From Lytechinus variegatus (Eukaryota; Echinodermata; Echinoidea; Temnopleuroida; Toxopneustidae), in the NCBI RefSeq assembly GCF_018143015.1, contig NC_054751.1, positions 15,113,292 through 15,177,291 on the forward strand: DNA of 64,000 nucleotides, given 5' to 3'. The notes under the pieces were generated by a model. That model searched no databases. It saw nothing but the letters and a program-made list of their open reading frames with translations, and had not been told where the DNA came from. Position numbers and translations under genes: made by a program. Shown piece after piece: positions 1 through 64,000 of the stretch (within the stretch, counting starts at the first letter, position 1; each line of letters begins with the position of its first letter).

Positions 1-1703
1 CCTGGAATGTCACAAAGAACATCCTTGAAATCACCCAGGAGTGACTCAAGCTCTGCCTGCTCAGTAGCTGAAACATCTAACTTGGTTCCACAAGATACAG
101 GGATAGTATCCCTGCCCTCGTCGAGTTCATAATCTGGGTACTCTGGCTCTCCAGACTGCATTCCTAGCATAGGAAACTTTACAGGTTTTTCAACCCCGAA
201 ACTGGTTCCAAAGCATCCTTCGCCAAAATCCAATACCAATTTTACTGCATGAGCAAAATCCACTCCCAAAAGAACTGGAGCTGGCAACGTCTTGACTACC
301 TGAAATTTAACCTGCAAGGTACTAACTCCGAACTCTACTTCTGCACTTGTTACCCCATGTGGAGTCACGGTCATTTCTCCGAGAATTTTCAGAGTGGTAC
401 CCTCACTGCAAGGGGTCACAGGTAAAGACAACTTGTCACAGAGATCTGATGGCAGGAGCGAAACCGTAGACCCAGAGTCTACTAGCCCATATGTCTTAAC
501 ATGTGCTTCTGTCTCTCCTCTCAGAACAAGTTCCATCATGGGTAGTCCTTTCTTTGGGACATCTGACAAGTTAGGAGTTATTAACTCTTCTGGAGCTACA
601 AAGTTACAGTTGCCTGTTTCTGAACTATGTTGTATTGTGTTTGGTGCAGGTGTTTGTGTGTTGGGTGTGAAGGTGTATTTGGCAGACCTTACTGGGGGTG
701 GCATGGGGCAATCCACAATCCTATGTCCCAGCTGGCCACAGCGGTAACAATTCTGATTAAATGTCCCTCTGCGGTTAGGATTTGAGTTAGTATGACCTTG
801 GGAATAACTAGCAGTGTTTGGACGACTATCAGTCGTACCACCATGCTTCTTCCTGAAATTTGCCTCATCTCTGCGAGCTACTGAATTAGCTCGCCTATGC
901 AAGAGCAACTCATCTGCTGTGCGGGCTAAGGCAATGAGTGAGCATTCATTGCGCTCTCTAAGTTTCAGCCGTAATGTTTCATCAACCACAGTGCTCAAAA
1001 ACTGATCAATCATGATCAGATCAAAGCACCGTCTGACTTCAGGGTTGTGAAACGTAGAAGGCGTTACTTCCAGCCACCTGCAGAAGTTGTCCTGGAGACG
1101 GTTTGCATATTCCTCAAAGGTTTCTTCACCTTGTTTACTATCGGTTTTGAATTTAACTCTATAGGCTTCTGGGGTTAGCTGATACCTCCGTAGGATAACC
1201 TGTACAGCAGCATCATAATTTTCCTTTTCTGAATAGCTCAAGGAGTGAAAAGCCTGTTGGGCCTTCCCTGTCAAGTACGGTTCCAGCAGTTTAGCCCATT
1301 CATGTCTAGGCCTCTCTTCCGCTGTTGCCATACGTTCAAAAGTGTTGAGATAACATGATATATCATCATCTCCTGTTAGTCTGTGGAGCCCTGGTAACCT
1401 ATATTCTACCTTAGCCTGTGGACTTACAGTCATCTTCATCAGAGACTCGCATAGCTGCTTGGTCTCTTGGTAACGAGACACCTCCATCTCCTTCATCAAG
1501 CGAGCCAAATCTTCAGCACTCATACCTGTCTGACTGGGCTGAGCACTAGATGGAGTAGTCTCTTCAATCATCTGTGGTAACTGACTTAAGCAATTGATTC
1601 TTTCTTCTTTTGTTTTTACTTTAATCACATCAATATGATTCAACTCACACAACCTCCCAATGTATTCTGCAGTAAAGTGATTCAAATATGTACTTCGATC
1701 CAT
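1..1703 (-). CDS. Gag-protease polyprotein of the gypsy-type element (partial, open at edge)
   Basis: The frame starts at 1703 and is open for about 567 codons to the window edge. The gag part is Glu/Lys-rich and helical. A CCHC zinc knuckle (CYRCGQLGHRIVDC) lies near 695-750. Downstream, a retropepsin-like active-site motif LVDSGSTVSLLP lies near 440-495. Gag assembles the particle and binds RNA; the protease matures the polyprotein. Reverse transcriptase and integrase would follow beyond position 1. This is a virus-like fossil part, not a host gene. Confidence 0.8.
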   Translation of the reverse strand, partial: MDRSTYLNHFTAEYIGRLCELNHIDVIKVKTKEERINCLSQLPQMIEETTPSSAQPSQTGMSAEDLARLMKEMEVSRYQETKQLCESLMKMTVSPQAKVEYRLPGLHRLTGDDDISCYLNTFERMATAEERPRHEWAKLLEPYLTGKAQQAFHSLSYSEKENYDAAVQVILRRYQLTPEAYRVKFKTDSKQGEETFEEYANRLQDNFCRWLEVTPSTFHNPEVRRCFDLIMIDQFLSTVVDETLRLKLRERNECSLIALARTADELLLHRRANSVARRDEANFRKKHGGTTDSRPNTASYSQGHTNSNPNRRGTFNQNCYRCGQLGHRIVDCPMPPPVRSAKYTFTPNTQTPAPNTIQHSSETGNCNFVAPEELITPNLSDVPKKGLPMMELVLRGETEAHVKTYGLVDSGSTVSLLPSDLCDKLSLPVTPCSEGTTLKILGEMTVTPHGVTSAEVEFGVSTLQVKFQVVKTLPAPVLLGVDFAHAVKLVLDFGEGCFGTSFGVEKPVKFPMLGMQSGEPEYPDYELDEGRDTIPVSCGTKLDVSATEQAELESLLGDFKDVLCDIP

Positions 1704-2838
1704 GGTAAGAATGTAGCAAAACCCAATATTCAATGTTAAATTGAATAATATATTTTTTTTTATTTTATTTTGTTGTTGGTTATGTCTCAAATAAATCTTT
1801 TACTGTTTATGCATTACTCCATGTGTTTATATTTAAGATTATCTATAAGATCCAGAGTGAAGAGTTTGTTGGTGTGTCTTTATTTACCTGTATTTATTTA
1901 TTTATTTATTATTATTTTTTTTTTTTTTTTTTTTTTTATTTATTTATTTTTTTTTTTTTTTTTTTTTTATTTGTTTACTTATTCATGTGTTCGATTTGAC
2001 TGATTAGTCTTATTTATTTAGTTTAATTTATGCGTAAGTCTCAAGTATTAGTAATAAATGTTTATATTTCAAAATCTTTTGTACTAAGAGTCTGTTTCTT
2101 TCCTTATTCAATTCTTTTAACCTGTTTATTTTCCCTATCCATTAATTGTGTAATAGATGTTAGATCTGTTACTAGGCCCTATAACCCAGGATTTGCTTGA
2201 TTTGTATATCCAGAGCAAGTTACACTTGTTATTTACTTTGTTTACTCACTTCAGTTTTCACTCACTGAATTATATTCTAATTAACATAAAACATAACAAA
2301 TTATTGACCGTCTAACAACAGACCTATCGTTCAGTCACCTAATTTGGCGGCGCAGAAAAACAAAGGGGAAAGAACAAAAGGGAAGAAAGAATAAGAAAAG
2401 GTCAACGGTCTGGAGAACTTTCAACAAGAAGTGAGGAGCTAGAAAAATGAGAGTGAATGATTGAGATTATACTTTGCTAATTTATTTTACTTTATGTAAC
2501 TAGGTTGGTTGACTTAACTTAAGATCTAGATTCAGATTCTAGAATGACTGGCACAATTTCAAACTTAATTTCACACTCATGAGTCAATTGGAAATAGCAC
2601 AGCAAAGACTGAAAGAGTAATGATATGATCATTCATAGACAACACTAACCTTGAGTGTGTATGGCTATACACACATGTATGTGCATGAATAGTAGTGATA
2701 CAGTCACATATATCTGCACACACACTACTGTACTGTGTACTGTCAGTGCAGCACCAGGGACTACACAAATCACAATGCAATGAACCATCAAACAATCAAA
2801 AAACAATCCATAAAAATCTTCCTTGTCCAGTAACATCC
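1704..2838 (-). other. Untranslated leader of the gypsy-type element
   Basis: The stretch lies between the primer binding site and the gag start and holds no convincing coding sequence. It is AT-rich and includes a long poly-T run (about 1915-1970 on the plus strand). A short palindromic ACACAC/GTGTGT-rich stretch sits near 2650-2740. Confidence 0.5.
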
Positions 2839-2859
2839 AATCCTGCTGACAACGCCAAA
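2839..2859 (-). promoter_or_regulatory. Candidate primer binding site of the LTR element
   Basis: On the minus strand the sequence TGGCGTTGTCAGCAGGATT follows the LTR end (…TTTCA) after two bases. This matches the usual LTR-CA / TGG… arrangement in gypsy-type elements. The priming tRNA was not identified. Confidence 0.55.
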
Positions 2860-3016
2860 TGAAAGGGGTAGAATACCTGAACAAGAACCAGACTTCAGAC
2901 AGGATAGTTTTAGAGTCACACAACATTAAAAGGCTTTATTCTGTAGATAACTCATAACCAAGACCATAGCTTTAGCAGCTTTCCCAAAAGTCGCACTCCC
3001 CTCCCTTACATGTATC
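2860..3016 (-). repeat. LTR, first piece (3' portion on minus strand)
   Basis: On the minus strand it ends in CA next to the primer site. An AATAAA polyadenylation signal lies at about 2936-2941. The sequence stops at 3016, where the P-superfamily element is inserted. The other piece lies beyond 18408. Confidence 0.55.
3009..3016 (+). repeat. Candidate 8-bp target-site duplication, left copy
   Basis: CATGTATC here is repeated exactly at 18408-18415, directly outside the right terminal inverted repeat. P-superfamily elements make 8-bp duplications. Four extra bases (TGAT) separate the left copy from the perfect terminal repeat. CATGTA words are frequent in this genome, so chance is not excluded. 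Confidence 0.6.
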
Positions 3017-3020
3017 TGAT

Positions 3021-3054
3021 CATGGACCTACCACTCTGACTGGACATTCATCGA
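3021..3054 (+). repeat. Left terminal inverted repeat of the P-superfamily element
   Basis: These 34 bases are the exact reverse complement of 18374-18407. The outer end reads CATGGACCTACCACTCTGAC and the inner end reads CATTCATCGA. Confidence 0.9.
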
Positions 3055-6000
3055 AACGAATTGATGACCTCCAGCTGTTTATCCCCCACCGAGCTAGCTG
3101 ATAACGTTTTACTTTTCTATCGCACACTTTTACGACCGATCACAGCTGGACATTGGCCTAGAGAGCCTTCATAGTCGCCGACAAATTCTGGCCCTCTTTC
3201 GGTGAAAGCCAAGACATCGCCGCTCTTCCAGTCTCTCTCTCTCTTCCTCTCTCCCTCTGAAAAATCCCTTCCTACAATGCAACACGATGTTTATTTCCGC
3301 TTCCTTTTCGATTTACCTGCGAATTTTGAAGACGATTTCATAATCTACATTCTTGCGAAAATCCGATAAAATTTGGACAATCCGTTGGATTTTACGGCAA
3401 TTTGGAAAGTCAATATTCCAAGAAAGGTATGTATGATGTTCTCTTCCCAAAGTATCGAAAGATTTCATTTTTTAGTGATGTTTCTCCACATTTCTCCACC
3501 GTGAAAGTATTGTAGGCTTAAAGTTTATGAATCGTTCTTTACGATGGAGGTAATTAGATCTGTGTGAAATTGCGTGCAATTTATTTAGAAGCCGTTAAAA
3601 TCAGCCTTTACTTTTTGTTCATTTTCAATTTTTGGTGCTGGATTGCCGGGAATGTGCGATTCCGGTACAGATTCGTCGCGCGATCGCGATGATCTTGCGT
3701 GTGTGAGTGTGAGTGAGTGTGACTCTGTCTCTCTCAGTCACTCTCAGTCTGTTTATTCTCCAATATTATAGGTCTGGGCTAACTATTTTTTTTTATTTTG
3801 ACCTTATTATTGTTTTTCGCTGCTGGTGGAAAAGGTGGGGATGTGTGCAAAACTATCATATTGGAGTTTCCAGGGTTTTGATGCAATTTCAATTATTTCC
3901 TAAAAAACTAACAGTTAGGCCTACATATGGGACTACATCATGTGGCAGTGTAGCTGTAGGCTGCTACTGCTGCTGCTAAAGTGCTAGCACTGTACTAGCT
4001 AGCCACATTAACGTTAATACTATAAGCAAGTTGGGGGTCTATTCTTCATATTTGGATCACCTGCAAGGCTGCATTGTACTTCAAATGTAGTTTGTGCAGG
4101 CTCCACTCTAGCCAAGCGGCTTTTTGAGAGTAAAAACCATTATACTAATGTAGGATTACTCAGCAGTCTCAATGAAGCCAGGTCTTCTTTCTCATTGCCC
4201 CACACGACGGAAGCCAAAACCTGAAACTTTCACCCCCGAGAGATTCCTAGCCTTAAATCATGTACATGTACATGAGATAAAACTTCATTTCCGACATTTC
4301 TACGCTCTCGTTATTTTTTATCAAGAATTCATAAAAAAATAAGAAAAATATTGTGAAAAGACGGAAGAGACTTGCCCGATGTCTACGCCGCCATCTTGTT
4401 TCTTATTGTTTTTCGCCGTTACCCTACGTACGCGTCTGTAAGTGGCGAAGAACAATAGGAAACAAGATGGCGGCGCAAACATAGGGCAAGTCTCTTCTGT
4501 CTTTTCACAATATTTTTCTCATTTTTTTAATGAATTCTTGATAAAAAATAACAACGAGAGCGTAGAAATGTCGGAAATGAAGTTTTGTCTCATGTACATG
4601 ATTTAGGGCTAGATCTTTTAGAAGGAAAGAAATCTCGGGGGTGAAAGTTTCAGGTTTTGGCTTCCGTCTTGTGGGTTAATGAGAAAGAAGACCTGGCTTC
4701 ATTGAGAGTAATCCTTCGTTAGTAAATGATTTTTACTCTCAAGAAGCCGCCTTTCTACTCCACTATACTTCACTACCGCTACTACACTCCAACTACATGT
4801 ACCCAAACTTCGGGACAGTGAATTCGATGGGATATACCGAGTCACAATTGGGATGGAAACCATATTGATTCATTGTAAAAATTGAAGAAAAGAAAATAAA
4901 ACGAGAAAAATAAGTAATGTCTTACTCTACACCCGTATTTCACTCCATGTCCATCCTTCAGTTATCCTCAAAATTGGTGCTTTTGGGCTAGTATCAATTT
5001 TCTCAAACGTATTACGGCTGATTTCAAAACATCACATGCGTACTCACGGCTGATTTGAAAACATTGCATGAGATGGATCGTGAGAAATATGTGTGAGGAA
5101 ATAAATACTGGCCCAAAATCACCAACTTTGAGGATAACCGAAGGATGGACACTGAGTGAAATATGGGTGTAGACTGTAGAGTAAGATATTGTGTTATTTA
5201 TTTTTCTTGTTATATTTTTTTCTTTAATTTTTACAATAAACATGACTTCCATGTTCCATCCCACCTTTGTGACTGGGAATATCCGATTGAGTTCACCGTC
5301 CTAAAGTTCAGGTAGGTGGAGCAGAGTGAAGCGGTAGTGAAGTGGAGTGGAGCCTGTACGAACTTCGCCAGAGGTAGCGTTAAGGTTGAAAAAACTTTAA
5401 GCGTATCTATGTCAGAATTTCACGCACCATTGTACAAAATCCACAGATATTGTTTAAATCTTTTTACCTTTTGGTTAAACTAGATTCTCTAGTCTAGAAT
5501 ATAATTAAATAAAAAATAGAGATCTAGAAAAGTAGAATCTATTATTTTCAAGATTTCTGCCCTGTCCCCTGCCTCTGTTGGTATTGAGAGCATTATAAGG
5601 CCGTTGAACCAAAATATAACACCAAGCTGGGCTCAGAGGAACGATACCGATTGCGTTATCAATTACTTTTTTTTACTCTGGTATTTGTGAATCACATCTC
5701 ATCTGGTACGATGCAGTGTCTTTGAATAATATTATAGGAAGTGAATAATGTATAAGAATTATCACAAATGGGATCTTTAAATCATCAAAGCACCTTGAGG
5801 CCCAAATTCATACTTCTGAACTCTTATTTTTATTTTAAACCCTGATCTAAAGTTATAGATAGCCAATTGCGACAGGTTTAAAAAGTTAAACTTTCCTGCT
5901 CATTTGACACTCAAATCATTTTTAACTGTGTGAATAATTACTGCAATATTAGATGTAGTTCCCTTTAAAACATTAAAATGAAGTAAAATAAATATTGGGA

Positions 6001-6185
6001 ACATAATTTATGCCAAAAAATAGAATTTTTTGGGCTTGGCATGATTTTAATACAGAGCTGAGCCCATGGCCTAATTCAAACAGGGCTCCAAAATATGGGT
6101 TGTAGTAGGCCTATTTAAGGCAATCCAGCTACATGTACATGTAGCCCTTATGTATTTCATTCTGTTTTCAATTTACTTTTAACAG
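3055..6185 (+). other. 5' non-coding region of the transposase gene: probable UTR exon and intron
   Basis: A good donor (AAAG|GTATGT) lies at 3426/3427. A good acceptor (TTTTAACAG|GTACC) lies at 6185/6186, 22 bases before the ATG. A non-coding first exon ending at 3426 and a 2.8-kb 5'-UTR intron are therefore likely. A TC-rich stretch at 3230-3260 may be the promoter region. The intron carries the double foldback repeat listed separately; I see no other coding signal. Confidence 0.5.
4090..5363. repeat. Double foldback (MITE-like) repeat in the transposase 5' intron
   Basis: Two large imperfect palindromes lie side by side. The first has arms about 4130-4425 and 4435-4745, centred near 4430 on CCTACGTACGCG. 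The second has arms about 4760-5040 and 5045-5350. An outer inverted repeat, TGTGCAGGCTCCACTC at the left and its complement near 5340-5357, encloses both. It is non-coding. Confidence 0.75.
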
Positions 6186-6207
6186 GTACCCCCTGAACGG
6201 AGTTGAG

Positions 6208-9200
6208 ATGGCAAGTCATAGAGACTTGCTGCGGGAGTTGTGTCGCCTGTGTGGGAATAAGAGGGCAGTTGAAGCAGGACGGACACCAATTGCAAAAGAT
6301 GCCTATGAGAAGACCATCAGACAAGCTCTGTCAATACAAACAAAGGATGAAGACGATGACATATTCCCACCATTTATTTGCATTCTATGTGAAAGGAAAT
6401 TGGCAAGGTTCAAGTCTTTGCAACGGAAAAAGAAAGCTTGCACAGTCAACATCATCCTGAAGGAATACAAAGAACACAATGGTGAATGTGAAATTTGCAA
6501 GAATGGAATCCTGCCAATTGATGATATATTTGAAGCTGGGAAAAAGGCGGCTGAGGAACATGGACTTTCTTCCAGTAGGCAGCATGATAGGATGTTGTTC
6601 TTTTCTATCGTAGTACAGGGCAAGAAGATCAGCGTCCCTAAGAGCACAACCATTTACAATGATGGCACCTGGGATGTAACGGTTGTTGGGAAGGACCTTA
6701 GCAGTTGGGCAAGCAGCATTCCTAAGATACTGAACACCAAAGTCATCGTGGAGCTGGTCAGCATGGTAGCCAGTGCGAAGATCTGCCAAGGCAATGCTGA
6801 TTATGTAGAATATGTCAGGAAACATACCTTCAGAAACTATACCATTGACTCCCACCTTTCTGAGGAAACAGTGCGCCATATTGCTTGCAAGGGCCTTGTT
6901 GTTGATGGAGACAGATGTAGTGTGTGTAAAACGACGAGAAGTGATCTTAATTCAATGCAAAATAGGAAAAAAGAATCCACACCAATGAAATCCAGAGTCT
7001 CATCGCACACCAGGTTGAACACGCTCACGAAAAAACAATTGATATTCAGGGCCAAAGAGATCCAGAAGAACAGGAAAAACCTCAAACTCAAACACAATAG
7101 ATTGCAGGAGAAGGTGCGGACCATTTTTCAAAAAGAAAGTGTGGAGATGGCTCATCAAAAGAACGCTGACATTGAAACAATTGTCGACAATGCTGCTGAG
7201 GAAATACAGGATAATTTGAAAGATAATTCACCACAGAAGTTGCTATGGGAGGAGCAACTGAAGGCACGGAAAATGAAGGATAGACGGAGCATCAGATGGC
7301 ACCCCTCCATCATTAGATGGGCTATTGCCATCCACAGCAAGTCCCCAGCAAGCTATAAGCTAATTAAGGATAGTGGACTTTTGATGTTGCCAGCTGTTGG
7401 GACTTTGCATAAATACACCCACTATACAGATGCAAAAACTGGTGTCCACCAAGATGTGATTGACCAATTTGTCAGTGGAATAAAGTTCAGTAATGATAGC
7501 CAGAGGAACGTATCCCTGCTTTGCGACGAAATGAAAATACATTCCGGAGTGGTCTACTCTGCATCCACTGGATCTCTCCTCGGATTTGTGGATGTGGGGT
7601 CGATAAACAACGAACTCAGGGCATTCGAGAACAAAATGGAAAGTAATAATGAATTGGCAAGTCATGCCTTTATGATAATGGTGCGCTGCATATTCCTCTC
7701 CCACAAACAAGCAGTTGCTTTGTTTCCCACATCAAGTTTGAGAAGCGGGGACCTATACGACTGCATACTCCAAACAGTGTCAGCCGTTGAAACAGCTGGA
7801 TTGAAAGTTCGAGCAATAGTGTCTGATGGTGCCACATGCAACCGTAAATTTTATAAACTTTGCATGCAATCCACTGGAAATTTTTCAGTTAACCCCTTCG
7901 ATGAAGAGAGGAAAATATACTTCTTTTGTGACGTCCCACATCTCCTCAAGACAGCGAGAAATAATTTGGAGAATGCAGGATTCAACAGGAAGAGCAGGAA
8001 CTTACAGGTGAGTTTGTTTTACTTGTCTTCCTTATTTGTGCATTTTTACAGTTCTTTTCTTCACTTTCATCTTTGACCCATGAACTTAAGCCTACCTCAT
8101 ATCGACAATCGATTTTCAGAATTTTGTATAAATAGGTAATTTTTTAACAGTGTCATTTTCGATAAATTATTTGGATTTGATACCAAAATCTTGAAAAGTA
8201 TTCTACAAAAACGATGCGAAATGAAGCCCACACTTGCAGGATCTTTTTGGTCACATCACTAAATCCCATTTTTTATTCATGTTGTGATGCCTACACACAA
8301 AAAGTTGTGTATAAAAAGATGTATGTTAAGATAATTACCGGTACACTGTACAGCTTGTTCATGGAACACAAAATTGCACCTCACCACAATCATAACAGCA
8401 TGAGTTACATGTACATGTACTTTGTTATTTGTGGAAAACAAATTGATTTAAGCCCGTTGTTATTTCTCTATCCCCATTCAGTTTGGTGACAAGCACATAA
8501 GATGGACGCATCTTGTGAGACTCTTTGAGTGGGATTCTGGCTCCGATTTGCGTTTGCTACCGAAGCTATCTCCAGAACATCTCTATTTGACGCCATCCCT
8601 GCGAATGAGAGTCAAATTGGCTGCTCAGGTGAGTTTGATGTTCATTTTTTTTCTCTCTCTCTCTTCATGTTTGAATATCTGTAATGATCTTTTGATGTTG
8701 TACCCATTGCAGGGTCCGTGAAACAGTTTTGAAGGGGGGGGGGGGGAGGGGCTGACCTTGCAAAAAAAATCACAATCGGATGGTCATTTCTATGTTGTAC
8801 ATGGGTTTTAACAAAGTGGGGGTAGCTGAAGCCCCTGCATTGCTATCCACACTATGGTAACCTCAATATTCTGCAATCACAAAAAGACAAATTAACTGCA
8901 AAGGTGTACTTTATGTATTGAACTTATTTAACACATACAAATGCATGAATGGGACTACACCTGAATGATTTCCCCCATAGACAGCTATTTTGGTTACCTG
9001 TAGGCCTCCATTTAGACTGCATTTCAATTTCCGATCGTATTAATAAAACATTTCTGGGGGTGTTTCAAAAGGTTCAAGTATGACTCGATGCTGACACTTG
9101 TATTGATTAATACGCAGTACTGCATGATGCGCACTCTTGGGATGATTTGACTAATGTGATCATGCCTTTTATAATATACACTGCTAGGCATTTAATTGCA

Positions 9201-10835
9201 ACTCTACTTAATTTTGATGAAACACCTGGTCTTTTGTGTCATCCATCTACGGCACTAGATTTTTTTGCCAGAACTTGGCACATTGCACTGCTCATTACTT
9301 TACACATCGCATCTAGCCCTTTTCTAGCTGATGCACGATCTTGTAAAAGATGAGAAAGTTTACAAAATATATTTTAGCCTTTTCCAGCCTGTCTATCTTG
9401 AGAATCAGATATGTGTAAGTTTGAATTCAATGACAGAAAAAATAACAATTTCCTCTTGAAATTGTCTCTTTTAGGTACTCAGCAAATCAGTTTCTAATGC
9501 CTTTCGCGTCATGAGCCAAGAAACTGGGGATACCTCTACAGAAGGTACCAGGGAGTTTGTCGAGATGTTTGACAAATTCTTTGATTGTCTGAATGTGACG
9601 ACCAAGTCAGAGGGTGAACGCAAGCGAAATGTCAACCTTCTACCCTACCGTGACGTAAATGATGAGCGATTTGAGGTAAATCTATTTTCCATTACGATAT
9701 CAAATTATGTTTAATGTGGACCTATTGTTTTATAGTAGTACAGTTTACAGAGGTTTCAACACTTTCAGCTGTAATTGTGCTTTTAAAAATAAAAAATTCT
9801 TGATTTCATTTTACGTGAAGCTGTTATGTGTTTGAAATACCTGTAGAAATCTGTGAATTTCTTACATTCAGTAAAAAAAACAACGAAGAACAAATATCAG
9901 TAAAAAGTAACATGTAGCACATAACATGATATGTTTATATGGCTGATATTAGAAAAATAAAATAAAGGGGGTTTATCAAGTTTTGTAGGGAAGGGTATGT
10001 GTATTTCTTACCCATGTTATTTCAATGAATTTCTTTTTTGTTAACAGTGGCTCAAGGATGTCTTTTTGAAGTACATCTCTGATTGGGAAGAGAGCATTGC
10101 CAGCACACCAAACCTGAAAGCAATCGAGAGGGAGCGAAGGTGTATCAGCAAAGAGACAAGGGATGGACTTAGAATTACTGGTAAGTTTGTAATTTTTCTA
10201 AAGCAGCAGAAGGCTATTGTCAAAAAAATTGCTTCCTTCTGGTAGTCTGGTCAGAATACCTTGTTTCTTTGTCTTTCTGTACTTGAAAAGTGATCTAGCT
10301 TATAAAATAAGTCTTATTAAGATTTCACATTTTTCTCTTGAGTAAATGAATGATTTTGTTTTGAGCATACATGTAATTTAATCATTTTTTTATGTAAGCA
10401 ATACAGCTGATGTGTACCGGTATGCCACATGCATGTGTATTTGGCATAACTAGTATTGAGACCAGTTATTATGTACATTTTGTTGCTGTTCTTTACACAA
10501 TTGTTTATTTTAAATTCCTTGTATTATCTATTTCATTTTTTTTCTTCTCAGTTAATTCTTTTGTGGCGCTAACCAAGGAGTTACTAGTTGAAGATGGTGT
10601 GGAATATGTTCTGTCTGAAAAGTTCAGCCAAGACCCAATTGAAGAGTACTTTTCCAAGCAGCGTCACGCAGGTGGTTCAGGTGATAATCCAGGAATTGAC
10701 CAAGTTGCGAACAACATGTTAACCTTTCAGGTTGCGGGTGCAGCGGTTGTTGCCTCTAAGTATGGCAATGTGACAAAAAGACTTGCTAATGATGACATTG
10801 ATCAACTCCCTCTTCCAAAGAAAAAGAAGAAATGA
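6208..10835 (+). CDS. P-superfamily transposase with RAG1-N-terminus-like zinc module, five coding exons
   Basis: The predicted exons are 6208-8007, 8482-8628, 9475-9675, 10048-10180 and 10552-10835. All have GT-AG borders and compatible phases, giving 854 aa without a break. Residues 12-61 hold CRLCGN…CILC (C12, C15, C58, C61) in a context like the RAG1 N-terminal region or a ZAD finger. Further Cys pairs are C94/C97 and C237/C240, and a coiled coil spans about 275-312. The RNase H-like core shows CDEMKI (D440), VSDGA (D540) and FFCDVPHLLKTARNN (D575, H578). The late block SQDPIEEYFSKQR carries the likely third acid (E791) and is followed by GGSGDNPG; these match P/THAP9 transposases. The tail is PKKKKK, a likely nuclear signal. 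There is no THAP domain. The role is cut-and-paste transposition; the family call is firm and the catalytic acids are inferred. Confidence 0.88.
8700..8840 (+). repeat. G-rich dispersed repeat fragment in transposase intron 2
   Basis: A poly-G run followed by GCTGACCTTGC, AAAATCACAATCG and GGGGTAGCTGAAGCCCC recurs as a related copy at about 43895-44030. It is non-coding. Confidence 0.55.
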
Positions 10836-11521
10836 AGAGACTCAGACTCTGAACAATCATTTGGATGTTGAACTGTTTATATCGTTTCAGGATCCAGTGC
10901 TGTATCCTCATGATTACAGACTACATGTAGCTACATTAACTGTATAGTGTATACCATTTGATGTTGTTCCTTGTCAAAAAGTTTTACATCACAAACTGGT
11001 ATTATATCATGCTCTGTTTAGGAATGGAAGGACCTTTTTTCAAATTTTGTTGCACATATTGCACTTTAGTCTGAGAATGGACATATGATTTCAGAAATTG
11101 TGTTTGTTTTTTAATTGATTTCATTTTTAGAACTATAAAGAAATGCCTCGCTACAAATGCTTTTAGCATGCACCAAGAGAACTTACACCTGAAATCAGCA
11201 AACAATGATACTATTTCTTGCTCTCTTTTGCAAGAATAATAATAATTTATGATGTATTGACTTGCATTGCCACATTTTCATTCATCCGTCAGATTTTTCT
11301 TATAGTCATATTTGCTTATATTGGAAATAGTTCCAATGAAAGCTCGTTATATCTGCGTTTTAATGACAAAGTTTAATATATTTATTTTGTGTTATTGCTT
11401 TTAAAATCACTTGAATTAGCTGGTAGAATGCTATTTTTGGGTGAATTTTAACATTCTAACAAATACATGTATCTACAATTTTTAATTTGTTAATGGTATT
11501 GTTATTTTTGTCATAGCTTAA
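10836..11521 (+). other. 3' flank/UTR of the transposase gene
   Basis: The sequence is AT-rich with no coding signal. No strong AATAAA lies close to the stop codon; one occurs near 12028. The real 3' end is not determined. Confidence 0.35.
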
Positions 11522-11926
11522 AGGTAAATGCCAGTAGTGGTAACGATATCAAAATGAGATCGTACAGAATCCAGTGAAACGACCACGAAAGTGTCTGTTT
11601 GTATGAATAAGAAATATGTGCCAAAGGATTCTGGAAGAAATAGTGTTATTGCTGAGAAAATAGCAAATAAGCACAGGATTTGGGTCAAGCGTCGGGCCGA
11701 CATTCAAAGCAATAATAATACACTGTCCCATGTGCACTTACCTGTGTTGGTGATCTCCAGTGTGAACATTTTTCAGCATAGATTTCAAGATTTCAAAAAG
11801 TTCAGTTTATGTATTAAAAAAAACTACCAGATCTAGATCCTTAATGATATACTGACAATTAAGCCTGGATTTACAGACTTTCTCATGAAATCAGGGTTTA
11901 CTGCAACTACTGGCATTTCTCTGAAA
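11522..11926. repeat. MITE-like repeat with short terminal inverted repeats
   Basis: AAATGCCAGTAGT near 11525 and ACTACTGGCATTT near 11911 are inverted. The internal AAGTGTCTGTTTGTATGAATAA segment has a related piece at about 15750-15850, so the family is dispersed within the same transposon. Confidence 0.6.
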
Positions 11927-12235
11927 TGTATTTCATTATTTTATGAAATTGTACCACTATTTACTTGTGATTTGACCATTTTTTAAATGAACTATGTTGG
12001 AGTGCTTTTCTATAATATATAGCATGTAATAAATCAATTAAATGAAAAAAGTAATCATACTTTTAATATTTCTGAATCAAAAAACCAACTGGCGTTAACT
12101 TTGTTCACAAAACATCTTTTTCATGGTAATTTTGGGGTTTGACGTATTACTGTTACAAAATGTTTAGTTTCAGGACCATGCACTTGGGCATTGCAAAGTT
12201 AGTTTTAAAAGATTTGCAAGACTTGAATATAAAAA

Positions 12236-12790
12236 GTCATTCAGCCCCCTCCCCCTTGACGTTTTTGAAATAAATCCGGTCGCTCGTGGACTTTTACTTT
12301 CAAGTCTTGCGCGACTTTTGAGACCAGAATTGTGGCCCCCGAGTTGGCAGTTCCGAAATTATGCAACATTTCTTAAGTAAATGCAGACCCAAAATTACTC
12401 AAAAAAGTGAATTTGTGTACAAATCCAATATATAATTATTTTTCTTTTACTGCTGAAATAAATTAATTTTATCTTGTTTATGGTCAAAATAAAGTCCCCG
12501 ACAATTTCCATTGAAAAAACAAAATGTCGAAAAACAAAGAAATTCATACGAAATTTAGAAAACAAAACACATCAGAAACAAATTTGATTAGATGCCTATC
12601 TAGAGTATGTGAATCAAAAATTGCACTTTCAGGGGAAATGTTTTATCAATTAGACCAAACTTAGCATAATTAATGAGCAATGAGACTTTTGCAGAATTTG
12701 ATATTTCAATTTTGTAGATAATGCCATGGGTAACGCGTGTGCCAATTTTAGTCGCGATCGACGGCCCAAGATCATAAGGATTCAGCCCCC
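12236..12790. repeat. Dispersed repeat, relative of 33290-33975
   Basis: It shares the words GACTTTTACTTTCAAGTC, ATTATGCAACATT, CAGACCCAAAATT and TTGTCTTGTTTATG-like sequence with the repeat at 33290-33975, in the same order. It is flanked by CAGCCCCC-type ends and is non-coding. Confidence 0.6.
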
Positions 12791-13210
12791 CTGTCTTCTT
12801 ATTAGGTGTCGAAATATCCCAGTCTAATTAGGGTTAAATGTAAATGCCTCACCATTCGTCTGCTTAATACCACTACATGTAGCACTCTCAGAGTATTGTA
12901 TGCCGTTCTCTCTCACGTTTTCTTTTGCTCTCTCCCATTTCCTCTAGTCCTTGATTCCATGCATCCCCTTTCTACCTTATTTTGCAAATCATAACTATGC
13001 ATTATTATTTTCATGTTTAATGATCAGAGTTCAATACTGTTAATTCACGATTTATTTCATTAATAAAAATGCAAAGAATCTTGACATTTTATTGTCAACT
13101 CATAATACATACATCTGTGGTTTGAGGGTTTGTTCTTTTGTAATCTTTCTATCAAAACTTTTTATAAAACTTTCTTTATATCACTGATTTATTATAAATG
13201 CAGATTTCAC

Positions 13211-13316
13211 CATGGACCTACCACCAAAAAGGTGGCAAAGTCAAATTCATGATCACAGAAAACTGTTAGACATTGGAGGAAATTGACTAAGAACATGTTA
13301 AAGGTGGTAGGTCAAT
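13211..13316. promoter_or_regulatory. Inverted pair of terminus-like motifs (internal)
   Basis: CATGGACCTACCACC at 13211-13225 matches the first 14 bases of the transposon terminus. GGTGGTAGGTCAATG at about 13302-13316 is its near inverse. The two are about 75 bp apart and resemble a miniature copy of the element ends. A role as transposase-binding sites is inferred. Confidence 0.5.
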
Positions 13317-13824
13317 GTTTTTTCTGTCTCTGTACTCTACAAATGCAATGAAATCTTGAAACGTACATTCTCAAAATATTTTTTTTCCAGAATATGTATT
13401 CTCTTTTTTTTGTCTAAGGAAAATTCTCAATAATGGATTACATATTCATGAACATACAAGTGTAGAACATTTATGTAAAGTGTGCATCTTGTTATGAAAC
13501 AACAGATAAAAATGATATTGTGCAAAAAAGTTCAATGACTGTTCAAAAATATAAGAAAACATCTATAGACCAAAATTATGGGCACATTAATCCAGTTAAC
13601 AAATAGAATGAGATGTACCCGGACTGTAAAGGCTAGCCTGATAAAGTCAAATCTGTGACTACAAAAATCCATTCGACTTTGGAAAAGAATGCGCTTTAAA
13701 AAAACCCATGTACACTTAAATTACAAACACATGAATGTAATATCTACATGTATTCTTGGCTAGAAAAAAATATTTAGGTGATTGATTTTTTTTAAGACGA
13801 TCAACATAAGCAGTCTACTGTCCA

Positions 13825-13860
13825 TGCATGGACCTAAGTCAGGGTGGTAGGTCCGTGGTT
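13825..13860. promoter_or_regulatory. Palindromic terminus-like motif (internal)
   Basis: GCATGGACCTAAG followed by GGTGGTAGGTCCGTGG forms a close inverted pair of the terminus motif. Confidence 0.5.
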
Positions 13861-14446
13861 CATGTAACATTGTCAAAGTTGAAGCACCTAATGTATGACA
13901 TCTCCAAGGACTTTATTATTTTGCATACCATAATGTTCATGTACACTTAGTTCCATTCCAAAATACATTGTACATGTATTGCCAATTTATAGCACATTTG
14001 CATGTATTTATTTCAAATTTTTCAATTGTCATTCTTATGTTACAGTCTAGGCTGTTACTTTGCAACTCTTCTCACCATCCTAATCCAAATAGCACCAGTA
14101 AATTCAAGTCCTTTTCTACCACATGAAGGATGCTAACATATCAAAGTCAGTATGACCATCTATACATTACATGAAGAGGTGCATACAAGTGCATATGAAA
14201 TGTTTTGCTTGGTGAAAAAAATTAATTCAATTGATGAAAACACAATCTAAATCCAGCATGATCAAAGGCTATGCATTGGAATCTTGACTTAACAAAATAA
14301 GTATTCAACATGGAGGACATGCAAGCAGGTCAATCTTCATCAAGAGGAAAATAAATTTACATGAGTAATGATGAATGTAACTTTCTCATCGTTAGGAATT
14401 TAAATTCAAGATGTACATGCACTAAATTCAAAGTTGAATCCTGAAA

Positions 14447-14462
14447 CCACGGTAGGTCCATG
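14447..14462 (-). promoter_or_regulatory. Single terminus-like motif (internal)
   Basis: CCACGGTAGGTCCATG is the reverse complement of the terminus start with one extra or changed base. It lies just beyond the stop codon of the accessory gene. Confidence 0.4.
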
Positions 14463-14543
14463 CTGAAACTTACATGAACATGTAGGCAACAGGTAAAATG
14501 GTACTGTGCAAAAATCATGAAAAAACAGCAAAATACATGTACG

Positions 14544-17500
14544 CTACTTTGCTAGTTCTTTCCTTAGACTTCTTTGTCCTTTAGATGAGGCACGCTTCGC
14601 TTGCTTCTCCACCAAGTTGAAAGCTTTTACAAAGGCAGTGATACGGATTTTGGTGAAGTAATTTAGAATTGAATGGAACAGAGGTTTCATGTCTGTGTTA
14701 ATGGAATACCGACAGATCAAGGAGTTCCACTGCTGCGTGACCTTGTTGTCCTCGGCGCACGACTTGAACAGGGTAGTTTTCAAGTTTGTCTTTCTGAGTT
14801 CTCCAATTTTCTTCCTGTTCAGAAATGGTTTTGCAACACGTTCACATGCCCAGAAAAACCTGAATACATCATCAGTCACACAAAACAGTCCTCCTCTATT
14901 TTGCATTTCCATCCAAGCAATGGTATATGCTAGGAAGGATGGGGCCATGGTCTCCTTGTCCTGGCTTGCCCTCCAGGACTGAAGAATTCTGATGTACTCC
15001 TTTGCCAGAGGTGACTTTCCACGCCGATACCTCTTCAAGAGAGCATACGGGATGAATCCAGAAACATACCGCAGTACCTGAAGTTCACGTTCGTTCAACT
15101 CAACACGAGGATTGGCTTCCTTCTCATTTACCTGTTGGCTTCCAACAAAGGAGACTGTCTTTTGAAGAACTTTTTCCAACATGAACTGGTAGAGTAAATT
15201 TCCGACAATGCGCCCCACCGAATCTATACGAAGACTATTCAAGAACTCTCTCCAATAATCTCTATGCTTTTCTTCAAGTCTAACTATATGGAACCTCTTG
15301 AATATTTCCTCCTGTAAAGAGGCACCAACAGGGGTCTTGTCAACAGCAGCAACAATATCTAATATTATGTTGAACATATACATGCTCATATTTTCCAAAT
15401 CAGAGTTCTCAAATGCCAGGATCCTTTGTGCCATGGACTTAACATCTCCACCATATCCATGTTTGCCTGAAAATCTTTCTTCACTGGAAACCAACTGAAG
15501 GATGTTTCTTATTGTAGACACTGCTTCTGATTCCATCTTTCTCCTAGTATCAGGGCTCAGTACAAAGAATACTGCAATGAAATTAAGAAAAAAAAATTGT
15601 ATTAGAAGCAAGAATTCAAATGTAATTGTGCATAAATTATACAGGTATGTCAACATCCATTGAAAATTGATTCTATCATTAAAAAAATGACTCTTGATAA
15701 AGGAAGCTGATTTTGCTTTCAATATAATAATTCAAGAATTAAATAAAATTAATGCGAAAGTGTTTAGTATATAAATTTAGCCAGTGTCTATAAATAAATA
15801 AAATATACCAAAGGTTTCTCGAAAAAATTGTGTAATTGCTGATAATGAAATTAGAAAAATAAACATTGCGAAAGTGTTTAAATATAAAGTAAAATGTATT
15901 AAAAAAATAATAATACACCATCCTAGACCCACATGCACATAACTTGTTGGCAATCTCAGTGCAATTAATTTCCTTTTGATCTTGGAATTAATGATATCTC
16001 ATAGTTCAGTTTGTGTATCCATGGACTATTAAACATGTTTTTACCATGGACCTACATACTACTCTAAAAGAGTAGTTCAGTAGGTCCACAGTTATACAGA
16101 CTTTTTATGAAATTCATTGATTACTGCAACTATGTCATTTAATCTTGATTTAAAAATAATAACAAAAATAATGAACTAATCCATTTATACAAGTACCTTT
16201 TGATTGTTTCTTTTTGTCAGCTTTCTGGGATGCACTCTGCTGCACTTCCTGATCTGCTGGATGTGAAAAAGGAACATTTGATAAGGGATATTATAGAGTA
16301 TAATGTACATAGCAAAATTTTAATTTACAAATGAAGACCACATTTATGCACAACAACAATGACAAGAGTTCTGGCAAGGATGGGGGAGGGGGTAAAATTG
16401 TATGTGACTATCCATGAAATCAGTGCTCAACATGTCATGGAAAGAATATACGATTACATGAACAGGCCACAGGATTTCTTTCATTTCGGCAAACAAAATG
16501 AAACTGATAATTACCATCCGGCTTTGCTTCAGCTGTTCGTTGATTCTCCTTTTTCTTCGAAGACTTCTGTCTAGACTTGGCAACATTTTTAAGTTCAGTC
16601 TGCTTGGCCTTGGCACTTAATGATGACCCTGTACATATAAAAGACAGAATGAAGATTAATATGCTATTTAAACACAAATTATACTGGAATGGTTGACCTT
16701 CAGTGGCACAGGTCCATCTATGGATCGTATGATTTACAAAAGTTACAACTCAAGCAATAACTTCTACGTGTACATGTAACTTAAGAATGGAGGGACATGA
16801 TGAACAGAATTGCAACGCTTCAATACCATGATTCAATCCATGCAGTAGGAAATAATTCTTATTTTTAGGGGTTATTTTATTTTGCCACAAAGAGTCGACG
16901 GTTGAAGTGATTTGGGGGCTACAGTGTATTTCTATCCTTTCAAGACCAAGAGCTACATTTTCCCCAGTTGGCAATAATGCTGTAAAAGCTATATCTTCTT
17001 TAAAATTGATGGGCCAACTTTAGATAAGATAAGTTGGCCCAAATTATTTCATTTTGCATTGAAAGCAGTTGTGGACGATTCTGGCTGTCTATCAACTAGA
17101 GGCTGAGGGTGCAGTCGCCCACTGCCCTACTATTTTACTGGGTTGTTTGTAAAAGTTAGATTCACGACAACAAAGTCTTTTTTCTCCAGACAAGACAGCA
17201 ATTTCAGGAATTTTTTTAATCGATTGATTTGACTTGAGAGTAATATCAATTATCAGTAGTTATTGCATGAATTTTTATGAAGATGGGTGCACATTAAAGT
17301 AGTATTATTGCACAGATGATCCAGGTTCACTCAGCCTCAGGAGTATAACAAGCACAGCTAAAAACAAGTAAGTTAAAGTACATGTGTAGGGCCCAAGTTT
17401 GATTTACAATGAAATCTACGCCAACACGTAAAAAAAATTTAGTCGTTTCTTATGTGGGGGGGGGGGACAAAAATGAAAGATATTTTGTGATATTGACAAC

Positions 17501-18015
17501 TCTCAATGTCATTGACAGATTTAGATTAAAATAGCTACAATCTAATGTTGGATCTTAACACGAAAAAGTAACGTACCCCCCGGTATTCATGATTTTCTTT
17601 CTCCTTATTGAACTCCTACCAGTATTTCTTCTCTCTTTGAACTTGAACTTGAAGTTTGATTTTTTTTTCTTCTTCGTCTGTTTTTTTTGTTATTGATTGT
17701 TCATGTGAATCATTTCAATATATTGCTACGATGTATTGTACTTTTCATCTTTGTGCATATTTATTATTAAAGCCATTGGAAACAATTTGTTTTTGTATCC
17801 GTACCGTATATTGACCAATATATAAAGAATCTTGAATTTTCTTACGTACCGGCTTCGTCATGTTGTTCGTGGTCTTCACCTTCCCGATCACTCACATTCC
17901 CGACATTAGCATTAGAAACTCCTAACTCTTCTTCCTCTGGACTCAACACGAGATCACCCCAATCCTCTAATTCCTCAACACTAATATCAGTAAAATCTTC
18001 CGTAATGAAGGCCAT
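14544..18015 (-). CDS. Second gene of the P-superfamily element, unknown function, four exons
   Basis: On the minus strand the predicted exons are 18015-17850, 16628-16515, 16256-16197 and 15571-14544. Each junction has GT-AG borders and each carries one leftover base, so phases agree; the result is 455 aa. Residues 1-55 are strongly acidic. Residues about 57-113 are Lys/Ser/Gln-rich, like a flexible nuclear linker. Residues 115-455 form one alpha-helical domain with LRYVSGFIPYALLKRYRR at 280-297 and a basic end (KRASSKGQRSLRKELAK). I do not recognise the domain; 'YVxGF' resembles a short motif seen in C-terminal parts of some transposases. The third exon has a CAGCAG acceptor that could drop one residue. 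It faces the transposase gene and starts about 390 bp inside the right terminus. Accessory transposition factor is a guess. Confidence 0.7.
16044..16091. promoter_or_regulatory. Hairpin of terminus-like motifs in accessory gene intron 3
   Basis: CCATGGACCTAC, CTACTC, a four-base loop, GAGTAG and GTAGGTCCAC form a 48-base imperfect hairpin. Both arms begin with the transposon terminus motif. Confidence 0.5.
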
Positions 18016-18373
18016 CTTTGATGAACAAAAATTATGAAAAAGCGGACGTTTGCAGATTAGTACTGTACCGTACTGTAGACATGATTCTAGATGAAAATAA
18101 TCGGATCTCAATCTAAAAACGGTAGCAGACAAGCAAGCCGTTCTACTGTATGGTTGTCCGTGACGTATGTTAACGTATCGGATGACTAAAGCCTTTCCGT
18201 TCGCTGATTCCCTTCGCGATGTACTAAGCGCTGTACTAAGTGCGCAGCGAAACAACAGCTGTTTCTTGCATCACGTCGCAGTGAGACGATTTACGACCGA
18301 TTGATGCGTTTCAGCTGTGCGGAGAGGATTACGAATTACTGTCGGCGACTGTGATGGATATAGTCAGAGCTGC

Positions 18374-18407
18374 TCGATGAATGTCCAGTCAGAGTGGTAG
18401 GTCCATG
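18374..18407 (-). repeat. Right terminal inverted repeat of the P-superfamily element
   Basis: It is the exact inverse of 3021-3054. It ends …GTGGTAGGTCCATG directly before the CATGTATC duplication. Confidence 0.9.
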
Positions 18408-18860
18408 CATGTATCAAGCAGTCCTCAGTAATATATATGAAAGCTTCTAGTGCAAACAATACTGTGTATGTCTGTAAACCCTTACAAAGTCTCAACCATT
18501 ATTTATACTCATTTATAGAGAACAAAACCAAAAAAAGAATACAACTGTCGAATTCATATTTTTGTGCAATCCAAATTCCAAGGACAAAAAAGGTTTCAAA
18601 AGTTCAAAGACAACCCAAGACAAGTGTCCAGACATCCGACCCCCATCCAACATGAACAAGAGTGAATGGGACTGACTCAACAACAAACGTGACACAGCAG
18701 CGACAAGCCAACAGTAAACACTGCACTGCACTTTGGTTAATATAAATGCAGCCTGACAAACAATAACCTCAAACTCGAATCAAATTAACTAAATTTCACT
18801 CATGATTGTTTCAAAATTGTTAAATCGTAAATGAATGGGGCAAATCTTACCACTTACATA
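18408..18860 (-). repeat. LTR of the gypsy-type element, second piece (5' portion on minus strand)
   Basis: This sequence continues the LTR that was split at 3016; the first eight bases repeat 3009-3016. On the minus strand TATAAA-like boxes lie near 18500-18520, upstream of the polyadenylation signal in the first piece, as expected of an LTR. The outer boundary is uncertain: a TGTAAG start on the minus strand near 18855 is one candidate. Confidence 0.4.
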
Positions 18861-19050
18861 GTCCTAAATTTAGATGACGAAAATAAATCCAGTGCCAGAT
18901 GACGTCACTCAAGCGCGCGCGGCGTGACGACATTCGATTTTTACATTTGATTTTGATGACGAGTTTCAATCTGAGGCTTGACTGAGCCTTTTACTTGTCT
19001 TTGTGGTCGAATATGAACTCGACCTAGGCAATAGATTCGAATTAGCATAC
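18861..19050. other. Spacer between the LTR and the foldback element
   Basis: The sequence is CG-rich around 18900-18935 (TGACGTCACTC, GCGCGCGCGGCGTGACG). No gene or repeat was recognised. Confidence 0.3.
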
Positions 19051-19500
19051 TCGTGATATAGGCCCCGCTCGAGAAAAAATTGTAATCGATCATACCTCAA
19101 TATCTAGGTTGCTAACTTCAGCTCACTATATATACTCGTGATATAGGCCCCGCTGCTGTGTTGAACGGCTTGGAATGTCCGTGCGCGGGGCCTGTTTCAC
19201 GAGTATAGTACTATAACCGTTATATAGGCCCCGCACTACTGCACTTCAGACACTCCAACACAGTAGCGGGGCCTATATCACGAGTATATATTAAGCTTGC
19301 ATCCTAAGATAGTCGCGAAACAGGCCCCGTCCAATGTGCTTATCCCAGCATTCGCACGTGTGTGGGGCTCGGATGACGGCTATATAGTATACTCGTTATC
19401 GAGGCCCCTTACACTGTTATGTAGTGGAAAATAACGTGGTCGTGGGGCTTGTTTCCCCGCGCGGTGGACGATGAGAATTATAACGGGCGGCGTCCCCCCC
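19051..19500 (+). repeat. Left hairpin-module arm of the foldback
   Basis: At least four consecutive modules each have a GGCCCCGC-type box and an inverted GCGGGGCC-type box 30-45 bases apart, flanked by TATACTCGTGATA or CACGAGTATA. Examples are at about 19129-19208, 19215-19290, 19305-19385 and 19390-19470. Confidence 0.75.
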
Positions 19501-22044
19501 CCGGGGGGGGGGGGCTCCAATTTCCTTTTTCAGAAATCTATCTGTCGATTTACTTATGTATGAAAATAGTTTTTTATTATTCATTTATCAATCTATTTGT
19601 ATTGATTAATTAATGTATTCATTAATCATTTAATTTATTTGTGTTTGGTGTTTTTTTCTTTTGTGATGTATTTGTATTGATTAGTTAATGTATTCATTAA
19701 TCATTTAATTTAATTCAATGTTATAATAAGGACAAAAGTATTTCGTTGGCAAATGGTGAACTGGCTCTTTATTTGCATTTTATGATCCAATGATAGGCCT
19801 ATTGTTTTATTTGTTAAGCGGTATTTTAGGAAGAATTTTCACCAACAAACCAATTATCTCTTGTGATTTTTTTTCATTTCTTCAGTAAAAAGTGGGGGGG
19901 ATGTTTGTACTGGCCACCCCCCCCCCCCCTCGAAAAGAGGGGGGATATATCCCCCTATCCCCCCCGGATTTACGCCAGTGCAGCTGACTACATCGAGATT
20001 AGGAAGGAAAGAGGAGGGTGCAGGTCCAAGCAGTCGTCAACCAGCCACGGCAAACAACTACTCAAGGAGCGCCTTTACCCGGCGCCTTTACCTGGGGCGA
20101 AGGCGATGACAGCGACTTCGAATGACTCTCAGGAGTCATTTTGGCTTGAGATTTAATCTCGCCTCTAAACACAACGGCTCTTTTCAGAGCCACCAAATTA
20201 CCAAGAAAGAAACTGAATAGATATGTCTCTATTTACCTCTTAAACAAAAATTAATAAACACCCTACATTATTTTCTTCAATTAATACTTATGGGTAAGCG
20301 ATTGATTTCTAACCAAGAAAAAATACAGTATCAACAGATGCGATTTTTAAATATGATCTATAATTGGCAAATTTATTTAATAAAAATAAATAATATAACT
20401 ATAAAGACGGGGATAAACCTCAATGCACCCCTAATATAAGGCACCAGTTTCGTCAATGAATTATGGTTAAGCAATTGATTTTCAACCTAGAAAAAATAAC
20501 AATATCAACAGATGCGATTTTCAAATAAGATAAATAATTGGCAATTCTCATAAAAGAATAAAAATTTAAAGACTGGAATCAACTTCAATACACCCCTAAT
20601 AAAAAGTAAGAAAATCGATCTCTCAACATGAGTAACAGTGACCGTAAATCCCCCCCCCCCCCGAAAATATTAATGAACAGTGAAGTGATAATTTACGATT
20701 GCTTAAATATTGAGAGGGATCACCCGAAAAAGTCCCACAAATATAATAAGAACGACAGACTGGACTTAGAAAGTGGGTAATGGAAAGAATCTCGTATAAA
20801 CGTGTTGGCTAATAAACTTTGGGCAGAAAATAGTATGATTTGTATGCCTACAAGTAAAGAAAATTCAGATAAACAAAACACTGAAAATATGATCAAAATC
20901 GGACAAGGAATAACAAAGTTATCGCATTTTGAAAATTTGCATCAATCCGATGAAACAGTCATGGGTGTGTCATCATCATAATTCAATTAGCAAATTGGTG
21001 ACGTCATATCACCAATTGTTCTTTTGTATTATGAAAATTAGGTTGATTCAATTTTTTTCTACGAAGAACTTAAAAAATTGGATTGGCAACTGATTTAGTG
21101 CATTAGATATTCCGCATTGCTGCGACTATAAAGGAGACGCATTATTCACAAATATATTGTGAAAAAAAAATTGAGCAATGATTTTGTTGAATAACATAAG
21201 GAAAAGGAAAGTGGGGTCGTGACATCAGCCCACCTAATGAATATTCATGACAACTGTTTTAACAAAATATTACTACTTTAAAATTCAATCATTTTTTTTA
21301 TATCCGGTTTTGAGGAAATTTTCGGAATTTTTCTCAGTGAATTCTACTATATATTAAGCTATAAATACTTTCAACACGGACCATCCCTTTAAGTTTTAAA
21401 ATGACTGCAGGATGGGGAAATAGGTTAGCTGAAGAAATACTGGAATATCAATGAACGGTATTGTAAGCTTTTTAAAAACAAAACATGAATAAATTGATAT
21501 TTGGGTAAAAAAAGTAGGGCCTACTATATACCCAAAATAGATAATATACATAATGAAAGGCCGATCCCCAATTGTGGGGCGGGGGGGGGGGGTAAGTCTC
21601 AGTAAAATATAGATTAAGTTAAATATAGTGTAGATATCCCTCAAGCAATAATAAAATTGACCAAACCAAAAGAAAATTAACAAATCTTCCCCGAATGAAT
21701 ATGACTATTCGTTTTCTTTTCTGAACTTAAATGGATGAAAAGTTGGGAAGCGGGGGGGGGGGGGGGTACATTTATGAAAGGAATGAAAAATACAAATCGA
21801 TAATACACACGAAGCCAGATGAATGATTCAATATTGAATAAAAGCCGATTTGAAAAAAAATATATTGACTTCTTACATCCAGGTGATTACATGAATGAAT
21901 AAATGGAAGATTGGGGGAATTATACAAGAATTATATAATTTGATTATTGATGAACCCCTCCCTCCCGCAAAAAATAATCAAAATGAAATGTGTGTGTGTA
22001 TTTGAATTTTGTCGGACGTGTATCAATCAGATATGATTATTTAC
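19501..22044. other. Left interior of the foldback element
   Basis: The stretch is AT-rich with poly-G/poly-C runs and no gene. It includes a tandem duplication (20285-20610). A stretch ending CGGACCATCCCTTTAA near 21395 looks like the end of another MITE family. Confidence 0.4.
20285..20610 (+). repeat. Tandem duplication, unit about 170 bp
   Basis: TGATTTCTAACCAAGAAAAA, TATCAACAGATGCGATTTT and CACCCCTAAT recur in order in two adjacent copies with moderate divergence. Confidence 0.6.
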
Positions 22045-22175
22045 GTCTGCATGGGACCGACCTTTAACGTCACCATCCGAAAGACGTGACCAGGACTCGA
22101 ACCTCGAGCCTCCGCTTCAATTTGTAACTTCCCCACAGCTTGGATTACAGGCGCACGCCACAACGCCCAGAAATG
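22045..22175 (-). repeat. 7SL (SRP) RNA-like SINE fragment
   Basis: On the minus strand GGGCGTTGTGGCGTGCGCC is followed by TGTAATCCAAGCT, GGGGAAG, GGAGGCTCGAGGTTCGAGTC and CTGG. This order and spacing resemble the Alu domain of 7SL RNA. A B-box-like GGTTCGAGTCC is followed by a tail GTGACGTTAAAGGTCGGTCCC typical of invertebrate SINE bodies. It is partial and not an SRP RNA gene. Confidence 0.5.
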
Positions 22176-22394
22176 CGGGGGGGGGGGTGGGGCTCCAATT
22201 TATTTTCCCCAAAACAAGGGATAACAATGAACTTCCACACATAAAAAAAATAAAATCGAATTATACCCCTGATTCCATATCAAAAAAGAAAAGAATATAG
22301 TAAATAATTAATAAATTTATATTTTTTTAAACACAAGTGCACACCTAGTTACCAATAATGCATATAGCATTTCCATTTATTTGAATGCAGGATA

Positions 22395-22510
22395 AAAGAG
22401 CATTGTAGGTGCAGTGGCCGAGGATCGCCCGGACTTTCCATGTACAGCCAGGCGCATAGACCACTCGGCCACGGCTTCTCCGTGGCCGAGCACCTTCGAT
22501 TAAGATTTTT
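22395..22510 (-). repeat. tRNA-like SINE fragment
   Basis: On the minus strand GTGGCCGAGTGGTCTATGCGC is A-box-like and typical of Leu/Ser tRNA heads. No clear B box follows, so it is a decayed SINE head rather than a tRNA gene. Confidence 0.35.
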
Positions 22511-22942
22511 TTTAAAGGATGTTTTATTATATTCTCTCAAATCAAAATACACAATCAGATTCTATAAACAATTTGTACAAACTATTTGAAACATAATTAT
22601 AAATTATACAATAAATCCATTACAATATAATTATACAACTTATACATCAAACTTGAAAAATACTAGAAATTAATACTAATGCGTTTCAGCAATTACAAAA
22701 TGAAATATTAACAAAATATATGACATGATCAGAGAGAAAAAAAGATAAAAATGTTCCACCTCCCACCCCCCCCCCCTCCCTCCGTCCCCAGGTTAGGAGC
22801 ATTCTCCCCTTTATGCCTATATACTCTACATGGAAGGGACTGCAATTCTCCGTATTGGGTTTTTTCTGTGTTTTTATTTATTTTGTTTTGTGGCTTTGTC
22901 TCTCGTATGTATACCTTTGCCTCACTCTCCCTATTTATTCTT

Positions 22943-23432
22943 TTAATTAAGATTTTCCCATTTCCTTAAATGAAGAGACATCTTGCCTCTACCTAGCGCC
23001 AGCCTTCTTTCTTCCAATTCTTTAAATTTCCTTTTAATTTCATCCATGGTTATATGTGCACCCTTTTCCCTCCCTATGAAGATTAAAAATTTAACAAAGA
23101 TTAAAAAGTGATTGATTAAGCGTTTTCCTTCGTCCTTTAATTCTACCCCTACAAGAATTTCCTCCCAGCTTAAATTACCGGTAGAAATATAACCAAACAT
23201 CTTCTTACAATTATCCCAAACCAGACAAGCATATTCACATTCCAAAAAAAAGATGGCGATATGTTTCCTCCTCTTTTTCACAAAAACAACAAAGGTTATT
23301 TTGTGAGATTTTAAAACGGAACAAGTGATGATTTGTGTAAGCAATGCAGTGTAACATTTTAAACTGAAATTCTCTTAATCTACTGTTCAGAGTACATTGT
23401 CTTGGTCTCATAAAAATGTGTTCAAAATACAT
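22943..23432 (-). pseudogene. LINE ORF2 C-terminal fragment (zf-RVT region, L1/Tx1-like)
   Basis: Minus-strand translation gives LNSRLREFQFKMLHCIAYTN, then NLCCFCEKEEETYRHLFF and ECEYACLVW, a C-x2-C…H…C knuckle typical of the zf-RVT end of L1-like LINEs. A frameshift separates the 23432-23235 and 23344-22943 frames. The protein ends in a basic KFKELEERRLALGRGK stretch. Everything upstream (reverse transcriptase, endonuclease) is missing. It is embedded in the foldback interior. Confidence 0.7.
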
Positions 23433-23459
23433 TTCTTAATCGATTAAAAAAAGACTGAC

Positions 23460-26400
23460 CAAAAATCTAAATGAACTTCCACACATAAAAAGAATTAAAA
23501 CGAATGATATACATCTTATTCGCTATATCACAAAAAAAAACACTGAAAACAAATAAATCCTATAATTAATAATACACTAATTAATCAATTAAAAATAAAT
23601 TAGATGAACTTCCACAAATAAAAAGAATTAAAAAAACGAATGATACCTCTGATTCTCTACATTACAAAAGAAGAAAAAATGAAAACAAATAAAATATAAA
23701 TCCTATAATTAATAATACATTTATTAATCAATTAAAAATAAATTAGATGAACTTCCACAAATAAAAATAATTAAAAACAAATTATAGTTCTGACTCTTTA
23801 TATCACAAAAGAAAAAAAAACACTGTAGTTAATATAGATTGATAAATAAAAAATTGAATGAATAATGGATAAATGTAAATGCATTTATTAATCAACATAA
23901 ACACATTACGGTAATTAATCAATTAAAATAGATTGAAATAAATAAACTCCCGCACATAAAATGATTAAAGATTAATGATACCTCTGACTCTCTATACAGT
24001 GCGTCCCAAAAAAAACTATACACTTTTTAAATGGCTGCCAAATAAAAAATGTAGCACTTTGGGGAAAAAGACTTACATATATGGAAAGCCAATAAAGTCA
24101 ACTTTCAAATGACACCAAAAAATTGGAAAACTATTCATACTTGAGCGAGCACTGACCACTGAAACAAAGGGTATGAAAATTAGGGTGGGCTGGAATTAGC
24201 CTTCCAATTTATGTCAGTTTTTGAGAGGCAAATCCTTTCGAACTTGCAAAGTTAAGGGCGTTGTGATAAATAAATGATCAACGTGACCAGTTTTGGTTGC
24301 TTAAGTAAATTTTTTTAGATTATTAAATTGAATTTTAATGCATGAGTGAACATAAATTACACTTTTTGGGCAGCATTTCAACTCTATCATTTGGAGCTCT
24401 TTTGGGGCATCATTTCAACTTTATCATGTGGACCTCAGCAATGTGTTCATGGGAGTCGGGAGAATAGGGGGTGCGATAGGACTTCAGTGGGAGAAGGTTG
24501 TTGATGGAATAAGGGTCAACGGAACATTCAGCCCCACCCTCCCCTCCTGTTGAGAGACTGATGGCTATTGTCATGTACGAGTGAAGTCCAGAGCAGAATG
24601 TTGATTTAATGATTGATTCTGAATTGGGGCATCAACTTTTTCCTATCAATCATTTAATCAACAATTTATTAGTCAATCAACTCATTCAATGTGCAATGTG
24701 ATCAATCAAACATTCATTTTTTTCAGTAAATTACTTCATTAATCATCATAATCATAAAATTTCTTGGTAATCATTCAATAAAAAAACTGACCATCAGCCA
24801 CCGGTCACTTGGCCGTTAAGTTTTAAATAGGCTACAATCCAGGAAGTGACACAAAGTGGGGGGGAGGGGGGGCTGGGAAATGGAGGTGGAGACGGGAGGG
24901 TACATATGACTTTTAACTTGTAAAAGGACAAAAAGAAGAGGAATGCCCGGTTTTAACCAAGTCTTAGCATATCTCGCCCTCTTGCTTGTAACAGGTACCA
25001 TCACATTACTCTGACTCTCACGAACACACTTCTGAGGTCCACAAGATGAATATGCTACACTAATCTTAATCCCTGTTCACTCATGCATTACATTTCAATT
25101 TAGTAACTCAATGAAATTTGCCTAAGAAACCATAACTTATCTCACTCATAAATAGCATAACACCCTTAGCTTTGTAAGTTCCAAAGGACTAGCCTCTCAA
25201 AGAAAACTGTAAGGCTAATTCCTGCCCAGCCTAGCCAAGCTTAGTCTCTCAGGAGGAGAGAAGTTGGGGGAGGGGGTAGAGATGGAGGAAGGGGTTGCTA
25301 AATGTTCTGTTGACCTTTATCCCATCAATGTACTTCACCTACCTGAGTCCCCCCTCTTCTCCTGAGTGTCATGAACACATTGTTGAGATCCACATGATAA
25401 AGACAAAATGCTGCACTAAAAATTGCAATTCATGATCACTCATGCATTAAATTTCAATTTAATAACGCATTAAATTTTCACAAACAACATACTGATCACA
25501 TCTGATCTTTAATTCACCAAATAACCCTCAACTTTGCAAGTACCAAACATAAAAACCTGAAAGAAATTGGAAGGCTAATTCCGGCCCACCCTAATTTTCA
25601 TACCCTTTGTTTCAGTGGTCAGTGCTCGCTCAAGCATGAATAGTTTTCCAACTTTTTGGTGTCATTTGAAAGTTGACTTTATTGGCTTTCCATGTCTATA
25701 AGTCTTTTCCCCCAGAGTGCTACATTTTTTATTTGGCAGCCATTTCAAAAGTGTATAGTTTTTTTTGGGACGCACTGTATATCACAAAAGAAAATAAAAC
25801 ATTGAAAACGAATAAATTAAATGATCAATGAATATGATATATTAATAAAATAGATTGATAAATAAATAAATGAAATTTCACGCACAGATATAATTAAAAA
25901 CGAATGATACCTCTGACTCTCTACATCAAAAAAGAAAAAATGAAAACAAATAGATTAAATGAAAAAAATAAGAATGCATTATTAATCAATATAAATACAT
26001 AGATAATCAATTAAAATAGATTGAAATAAATAAACTCCGCACATAAAATAATTAAAGATGAATGATACCTCTGACTCTCTTTATCACAAAAAAATAAAAC
26101 ATTGAAAACAAATAATTTAAATAATTAATGAATATATATTAATCAATTAAAATAGATTTAAGAACTGAACTTCCGCAAATAAATATAATTAAACAAGACC
26201 TCTAACTCTCTCCATATTTATAACACAAAAGAAAAACTGAACAAAAATAAATTAAATGATTAATGAATACATTAATTAATCAATTAAAAATAAATTAGAT
26301 GGGCTTCTACGAAGAATTAAAAAGCGAATGATACCTCTGACTCTCTATATCACAAAAGAAAATAAAACATTGAAAACAAATTAAATGCTTAATGAATATA

Positions 26401-26900
26401 ATTAATATACTAATCAATTAAAATAGATTGATAAATAAATAAACGAAATTTCACGCACAGATATAATTAAAAACGAATGATACCTCTGACTCTCTACATC
26501 ACAAAAGAAAAAAATGAAACCTAATAGTTAAATGAAAAAATATAAATACATTATTAATCAATATAAATACATAGATAATCAATAAAAAAATTGAAATAAA
26601 TGAACTTCCGCATAAAAAAATTAAAAACGACCTCTGACTCTCTCCATATATATATAACACAAAAGAAAAAAACACTGAACACAAATTAAATGACTAATGA
26701 ATACATTAATTAATCAATACAAATAGATCACAAAAGAAAAAACACTAAACACAAATGAATTAAATGATTAATGAATACATTAATTAATCAATACAAATAG
26801 ATCACAAAAGAAAAAAACACTAAACACAAATAAATTAAATGATTAATGAATACATTAATCAATACAAATAGTTAATGAATGAATAATGAAAAACTATATT
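23460..26900. repeat. Satellite-like tandem array, unit about 130-170 bp, inside the foldback
   Basis: The phrases GAACTTCCACACATAAAA, GATACCTCTGACTCTCTA, ATCACAAAAGAAAA, AAATTAAATGATTAATGAAT and AATAGATTGATAAATAAA recur in order many times. The array is interrupted by the foldback at 23997-25777. A separate single copy lies at about 22225-22330. Confidence 0.75.
23997..25777. mobile_element. TA-flanked foldback, Tc1/mariner-like ends, non-coding
   Basis: The ends CAGTGCGTCCCAAAAAAAAC and the inverse are flanked by TATA on both sides. Removing the element restores the CTCTATATCACAAAAG phrase found in neighbouring satellite units, so the insertion is clean. The inverted similarity extends inward for nearly the whole 0.9-kb half, making a full-length palindrome centred near 24880. 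No transposase frame is present. Confidence 0.75.
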
Positions 26901-27519
26901 CACACATAAGTAAATCGACAGATAGATTTCTGAAGAAGTAAATTGGAGCCCCCCCCAAAAAAAAACTGGCACCGCCCATGATATAATTTCCTTGTTTATT
27001 TGGATTAACAAATTAGAGAGGGGGGAGGGGGCGCCGCCCGTCATAATTCTCATCGACCACCGCCCGGGGAAACAAGCCCCACGACCACGTTATTTTCCAC
27101 TACATAACAGTGTAAGGGGCCTCGATAACGAGTATACTATATAGCCGTCATCCGAGCCCCACACACGTGCGAATGCTGGGATAAGCACATTGGACGGGGC
27201 CTGTTTCGCGACTATCTTAGGATGCAAGCTTAATATATACTCGTGATATAGGCCCCGCTACTGTGTTGGAGTGTCTGAAGTGCAGTAGTGCGGGGCCTAT
27301 ATAACGGTTATAGTACTATACTCGTGAAACAGGCCCCGCGCACGGACATTCCAAGCCGTTCAACACAGCAGCGGGGCCTATATCACGAGTATATATAGTG
27401 AGCTGAAGTTAGCAACCTAGATATTGAGGTAGTATAATCGATTACAAGTGTTTCTCGAGCGGGGCCTATATCACGATTTTGCCGAATTATCACGAATTGC
27501 ATGCAGCTGCTGATCCTGT

Positions 27520-29280
27520 ATGGAAGAAGTTAGTTTAGAAGAAGTCATCTTTTTGTGTGGACCTCCATTCAGTGTAAGCATGCATCTAGGCGCCAGCCTA
27601 GCCCTAGGCTAGGGCCCTATCGGGTTTTCCAAAACACGGTCGGGACTTCCTTCGGCTTCGCCGCGGCCGCGGCTTCTGACTAAGGGTGGGGGGGGGGGTT
27701 TGGTGTCCGGACTTTTTATATTTTTGAAACCTTTTTTTTGTCTCCGGATTACACTATGAATATAAATTGGCATGCCATTATCGTGATATTGGGAACCAGC
27801 GTTCACTTCATAGTCAGCAGCGCTTTATTCACTCAGTCACACGCACGGTTCCCCATCATTCGCTTCATTTCCACCTCCATTCACTTTGACCTTTTTTGTA
27901 TGATGGGGTGTCCAAACTTCGCGCACTTTTCAAAAATATTCATCAGGCTTAATTTTGTCCACAAATTATTCATAATTTATACAAAACCAATTCAAGAAAT
28001 AGTAACCACATTGACGGCAAGATCGTAAACTATAAAATCATGGACGAAAATGTAAAGTAGGTCACTGGGTTTCGCCGGTATGGCGATCTCAAAATTCTAT
28101 TCCGATCGGCGAATGCGGGCTGTGCTGGAAAACCGTTCAGAAAAAGTGTGACCTAACTTCGCGCACCAAAGCTTTTGTGGAGATTTAACAAAGACTCAAG
28201 CTCAAAAAGTGAAATATTTATATCAGATTGATGGCAAAATGCTATGGAATCGGTTAGTACCACATTTAACTCACATTTTTTATGATTTCTGCTTGTAAAA
28301 TGGTGATATCGTGATGCTTGTTGCTTTCTTCAAAACGGGCGCTAACGGTGACAAATTTGCCATCTTTTGCCAATATTTTCATGAATACTGGACTAATCCT
28401 AAAGAAACTTTCAGCGAAGGGTAATTTTAGGTCGCTTTTCACATTGAGGATGTCAGGTTTTAAGGATATTGGCTAGTTTTGGAGATAATGACCGTCCGCG
28501 AAGTTTGGACACGCGCGAAGTTTGGACTCACTGCCATACACAAGTGCGCGTACACAAATCTACGAGTGGTTCCCAAAACCACGATTTGGCCTATAAATTC
28601 AATATTTTTGTCATCCTCTATTTTGTTCTCAATAATATTTCCTAACATTTTGTATTAATAATTGCTAAAACTTCGCTTGTAAATTTTGCCAAATGACTTT
28701 CTAAAATTGATCGTCCGGACACACAACAACTGGGTAGGCCTATACCACCAAGGATACTTAGGGAAGTTTCTGAATGTAGGCACGTTATGCCTCTGTATTC
28801 AGTTCTAGGTTTTCCTCAAGATGGCTGGCTCACTTCCGGGAACAGGGCTTTCGTAGTCAAATTATTGGCTCATTTTTCCAGCATCTATCTATCTAGGGCA
28901 GCTTCAAAACTACACATGGGGCAGTGACAACATCATTATTTAGGCTATTCCATGTCTTACGTATTCTAACATGAAAAGAATTCCTATATTTATGGGTCTT
29001 TGTCCTTGGTATGAACATTTTTTTTTACTGTGACCTCTGGTGTGTTTCCTAATACTATATTTTTCTTGTACATTAAGTTTTGTACATTGATCATAAAGTG
29101 TTTATATGTTTCAATCATATCACCCCTAACTCTTGGATACGCCAGAGTTGGGATTTTTAACTGTTTTAGTTGTTGTGGATAGGAAAGCTTCCTTAATTCA
29201 CGGACTAATTTTGTTGCCCTTCTTTTTACGTTCTCTTATGCATGTATATGTTTCTTCAGTACAGGGTACCTCACAGCGTG

Positions 29281-29341
<61 letters not shown>

Positions 29342-32300
29342 TCAACTTGTGGTCGGACAAGAGACTTATAATAAGATATATAACAAAGCAAAGTTATCTT
29401 TGTCTAGATAAACAAAAGTTCATCTGATCAAGCCCATAAGCCTGTAGGCCTTGTTTATCTTTGATTGCATGTTTTCTTCAAAGCTGAGTTTATCATCAAT
29501 TACAACACCCAAGTCCCTTTCGGAGGTGTAATACATGCTCAAGCGCATCATTCATAATGTTAGGCCTACAAATATATCTATCGAGAATAATACCTTAATA
29601 TTAATCCTGTGCAATCTGGAATTATTTCATGAGAATTTTTGTGACTAAAATTGTCTTTGAAATGATACTTGAAGAAAAGATGCAAAATAGACTTCGAAAA
29701 AAGATGAGAGTATCGGCCTGATGCATAGTTAAAAGTTTGTCGGTGAAACAGTTCCATGCATACCCTCATGAATCTACAAGTTAACAAATGGGTCAATGTT
29801 GTCACATCCCACCCACCTGACATGAATTTCAGAGATGCCAACCCTCCCGATTTCATCGGGAGGCTCCCGAAAATTCATCCCAACTCCCGCCCTTACGATT
29901 ACCATCCTTATCCTCCCGAAATTACGATTTTTTTGCATTGATCAAATTGGTTTGGAAGGACATGTATCGTCTGCTAACTTTAGCATGTCGTAACTCCATT
30001 ACGTTCGCTGCTACTAAATTCTGTGTGAAAAGTAGACAAATAAGGAGCAGCGAAAAGCTGGTGCATGTGATATGCCCAACGGGAATCCACTGTGCACCAG
30101 GCCGGTAGGCCCGGCTAGCTTCGCGAGGCGTGTACGCTCGCGGCCACTGGATTTGTTGAGTCGTGCGGTGGAATATCGGTGTGTGATTTCGGCGTCTTGA
30201 TGGGTTGATAATGACACGAAATGGCGGAAAATCAACAAAAGAAGACCAAGAAATGGTCTCAGAAGTATAAGACTGAATACAGTCTCCAGTACCTGTGTGT
30301 TCGGAAGTCGGAAAGAGGAATTTACCATGCATTTTGCGCAATTTGCAGCGTGGACATTTCAGTTAAGCAGGGAGGTCGTACCGGTACTACGTCGTGATGA
30401 TTCGGAAGCACTTTCGTTCGGGAGCAAACGGCATATAGGCCTACGGACATTGCGATGACAAGATCTTCGAGCTCCACTAGCTAGTAGTACCCTGTCGTCT
30501 TTATTTCACCAAGCAAGGGACCAGCGCTAAGCTTTTCTTACTGGATTTATAGTGGAACATAACCTGCCTATAGCCGATAGTGATAATTCCTCATTATTAT
30601 TGTTGAACAGTTACTTCTTTTGTCCCCTCATTTTTTTTACATGTAAAAATGCATATTTTTTATGTTAAAAAAGTGGGAACAATGTTTATTTAAAAACATG
30701 TGAAATGCCCCAAATAAGGGTCAGATTGCACCAGAGAGCATCTAGAAACCCAGAGCTTCCAGGGCCCTAAGGCGGGCCCTGGACCCCGGCCGCAAGAGTC
30801 GACCGCTCCGCGCTCGAGATGTGCGCTATGCGCACATAATTTGGTGGCGGTTGCAAATCCTCCCTAATTCTGATTTCCAAAAGTTGGCATCTCTGGAATT
30901 TATATAGATCTATATTGATTCAAATTTTCTAAAAGTAGGTAAAATTCGAAATAAATAATGTGTTACTGAAACTTTTTTTTTCCTTCATATGTTAAACATT
31001 TTTATTTCATGTGGTAAAATAAAGTAAAAAAGGGGAAGTGGGGATATGACAAAAAAACCTGCATCGTGACCCCTTGCACGGAACTGTAGCTGTTTCCACA
31101 AAATATTGCCAAACTCCAAAATTTGATAAATTTGTTTTTGTCATCAGAATTTGATGAAATTTACAGTGTTTTGCTCATTGAATTCTAATGTATTATTTAT
31201 TAAGATATTCTTTTCCGCCTGGAGTACTGTACCCCTTTCTTTTTGCTTGCTGTCTATACCTAGGGTAAAACAAGTTACTATGAGCATCATTTGAAATCAT
31301 CCCATGAGAGAGTGTCTGCAAGCGAGTTCTACCAGGCCAATCCAAGCCGGGGCTTAAGGCATTTTGTCCTTCATCTTCTAAAGAACTTTGGAGAGGGCAT
31401 TCATGGCAAGGGTGTGGTGATCGATGACGAGAACTGGTCTAGGAAGACAAGACAGTCATGCATGCAGAGTATTAAAGCAAAGGTCAGTACTCAGTAGAGA
31501 ATTCAGAGAACCCTACCCACATCACTGCCGGATGTCTAGGATAAATGCTTATTGAGCCTATTGACTGAGAAAGATGTTTCTGTGAGTAAAACTTCAAGCA
31601 TTTCTAATGCATGTCAAAAGCTTTGGTAAAGGCTCAATGATTTGAATTATTTTGGATGATCACTCTAACATTCAAATCTTATAAGTTTAACAACCATTAT
31701 ACCATTGATTGATGCTCTGCCAAAATTTGAATTAAAACAGTTTTAGTGCCCGTTTTAGTATTGTCTGAGGTTAATACATTAAGAAAATGTGTTCATCCAT
31801 CGATCAATTGTAGAAAACTATTCTTCTGGTAAAGCATTCATGTATGTGAAGAGTCAAATAAATGCTTTAAATGCATAGACATCAAGGACCAATCTGATTT
31901 TTTTTAATGGGTCCAATAGCTCCCTTCCTGCAAGTTCATCTGCCATGTTTGCAAGCCTAGAGATGCCTTTGAATGTCTGTGGAGAAGAGAGTGGGTCTTG
32001 GCGGAATACTTCTCAAAGGGAGACAACAGACCTGGCCATTTCTGGTCCCTAGCTTCTACTGTGGACCTGTCCGACACTGAAGCCAGAATACACAAGTGGT
32101 TTCTTCACGAGAGTGGTGAGCATGTTGCAGGTTTAGATGCTTTGGATGAGAGTGAGGGATGGCACCAGATCAAAGAGATAGAGACCAGTCTTCAGCCAAG
32201 AACAAATTACAAGGTACAGTAGGATATGGTGGAAGATTGTGCTGAAAGTTTATGTTGAAATTGATAAAGTGAAGGCAGTCATTGCATTTTCTTTTGCATG

Positions 32301-35300
32301 ATTGGTTGTTGTTGCTATTGTTTTGTAATACCTTATAAATGTAGATCAGATGTTTTATAAATTAGGGGTCCAGAAGCATACAGCTGGTTCACTGTGTCAA
32401 TAGTACAGCCTGACTATTGTGAACTTGCCAATAGTATACAAGGATACCACTCTTTCAGGTTACAGATAACATGTTGGCTCATACTAGGTGATATTTCAGT
32501 CCCTTTTGAACCCTTAAAAGGTATCTATGCCCATCATTGGGGTCCCCCAGGGAAGCCTGCTTACAACCCTGCTGTTCACATTCCTATGTACTGACTTTTA
32601 AAAAAATCCTCAGTGATGCCCATTTTAAACTCGAGGGAGGAAGTTCATCCATGGGCTAATGAAATTGTTTGTTGGTGATAATGGTGATTGGGATGGAAAT
32701 GATATTGATGACGATGATGATAATTGTGATGACAAAATGGATGCTGATGATCATGATGACTGATGAATATCGATAGCAATGAAAATGATGGTGATGATGA
32801 TAGCGATAGTGTTGGTGATGAAAATAAAGAAGATGATAATAGTGAGAATGATGATGATGATCACGATAATTATGAAGAATTATATTACCAAGAAAATAAT
32901 GGGGATGGTGATGATGATAGTGATGATAGTAATGAAAATGATCTTAAAAGTGCAGATGATCACATCTTTTATCCTGACTTCATCCTCTTTTCAGTTTGAA
33001 GTACCTGCTGTATTTTTAGATTGGCAGGCTTTGATGGGAAACTCTACCAATCAACTTGTTGAAGCTCTTAAGATATGGAAATATAAAACGTTATGTGGTA
33101 GAGTCATTGTGCTAGCAACAGATACAGATGAGGGTGAGTTTACTTGTATTAACTCTTTACAATGCTTAACCCAAAGGACATCCATGGATGTGGATGCTAT
33201 ATTGACTAACCTCGACCCCCCTCTCATTGTGCTTTTTTTTCTCTCTTTTTTTACCCCCATTAAGGAATGACCTTGCCTTTGACCCTAATTCTCCGGGGGG
33301 GGGGGGGCATAATGGCCCCCTGCCCCTTGACAATTTTTGTGATATATCTGCTGCGCAAATTTTTTTGACCTCACCGCTCTCTGACTTTTTACTTTCAAGT
33401 CGTGCAAATTTTGAGACCAAATTTATGACACTCGGGTACGAGGTTACGACATTATGCAACATTAGGTAAGTGCATGTCAGACCCAAAATTGCTCATAAAC
33501 ATGATTTCATGTACAAATCCAATGCAAATTGTGTATTTAGCAAAAATTCATAAATGTATCATTTCTAATTTTACTAATTAAGTTTAATTAATTTTGTCTT
33601 GTTTATGATCAGTATTAAGTCTGTAACGATTTCCGTGGAAAAAACAAAGAAAAACATATGAAAATAAAAAAAATAAAATTCATAAGAAATCGGTCTTGGT
33701 ACCAGAATTTTTTCATTCAAAATTATTAGAAATGCTATAAAGAATATTCTCACAAAAAATAGCATTCTTGGACCTTTATTTAGTAAATCAGAGCAAAAAG
33801 TATGATTTCATAAATAAATTAACATAATATATCCATATAAAATATATGAATTCTGTGAAATTTACCAATGCAACTACGTAGATTGCTTCATTATTTACCA
33901 TTATGCAAATTTTTGTTGTAATCGCGCAATCCGCTGCCGAGATAATAAGGGGGGCCATAATGGTCTCCCCCCGGAATGAATCAAAATACCCCAGGAGATT
34001 TAAGGTTAAATATAGAAAAGATTATGCTATATAAAAGAGGAATGATGTTATTAAATTATTGGAATTTAGGCTTGTCCAGCATGCCCAAGGAATGGCTGCT
34101 CAGTAGATGTGTGGTGATAAGAAATTTTAGAGTGATTCTATAGAGATTTGAAAGAGTAAGACAACATTGGGATATTCCTCTTCATTTCATGAAAGCAATT
34201 GAAAAACAACAATTAGTAATAATATAAAAATACTTCAGTGTGACCACTTATTTGCTACTTGTCTGAATTTGGGAAATCTATCAGTTGCCATTCTTGTTAA
34301 TTTGTTTTGGTGTTTCTGTGAAGTTGTTTTTCTTATATTTTAATTTTTCATATGGAGAGAGAAAGAGATAGTGATCAGGGGTGGTATTCTGAGGTCATTT
34401 TATCTTTAAAATATTTCATTTTATCTCTTAAAATGAAATTGGCATTCTGAGATGAGATTTTATCTCTCAGATAAAATTTTAGATTTTATCTTGCGTATAA
34501 ATTTTATCTTGCGTATCTACAGATGATACGCAACAACAATGCCTGCGTACACATACCCATTGCGTATCTGGCCATTGCAACGCAGATGATGTGCTTGCGC
34601 CCATGTTACTTTGAAGAAAAAATAAAATAAACTTAAAAGAGGGTAGAGGCTATTTTATCTCTGCGACATTGATTTCACCAATATTTCTAGGAGAAGTAAC
34701 CCCAAATGGCGACATGAAAATGAAGAAAAATTATATATTTAATGAGAATAACACCTTAACGTTGTTCCTGTACAATCAGAGAGTATTTCATAAGACTTTT
34801 CTTGACTAATATTGTCTTTGAAATGATGCTTGAAAAGATGGGATAAAGTCTTCGAAAAAAGATGAGAGTTTTGTCCTTTTTGTTAAAAAGAAATCTCCGT
34901 AAAGACGCGTAAGCGTATAGTGCAAGCGTATTTGAAGTCAATAAATTGACGCAATCTCACCCCTTTGCCACACCTGGTGGAATGGATTTTAATTGGTTGA
35001 GTGATATGAGAGAGCTATAAAAGCGCGTTTCTAATTGGATATTGATTAAAAAATAGGTGTGTCTTACAGAGATAAAATGAAGATAAAATGGTTCTCAGAA
35101 TACCAATTCGGAGAGATTTTAAGGGTATTTTATCTCACTGATTTTAACGGAGATAAAATATTTTATTTTATCTGAGATAAAATGGATCTCAGAATACCAC
35201 CCCTGAGCATAAGGGAAAAAAGTAGGTATTATACTGCATGCATTAAAAATATACATTCTTTGAAATGATCATGGACGGAAATCTAAGGGGGGATGTGTCC

Positions 35301-38300
35301 CCCATGCCCAAATAAGTAGGGGGACACAGTATGAAATGTCCCCCCTACTATTTTTGTCTCGCCTGCGAAGCAGAGTGAGACTATAGGCGCCGCTTTTCCG
35401 ACGCGACGGCGGCGGTGTCAACATCAAATCTTAACCTGAGGTTAAGTTTTTGAAATGACGTCATAACTTAGAAAGTATATGGACCTAGTTAATAAAACTT
35501 GGCCATAAGGTTAATCAAGTATCACTGAACATCCTGCATGAGTTTCACGTCACATGACCAAGGTCAAAGGTCATTTAGGGTCAATGAACTTGGCCAAATT
35601 GGGGATATCTGTTAAATTCCCATCATAACTTTGAAAGTTTATGGATCTGATTTATGAAACTTGGACATATTAGTAATCAAGCATCACTAAACATTTTGTG
35701 CAAGTTCATGATTAAGCTCAAAGGTCATTTAGGGTCAATGAACTTTGGCCGAATCGGGGGTATCTGTTGAATTACCATCATAACTTTGAAAGTTTATTGG
35801 TCTAGTTCATTAAACTTGGACATTAGAGTAATCAAGTATCACTGAACATCCTGTGCACATTTCAGGTCACGGAATTGGGTGTATCTGTTGAATTACCATC
35901 ATAACTTTGAAAGTTTATGGATCTGATTCATGAAACTTGTACATAAGAGTAATCAAGTATCACTGAGCATCCTGTTCGAGTTTCAGGTCACATGATAAAG
36001 GTCATGTAAGGTCAATGATTTTTGGCCATGTTGGGGTTTTTTGTTGAATAACCATCATATCTCTGTATGTTTATTGGTCTAGTTAATAAAAAGTGGACAT
36101 ATAGCCCAGTCATTTTCGCCCAAATTTTGACCAAACTTGGAACAAATTGCAACAGATTTTTTTTTATCACAATGCATTTCTGTAAGGTCCCTAGTACAAC
36201 ATACTAAAAGTCTCAAACTTTCCGAATATAGTCTGGTCAGTTAGCGGAATTATGTGGACACGGTGGACAAAAGCGTGATTTTTTCTCCAGACCTTTGTTT
36301 ATGTATAAGAATTAAGAATGGGGTATGCTCCAAAAAATCTGGCTGCAGGAACAGTGAAAAAAATGGGTGAAAATGTCAGAATTTATGAGTTCAGATTTGT
36401 CTGATATATAGACTAGCGCTAGTGCAAAACTCAATAGCAGTGCATTATTTTGCATTGGATTAGTTCTTGAATTCAGACCCTTTTTGAACAGATCTTCTGT
36501 TTGTCCTCGCACCTCAATGCACCAAATATCTGAATGAAGATGCTAACCAAGCCGAAGGGTGACGGTGGAGGGGGTTGAATGTTGGTGTGTATGTACATGT
36601 TTTGGTCTTGGGGGAAAGGTGTGCAAGACACATTTTTTGCATGTGTTGGAAATTGTGTTGCCATGGTAACAGTGTATTATTGCAAAAAATAAGGTAAAAA
36701 TCTTGCAGTTAGAACCACTTCCTGTTTTTAACCGATTCTCATGAAATTTGGCACACACATTGGTCTTGAGGTGAAGATGTCTAAGACACACTTTTGTGTG
36801 TCTTTCAGAAATCTTGTTGCCATGGTAACAACATATTACATGGTGAAAATTGGGAAAAAACTTACAATTCAAACTGCTTCATCAGTTTTCAATCAATTCT
36901 CATGAAATTTGGCACACACATTGTATTGAAGTAAAAATGTACAAGGCACTTTTTGTGTGTGTTTCCAAAATTGTGTTGTCATGGTAACAAAATATCATAT
37001 GGCAAATTTAGGTAAAAACTTGCAATTTTAACTACTTCATCAGTTTTGAACCAATTCTCGTGAAATTTGGTTCACACATTGGCCTTAGGGTAAAGATGTG
37101 CAAGAACCTTTGTTTTCTTTTGCATTTGGCAGAGAGTGCATTACCAGGGTAGCCACAAATGATAGCCAGAAATGTAGGAAAACTTATTGTGGATCAAACT
37201 TCTTCCCCTGTTTTTAGTCAGTGCTCATAAAAATTTGAAGAAATATTCATCTTAGGGTAAAGATCCATATTAAACTCTAAATGTCTTCTCTGCATTAAAA
37301 TGTGGGGGGCTTCATTAATATTTCTGGGTTTGGGGGGAAGGGGCAGGATTGGTCCTTTAAATCTGACATCAAAGAAGGTTAAAGGCAGTGGCCATTAGAA
37401 ACATAAAAATGATAAACACTCTTAAAAAACGCATCCCCTTAAGGGCATATAGGCTGGAGGTACACTGGGTGAATATGAAACCTTCCGCTGAAGCAGAGGA
37501 GTTCCAACACTGGCAAGCAAAACAAAATGTGTACCCCTTCTACATTCAACAGCTGATTTTCCAAACCTTAGTTCCACCTCCCCAAGATGTGCACCCCTTC
37601 CCATACCACTTTTAGTTCTACTTCCCCATGCTCAAACCAGTCTACACCTTTGTCCCTCAGGGGTCAATGCATTTTTAAAGCTAGACATTACTCTTTGACC
37701 TCATAAAAATGACCTCATAAAAATTACAGTTAAAGGATTATGACTAGGAACTTAACCCCCCCCCGAAAAAATAGGGGGCTGATATACTTTTTAGTAGAAA
37801 ATGCCCCCCCCCCCCTTCAAAGGTAAGAAGAGTCCTTTGCATTTCAGACCATTCATTTAAAGTTTAATGCATTCTGATTTGATAAAAAAAATTGTTTACA
37901 GTACCCAATTAACCATTGTTTATTTATATTCTCCTACTCAGTCTTTTATTCATATTCATATTCCGTTCCTACTCTTTCTTTTTAACTTTCACATCACTCT
38001 TGATTTTGAGCTTCACCATGTCATCTCCTTCTGTTTCCTGTCTCTAAGTATATTTTTTCTGACATATTTTAAAGTGTACCTTTAATCATGCAACTAATTA
38101 AAGAAATATAAATATATACAAAAATCTCTGCACTTGTTTTAGAAATTCACTTGCATATCCATGACTCGGTAACATACCATATCAAAAATATACCTATGTG
38201 CACAATAGATTTTAGCCTTATATTTTCTTTCATTTATTTTTTCAGTATATTTCTGTGACAGCCCCTGCTTCATGCTTCAAATAAAACATTGATTAATTGG

Positions 38301-41300
38301 AGGCTTTAAATATTTGAGGCTTTAAATTAATATGCTGAAGTGTAAAGGATTCCCCCCTTTTTTTTTTTGGGGGGGGGGTTAAGTTCTTAGTCGTTATAAT
38401 TTCATTTTAATCTTTATGTGGCAATTTTCTAAAGCCCCCCTCCCAAATAAAAAATGTAAGGGGTGTTTTTTAAGAGTGTTTAAGTTCCTCATGGTCATGG
38501 CCTTTAACCTTCTATATTTTTATGTTGTCAGTTTTTAAGGACCTTCTCCACCCCCCCCAAAAAAAGCCTATAAATATTATTGAAGGTGATTAATACCCTG
38601 CGCTATTATATGACGTTATAAAGGGGAATCAAACCCAAATAACACTTGTTTTTAGAGGAAAATGAAAAATCAGCCAAGTTTATAGGTCAAAGTTTGAAGT
38701 TTTGAACAATATCGGACAAACCATAACAAAGTTGTGAACATATTAAAGTTATAAACATTGGTAATCACTATACCCATGAAGACTTCAAATTGACCGCATA
38801 TGTGATGTCATTGTGATGTAAGAAGGCAAGAACTACTCTTCCATGTACTGGAATAATTAATTAGCTAAAATTTCTTTTTTTCAAAAGTTTTACTTCAAAT
38901 GATATCTTTCTTTCATGAGGACATAAAACATACTACCGGGTTTATATTACGGCCCCAATGGAATAGGGATTTAGGAGAAAACCAAAAATCATGATAACTA
39001 CTAGTCTTATGGGAAAGTTGTCCTTGTGGCCTCACCCCTTGTCATAATTTACTTATCCAGTTGCCAATTTGAATTCTACATACTAGTAGCCTTAGGGATC
39101 TTAATTTTAAAGCAGCCATAACTTTATTTTGCTTGTCCGATTTCTTTAACACTTTCATCATTCTTATTTTTCTCCTTTTCCATGCACACAACATTATGAC
39201 CAAGGCTTGATTCCCTTTTAATACTGAATATGTAGTTCAAATTGCAAGGTTTTTACCTAAATTTTGCCATATAATATGTTGTTCCCATGGCAACACAATT
39301 TTGGAAACACACACAAAAAGTGCCTTGTACATCTTTACTTCAATACCAATGTGTGTGCCAAATTTCATGAGAATTGATTGAAAACTGATGAAGCAGTTTG
39401 AATTGTAAGTTTTTTCCCAATTTTCACCATATAATATGTTGTTACCATGGCAACAAGATTTCTGAAAGACACACAAAAGTGTGTCTAAGACATCTTCACC
39501 TCAAGACCAATGTGTGTGCCAAATTTCATGAGAATCGGTTAAAAACAGAGGAAGTGGTTCTAACTGCAAGATTTTTACCTTATTTTTTGCAATAATACAC
39601 TGTTACCATGGCAACACAATTTCCAACACATGCAAAAAATGTGTCTTGCACACCTTTCCCCCAAGACCAAAACATGTACATACACACCAACATTCAACCC
39701 CCTCCACCGTCACCCTTCGGCTTGGTTAGCATCTTCATTCAGATATTTGGTGCATTGAGGTGCGAGGACAAACAGAAGATCTGTTCAAAAAGGGTCTGAA
39801 TTCAAGAACTAATCCAATGCAAAATAATGCACTGCTATTGAGTTTTGCACTAGCGCTAGTCTATATATCAGACAAATCTGAACTCATAAATTCTGACATT
39901 TTCACCCATTTTTTCACTGTTCCTGCAGCCAGATTTTTTGGAGCATACCCCATTCTTAATTCTTATACATAAACAAAGGTCTGGAGAAAAAATCATGCTT
40001 TTGTCCATCGTGTCCACAAGTAGGGCATTTTTGACGCTAACAGACCAGACTAATAGGGGAAAGGCATCTAATTTGCATAAATCCAAGATGGCTGCCAAAA
40101 TTAATTGATATGCCTTATCCTTAATATTTTTTGTACAGATAATGGAAAAATCTTGAAATGAATACGCAATTCACTATGATTAAGATATCAAAAATCGGTT
40201 GCAATCGTTTCCGGGACTGTCCGGTTCTTATTTTTCGAAAAATGTGAGAAATTATGCCAAAATTTTCGTGTTTTCGGTCAAAAATTTGCATGTGCATTGA
40301 AATCTTTCTGTTTTAACATTAGCATCAACAACTAATATAAAATATCAGCATTCGACAAGAAAGGGGATATTCAACGAAAAAATTGATATGCTTCATAACA
40401 GTATTAAAGGGGAATCCAGCCTTGGCCATAAAATGTTATGTTGGGAAGGAGAAAAATGAATTAAACAGAATGGTGAAAGTTTGAAAGAAATCGGACAAGC
40501 AATAAGAAAGTTATAGCCGCTTTAAAATTGAGATCACTAATACTATGTAGATTTCAAATTGGCAACTATGTAAGTAAATTATGACAAGGGGCAAGGACAA
40601 CTTTCCCATAGGCCATGTACTTTATTATCAGGGATTTGTGGTTTTCTCCTAAGTACCCATTTCCCTGGGGCAGTAATCTAAATATAACCCAGGTAGTATA
40701 TTGTATAGTATGTCCTCATGAAAGAAAAATATAATTTGAAATAAAACTTTTGGGAAAAATGACATTTTAGCCATAATATGTATTGGAGTACATGGAAGAG
40801 AAGTCCTTGCCTTACATCACTATGACATCCCATATGCGGCCAATTTGAAGTCTCCATGGGTATAGTGATTACCAATATTTACAACTTTTAAAAATTCATA
40901 ACTTTCTTGTTGTTTGTCGAATATTGTTCAAACTTTCACCTATCAACTTGTCTGATTTTTCTTTTCCTTATAAAAACAAGTTTTTATTTGGGTTGGATTC
41001 CCCTTTAATGTCTTAACTTGCTTAGATTAAGGGCAAATACATCCGAATGTATTATGCGATATTGCGATAAAGTGACACCAAAAACCAACCTCCGTGTCCA
41101 GTCAACCTTTTATATCGACTACAACGCGATCGCTTGGATGCATTTGAAGATAGTACAATAAACTAAATCGGTCTTGCCTCGCCTTTGTTGGTGTGACTAA
41201 CACGCGTAAATACAATGACGTCTAACGATGCAAAGGTGTATATTACTTAAATTGATATGTGGGCAAAGGGCTTTTTCTTCATTTGAAAGTAACTTTTATG

Positions 41301-44300
41301 TTAATGAAATTTCTTAGAAAAAGTTAGAGGATGCTTAATTGATCTGCATGCTGTATGCAATTACGTTCAAGAACATCACAGCATAGTCCCGCAATAGCTT
41401 GTCAAAGTTACCCCCTTATCCGTAGCTCAACTATTAAAAATATCGTGCTTTTTGGAGCCCCCAATGTGACAACGCGGTGTTTTGCTACAAAGAAAAAAAC
41501 TTTTATTGTCTAGAAATCACTTGGAGGCAAAAGAGCAGGCTTTTCTCTTTGAGTTACATATAAAGAAGTGATGGCACATCAAAGCCTACCCTTTCAGGGG
41601 TCTTCTGAAGTCACCAACCCCTTTTTGTATTTTGCTCATTTCTTGGAAAATTCGCACAAATTTTAGCTCCATTGAGGCAATAGGCATTTCCCCTTTGCAG
41701 TAAACCGATTTAATTGTTTTGTAAGCACTTGGGGATGGAAAAATAGATTTTCTTCTATCAGGTAAATTTAAAGAAGTGCTGGCACAGCAAAGTCTATCCC
41801 CTGCGGGGTTCGCTAAAGTCAATCACCCCTTTTCCATATTTTGCCAATTTATGGAAAAATCTATAAATCCGGAGCCCTCATTGAGGCAAAAAAGATGTTT
41901 CTGCTACAGTGTAAGCCACTTTTATTGTTTTAAAACCACTTGGAAACAAAGAGTACTCTTTTGTCTATGTGCTACGTATAAAGAGGTGCTGGCACATCAA
42001 AGCCTACATCCTTTAGGGAGCTGCTGAAATCACCCCACCCCTTAAGCGTATTTTACCCATTTCTTGTAAAATTTTGGAGCCCCAATGAGGTAAAAGGCGT
42101 TTCCCCCTTTGCAGTAGACCACTTTTATTCTTTGGAACCACTTGGAGATAACAAAATTAGATTTTCCTCCATCAGCTACATACAAAGAAGTGCTGGCACA
42201 GCAAACCCTACCTCTCAGGGGTTTGCCGAAGTCAACCATCCCTTTTCCATATTTTGCCTATTTATGGAAAAATCTATCAATTCGGAGCCCTCATTGATGC
42301 AAGAATGTTATATATATACACAACAAAAAAAGTAAGTCCCCCCTAAACAAACATCAATAATTTCCGAACCAATGCGAGTTTTTGATATATTTTTACATGA
42401 GCGTGTAGGTAATTTTATAAGCTACCCTATGAGTAAATGTTGTGGATGTATCTTACGTCATGCTTCAGTGAGCACCGTCAGAAGGCAAAAATGTCACTTT
42501 TCAAAAGTCACAAGCAAAATATCACGATTTTGATTCCATTGTATTGGAGCTAATTCCACATTCTCATCATGAAAACTAGTCAGAAGGCTTGGAAAGGGTA
42601 CTTTCTAAAAGACGATACAACTTTTTAAGCTAAATTTCACGGTTGAATAAACTCAAGTCCAAATTTGCTATAATTGGATTTTTACACATTTCTTTCAATA
42701 AAAAATGCTAGAATATGATGACAGTTATTTTGGGGAAGACTATCTCCAACAATATTCACTGTTTCACGGTTCAATGAACATTTATTGGAAACAAAAAATG
42801 CGATTTTCAAATATCGTAGGCAAGTATTGCTTCATTTTTCTAACTGAAAATGATCTTTTCTCAACTTTTTTGTTATGTTCATGACCAATTAACATGCTTC
42901 AATTATTCAAAGGTGTCAAATTAAACATTTACGCTTGAATGAACATGTGGAATGTGATTAGCTCTTTTTTACGTTATTGGAAAAACTGCAATTTGTAACT
43001 ATGGATATCTGTCACACAACTCCTTGCACAGTTCATTTGATTTGATTTTTATGAAAATCCCGATGTTTAATGCATCAGTGAGCACACAATATTCGAAAAT
43101 TATGCAAATGAGAAGAAAGTTCAAGGCCTTGGCCCCACTCTGTACCGAATCGAATGGTTATTTTGGTGTGCGCACATTTTGGATAGTGTTACTCTGAAGC
43201 CATGTGCGAAGTTTCATGAAATAACTGTTGGCAGAAGTAACAAAAACCGTCCATGAAACAAACCCTCATTTCATATTTGTTAAAATTTTGACTTCCTCTC
43301 TCATAGACTTGTGTACATTATGGGTGCATATGTTTAAGCATACGTAAACCCCTTATTCAATATGGTGGAACTTTTTTTCAAGACTGTCTTTAGCAATGTC
43401 GTTTGGCAGTAATGTTTATCAACCTATGGGCAGAATTCTGTGCAAAAATGAAATCGATTTGTTTGTTTATGGATGAGTGAGCACGCATTAAAGTGGGAAA
43501 ATTGGTATTTTCAATGTCACAGACTCATTTTAAAGGGTAATAAAGTGAATATTGGGGGCAAATTTGGTTTGAAAGGTGTCTTTAATTGCTGTTGTTTTTA
43601 TCATCCATCATTTCTATCACCAAACACTTTCCGAACTTTAGCCATTTCATGGTTGAGCGAGCACATTCGAAAACTTAGGAATGAATACTCTTTATACTGC
43701 ATAAATGTATTCTTTTCCTAACAATTTCTCAGGATCAGTTGAATGTATGGACGGATCAGTGGTGGATCCAGAATTTTAAATGGGGGAGGGGCCTATAATC
43801 GGGGGAGCCATCAACATTTTCAAATTTTAACATGATCTAACAAGTTGTAAAAGATAATACCCCCAAAACCCTATGATGACACGTCACAATACAGGGGCCG
43901 CAGAGCAGTTTTCAAAGTGGGGGGGGGGGGGCTGACCATGCCAAAAATCACAATCGTATAACATTTTTGTACTTGCTTATGGAAAAAAGTGGGGGGGGGG
44001 GGGCTGAAGCCCCCCAGCCCCCCCCCCCCCTTCAATACATCGTGTTCACTCAACCATGAACATACGATATCAAAATTTGGTCTGAAATGGTTAAATGATG
44101 TATAGTAAAACAGCATAACACTATAAAGTTCACCTAAAAACAATTTTTGCCCAACTTCGTATGTGCACAATCTGAAAAACGACTCTTGTGACTTTCAAAA
44201 ATGGTCATTTTTAATTCAATCTTTAATTACTCATGCATGACTCAACCGATCAATCTCATTTTTCCCCAGGAGTTGCTTAATGAGTGTATAAAACCACCCA

Positions 44301-47300
44301 TGAAATATCATATCTCAAAATAATTTGGTTCAAAAGTTACAGCAGTTTGATTTAGGGGGGACTTACTTTTTTTGTTGTGTATATATATATATAGCAAACC
44401 ACTTTCATTGTTTCGTAACCACTTGGAGATTTAAAAAAAAATCCTTTACATCAGCTACATAAGAAGTTCTGGCTCAGCAAAGCCTACCCCCTCAGGGGTT
44501 CCCTAAGTCTCCCCACCCTTTTTGCCTATTTTCCCCTCCTTTTATTTATAATTTATGGGGAAAATCTGCCAATTTGGAGCCCCTATTAAGGCAAAACGTT
44601 GTTTCTGCTTATAGCAAACTTCTTTCATTGTTTCGTAACCACTTGGAGATAAAAAAGTAGATTTTCCTCCATCAACTACAATAAAGAAGTGCTGGCTCAG
44701 CAAAGCCTATACCTCCCTTAGGGGTTCCCAAAGTCTCAAAATTGCAGTTTTTGACCCCCCCCCCCATTCGGGCAAAAGGCATTTCTGCTATATGGTTAAG
44801 TCACTTTTATTATTTGAAACTTAAAGATGAGTAGGTTTAGTCTATCAGCGCATCGACCCTTCCCTCTTCAGGGACTCCAAATTGACAGATTTTCCCATAA
44901 ATTGGCAAAATACGGCGCATCGACCCCTTCCCTCTTCAGGGGCTCCAAATTGACAGATTTTTCCCATAAATTGGCAAAATACGGAAAAAAGTGCTACTTT
45001 GGTATACAGTTAAATAGTAGTATAATAGGATGTGGCAGGTCTAATAGCTATACATCTTATTTTTCTCTTGAACTTTGAGATGGAGCAAGCAGAAAATGTC
45101 ATTATTTTGGTGCACAATGTCACGTGACTAGCATATGATAGTTTCCGTGCCTAGACCCTTTCATGTTAAACAATTAATACAGTCCAAACAGAATCGAATT
45201 TATGTATTTAATGTTAATAGTAACAATGTTCTTGTGGTATAAATCTTTGCTTACTGATATTTATGATACAGCGATAGTTTGAGGAAGTCAATGTTTATAG
45301 TATATCGAGGTCGGAATTGATTTGTAATCGGGTCTGAGTACATAGTATACACTGGCGTCGTCTGCTACGTAAACTTAATGAGCGAATATGACCAAAATTA
45401 ACCATTATGTTTATGCAAATTAGAACACTTTCCCCTATTCGGATTTTCTGGGACTTTTAGTATGGTCTTCTATGGACCCCAAAGAAACGTTCTGCATTGG
45501 AATAAATTCTGTTGCAATTTGTTCCAAGTGAAAATTTAAAATGACTGGACTAATAAGAGTAACCATGTATCACTGAACATCTTGTGCGAGTTAGAATAGT
45601 ATTCAAAGTCAGCACTGCTGCTATATTGAACCGCGTGATGCAGGTGAGATGGCCAGAGGCATTCCACTTGTTTATCTTTTATGATGGAAAATAATACATC
45701 ATTCAAAATCAAAATAAATCATGTATTTAGACTGAGATTATCTTATTTTTTTGGTGATATCCTTCTTTTTTTTTTGCTTGTCAAAAAGTATTTTGTTCCA
45801 AATCACCCCTGATATTTGGGTGATAATCTTTTTTTTTTTGCTTGTCAAATTTTCCAGCCCCTGCACCAAAGAGGGAAGTGACAAGTATGGGAACAACTGA
45901 GAGACAATAGACCAGTTCGTAGTTACTTCATAGGCAATTTTGGTCAAATGACCTTTCATTTCTTACATCATGATAGGCAGATTTCAAAGCAAGATATTAC
46001 GTAAGCTTGCCTTACATAGCAGGATGAAGAAATAGAATAGACCAGGTGACTAGAATAGCACACCAATGAACACTTAATGAAGGTATTTGTTGCATTCCTA
46101 CTTTGAATGCATATCTTAGCATGTTGCACAATGTACTTGACAAACTGAAATACCAGTCGTTCGTGGAAGCATTGTTGTTTTTTGTGGATGTAAATGAAAA
46201 CAACAATTCAAAAGAATATATGAATAATCAAGACATCAAAGTTGGTGCTTATCTCATTAGATTTTAAAGCACCATGTCACTTTAGTACAAATGACCTTCT
46301 TCTGATCATGCGTAGAATCTTTTGATCATGCGCAGAAAGGAACTACGAACTGGCTTATTTTGAACAGATGAGTTTTGAGAGCAATTTAAAACATTTGAAA
46401 TATTGAATATAAGAAATCGTTAAGGAAATGGTCCTTCTGAATTTGCACTCCACAGTATGTGATGACAAAGACTCCCAAGATTCAGACCCTGGTGATATCT
46501 TCAAATCAACCCTAAAAAAAATCCAAGCAAAGACAAAGGCCCTAGCAGGAGAACTAAGTGTACCAGTTTTCTATCTCATCATCAAGGAGCCTGCACAGAG
46601 TGGAAATTTCACCAAATCCCCCAATCCTGGTATCCTTTCTTTTCTGCAGCGCCTGCACCACATCGATATCCATCACCCAGGAACTGTGTTAATTTACCAG
46701 TCTAAAAGAAGCAGGGCTACCGAGTTTGCTCAAACCGGAATAAAGCAGTTTGCAGCCGGTTCGGTCTGCAGGAATCCTGAGGTGTTGGCGCATTGCCAAG
46801 GAGGGAGGGTCTCTGGCTCTGCCCATGAGTCAATTTTGGATTTTGATTATGTTTTAGAGAGCGAGGAACAGATTCCTAGTGTAATACCACACTTGAACGA
46901 TATTATCAGTGATGACGCTGATGATGTAAGAACTCATGTCGGGGAGGAGAGATGGGGAAGGATCCTGGGTGTCAGCTATAAGGACAAGGAGACCTTGAAA
47001 AGGTAAGCTGATGAGTTTAAATTAATTCTTAGTGATTTAAAGTTTGAGGTTGACAGTTTGTTCTGATGTCTGACTGATTATTACACTGGCCATAGCACGG
47101 GGCTGATGCTGGTGCTCTTTGGATGATTTGATGTTTGGTTAAACAGCCTGTGTTATTGCCAGAAAGATTGAATATTTTGAAGTGTACAATTAAAACTTGG
47201 GATTAGTCAAACCAACCATTAATTGTTATTCATCTTGATAAGCAGGTTTGGTGATTGTTATGATCTTGAAGTAGTCATAAGCTCTCAGATTCATGCACTG

Positions 47301-50300
47301 GTATATGTACAATATGTTTAATCAACATACTGAGATCTTAATTATGCCACAAAATTTACTGTTACTTATACAATGCTAATTCTGACACAAGGCTGACTAA
47401 CAATTTTGAATTAAGTACTAATCTCAGAATCCTTCTCACTCTTTATGAATATTTATGTTTTCAGATTCCAACAAGAGCACATGGCCAATGCCTCCCACAT
47501 TTCAGCTGAAGGGAGTAAAATGAGGGACATATCTGTGCAGGATGGAGTCAAGGGAGGGCGCTCTTCAATTCCAGTAAAGTGCAATGAACCTAGTAGTCAT
47601 CGAGAAGATGGCAGGAATGACGGAGCAGAGTCGAAGCACAGAACAGCACTACCATCATGGATGACACCAAAGAGAAGGAAGAATGAAGAGGAAAATGAAG
47701 ATCAAATAAATGCAGTCAACAAAAAGTAAATTGGGAATTATTATATTTTCATTGAAAGAGAGGGAATGCAGCAGTCATGCTGGCGATAAAACAATTATAG
47801 CCTGACAAATTTATTACCTTATTTCAATTTGACCTATCATCAGTTGGTTTTGAGTCAGTATCTTTTGTTTTTCAAGTGTGGGAAGTGGAAAATGATTGAT
47901 GTGTACAAAAATAGATTATGAAGGCTGTCTTGTTGATATAGGTAAATATGTTGACATTTTTTTTTGTTATTGTGAGAAAAGGAAGGTAAATGATGTCAAT
48001 GACGCCACCACACACCTTACAACTGTTCAAGATTTGATTTTGGAACAAATCGCATTTTGCTGATTTTCTGGAAATGTGAATTGAACATATCATTTTATTT
48101 ACTTATTTATATTACCAATTAAAAGAATACTAATATAACCATTTTGAAAGATTGCAAGCCTTTATTTTGGAGTAAAGGCCAAATTAGTTTCAAATCATAG
48201 CCAATCGTACGACTGCTATGACGTCATCACGACTAGATATTAAATTTGCTTTCATTCTAAGAAGGATGATTGATAGCATAGTCACAGATTTGAAAATAAG
48301 TATTCGTACAATGATTTCGAATATTACACAGTAAGATATTTAAAGTCTCAATATTAGCATCAAATTCTACTACATTTTATTCCAAAATTGAGTTGCAGAC
48401 CAATCGTAAGGTGTGTGGTCGCCTGTCGCCTTGAGGGAGCAACATACATACAAAAAGCAAATGCACAATGACAAACATATTGAAGGCAATTGCCTAAAAC
48501 AAAAACAAAGTTTTAAGGCACTTATTGAATGATTAAATTGTTGGGGATTGAGGATTGGGGATTGTATGAGGATTTTGTTCCATTCCATTGAGGGTGCAAC
48601 AGTGACTGTTCTATCTCCGGCCTGCTTTGTTTAGTTAGATATGTCAACATAAGGAGAAAGATTTCATTCCCTCACATGAACATTTCATGAATTATAAATG
48701 ATCCCACAAACAAAATTAAAGATGATAATTCTGGTTCCCTTTAAAAATCACGTTTATTTCAGATACGATGGATTGCCTAAAACCATTTATTGTATGACAG
48801 TAGCAGAGCTCAGAGATGTAGCACTGATGTTTCTTAATCAGGTATGGCTTTTGGGATCTTCTTTCCTGTTAACAATGGAATAAGAATATATCCTATAAGA
48901 ATTGACTAGAAAATTCTAGTCCTGTTGGAACAGGGTATTGTGTGTAAATTTTTGAAGAAAAAATATAACAGTTGGGGTATTTCACTAATCCATTGAAAGC
49001 TGAAAGTATCTTTAATCCAGCCAAACTTGACTTGGTTATGGATGATGTAGGATGGAGGCTCAAGATCTCTCTTAAATCCTATGAAAATGATGCAGATTTT
49101 TAATGTCCTGTCTCTTTGTATAATGTTTTTTATGAGTGATTCTAGCTCAGAGACTCTCAAATCCTTTGGGAGCTTGGCGTATCTCAAATCAAACCAATTT
49201 GGAGATGTTGATGATACCCTGTACCTTTGCCTAATTTCTTGTAGGATGGAGGCAGCGATGGAAGTTCACAATTTCTCTCAGATCCAACCGAACCCGATGA
49301 TGCAGGTGGGATTGTGGATGATGCCCTAGAAGATGAAAGGTCGGGGCAGTCTGATGAAGATGAGAATGTTGAGATGGTGGACAGAGACTCGGACCAGGGA
49401 ACAGCTGAAGGAAGTAGACGGAAGACATCTCTTCCGGGAGATGAGGATAGGGGAGTTTTGGGAGAGGATGGTGATGACCGGGATAGGAGGAAAGCGAAAC
49501 CAGGAAGTGGCGATGGCAGTCGAGATGATGGGGTCGCCAGCATCATCACGGATCTCTTCGTGGAAGAGAGAAGACACAGGAAGCCACCACCGAAAAAGAA
49601 GACAGTGTATGTTGATGAAACTAGTAATAGATGTAATGGAAGTTTTGACATGATGTTAATGTAAGGCCTCATGGCTGGCTGCATAACACAGAACTTAAGA
49701 AATTGCTTGTAGAACAAATTGTCATGATTGATTGCATTGATCACAATGTAAACTCGATCATGAAAATTATTTGTACATTCAGTTGTTGATGTTGAGCTTT
49801 GAGTTAAAGGACCAAGGGAGAGAGATACTACTGTGAAAAATGAAAAAAAAAAAAATGGTGAAAATCCATGATTGATTGTTGGAAATAGACATGGAATGAA
49901 ATACTCTGAAAATTTGTTTTGCCCAACTGATTGTGGGCCCGGCAGCCGCTGTGCAGCGCCAGATCGACGATGCTCTATCCCTTTAATCGTTGAACGCCAA
50001 ACAGAGTAGCAGCAACTACTATCTTTTAACGTCTTTTGGTCTGATGTGGCCGGGGTTTGAACCCCCAACCTCCCGGTTGTGAGATGGACGCTCTACAACT
50101 GAGCCAACACACCGGTCAAATACAGTCATTTCAGGGTCCTCTCACATTACGATGTTACCTCACAACATTTTCAATACCATTTCATGACCCTAAGGAAATA
50201 TTATTAACAAAAAATATTTACTTGTGTCAGGAACGGCTTTATTTTAAAAAGTTATTTTCAGTTTTGACCATTTTTAAAATGATGGGTCATGTTATCAGAT

Positions 50301-50729
50301 TTGGGGCAATGTAAGACAGAAGAGGGAGACTTTTGACATGCATAGCCAGAAGTGAAAACTAAAGATATTAAAAATTGGGACCCTCTTTTTTTCTAGCAAA
50401 ATCAACATTTTAGAATTGAGAGGGATATGCAGGGCCTGCTGGGAGAGCATTTGTCAAGAGCTGAAAGACGTTACTATTGTTATTATTTTTTTTAAAGCCT
50501 CTTAATTTACTATGTTACTATTGTTATTATTTATTTCCTTTTCTCATGACGTAGGAGGTCACCTTTCTCTACGTCGTCCACAATGCTTTGGTCAGATGAG
50601 GAGGAGGAGGAGTCCTACCAACCAGATACCATTAGTAAATCATCAACAAGGAATCCTCAAATCAGAGAAAAGTCAAGAGACAACAAACCACAGATTCAAG
50701 ACTTCTCCTTCTTGGATGAAATATTTTGA
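27520..50729 (+). CDS. Host gene: P-loop kinase-like + degenerate HAD-like domains with CYREN/MRI-like C-terminus, nine exons
   Basis: The predicted exons are 27520-27573, 31264-31482, 31935-32213, 32995-33133, 46456-47002, 47465-47725, 48763-48841, 49245-49606 and 50555-50729. All phases match, giving 704 aa. An in-frame stop at 27511 precedes the ATG. Residues 10-21 (IFLCGPPFSGKT) are a Walker A motif; VVIDDEN (69-75) and an Arg-rich lid (ECLWRREW, 104-111) resemble polynucleotide-kinase folds. Residues 185-340 follow a HAD/PNKP-phosphatase layout: AVFLDW, VIVLATDTDE, VPVFYLIIK, FTKSPNPG. The DxD nucleophile pair is not kept, so the domain is probably inactive. ALPSWMTPK (474-482), TIYCMTVAELRDVAL (507-521), an acidic linker and a C-terminal FSFLDEIF match the layout of CYREN/MRI (Ku-binding motif, core motif, tail). 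A role in DNA-end joining is inferred. The CYREN-like match is the firmest part; the HAD call is tentative. Confidence 0.75.
27910..28531. repeat. MITE-like repeat with GTCCAAACTTCGCGC ends
   Basis: GTCCAAACTTCGCGC at 27910 is inverted at 28517-28531. The phrase ACTTCGCGCA occurs again inside (28153), and a second GAAGTTTGGAC sits beside the right end. Confidence 0.5.
28930..29530 (-). pseudogene. CR1-like LINE reverse transcriptase C-terminal remnant
   Basis: Minus-strand pieces read ERDLGVVIDDKLSFEENM, KINKAYRLMGLIR, SLVRPQVEY and VKRRATKLVRELRKLSYPQQ, followed by PTLAYPRVRGDMIETYKHF. This is the standard order at the end of CR1/L2-clade reverse transcriptases. The reading frame is broken, and a (TA)n expansion sits where the conserved 'EYA.W.P' segment should be. 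Confidence 0.75.
29284..29338. repeat. (TA)n microsatellite
   Basis: About 55 bases of uninterrupted TA dinucleotide lie inside the CR1-like remnant. Confidence 0.95.
29830..30895. mobile_element. hAT-like non-autonomous element carrying a BED-finger piece
   Basis: The ends CAGAGATGCCAAC and GTTGGCATCTCTG are inverted. GAATTT flanks both sides directly (29824-29829 and 30896-30901), a 6-bp duplication (hAT elements usually make 8). The interior has a 58-codon BED-like frame but no catalytic domain. Confidence 0.7.
30221..30397 (+). pseudogene. BED-type zinc finger fragment of a hAT transposase
   Basis: The 58-aa frame begins MAENQQKKTKKWSQKYKTEY and contains YLCVRKSERGIYHAFCAICS with VDISVKQGG. 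This matches the first half of a BED finger (aromatic, then CxxC). The His pair that should follow is absent, so the finger is truncated. It may be an exon remnant of the parent transposase. Confidence 0.55.
32665..32965 (+). repeat. GAT-rich simple repeat in host gene intron 3
   Basis: About 300 bases are dominated by GATGAT, GATAAT and GAAAATGATGG variants. Apparent acidic or Met/Ile-rich reading frames here are products of the repeat. Confidence 0.85.
33290..33975. repeat. MITE-like repeat with GC-rich ends
   Basis: CCGGGGGG…GCATAATGGCCCCC at the left is inverted as GGGGGCCATAATGG…CCCCCCGG at the right. The interior is related to 12236-12790. Confidence 0.6.
34376..35205. mobile_element. 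MITE, 830 bp, hAT-like CAGGGGTG ends
   Basis: CAGGGGTGGTATTCTGAG and its inverse bound the unit; the arms repeat ATTTTATCT many times. A middle segment (34735-34890: CTTCGAAAAAAGATGAGAG and neighbours) is related to 29578-29740. No target duplication is obvious. Confidence 0.7.
36255..37037 (+). repeat. Inner inverted arm, left
   Basis: It is a near-identical inverse of 39237-40020. It is built of about four imperfect ~150-bp units containing CATGAAATTTGGCACACACA and GTTGCCATGGTAACA. Confidence 0.85.
37038..39236. other. Spacer between the inner inverted arms
   Basis: It contains a further inverted pair (about 37370-37470 and 38430-38520, AACACTCTTAAAAAACGC and GTTTTTTAAGAGTGTT), poly-C/poly-G runs and the first TTAA MITE (38622-39217). 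No gene is present. Confidence 0.5.
38622..39217. mobile_element. TTAA-type MITE, copy 1
   Basis: The ends AGGGGAATCAAACCC and the inverse GGCTTGATTCCCT mark a ~600-bp unit homologous, in inverted orientation, to 40408-41004. Confidence 0.65.
39237..40020 (-). repeat. Inner inverted arm, right
   Basis: It is the inverse of 36255-37037 at very high identity. Open frames seen on the two arms are mirror copies of the same repeat and are not genes. Confidence 0.85.
40408..41004. mobile_element. TTAA-type MITE, copy 2 (piggyBac- or Kolobok-like target)
   Basis: TTAA at 40404-40407 and 41005-41008 flanks AGGGGAATCC… and its inverse …GGTTGGATTCCCCT. TTAA duplications are known for piggyBac and Kolobok; the interior does not decide between them. 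Confidence 0.75.
41455..45000. repeat. Satellite-like tandem array, unit about 200-215 bp
   Basis: Units contain AAAGAAGTGCTGGCACAGCA, AAGCCTACCC, CCCCTTTTCCATATTTTGCC, GGAGCCCTCATTGAGGCAAA and CACTTTTATTGTTT. Several units lie at 41455-42305; the array resumes at 44395-45000 after a TA-flanked insertion. Divergence between units is clear, so it is not very young. Confidence 0.75.
42319..44381. mobile_element. TA-flanked element with CACAACAAAAAAAGTAAGT ends, non-coding
   Basis: The ends CACAACAAAAAAAGTAAGTC and CCCCCCTAAA are inverted at the right, and both flanks are TATATATA. It interrupts the 200-bp satellite. The phrase AGTGAGCAC or GAGCGAGCAC recurs inside (42472, 43075, 43476, 43656). 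No transposase is visible, so it is a non-autonomous Tc1/mariner-like candidate. A G-rich repeat copy (43895-44030) lies inside. Confidence 0.65.
45912..46353. mobile_element. MITE with CCAGTTCGTAGTT ends
   Basis: CCAGTTCGTAGTTAC at 45912 is inverted as GGAACTACGAACTGG at 46339-46353. It ends about 100 bases before exon 5 of the host gene. Confidence 0.6.
47726..48762 (+). other. Intron 6 of the host gene
   Basis: The donor is AAAAA|GTAAAT and the acceptor TTATTTCAG|ATAC. The stretch is AT-rich. An imperfect inverted pair around AGCCAATCGTACGA (48200) and CAGACCAATCGTAAG (48396) suggests a decayed MITE. Nothing else is recognised. Confidence 0.45.
49929..50125 (-). repeat. tRNA-derived SINE in host gene intron 8
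   Basis: On the minus strand an A box TGGCTCAGTTGTAGAGCG and a B box GGTTCAAACCCC are followed by AAGACGTTAAAAGATAGTAG, TTGCTGCTACTCTG and TTTGGCGTTCAACG. This body resembles the deeply conserved metazoan SINE domain (Nin/Meta type); that label is from memory. Confidence 0.75.
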
Positions 50730-51889
50730 AGAGGAGTGTAAGAAATGTAACTGATGTTTTACATTTTATTTTCTTTTGTATTGTATTGTTTTATACTCCA
50801 AAATGTCCCAAACATTTAAAAATTTGTTATCACATGTCTTTTGCAGGGATCAGTAAAGGGTATTTTTTTAGCAACCTGTGCTTGAAGGAGAATGAAACCT
50901 TTGGAACAAGATAGCTTTAGTGAAAACAGAAAAATCAAAGAAACAGATCAACGAAAGTTTGAGAAAAATCGGACAAATAATGAGGAAGTTATGAGCATTT
51001 GAATATTGTGATCATTAATGCTATGGAGATCCTCATATTGGCTGTGCAACAAAGATGTGTGATGTCACCACCGAAATGGAAATACGTCCCCATCCCCTTC
51101 TATTTCTTCCATTTCTACTTTCACGCTCCTCTCTTATTTCTCCCCTTTATCATCTCGATCTCCCTCTTTATTATTTTTCCTTTCTCTTTCATTTCTTCTT
51201 TCTCATCTCTCTCTCTCTCTTACCTTCCCTTTCTCTCTATCCCCTTATATCTCTCTTTTATTTCCTCTTGTATATCCCATCTACCTTATATTGAGCCCTC
51301 TTTTATCTCCCTCTCATCTCGCCTTTTCTCCTCACCTCTTTCTCATCCCTCGTCATTTCCCCCTTTCTCTCTGTCTCTCTCTTTCTCTTTGATCTTCCTC
51401 TTCTTTCCATCTCGTCGAATTGATTGTCTGTTTTTTTTTCTCTCTCCATCTTTACCATTTACCTTTCTCATTTCAAATTTCTCTATAAAAATTTTGAGTA
51501 AATATTCCCTTCCCTCCCTCTCATACTGTTCAATCACACATTCAGGGTGAAAAATTGAATAGAAGTTTGAGGACAAGAAGGTTGTTACTTTTAAATGAAG
51601 CCTTCAAAGTTGGACCCTCGTGTGCTCAGCCATGAAATGTCTACTAAGTACAGTGTATATAAAAATGGGCACAATAGAATTTGAATTCTTATGAAATTTT
51701 ATTTGGAAGAGCATGAATGTTGCACGACATGTATGCTTTCATATATACAAAACCAAATCAACTCTAACAAGTTTACTAATACAAATTAGAGCACAAATCA
51801 GAAAAGCATAGCAATGGTAATTGCATTTAAAAAGCTGTGGCACTTTACATTTCGCTTATTTTCACATACCAGTTATATGCATATCCTGG
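50730..51889. other. 3' flank of the host gene and spacer
   Basis: A stretch at about 50890-51065 (AGAATGAAACC, AAAATCGGACAAATAATGAG, GAAGTTATGAGCATTTG) resembles the common sea-urchin MITE interiors seen at 40450-40560. It is followed by the pyrimidine tract. No gene is recognised. Confidence 0.4.
51095..51475 (+). repeat. Long pyrimidine (T/C) tract
   Basis: About 380 bases are nearly all T and C on the plus strand with few purines. The apparent 183-codon frame is a translation of this low-complexity tract. Confidence 0.9.
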
Positions 51890-52870
51890 TCAGTATGAAA
51901 TATTCCACGTGTCAAAAATTGCACAACAAGACCACTGCATCTTGTCAAATATTTTATCACCTTTTTTTAAACTACATGAATTACCAGGTCCCAGTACATT
52001 GTGCATATAGAAATATGTTTGTACATGATTGGCTTCATGTTGGTACATGAGTGTGTTCCTCATTAACTTGATCATATGGCATATGTCTAGGAAGACACTA
52101 ACCCGACGTGTTGCATCCTGTGGATGAGGGAATGAAGGCTGAAGATCAGGAACTTTCATTCTTGCACCAAGAGTCTCCAGCATGGTAATGTGACAGGAAG
52201 GTCCATCGCAGGTTAAGGATACAATCCATACACCAATGTCAGCAAGTTTGTTAAGACCCTGCTCCACTAGGTTTGCTCGCTCCTTGCCAGTCATACTCTG
52301 TATGAGGAAGTAGCCAATAGGCAATTTCCAAGGGGCATTCAAGGCTACAACCATGAATACCAATGCTTCTGATGCTAAAGGAGTACCGTCATCCTCACTT
52401 TCCACTCCAATATCCACGTACCCATGAAATTTCTTACCATCCCATTGGACATGCTTCTTGATTGCCAATTTGTCCAACATTAGACTGCAAACTAGTTCCC
52501 GACCAGCATCTTTGGCCTCATTAACTCTCAGGGCAAGGCTGCAAAAAGCCTCATCGGTGACTCCTGAATCCTGGCTGGCCATCCACAACACTACCAATTT
52601 CGGATAGCTGAAGGATGGGGTAGTTGCAAATCAAATGTCTTCCGAACGTAGCTATAAGCCTTGGCAGAATATAAGTTAAGGTTGATGGCAAATGCACGAA
52701 GAGCAGGTGGATGTTTCTCCCCTGATGGCTTGTCACACCTTCTCCTCACAATTCTCTTCATAAGTTCATTCGAAATGTTGCATGTCTTGTCCAGTGCCTC
52801 AAGTCCATTCTCTGAAAGAAAATTCTTCCCTTTCAGTGTTGAAACTATGTCTTTGAGTGTCGCATCACCT
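51890..52870 (-). pseudogene. Decayed P/THAP9-type transposase, second lineage
   Basis: On the minus strand NISNELMKRIVRR…PPALRAFAINLNLYSAKAYS with YVRKTFDLQLPHPSAIRNW precedes LALRVNEAKDAGRELVCSLM, then ASEALVFMVVALNAPWKLPI and VWIVSLTCDGPSC with FLDICHMIKLMRNTL. These blocks match THAP9-type transposases in order. A stop and frame shifts occur just after the IRNW block (about 52590-52610), and everything after MIKLMRNTL lacks family blocks. The first acid appears replaced (SLMLDKLAIKKHV keeps a D). Its upstream exon is the one amplified at 52741-56048. It differs strongly from the 6208-10835 transposase. Confidence 0.8.
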
Positions 52871-55800
52871 CTTCCATCTTCGCAACAATGTCAATCAACC
52901 CTTCATGGCGCACGTCCACCTTGACATAGCAGGGCAAATTCTTCATATCAACATTCACTTGTGATTCCTCAACAATTCTTGCTTTCCTTTCCGTCCCACT
53001 GTCATTCATCAAGACCTCAAAGGGAACCATCAACCTAAATATCCAAACACACACACAAACATACACCCAGTAAAATCAAAATACAAAATGCCCTAAATAT
53101 ATCACCCTCTCCTCACAATTCTCTTCATAAGTTCATTTGAAATGTTGCATGTCTTGTCCAGTGCCTCAAGTCCATTCTCTGAAAAAAAATTCTTCCCTTT
53201 CAGTGTTGAAACTAAGTCTTTGAGTGTCGCATCACCTCTTCCATCTTCGCAACAATGTCAATCAACCCTTCATGGCGCACGTCCACCTTGACATAGCAGG
53301 GCAAATTCTTCATATCAACATTCACTTGTGATTCCTCAACAATTCTTGCTTTCCTTTCCGTCCCACTGTCATTCATCAAGACCTCAAAGGGAACCATCAA
53401 CCTAAATATCCAAACACACACACAAACATACACCCAGTAAAATCAAAATACAAAATGCCCTAAATATATCACCCTCTCCTCACAATTCTCTTCATAAGTT
53501 CATTTGAAATGTTGCATGTCTTGTCCAGTGCCTCAAGTCCATTCTCTGAAAGAAAATTCTTCCCTTTCAGTGTTGAAACTATGTCTTTGAGTGTCGCATC
53601 ACCTCTTCCATCTTCGCAACAATGTCAATCAACCCTTCATGGCGCACGTCCACCTTGACATAGCAGGGCAAATTCTTCATATCAACATTCACTTGTGATT
53701 CCTCAACAATTCTTGCTTTCCTTTCCGTCCCACTGTCATTCATCAAGACCTCAAACGGAACCATCAACCTAAATATCCAAACACACACACAAACATACAC
53801 CCAGTAAAATCAAAATACAAAATGCCCTAAATATATCACCCTCTCCTCACAATTCTCTTCATAAGTTCATTTGAAATGTTGCATGTCTTGTCCAGTGCCT
53901 CAAGTCCATTCTCTGAAAGAAAATTCTTCCCTTTCAGTGTTGAAACTATGTCTTTGAGTGTCGCATCACCTCTTCCATCTTCGCAACAATGTCAATCAAC
54001 CCTTCATGGCGCACATCCACCTTGACATAGCAGGGCAAATTCTTCATATCAACATTCACTTGTGATTCCTCAACAATTCTTGCTTTCCTTTCCGTCCCAC
54101 TGTCATTCATCAAGACCTCAAAGGGAACCATCAACCTAAATATCCAAACACACACACAAACATACACCCAGTAAAATCAAAATACAAAATGCCCTAAATA
54201 TATCACCCTCTCCTCACAATTCTCTTCATAAGTTCATTTGAAATGTTGCATGTCTTGTCCAGTGCCTCAAGTCCATTCTCTGAAAGAAAATTCTTCCCTT
54301 TCAGTGTTGAAACTATGTCTTTGAGTGTCGCATCACCTCTTCCATCTTCGCAACAATGTCAATCAACCCTTCATGGCGCACGTCCACCTTGACATAGCAG
54401 GGCAAATTCTTCATATCAACATTCACTTGTGATTCCTCAACAATTCTTGCTTTCCTTTCCGTCCCACTGTCATTCATCAAGACCTCAAAGGGAACCATCA
54501 ACCTAAATATCCAAACACACACACAAACATACACCCAGTAAAATCAAAATACAAAATGCCCTAAATATATCACCCTCTCCTCACAATTCTCTTCACAAGT
54601 TCATTCGAAATGTTGCATGTCTTGTCCAGTGCCTCAAGTCCATTCTCTGAAAGAAAATTCTTCCCTTTCAGTGTTGAAACTATGTCTTTGAGTGTCGCAT
54701 CACCTCTTCCATCTTCGCAACAATGTCAATCAACCCTTCATGGCGCACGTCCACCTTGACATAGCAGGGCAAATTCTTCATATCAACATTCACTTGTGAT
54801 TCCTCAACAATTCTTGCTTTCCTTTCCGTCCCACTGTCATTCATCAAGACCTCAAAGGGAACCATCAACCTAAATATCCAAACACACACACAAACATACA
54901 CCCAGTAAAATCAAAATACAAAATGCCCTAAATATATCACCCTCTCCTCACAATTCTCTTCATAAGTTCATTTGAAATGTTGCATGCCTTGTCCAGTGCC
55001 TCAAGTCCATTCTCTGAAAAAAAATTCTTCCCTTTCAGTGTTGAAACTAAGTCTTTGAGTGTCGCATCACCTCTTCCATCTTCGCAACAATGTCAATCAA
55101 CCCTTCATGGCGTACGTCCACCTTGACATAGCAGGGCAAATTCTTCATATCAACATTCACTTGTGATTCCTCAACAATTCTTGCTTTCCTTTCCGTCCCA
55201 CTGTCATTCATCAAGACCTCAAACGGAACCATCAACCTAAATATCCAAACACACACACAAACATACACCCAGTAAAATCAAAATACAAAATGCCCTAAAT
55301 ATATCACCCTCTCCTCACAATTCTCTTCATAAGTTCATTTGAAATGTTGCATGTCTTGTCCAGTGCCTCAAGTCCATTCTCTGAAAGAAAATTCTTCCCT
55401 TTCAGTGTTGAAACTATGTCTTTGAGTGTCGCATCACCTCTTCCATCTTCGCAACAATGTCAATCAACCCTTCATGGCGCACGTCCACCTTGACATAGCA
55501 GGGCAAATTCTTCATATCAACATTCACTTGTGATTCCTCAACAATTCTTGCTTTCCTTTCCGTCCCACTGTCATTCATCAAGACCTCAAAGGGAACCATC
55601 AACCTAAATATCCAAACACACACACAAACATACACCCAGTAAAATCAAAATACAAAATGCCCTAAATATATCACCCTCTCCTCACAATTCTCTTCATAAA
55701 TTCATTTGAAATGTTGCATGTCTTGTCCAGTGCCTCAAGTCCATTCTCTGAAAGAAAATTCTTCCCTTTCAGTGTTGAAACTATGTCTTTGAGTGTCGCA

Positions 55801-56048
55801 TCACCTCTTCCATCTTCGCAACAATGTCAATCAACCCTTCATGGCGCACGTCCACCTTGACATAGCAGGGCAAATTCTTCATATCAACATTCACTTGTGA
55901 TTCCTCAACAATTCTTGCTTTCCTTTCCGTCCCACTGTCATTCATCAAGACCTCAAAGGGAACCATCAACCTAAATATCCAAACACACACACAAACATAC
56001 ACCCAGTAAAATCAAAATACAAAATGCCCTAAATATATCACCCTCTCC
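52741..56048 (-). repeat. Nine tandem 367-bp copies of a transposase exon plus intron
   Basis: The unit start CACCCTCTCC occurs at 53103 and every 367 bases to 56039, and the first unit joins the pseudogene at about 52741. On the minus strand each unit has an intron end (GTGTGTGTTTGGATATTTAG), then an exon translating to MVPFEVLMNDSGTERKARIV… and, one frame over, LKDIVSTLKGKNFLSENGLE. Copies differ at only a handful of sites, so the array is young. The same frame change lies in all copies and so predates amplification. The junction falls where exon GTGAGGAGAAGGTG meets intron GAGGAGAGGGTGA, a microhomology. Confidence 0.92.
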
Positions 56049-56841
56049 ATATTAAATGTATATCATCTTTATTTGCCAAATAATGTATGTAACATATATG
56101 TGGCACTTCTATAAAAAAAGAGAGACAGAGAAAATTGTTACTAATAAGTGTTACTTGCCCGGTACCAACTCTCACTGAAAAAAGGTACATGTACATGTAA
56201 CATTTAAGCAAGTACGAAATGCATAACCAAGAGGTCCTGAATAATAATGTATGCATTGTAGCTTCAGGACAATTCATAAAATGTAAAATAATGAACAAGC
56301 TACATGTATCGCCTGCATATACATCTCACCCTATATTTACTTGGACCGGTGGCACGTCACGTAGACTGCATCTGGTGGGTGATGAAACTTGGCGAGTGCA
56401 TCAATAAAGAAGTACACTGGATACAAGGAACATGAAGATAACAGTACTGCTGCCACACGTCAGATCAGACGGGTACTGCCAGAGTCGGGTAGCTGCTCGC
56501 ATACATGTCCGAGTGGTGTACACCCGGCCACAGCATCATATACACATCTCGCCCTATATATTTACTTGGACAAAGCCTAGGTATCCACGACTGGTGGTTG
56601 ATGAAGAAACTAGTGGGCACAGTACAATATACAAACAGGAACAGCTAGACAGAGTGTGTAACGTTGACAAACTTCGACTTCAAGTCACTCACGTGAAGGG
56701 GGTTGGGGAATGAGATCACTGTGTCGATCTCTCATTACGTCGGCCACGAAGTTGGAGCTGCTGCGTTAGCCCTCACAACACGGAAACCAGTGAATGGGAC
56801 CGACCACGAAGGGGATACTGCCGAACTCCAAATCATCCACG
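56049..56841. other. Region between the exon satellite and the hAT-like remnant
   Basis: It contains two diverged copies of CATATACATCTCACCCTATA-TTTACTTGGAC (about 56315 and 56535). No coding signal was recognised. Confidence 0.35.
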
Positions 56842-56921
56842 CAGAGCTGCCAAGTAGTACTGATTTTCCGTATTTAGTACTGAAAAATGAGAAGAATTCT
56901 GTTGGTTTCATGCAAAATACT

Positions 56922-57081
56922 TGTTTCAAGTTATATTATGAGTCAGAATCAAACAGAATTACACAGCTTCTGTATAGTCGAGAGAGTAGCATTTAATGAG
57001 TACTAAACGTTTTGTAGCGCCCTCTTTTGGCAGGATCATTACATTCTCCTCAAATCTCATAAACATGCAAATATTGTAACA
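56922..57081 (-). repeat. LTR of the gypsy fossil (3' copy)
   Basis: It is 160 bp, in the same orientation as 61804-61963, and begins directly after the ATACT duplication. Confidence 0.9.
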
Positions 57082-57692
57082 TCCTCCCTTTGAGCTTTGT
57101 GCTAGAAAGAATGTATATAATTGAAAAATATCAATTTTAATCCAAACAATTAAATGTATGTAAAATGTTTCCAAAATACCAGTTTATGAGACTTTCACAT
57201 TTCTGAAGTTGCACAAAAATAATTATAATTGAGTTCAAAACAGTTCTTCCAGTTGCGAACAAAAATGTTTTTAAAAGTCCAGGTTAAATTGTCCAGGTTG
57301 ATTTCACAAAATAAAAAGTCCAGAAAGATGAGTTGATAAATGAGTTGTTTGTTGCTTCAGTTCTGACTTCAAAATTTGCTTGAGTTAAAAACAAAAAAAA
57401 GTTGTTTAAGAAATGTTAGTGTTCAGTTTGGGTATAAAATTTCAGCATTCACTCTCTTTTCTTCTTCGGTTTAAATGTTCAAAACGTAACAAAATCCCTC
57501 ATCTTAAGCGGTTCGCGTCGCTGACGTCTAGATCGTCTCAGGGAAGCTGGGTTGATTGGTTCCGTTTCTGAGGTATTCAAGTTTGGATCACGCGACTTCT
57601 CCGGACTGTTAATATCCGCGGTCTGGGATATCTGGGTCCTAGTATGGGAAGTATGGTGCTCAGTAGTTGGTACATCAGGTTGAGGATTACCA

Positions 57693-58655
57693 TCAGAACG
57701 TCTCCAGTTGAAAAGAGCAGGCCCAGTGTCGTACATCTTGTGGTTCAGATGTGGCTCTGAGGTGTTCTCTGTTCCTTCTGAGAACCTGGCCCTCACAGCG
57801 AACTTCATAGGAACGGTCATCCAGTTTCTTAAGGATAACTGCTTTCTTCCACTTCTTGTCATTGTTGAATGGCTTGACTCTTACTACTGCTCCTGGTGAG
57901 AGATCTTTCAACTTTCTTGTATCTCTGTTGAAATACTTTGCTTGACGTTTCTGGCTTTCTTTCAGTTTCTCAAGATCAGCCTGTGGGTTGCGATCAGGTG
58001 CAAGCAACCGAGTTGAAGTGGGGATGAGAGTACGAGTCCGACGACCCATGAATCTTTGGACTGGACTACTCTGGATACCTTGTGTAGGGGTGTTGCGAAT
58101 GTTGAGTAAGGCTAGATCAACATCATCACCAGTATCCTTGCATCTTGTAAGTAGTCTTTTTGCAGTCTTGACAGCAGACTCTGCTTTGCCATTAGCTTTG
58201 CTGTTGTATGGAGAGATGGTATTGTGCTCAACTCCAAGCTTTTTTGCAAATTCAGCAAATTCTCTAGAGGAGAAAGAAGGACCGTTGTCTGATACGATGA
58301 TTTCAGGTACTCCATATCTCCCAAAATGGTGTTTCAGCTTCTTGATGACTGCAGGGGCAGTTGTCCTCTGTAGCTTTTCCATTTCAAAGAAATTGGAGTA
58401 ATAACAGACCATGAGCAGATAATTGTCATGACCATGATGGAAGAGATCAATTCCAACCTTGGCCCATGGTCTTCCAATAATCTGATGAGGCATTAAAGGC
58501 TGGGGAGGCTGTGAGATAGAGTTTTCTTGGCATGTGGCACACGTTTGAATAAATTCCTTGATTTCTTTACTCATGCCTGGCCAGTAGAGATGATCACGAG
58601 CTCTCCTCAAAGTTGACTCGACACCATTGTGACCACGATGTAACTCCTCTTTCAT
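57693..58655 (-). CDS. Integrase part of the gypsy fossil
   Basis: An HHCC zinc-binding motif (HRGHNGVESTLRRARDHLYW … CATCQ) is followed by the DDE core (KVGIDLF, VSDNGPSFSS, SKANGKAESAVKTAK) and a C-terminal part with LSPGAVVRVKP. The integrase would join the cDNA to the genome. It belongs to a broken element and is listed as a fossil part. Confidence 0.85.
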   Translation of the reverse strand: MKEELHRGHNGVESTLRRARDHLYWPGMSKEIKEFIQTCATCQENSISQPPQPLMPHQIIGRPWAKVGIDLFHHGHDNYLLMVCYYSNFFEMEKLQRTTAPAVIKKLKHHFGRYGVPEIIVSDNGPSFSSREFAEFAKKLGVEHNTISPYNSKANGKAESAVKTAKRLLTRCKDTGDDVDLALLNIRNTPTQGIQSSPVQRFMGRRTRTLIPTSTRLLAPDRNPQADLEKLKESQKRQAKYFNRDTRKLKDLSPGAVVRVKPFNNDKKWKKAVILKKLDDRSYEVRCEGQVLRRNREHLRATSEPQDVRHWACSFQLETF

Positions 58656-58769
58656 CTTGTGCCTGACTTGTTTTGGGACTACAAGTCGTTCACCTTTGAA
58701 GATTAGATCATCACTGACAGAAAGTTCATCTCTGAAACCAAAGTATGGGGTGAGTGACTGAGGAAGTTG

Positions 58770-60731
58770 TTACTTGTGGTCTGGCCACCCTTCAAGAATG
58801 GTTTCTTTGATTTGGCAGAGAGTTGGGTCATTGGCAGTCTGTCTCTTTATCTCTGCTATCTTGTCATCAGGGAGTGCCAAGTGGTTAACAGCATTCACCA
58901 CTTCTAGATCATGTTGTCCACTCTCATAGGGAAGAGAAGCACGGCTAAGAGCATCAGCCAGAACATTGTCCTTGCCCTTGAGATATCTCACTTGTATGTC
59001 ATATGCAAGAGCTCGTAGGAGTAACCCTTGCAGACGCTTTGGAGCTCTATCCAGGTGTTTCTTGCAGATACTTTCAAGAGGTTTGTGGTCAGTGAACACA
59101 GTTATTTCACGGCCATAGGTGTATTGATTCCATTTCTCCAGTGCAAATACAATACCAAGCATTTCTTTCTCAATGACAGAGTATCTGGATTCGGCATCAC
59201 TCAGCATTGTGCTAGCATAGGCTATCGGTCTACCATCTTGTAGCATAACCGCACCTACACCTGTGGAGCTGGCATCAGTCTGAATTTCTAGCGGTTTGCT
59301 ATGATCGTAGAAGGCCAACACAGGTGCTTGCACTAGCATCTCTTTCAACACCTTGAAAGCTTTGTCGTGGTTGGAGTCCCAAGTCCACGCTGAGTTGTTA
59401 TGCGTCAAGTCATTGAGAGGTTTCATCACATCTGATAACTTAGGTAGGTATCTGGATAGGTAGTTTACCATGCCACGCAAGCGATGGATGTCATCTTTGC
59501 AGGAAGGATCAGTCATGTTCAGGATAGCTTCGATCTTTGATGGATCAGGTTTGAGTCCAGAGTTGGATACAATGTGGCCAAGGAATGAGATTTCCTTCAG
59601 TCGGAACTGGCATTTCTTCTTGTTCAACACAATGCCAACAGCTTGACATCTCTTCAGTAGACAGTGTAGTCGGGCATCATGCTCAGCATCAGTGTTGCCC
59701 CAGATGATGATGTCATCGGCCACGTAGCGGACTCCAGAAAGACCATCAAGTGCTTGGTGAAGCCTCTTTTGGAAGATTTCACTACTGACTTTCAAACCAA
59801 ATGGAAGACGTTTCCATCTGTACCTTCCCCAGGGTGTGGAAAAAGTCGTCAGTAAACTAGACTCTTCATCTAACTTGCAGTGAAGGTATCCGTCTTTCAA
59901 GTCACAGATTGAAAAGACTGTAGCGTCTGAAAGCTGAGGTAGAATATCATCTAAGACAGGTAAGGGATAGTGCTCCCTCTTAAGCACGATGTTGAGAGGT
60001 CTGGGGTCTAGACAAACACGTACTTTACCAGATTTTTTCTGCACCACAGCCATCTGATTTACCCAATCAGTTGGAGAGCTGACTTCTTCGATGATGTCTT
60101 TTGTCTGAAGATCATCAAGTGCATCCTTTACTTTGCCTTTCAAGGATTCAGGGATGATTCTAGCTGGGCAGACAGTAGGCATTGCATCATCCGTAACTGT
60201 CAGATGAACAGGACTTCCAGGCAGAGTGCCAATTGAAGAAGACGAGAACACATCAGGATACTTGTCAGGTATTATCTCAGCAATGTCCTCAGGAACTATG
60301 TTGCGTACTAGCTCAAGGGAATCATAATTAACAGTAATGAGCTGCATCTTTTCCCCTGCTGTTTTGCTCAACAGTGGAGGTAGATCTTCCTTTACTACAA
60401 TGTATTCAACTTTGTATTTCTTGCCATTAGCAGGATTTCTGGTTATCACCTTACACTTGCCAATAGCCTGAGTAGTAGCTTTATTCCACATAGATAGACG
60501 GATGTTTGCATTCTGAACTACATCCTCCTTGTTTAGATACTTTTGTGGTAGAAGATTCACTGTTGCACCCGAGTCCAGTTGGAACGGTACCCTCTGATTG
60601 TTGATAAGCATGTTACAGATAATTGGCTCTTTGTCCATATCCACTGCATTAATTTGCACAAAACTAATGCTTTCAGCTGAGGATGAGTAGTCATCATCTC
60701 CGACATGGTGAACATTCCTGGTCTTGCACAC
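58770..60731 (-). CDS. Protease-reverse transcriptase-RNase H part of the gypsy fossil
   Basis: The part begins with a retropepsin-like FQLDSGATVNLLP. It is followed by the reverse transcriptase core with LPFGLKVSSEIFQ and YVADDI (the catalytic Asp pair), then RNase H with IQTDASSTGVGAVM, EKEMLGIVFALEKW and FTDHKPLE. It matches Ty3/gypsy order (RT before RNase H before integrase). Fossil part. Confidence 0.9.
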   Translation of the reverse strand: MCKTRNVHHVGDDDYSSSAESISFVQINAVDMDKEPIICNMLINNQRVPFQLDSGATVNLLPQKYLNKEDVVQNANIRLSMWNKATTQAIGKCKVITRNPANGKKYKVEYIVVKEDLPPLLSKTAGEKMQLITVNYDSLELVRNIVPEDIAEIIPDKYPDVFSSSSIGTLPGSPVHLTVTDDAMPTVCPARIIPESLKGKVKDALDDLQTKDIIEEVSSPTDWVNQMAVVQKKSGKVRVCLDPRPLNIVLKREHYPLPVLDDILPQLSDATVFSICDLKDGYLHCKLDEESSLLTTFSTPWGRYRWKRLPFGLKVSSEIFQKRLHQALDGLSGVRYVADDIIIWGNTDAEHDARLHCLLKRCQAVGIVLNKKKCQFRLKEISFLGHIVSNSGLKPDPSKIEAILNMTDPSCKDDIHRLRGMVNYLSRYLPKLSDVMKPLNDLTHNNSAWTWDSNHDKAFKVLKEMLVQAPVLAFYDHSKPLEIQTDASSTGVGAVMLQDGRPIAYASTMLSDAESRYSVIEKEMLGIVFALEKWNQYTYGREITVFTDHKPLESICKKHLDRAPKRLQGLLLRALAYDIQVRYLKGKDNVLADALSRASLPYESGQHDLEVVNAVNHLALPDDKIAEIKRQTANDPTLCQIKETILEGWPDHK

Positions 60732-61145
60732 TGAAGATCCCTTGAAGTGATTAGGCTTACAGCAAGCTTTGCACTTTTGTTCCCATGCTGGACAGGACTC
60801 TTTTTTTCATCTCATGAACTCTGTTACAGAACTTGCACTTCTTAACCTCTGATTTACCTTTCTGCAGATCTTTCCCCTTTGGTTTCTGCATGCTATTCTT
60901 TTTTCTTCCAGACTTAGGGAAATGTTTCTGTCCAACCTTATGTATGTCTTCATTCTTTTGACTCAGAGCTTTCATTTGGACAGATGTAGCCTCTACAGTT
61001 TTACACACGTCTATAGCAGTTGTGAGGTCAAGGTCAGATCAGGAAATGAGTAGTTCTCTCATACGATCATCACGCACACCGAGTAGGACACGATCAACAA
61101 GCAGCTTGTCTTTCATACAGTCACAGAATCCACACGTTTTGCTCA

Positions 61146-61571
61146 TCATACAAAGAACCGTGACATACTGCTCAATGGATTCACCACTCTCTTGATTGCG
61201 CTGGTTGAATTTAAATCTCTCAAAGAATTCCCTGCTCTCCCAAGGAAATGTGTGTTAAACTTGTCCATAATCACAGAACATTTGAAGCTATCAGCCTCAG
61301 TAGCAAATTTCATGCCATTGTAGATGCGAAGACATTCCGGTCCAACACTATGAAGGAGAAGGGCAGTCTGATAACGATCAGGTTGTTGAGAGAGATTTGT
61401 GAGAATTGAGTAATTTTCCCATTGCTGGCTCCACATTTTCCACTCCTCTGCGACATTATTTCCAGCAGACGCATGAAAATGCCCAGGGGGTTGAATGGAA
61501 GGCTTAGCAAAAGTAGCTCCATGCTGAAGCTCGGAAGGAGACCCATTACTATGATTATCATCAGTCATCAT
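61146..61571 (-). CDS. Gag part of the gypsy fossil
   Basis: The protein begins MMTDDNHSNGSPSELQHG and contains EEWKMWSQQWENYSI and LLHSVGPECLRIYNGM, typical of gag proteins of gypsy elements with short LTRs. It starts about 230 bases downstream of the LTR. Fossil part. Confidence 0.75.
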   Translation of the reverse strand: MMTDDNHSNGSPSELQHGATFAKPSIQPPGHFHASAGNNVAEEWKMWSQQWENYSILTNLSQQPDRYQTALLLHSVGPECLRIYNGMKFATEADSFKCSVIMDKFNTHFLGRAGNSLRDLNSTSAIKRVVNPLSSMSRFFV

Positions 61572-61803
61572 GCAATCAACAGTAGTAACAGTAAGTCAGA
61601 ATGGTAGTTCACATTCACACCAATTGCGATACTGAATGTAGAAAACAGTACACAGACTTACATATGTGGGACACATGCAGGAATGACTCTCAGAAAGCTG
61701 GCGAAATCCAGGTCAAATCACAGTTTGCAGATGCATAATAGAGTTCAGGGAGTAGAATAATAACTGTTTTACGGAAATATGTAACTTTTCACCTCTGCCA
61801 TCA

Positions 61804-61963
61804 TGTTTCAAGTTATATTATGAGTCAGAATCAAACAGAATTACACAGCTTCTGTATAGTCGAGAGAGTAGCATTTAATAAGTAATAAATGTTTTGTAGC
61901 GCCCTCTTTTGGTAGGATCATTACATGCTCCTCAAATCTCATAAACATGCAGATATTGTAACA
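61804..61963 (-). repeat. LTR of the gypsy fossil (5' copy)
   Basis: It is 160 bp and differs from the other LTR at six sites. The ATACT duplication follows directly. Confidence 0.9.
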
Positions 61964-62095
61964 ATACTGATTTCTCAAGTTTCATTTTCATGAGTTGTCC
62001 TATGGTATTTCTTTGAAAATACTGATTTCCTCGCCAAAATACTGATTTTCAGCTTTAAAAATACTGAAATGTTCTTGTTCAGGTTGGCAGCTCTG

Positions 62096-62819
62096 TCCAT
62101 GGCAAAGGATTTGCCGGATGCCCATCTGGCAAATATTTGGAAATAATAACAACATTTGGGAGAGATCCCATCTGTAGACATCATTGAACATGGCTATCGT
62201 CTCGCCGCTGCCACCACGCCATGAAATGAGAACAACAGACGAACTTAGTTGACGTTATGGCTGGCAACAGGGACCATTTTATTGAACACAATACAACAGA
62301 CGAAGCTACATAGCTTTTACCGCAGAGGGCTACATTATACAACAATCAACATATAAGCACAGGCAAAACAGGATCCATCTTTCCCAAACATCATTGAACA
62401 CACTCTTACATGCATATATACGTTTACCCTTTTACAACAACAAAAACAAGTGCGCAAAATAAAACAATGTATATTATAAATGCAACTATGAGTAATTTGG
62501 TAAAGTCCTGTAATTCAAATTTGATGTATATAAAAATTCACACACAAGCAATTATCAATAAAATGCTAAAAGTTATTTGTCAGCATATACATTCAAATAC
62601 ATTTAGAGGATTAAATGTATTCAGTATTGACAAAGCACAAAATATTTTTAAAAAAGACACAAGATTGAATCAATCAAAATCAAAATATGAAATAACCAAT
62701 AAGTAAAATGAAGAGCAATATAAACCACAACCAAATGCATAGAAAGAATGTAGAATCCAGTCAAATGGTAAATCTAAATAAAACAAAATCGTCCAAGTGA
62801 TATAATAGGAAGGGTAGAG
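62096..62819. other. Spacer right of the hAT-like remnant
   Basis: Two similar phrases, ACATCATTGAACATGGC (62178) and ACATCATTGAACACAC (62388), flank a short segment. Otherwise the stretch is AT-rich with no recognised gene. Confidence 0.3.
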
Positions 62820-63270
62820 AATGTCAATATCTGTCTTCCAGTCTTCAGCTTGTACGCAATCCTCCGCCACCTGTTGTTGACCTCTATTCGGACCTCTTTC
62901 TGAAACTGCTTCCATGGTGTTCAGCTGTCCGTTGTACACCTCACCACCATAGAAGTTCCTCTCTAGCTTGTTCGGATTCATTACCTTATCCAACAGCTTG
63001 ACTACCAAATCCTCAGGTCCTTTGCATTCTTCACAACACTCCTTGTACACTGCTTTTTCAATGATGACAAAGTAGCTCATTGATCCGACGTGCACATGGC
63101 CTCCATCTAACGCGACATACTTTGATGGTGGCTTCTTGATGTCTTTCCCACTCCTTAGATCCTTGTGTAGAGTCTAAGTCAGACATAACTTTCCAACTAG
63201 CTTCCAAATTAGCTAGGGTTGGTACTCTACCGCTATTACGCTTGCATGTCAGTTGCAAAGGGGAGACTAT
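62820..63270 (-). pseudogene. Possible BEN-domain protein remnant
   Basis: On the minus strand LANLEASWKVMSDLDSTQGS precedes a frame change near 63105-63120. It is followed by GSMSYFVIIEKAVYKECCEE and CKGPEDLVVKLLDKVMNPNK with LERNFYGGEVYNGQLNTMEAV. Helix spacing and the 'LL…V…..L' pattern resemble a BEN domain. The match is weak and the frame is broken. It lies downstream of the hAT remnant on the same strand. Confidence 0.35.
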
Positions 63271-63555
63271 TGACTAACTCCAAACTTAAAAAAGGTACAG
63301 CTTTAACTCCGCCATCGCTATAGAAAGGCATGCTTTTTTAGTGGGGCCCAAGAAAGTTGCAGTTTACAAGAAATCACATAACTCTTTTCACATGAGCTTT
63401 TCGTTCATGACTAGTTTTGCCATGGCAGTCGCAGGCATGTCTTCTCCACATTCTTTGCATAGATTTCCTAATTGGTACATGTAAGGTGAAATACCAGAAA
63501 TTGTAGTTACTGAGGCACTGCTTAACAAATCAGAGATGCCATTATTAGGTTAAAG

Positions 63556-64000
63556 CTATGCAATGACCTGGTCAATTATTGTAAACTCTGCCATAGTAGG
63601 CATCATCTTTGTCTTCTTCATCTCAAGAAGCACACTACAGATTTCCTGTTGCTGTTTGAGGATTCCTGTCAACATGTCATAAGTACTGTTCCATCTGGTG
63701 CAAGCATCTTGCTGCAACTTGAAGGTTGGAAGTTGCGGTTGCTTTTGTTTGTCTAAGGTCAGATAGGCAGCTTTGGCGCTTTTATGCATGAACCCTGCCA
63801 TTTAAACGCATCTAGCCAGAGGTGTATGCATGCCAATGAAGTTTAGTGGTGTCCAAAAATAATATAGTGCCCATCCATTGTCTCTTCACAGCTTTTGTGA
63901 TATTTGCCACACTCTCTGTAACTAACATGTGTAGCAGCAACAGCTGTCTGTGATTTGCCTGAGCTGTTTGGCACATTGATAGACCCCAAATCAGCCACAT
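63556..64000 (-). pseudogene. hAT transposase remnant (cut by window edge)
   Basis: On the minus strand MLVTESVANITKAVKRQWMG, resembling the 'TDNAxNIxKAV' block, is followed after a stop near 63811 by MHKSAKAAYLTLDKQKQPQL and DACTRWNSTYDMLTGILKQQ. The TRWNSTYDML block is diagnostic of hAT transposases. Stops and frame changes show decay. Confidence 0.75.

Follow-up and report, generated by a model that had tools for sequence, protein, structure and literature searches.

A candidate sea urchin gene joining a PNK-type P-loop head to a CYREN-like tail

A single open reading frame in the sea urchin Lytechinus variegatus begins with a segment similar to P-loop kinases and ends with two blocks similar to CYREN, a small protein that regulates the repair of DNA breaks in vertebrates. 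Our preferred reading, at about even odds, is one gene whose product is an end-joining accessory docked on Ku, with a P-loop head of PNK type and a CYREN-like tail. Its 709 predicted residues would begin with this head, pass through an alpha/beta middle whose fold is poorly resolved and close with the CYREN-like tail, seemingly disordered. At a DNA break, the KBM of the tail would dock into the vWA pocket of Ku80, as suggested by the motif itself and by Leu68 of urchin Ku80. The head would probably bind nucleotide or a DNA 5' end, and would probably act as an end-binding or regulatory part rather than as an end-processing enzyme. The original prediction of a kinase-head/CYREN-tail fusion is supported for the head and tail, which lie in one frame, and its HAD-like middle is reduced to a weak lead.

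Gene model and reading frame

The window, the whole 64-kb stretch of DNA analysed here, is part of contig C12 in a genome of 870 Mb and 33 contigs. Genes for bindin, a sperm protein of sea urchins, occur in this genome (Pfam PF02084, E 4e-66), in keeping with its sea urchin origin. Nine exons at 27520-50729 on the forward strand, when spliced and translated, give one open frame of 2130 nt, corresponding to 709 residues and a stop (Table 1). All eight introns have GT-AG borders with matching phases, and the frame contains no internal stop, in agreement with the predicted exon chain; the predicted length of 704 residues needed correction to 709. An in-frame TGA at 27511 precedes the first ATG (27520) by nine bases. 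When the spliced protein was searched against its own genome in a translated search, all nine matches fell inside the window.

In a codon-likelihood test, no open noncoding stretch of the same length scored as high as exon 3 (0/2506) or exon 8 (0/786). Exon 5 was also favoured, the noncoding sequence offering no open stretch as long as this exon, and the test was neutral for exons 1, 2, 4, 6, 7 and 9, where 21-33% of stretches scored equal or higher. An alternative open frame of exon 9 was discarded, having a coding score of -7.0 against 0.2 and no exon 8 donor seen in the required phase. Neither AATAAA nor ATTAAA occurs from the stop at 50729 to 56050, which leaves the 3' end of the gene unexplained and is, together with the splice over 13.3 kb, a weak point of the model.

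Table 1. Features of the candidate gene, in window coordinates
Feature	Position	Strand	Supporting observation
Coding exon 1 (aa 1-18): start codon and GPPFS, the opening half of Walker A	27520..27573	+	in-frame stop 27511
Coding exon 2 (aa 19-91): GKT of Walker A 31264-31272, VVIDDEN 31414-31434	31264..31482	+	
Coding exon 3 (aa 92-189): remaining half of the P-loop domain	31920..32213	+	codon test
Coding exon 4 (aa 190-235 and one base of 236): PAVFLDWQAL ... GRVIVLATDTDE; phase 1 donor GTGAGT	32995..33133	+	
Intron 4, 13.3 kb, repeat-rich	33134..46455	+	
Coding exon 5 (aa 236-418, both end codons shared): segment of alpha/beta character with weak matches to a DNA 3'-phosphatase model	46456..47002	+	
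Coding exon 6: KBM-like RTALPSWMT at 47640-47666 (aa 477-485), ALPSWMT from 47646	47465..47725	+	
Coding exon 7: CYREN block KTIYCMTVAELRDVALMFL at 48779-48835 (aa 511-529), TIYCMT from 48782	48763..48841	+	
Coding exon 8: low-complexity linker rich in acidic residues; phase 2 donor GTATGT	49245..49606	+	codon test
Coding exon 9: acidic stretch, C-terminus QDFSFLDEIF, stop TGA 50727-50729	50555..50729	+	

From the splice borders and phases, we infer that both halves would be carried on a single transcript. Alternatively, two adjacent genes, one for a short P-loop protein (exons 1-4) and one CYREN-like (exons 5-9 or 6-9), may have been wrongly joined over intron 4, an arrangement that we consider unlikely while granting it appreciable weight. 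In-frame ATGs lie just 5' of exon 5 (at 46428) and of exon 6 (at 47445). Reading through exon 4 leads to a stop, and the 1.7 kb beyond it hold seven AATAAA/ATTAAA hexamers, the first at 33663; such hexamers are, however, frequent throughout the AT-rich window (165 in 64 kb). The HAD homology that would bridge the exon 4-5 junction is weak, although, of the four weak matches to a phosphatase model described below, two do cross from exon 4 into exon 5. The exon 4 donor is in the phase that exon 5 requires, and the exon 5-6 and 6-7 borders are consensus-like as judged by eye. Within intron 4, none of the six ORFs of at least 100 aa has a Pfam match (0/6), and much of the sequence is explained by repeats, which include inverted arms 98-99% alike. 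Donor, acceptor and phase fit one gene, but the two-gene model retains some probability through the ATGs preceding exons 5 and 6 and the hexamers downstream of exon 4.

The CYREN-like tail and its proposed Ku80 partner

Under the preferred single-gene reading, the tail carries two CYREN-like blocks in the order found in CYREN, a KBM-like ALPSWMT and then TIYCMTVAELRDVAL, as had been predicted. Against human CYREN, residues 472-529 gave an alignment score of 69, which none of 3000 tail shuffles equalled. Only one shuffle in 3000 scored as high when the whole window protein was aligned, and again one in 3000 when Asp and Glu were masked in the tail. Taken alone, the YCM block (KTIYCMTVAELRDVALMFL against human RTVYCMNEAEIVDVALGIL) was equalled by 0/3000 shuffles and the KBM piece (LPSWMT) by 5/3000. 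The estimated chance of the pairwise score is ~5e-5 for this pair alone and would approach 1 in a blind whole-proteome search. The blocks start at residues 480 and 511, 31 residues apart; in human CYREN the starts are at 13 and 51, 38 apart.

A loose KBM-like pattern gave 14 rows at 11 distinct places across the six frames of the window, some with internal stops. The pattern is therefore of little meaning alone, and the motif in the tail draws its weight from its position 31 residues before the YCM block. Its core reads R-x-x-x-P-x-W, placing the Arg one position away from the strict core, R-x-x-P-x-W, given in PMC4831024. PMC6995585 prints a mouse Mri guide RNA whose reverse strand reads LPSWMTA in a frame of our choosing, beside LPSWMT in the urchin.

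Profile searches were less favourable. The Pfam MRI profile (PF15325) assigned 170.9 bits to its positive control, human CYREN, in a match beginning inside the second block; the same profile, proposed at the outset as a check on the tail, gave no direct match to the window protein. It also yielded no candidate in the genome, a search that does not show absence. With the urchin second block grafted into human CYREN, the score was 153.1 bits; four shuffles of that block gave 135.4-138.8, so the profile credits the urchin block with about 15 bits. A genome search with human CYREN missed the window, its only match being a weak one on contig C17 (E 6.35). The short hydrophobic C-terminus of CYREN type that had been proposed fared no better than shuffles, either in alignment as an XLF-like motif (987/3000 as high) or when grafted (142.1 bits, against 139.8, 137.2 and 142.1 for three shuffles). 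A POU-domain protein, offered as a tail relative by a PDB sequence search (E 0.0058), was judged a chance match.

Several of these results would suit a chance likeness, or an acidic tail whose short motifs arose by convergence, with the gene encoding an unrelated P-loop protein: the MRI profile finds no direct match, human CYREN fails to retrieve the window, loose KBM-like strings are frequent and the strict core is absent. We consider such an explanation quite improbable, because the two blocks stand in the same order at a spacing of 31 against 38 in human CYREN, none of the 3000 tail shuffles scored as high and the vertebrate MRI profile contributes ~15 bits in the graft.

Compared with known proteins, the tail of the window protein resembles CYREN/MRI (C7orf49, PF15325) in its succession of a KBM-like block, a YCM...AE..DVAL block and an acidic stretch. 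In contrast to CYREN/MRI, the blocks end a 709-residue protein, the KBM Arg is shifted by one and the XLF-like C-terminus is unsupported. Human CYREN-1 is described as a largely disordered protein of 157 aa in PMC13276856. APLF and WRN are larger repair proteins carrying a KBM (PMC4831024). The window protein is likewise a larger protein with a KBM-like block. APLF and WRN have folded domains other than those of the window protein, and we know of no YCM block in either. Because a Pfam match, the strict KBM core and the C-terminal motif were each sought and none was found, we do not place the gene in the CYREN family. Nor do we place it as a PNKP; it may still dock Ku like CYREN.

The prospective partner is encoded in the same genome. 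A Ku80 gene lies on contig C1, its vWA exon matching human Ku80 at E 5e-12, and the urchin protein has a Leu aligned with human Leu68. The L68R substitution in Ku80 lowers KBM recruitment to damage, according to PMC4831024.

The P-loop head and the middle segment

The prediction of a PNK-type P-loop head in the same reading frame as the CYREN-like tail is supported by sub-threshold AAA_33 similarity and by the score against a PNKP kinase. Pfam AAA_33 matched a segment cut to 122 aa at 26.1 bits (E 1.2e-5; residues 9-105), a 189-aa segment at 24.1 bits (E 5.1e-5) and the whole 709-aa protein at 20.4 bits (E 7e-4), all below its curated cut-off of 27 bits. The match extends from profile position 1 in exon 1 through exon 2 into exon 3, a span that supports splicing exons 1-3 together. 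AAA_22 also matches the head, more weakly than AAA_33. The expected Walker A, GPPFSGKT, is present and split GPPFS/GKT by intron 1, and the expected VVIDDEN strand was found at 31414. Exon 3 holds an Arg-containing stretch.

Among the three relatives tried, the closest to the head was the P-loop kinase domain of the urchin's own, metazoan PNKP (score 54, 0/2000 shuffles as high); an N4BP2-like protein scored 48 (4/2000) and a T4-type Pnkp 39 (95/2000). Residues 1-189 aligned with a phage Pnkp profile in hhalign at a probability of 93.7. The order of the window protein, P-loop first and then a possible HAD-like segment, recalls T4-type Pnkp. When 16 phage Pnkps were built into a profile, the P-loop part came out on top with 7.8 bits, against at most 5.3 among 1000 shuffles; the middle segment was absent among the top 20 matches listed and the 417-residue head scored 5.1 bits, below one shuffle. 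A PHROGs search returned weak P-loop matches (best E 0.015), tblastn in phages returned two matches (E 1 and E 10), and a scan of viral contigs with residues 1-531 as query found no relative. T-cell receptor chains, suggested as head relatives by a PDB sequence search (E 0.37-0.98), were not credible.

A separate PNKP with both domains, in the order phosphatase then kinase, lies on contig C11 (exons read singly, assembly incomplete), so the head of the window protein is not the housekeeping enzyme. Unlike this urchin PNKP, the window protein has its P-loop first and lacks both the DxD pair and the RD Asp. The Asp of the RD motif is the catalytic general base. In two alignments, one of them by hhalign, the RD motif of urchin PNKP and five aligned phage Pnkps is replaced by SASEF in the window protein. 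Judged from these residues, with Walker A kept and the RD Asp absent, the head is probably non-catalytic. Glu39 lies near the position of the missing Asp. The N4BP2-like protein is likewise without an RD motif.

The middle segment alternates helix and strand to the eye. The DNA 3'-phosphatase model TIGR01664 was the only NCBIfam model to score on it, matching in four of the six segments that held the middle region (E 0.097, 0.089, 0.12 and 0.10) and giving no match in the two longest, a 418-residue head and a 228-residue segment. Two of the matches span the exon 4-5 junction (residues 227-306 and 226-306), and two lie wholly within exon 5 (residues 252-306). One reversed control matched a different phosphatase model at E 0.0093, better than the TIGR01664 scores of the real segments; three shuffled controls gave no match, and the positive control, urchin PNKP, reached E 1.8e-47. 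Pfam PNK3P gave no match in the window protein. The HAD part of phage Pnkp was not recovered by hhalign, which scored 18.57, exceeded by 3 of 200 shuffles, in a register that differs from the TIGR01664 match. AlphaFold2 modeling of exon 5 alone gave a mean pLDDT of 35.5, the helix/strand order being only suggestive. For the degenerate HAD segment originally proposed, the absence of the DxD pair, and with it FDxDGT, agrees with inspection by sight, but the similarity is weak and inconsistent (TIGR01664 E ~0.1, Pfam failing), and HAD homology of the middle is an unproven lead.

That the head is instead an active end-processing kinase, or a kinase/phosphatase, tethered to Ku is very improbable, since the intact Walker A, VVIDDEN, the Arg-containing stretch and Glu39 that favour it are set against SASEF in place of the RD motif, the lack of FDxDGT in the middle by sight and the two-domain PNKP present elsewhere.

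Origin of CYREN and significance

A Ku-tethered accessory of this kind invites a tentative evolutionary scenario, which we hold to be doubtful: early deuterostomes may have had a PNK-like DNA-end protein whose Ku-docking tail gave rise to CYREN, echinoids retaining the fused form as a pseudo-enzyme tethered to Ku, and vertebrates only the tail, as a free microprotein. A linkage check was negative: a Nup192-family gene (NUP205 or NUP188, not told apart) was located on contig C19 (12/12 matches), and the window lies on C12; NUP205 is a neighbour of human CYREN. No account of CYREN's origin was found in the literature searched, including the available parts of PMC4831024, PMC13276856 and PMC6995585.

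If true, an echinoderm relative would date CYREN before the vertebrates, and its fusion to a PNK-like head would suggest what the ancestor did at DNA ends. The tail of the window protein is also a candidate Ku80 ligand outside vertebrates, and one that is directly testable.

Repeats and insertions around the gene

Intron 4 contains an inverted repeat whose arms are complementary over three blocks at 98-99%, with an extra block at 90% extending out to 37018/39251. This repeat is a recent foldback-like insertion that adds length to the intron. A tRNA-like sequence was spotted by eye in intron 8, where ARAGORN calls no tRNA, and it is therefore possibly a SINE. The window also holds transposase-like ORFs and frames of retroelements (table below).

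Repeats and element-like sequences in the window
Feature	Position	Strand	Description
Inverted repeat, intron 4	36253-36923 and 39347-40018		two arms
tRNA-like sequence, intron 8	50040-50117	-	
Tandem array	52736-56048		367-bp unit, 9.0 copies, 99% matches
Transposase-like ORF	6145-8076	+	TNP-like RNase H domain
Transposase-like ORF	10398-10835	+	TNP-like RNase H domain, score under family cut-off
Transposase-like ORF	51890-52630	-	TNP-like RNase H domain
Retroelement frames	57696-60806	-	reverse transcriptase, RNase H and integrase domains

Exon 9 and downstream sequence

From 50698 onward, a second open frame of exon 9 encodes KTSPSWM, a string resembling the Ku-binding motif; this frame is out of phase with the exon 8 donor, and the string is probably a chance occurrence. 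Neither AATAAA nor ATTAAA was found at 50730-56050, the 5.3 kb 3' of the stop codon, while the window holds 165 in total. The tandem array sits where the + strand shows a strong C excess.

Loci elsewhere in the genome

Elsewhere in the urchin genome, exons of the Ku domain Ku_N and the gene for bindin, a sperm protein, were each found at two places on one contig (C9, 29.86 and 31.56 Mb; C13, 18.60 and 24.95 Mb), reflecting either duplication or assembly haplotigs. Two further loci resembling the DNA 3'-phosphatase domain PNK3P were identified on contig C2 at 24.18 Mb and 31.34 Mb (L046 and L047). Four of their six matched pieces contain internal stop codons, perhaps owing to extension of the match into introns.
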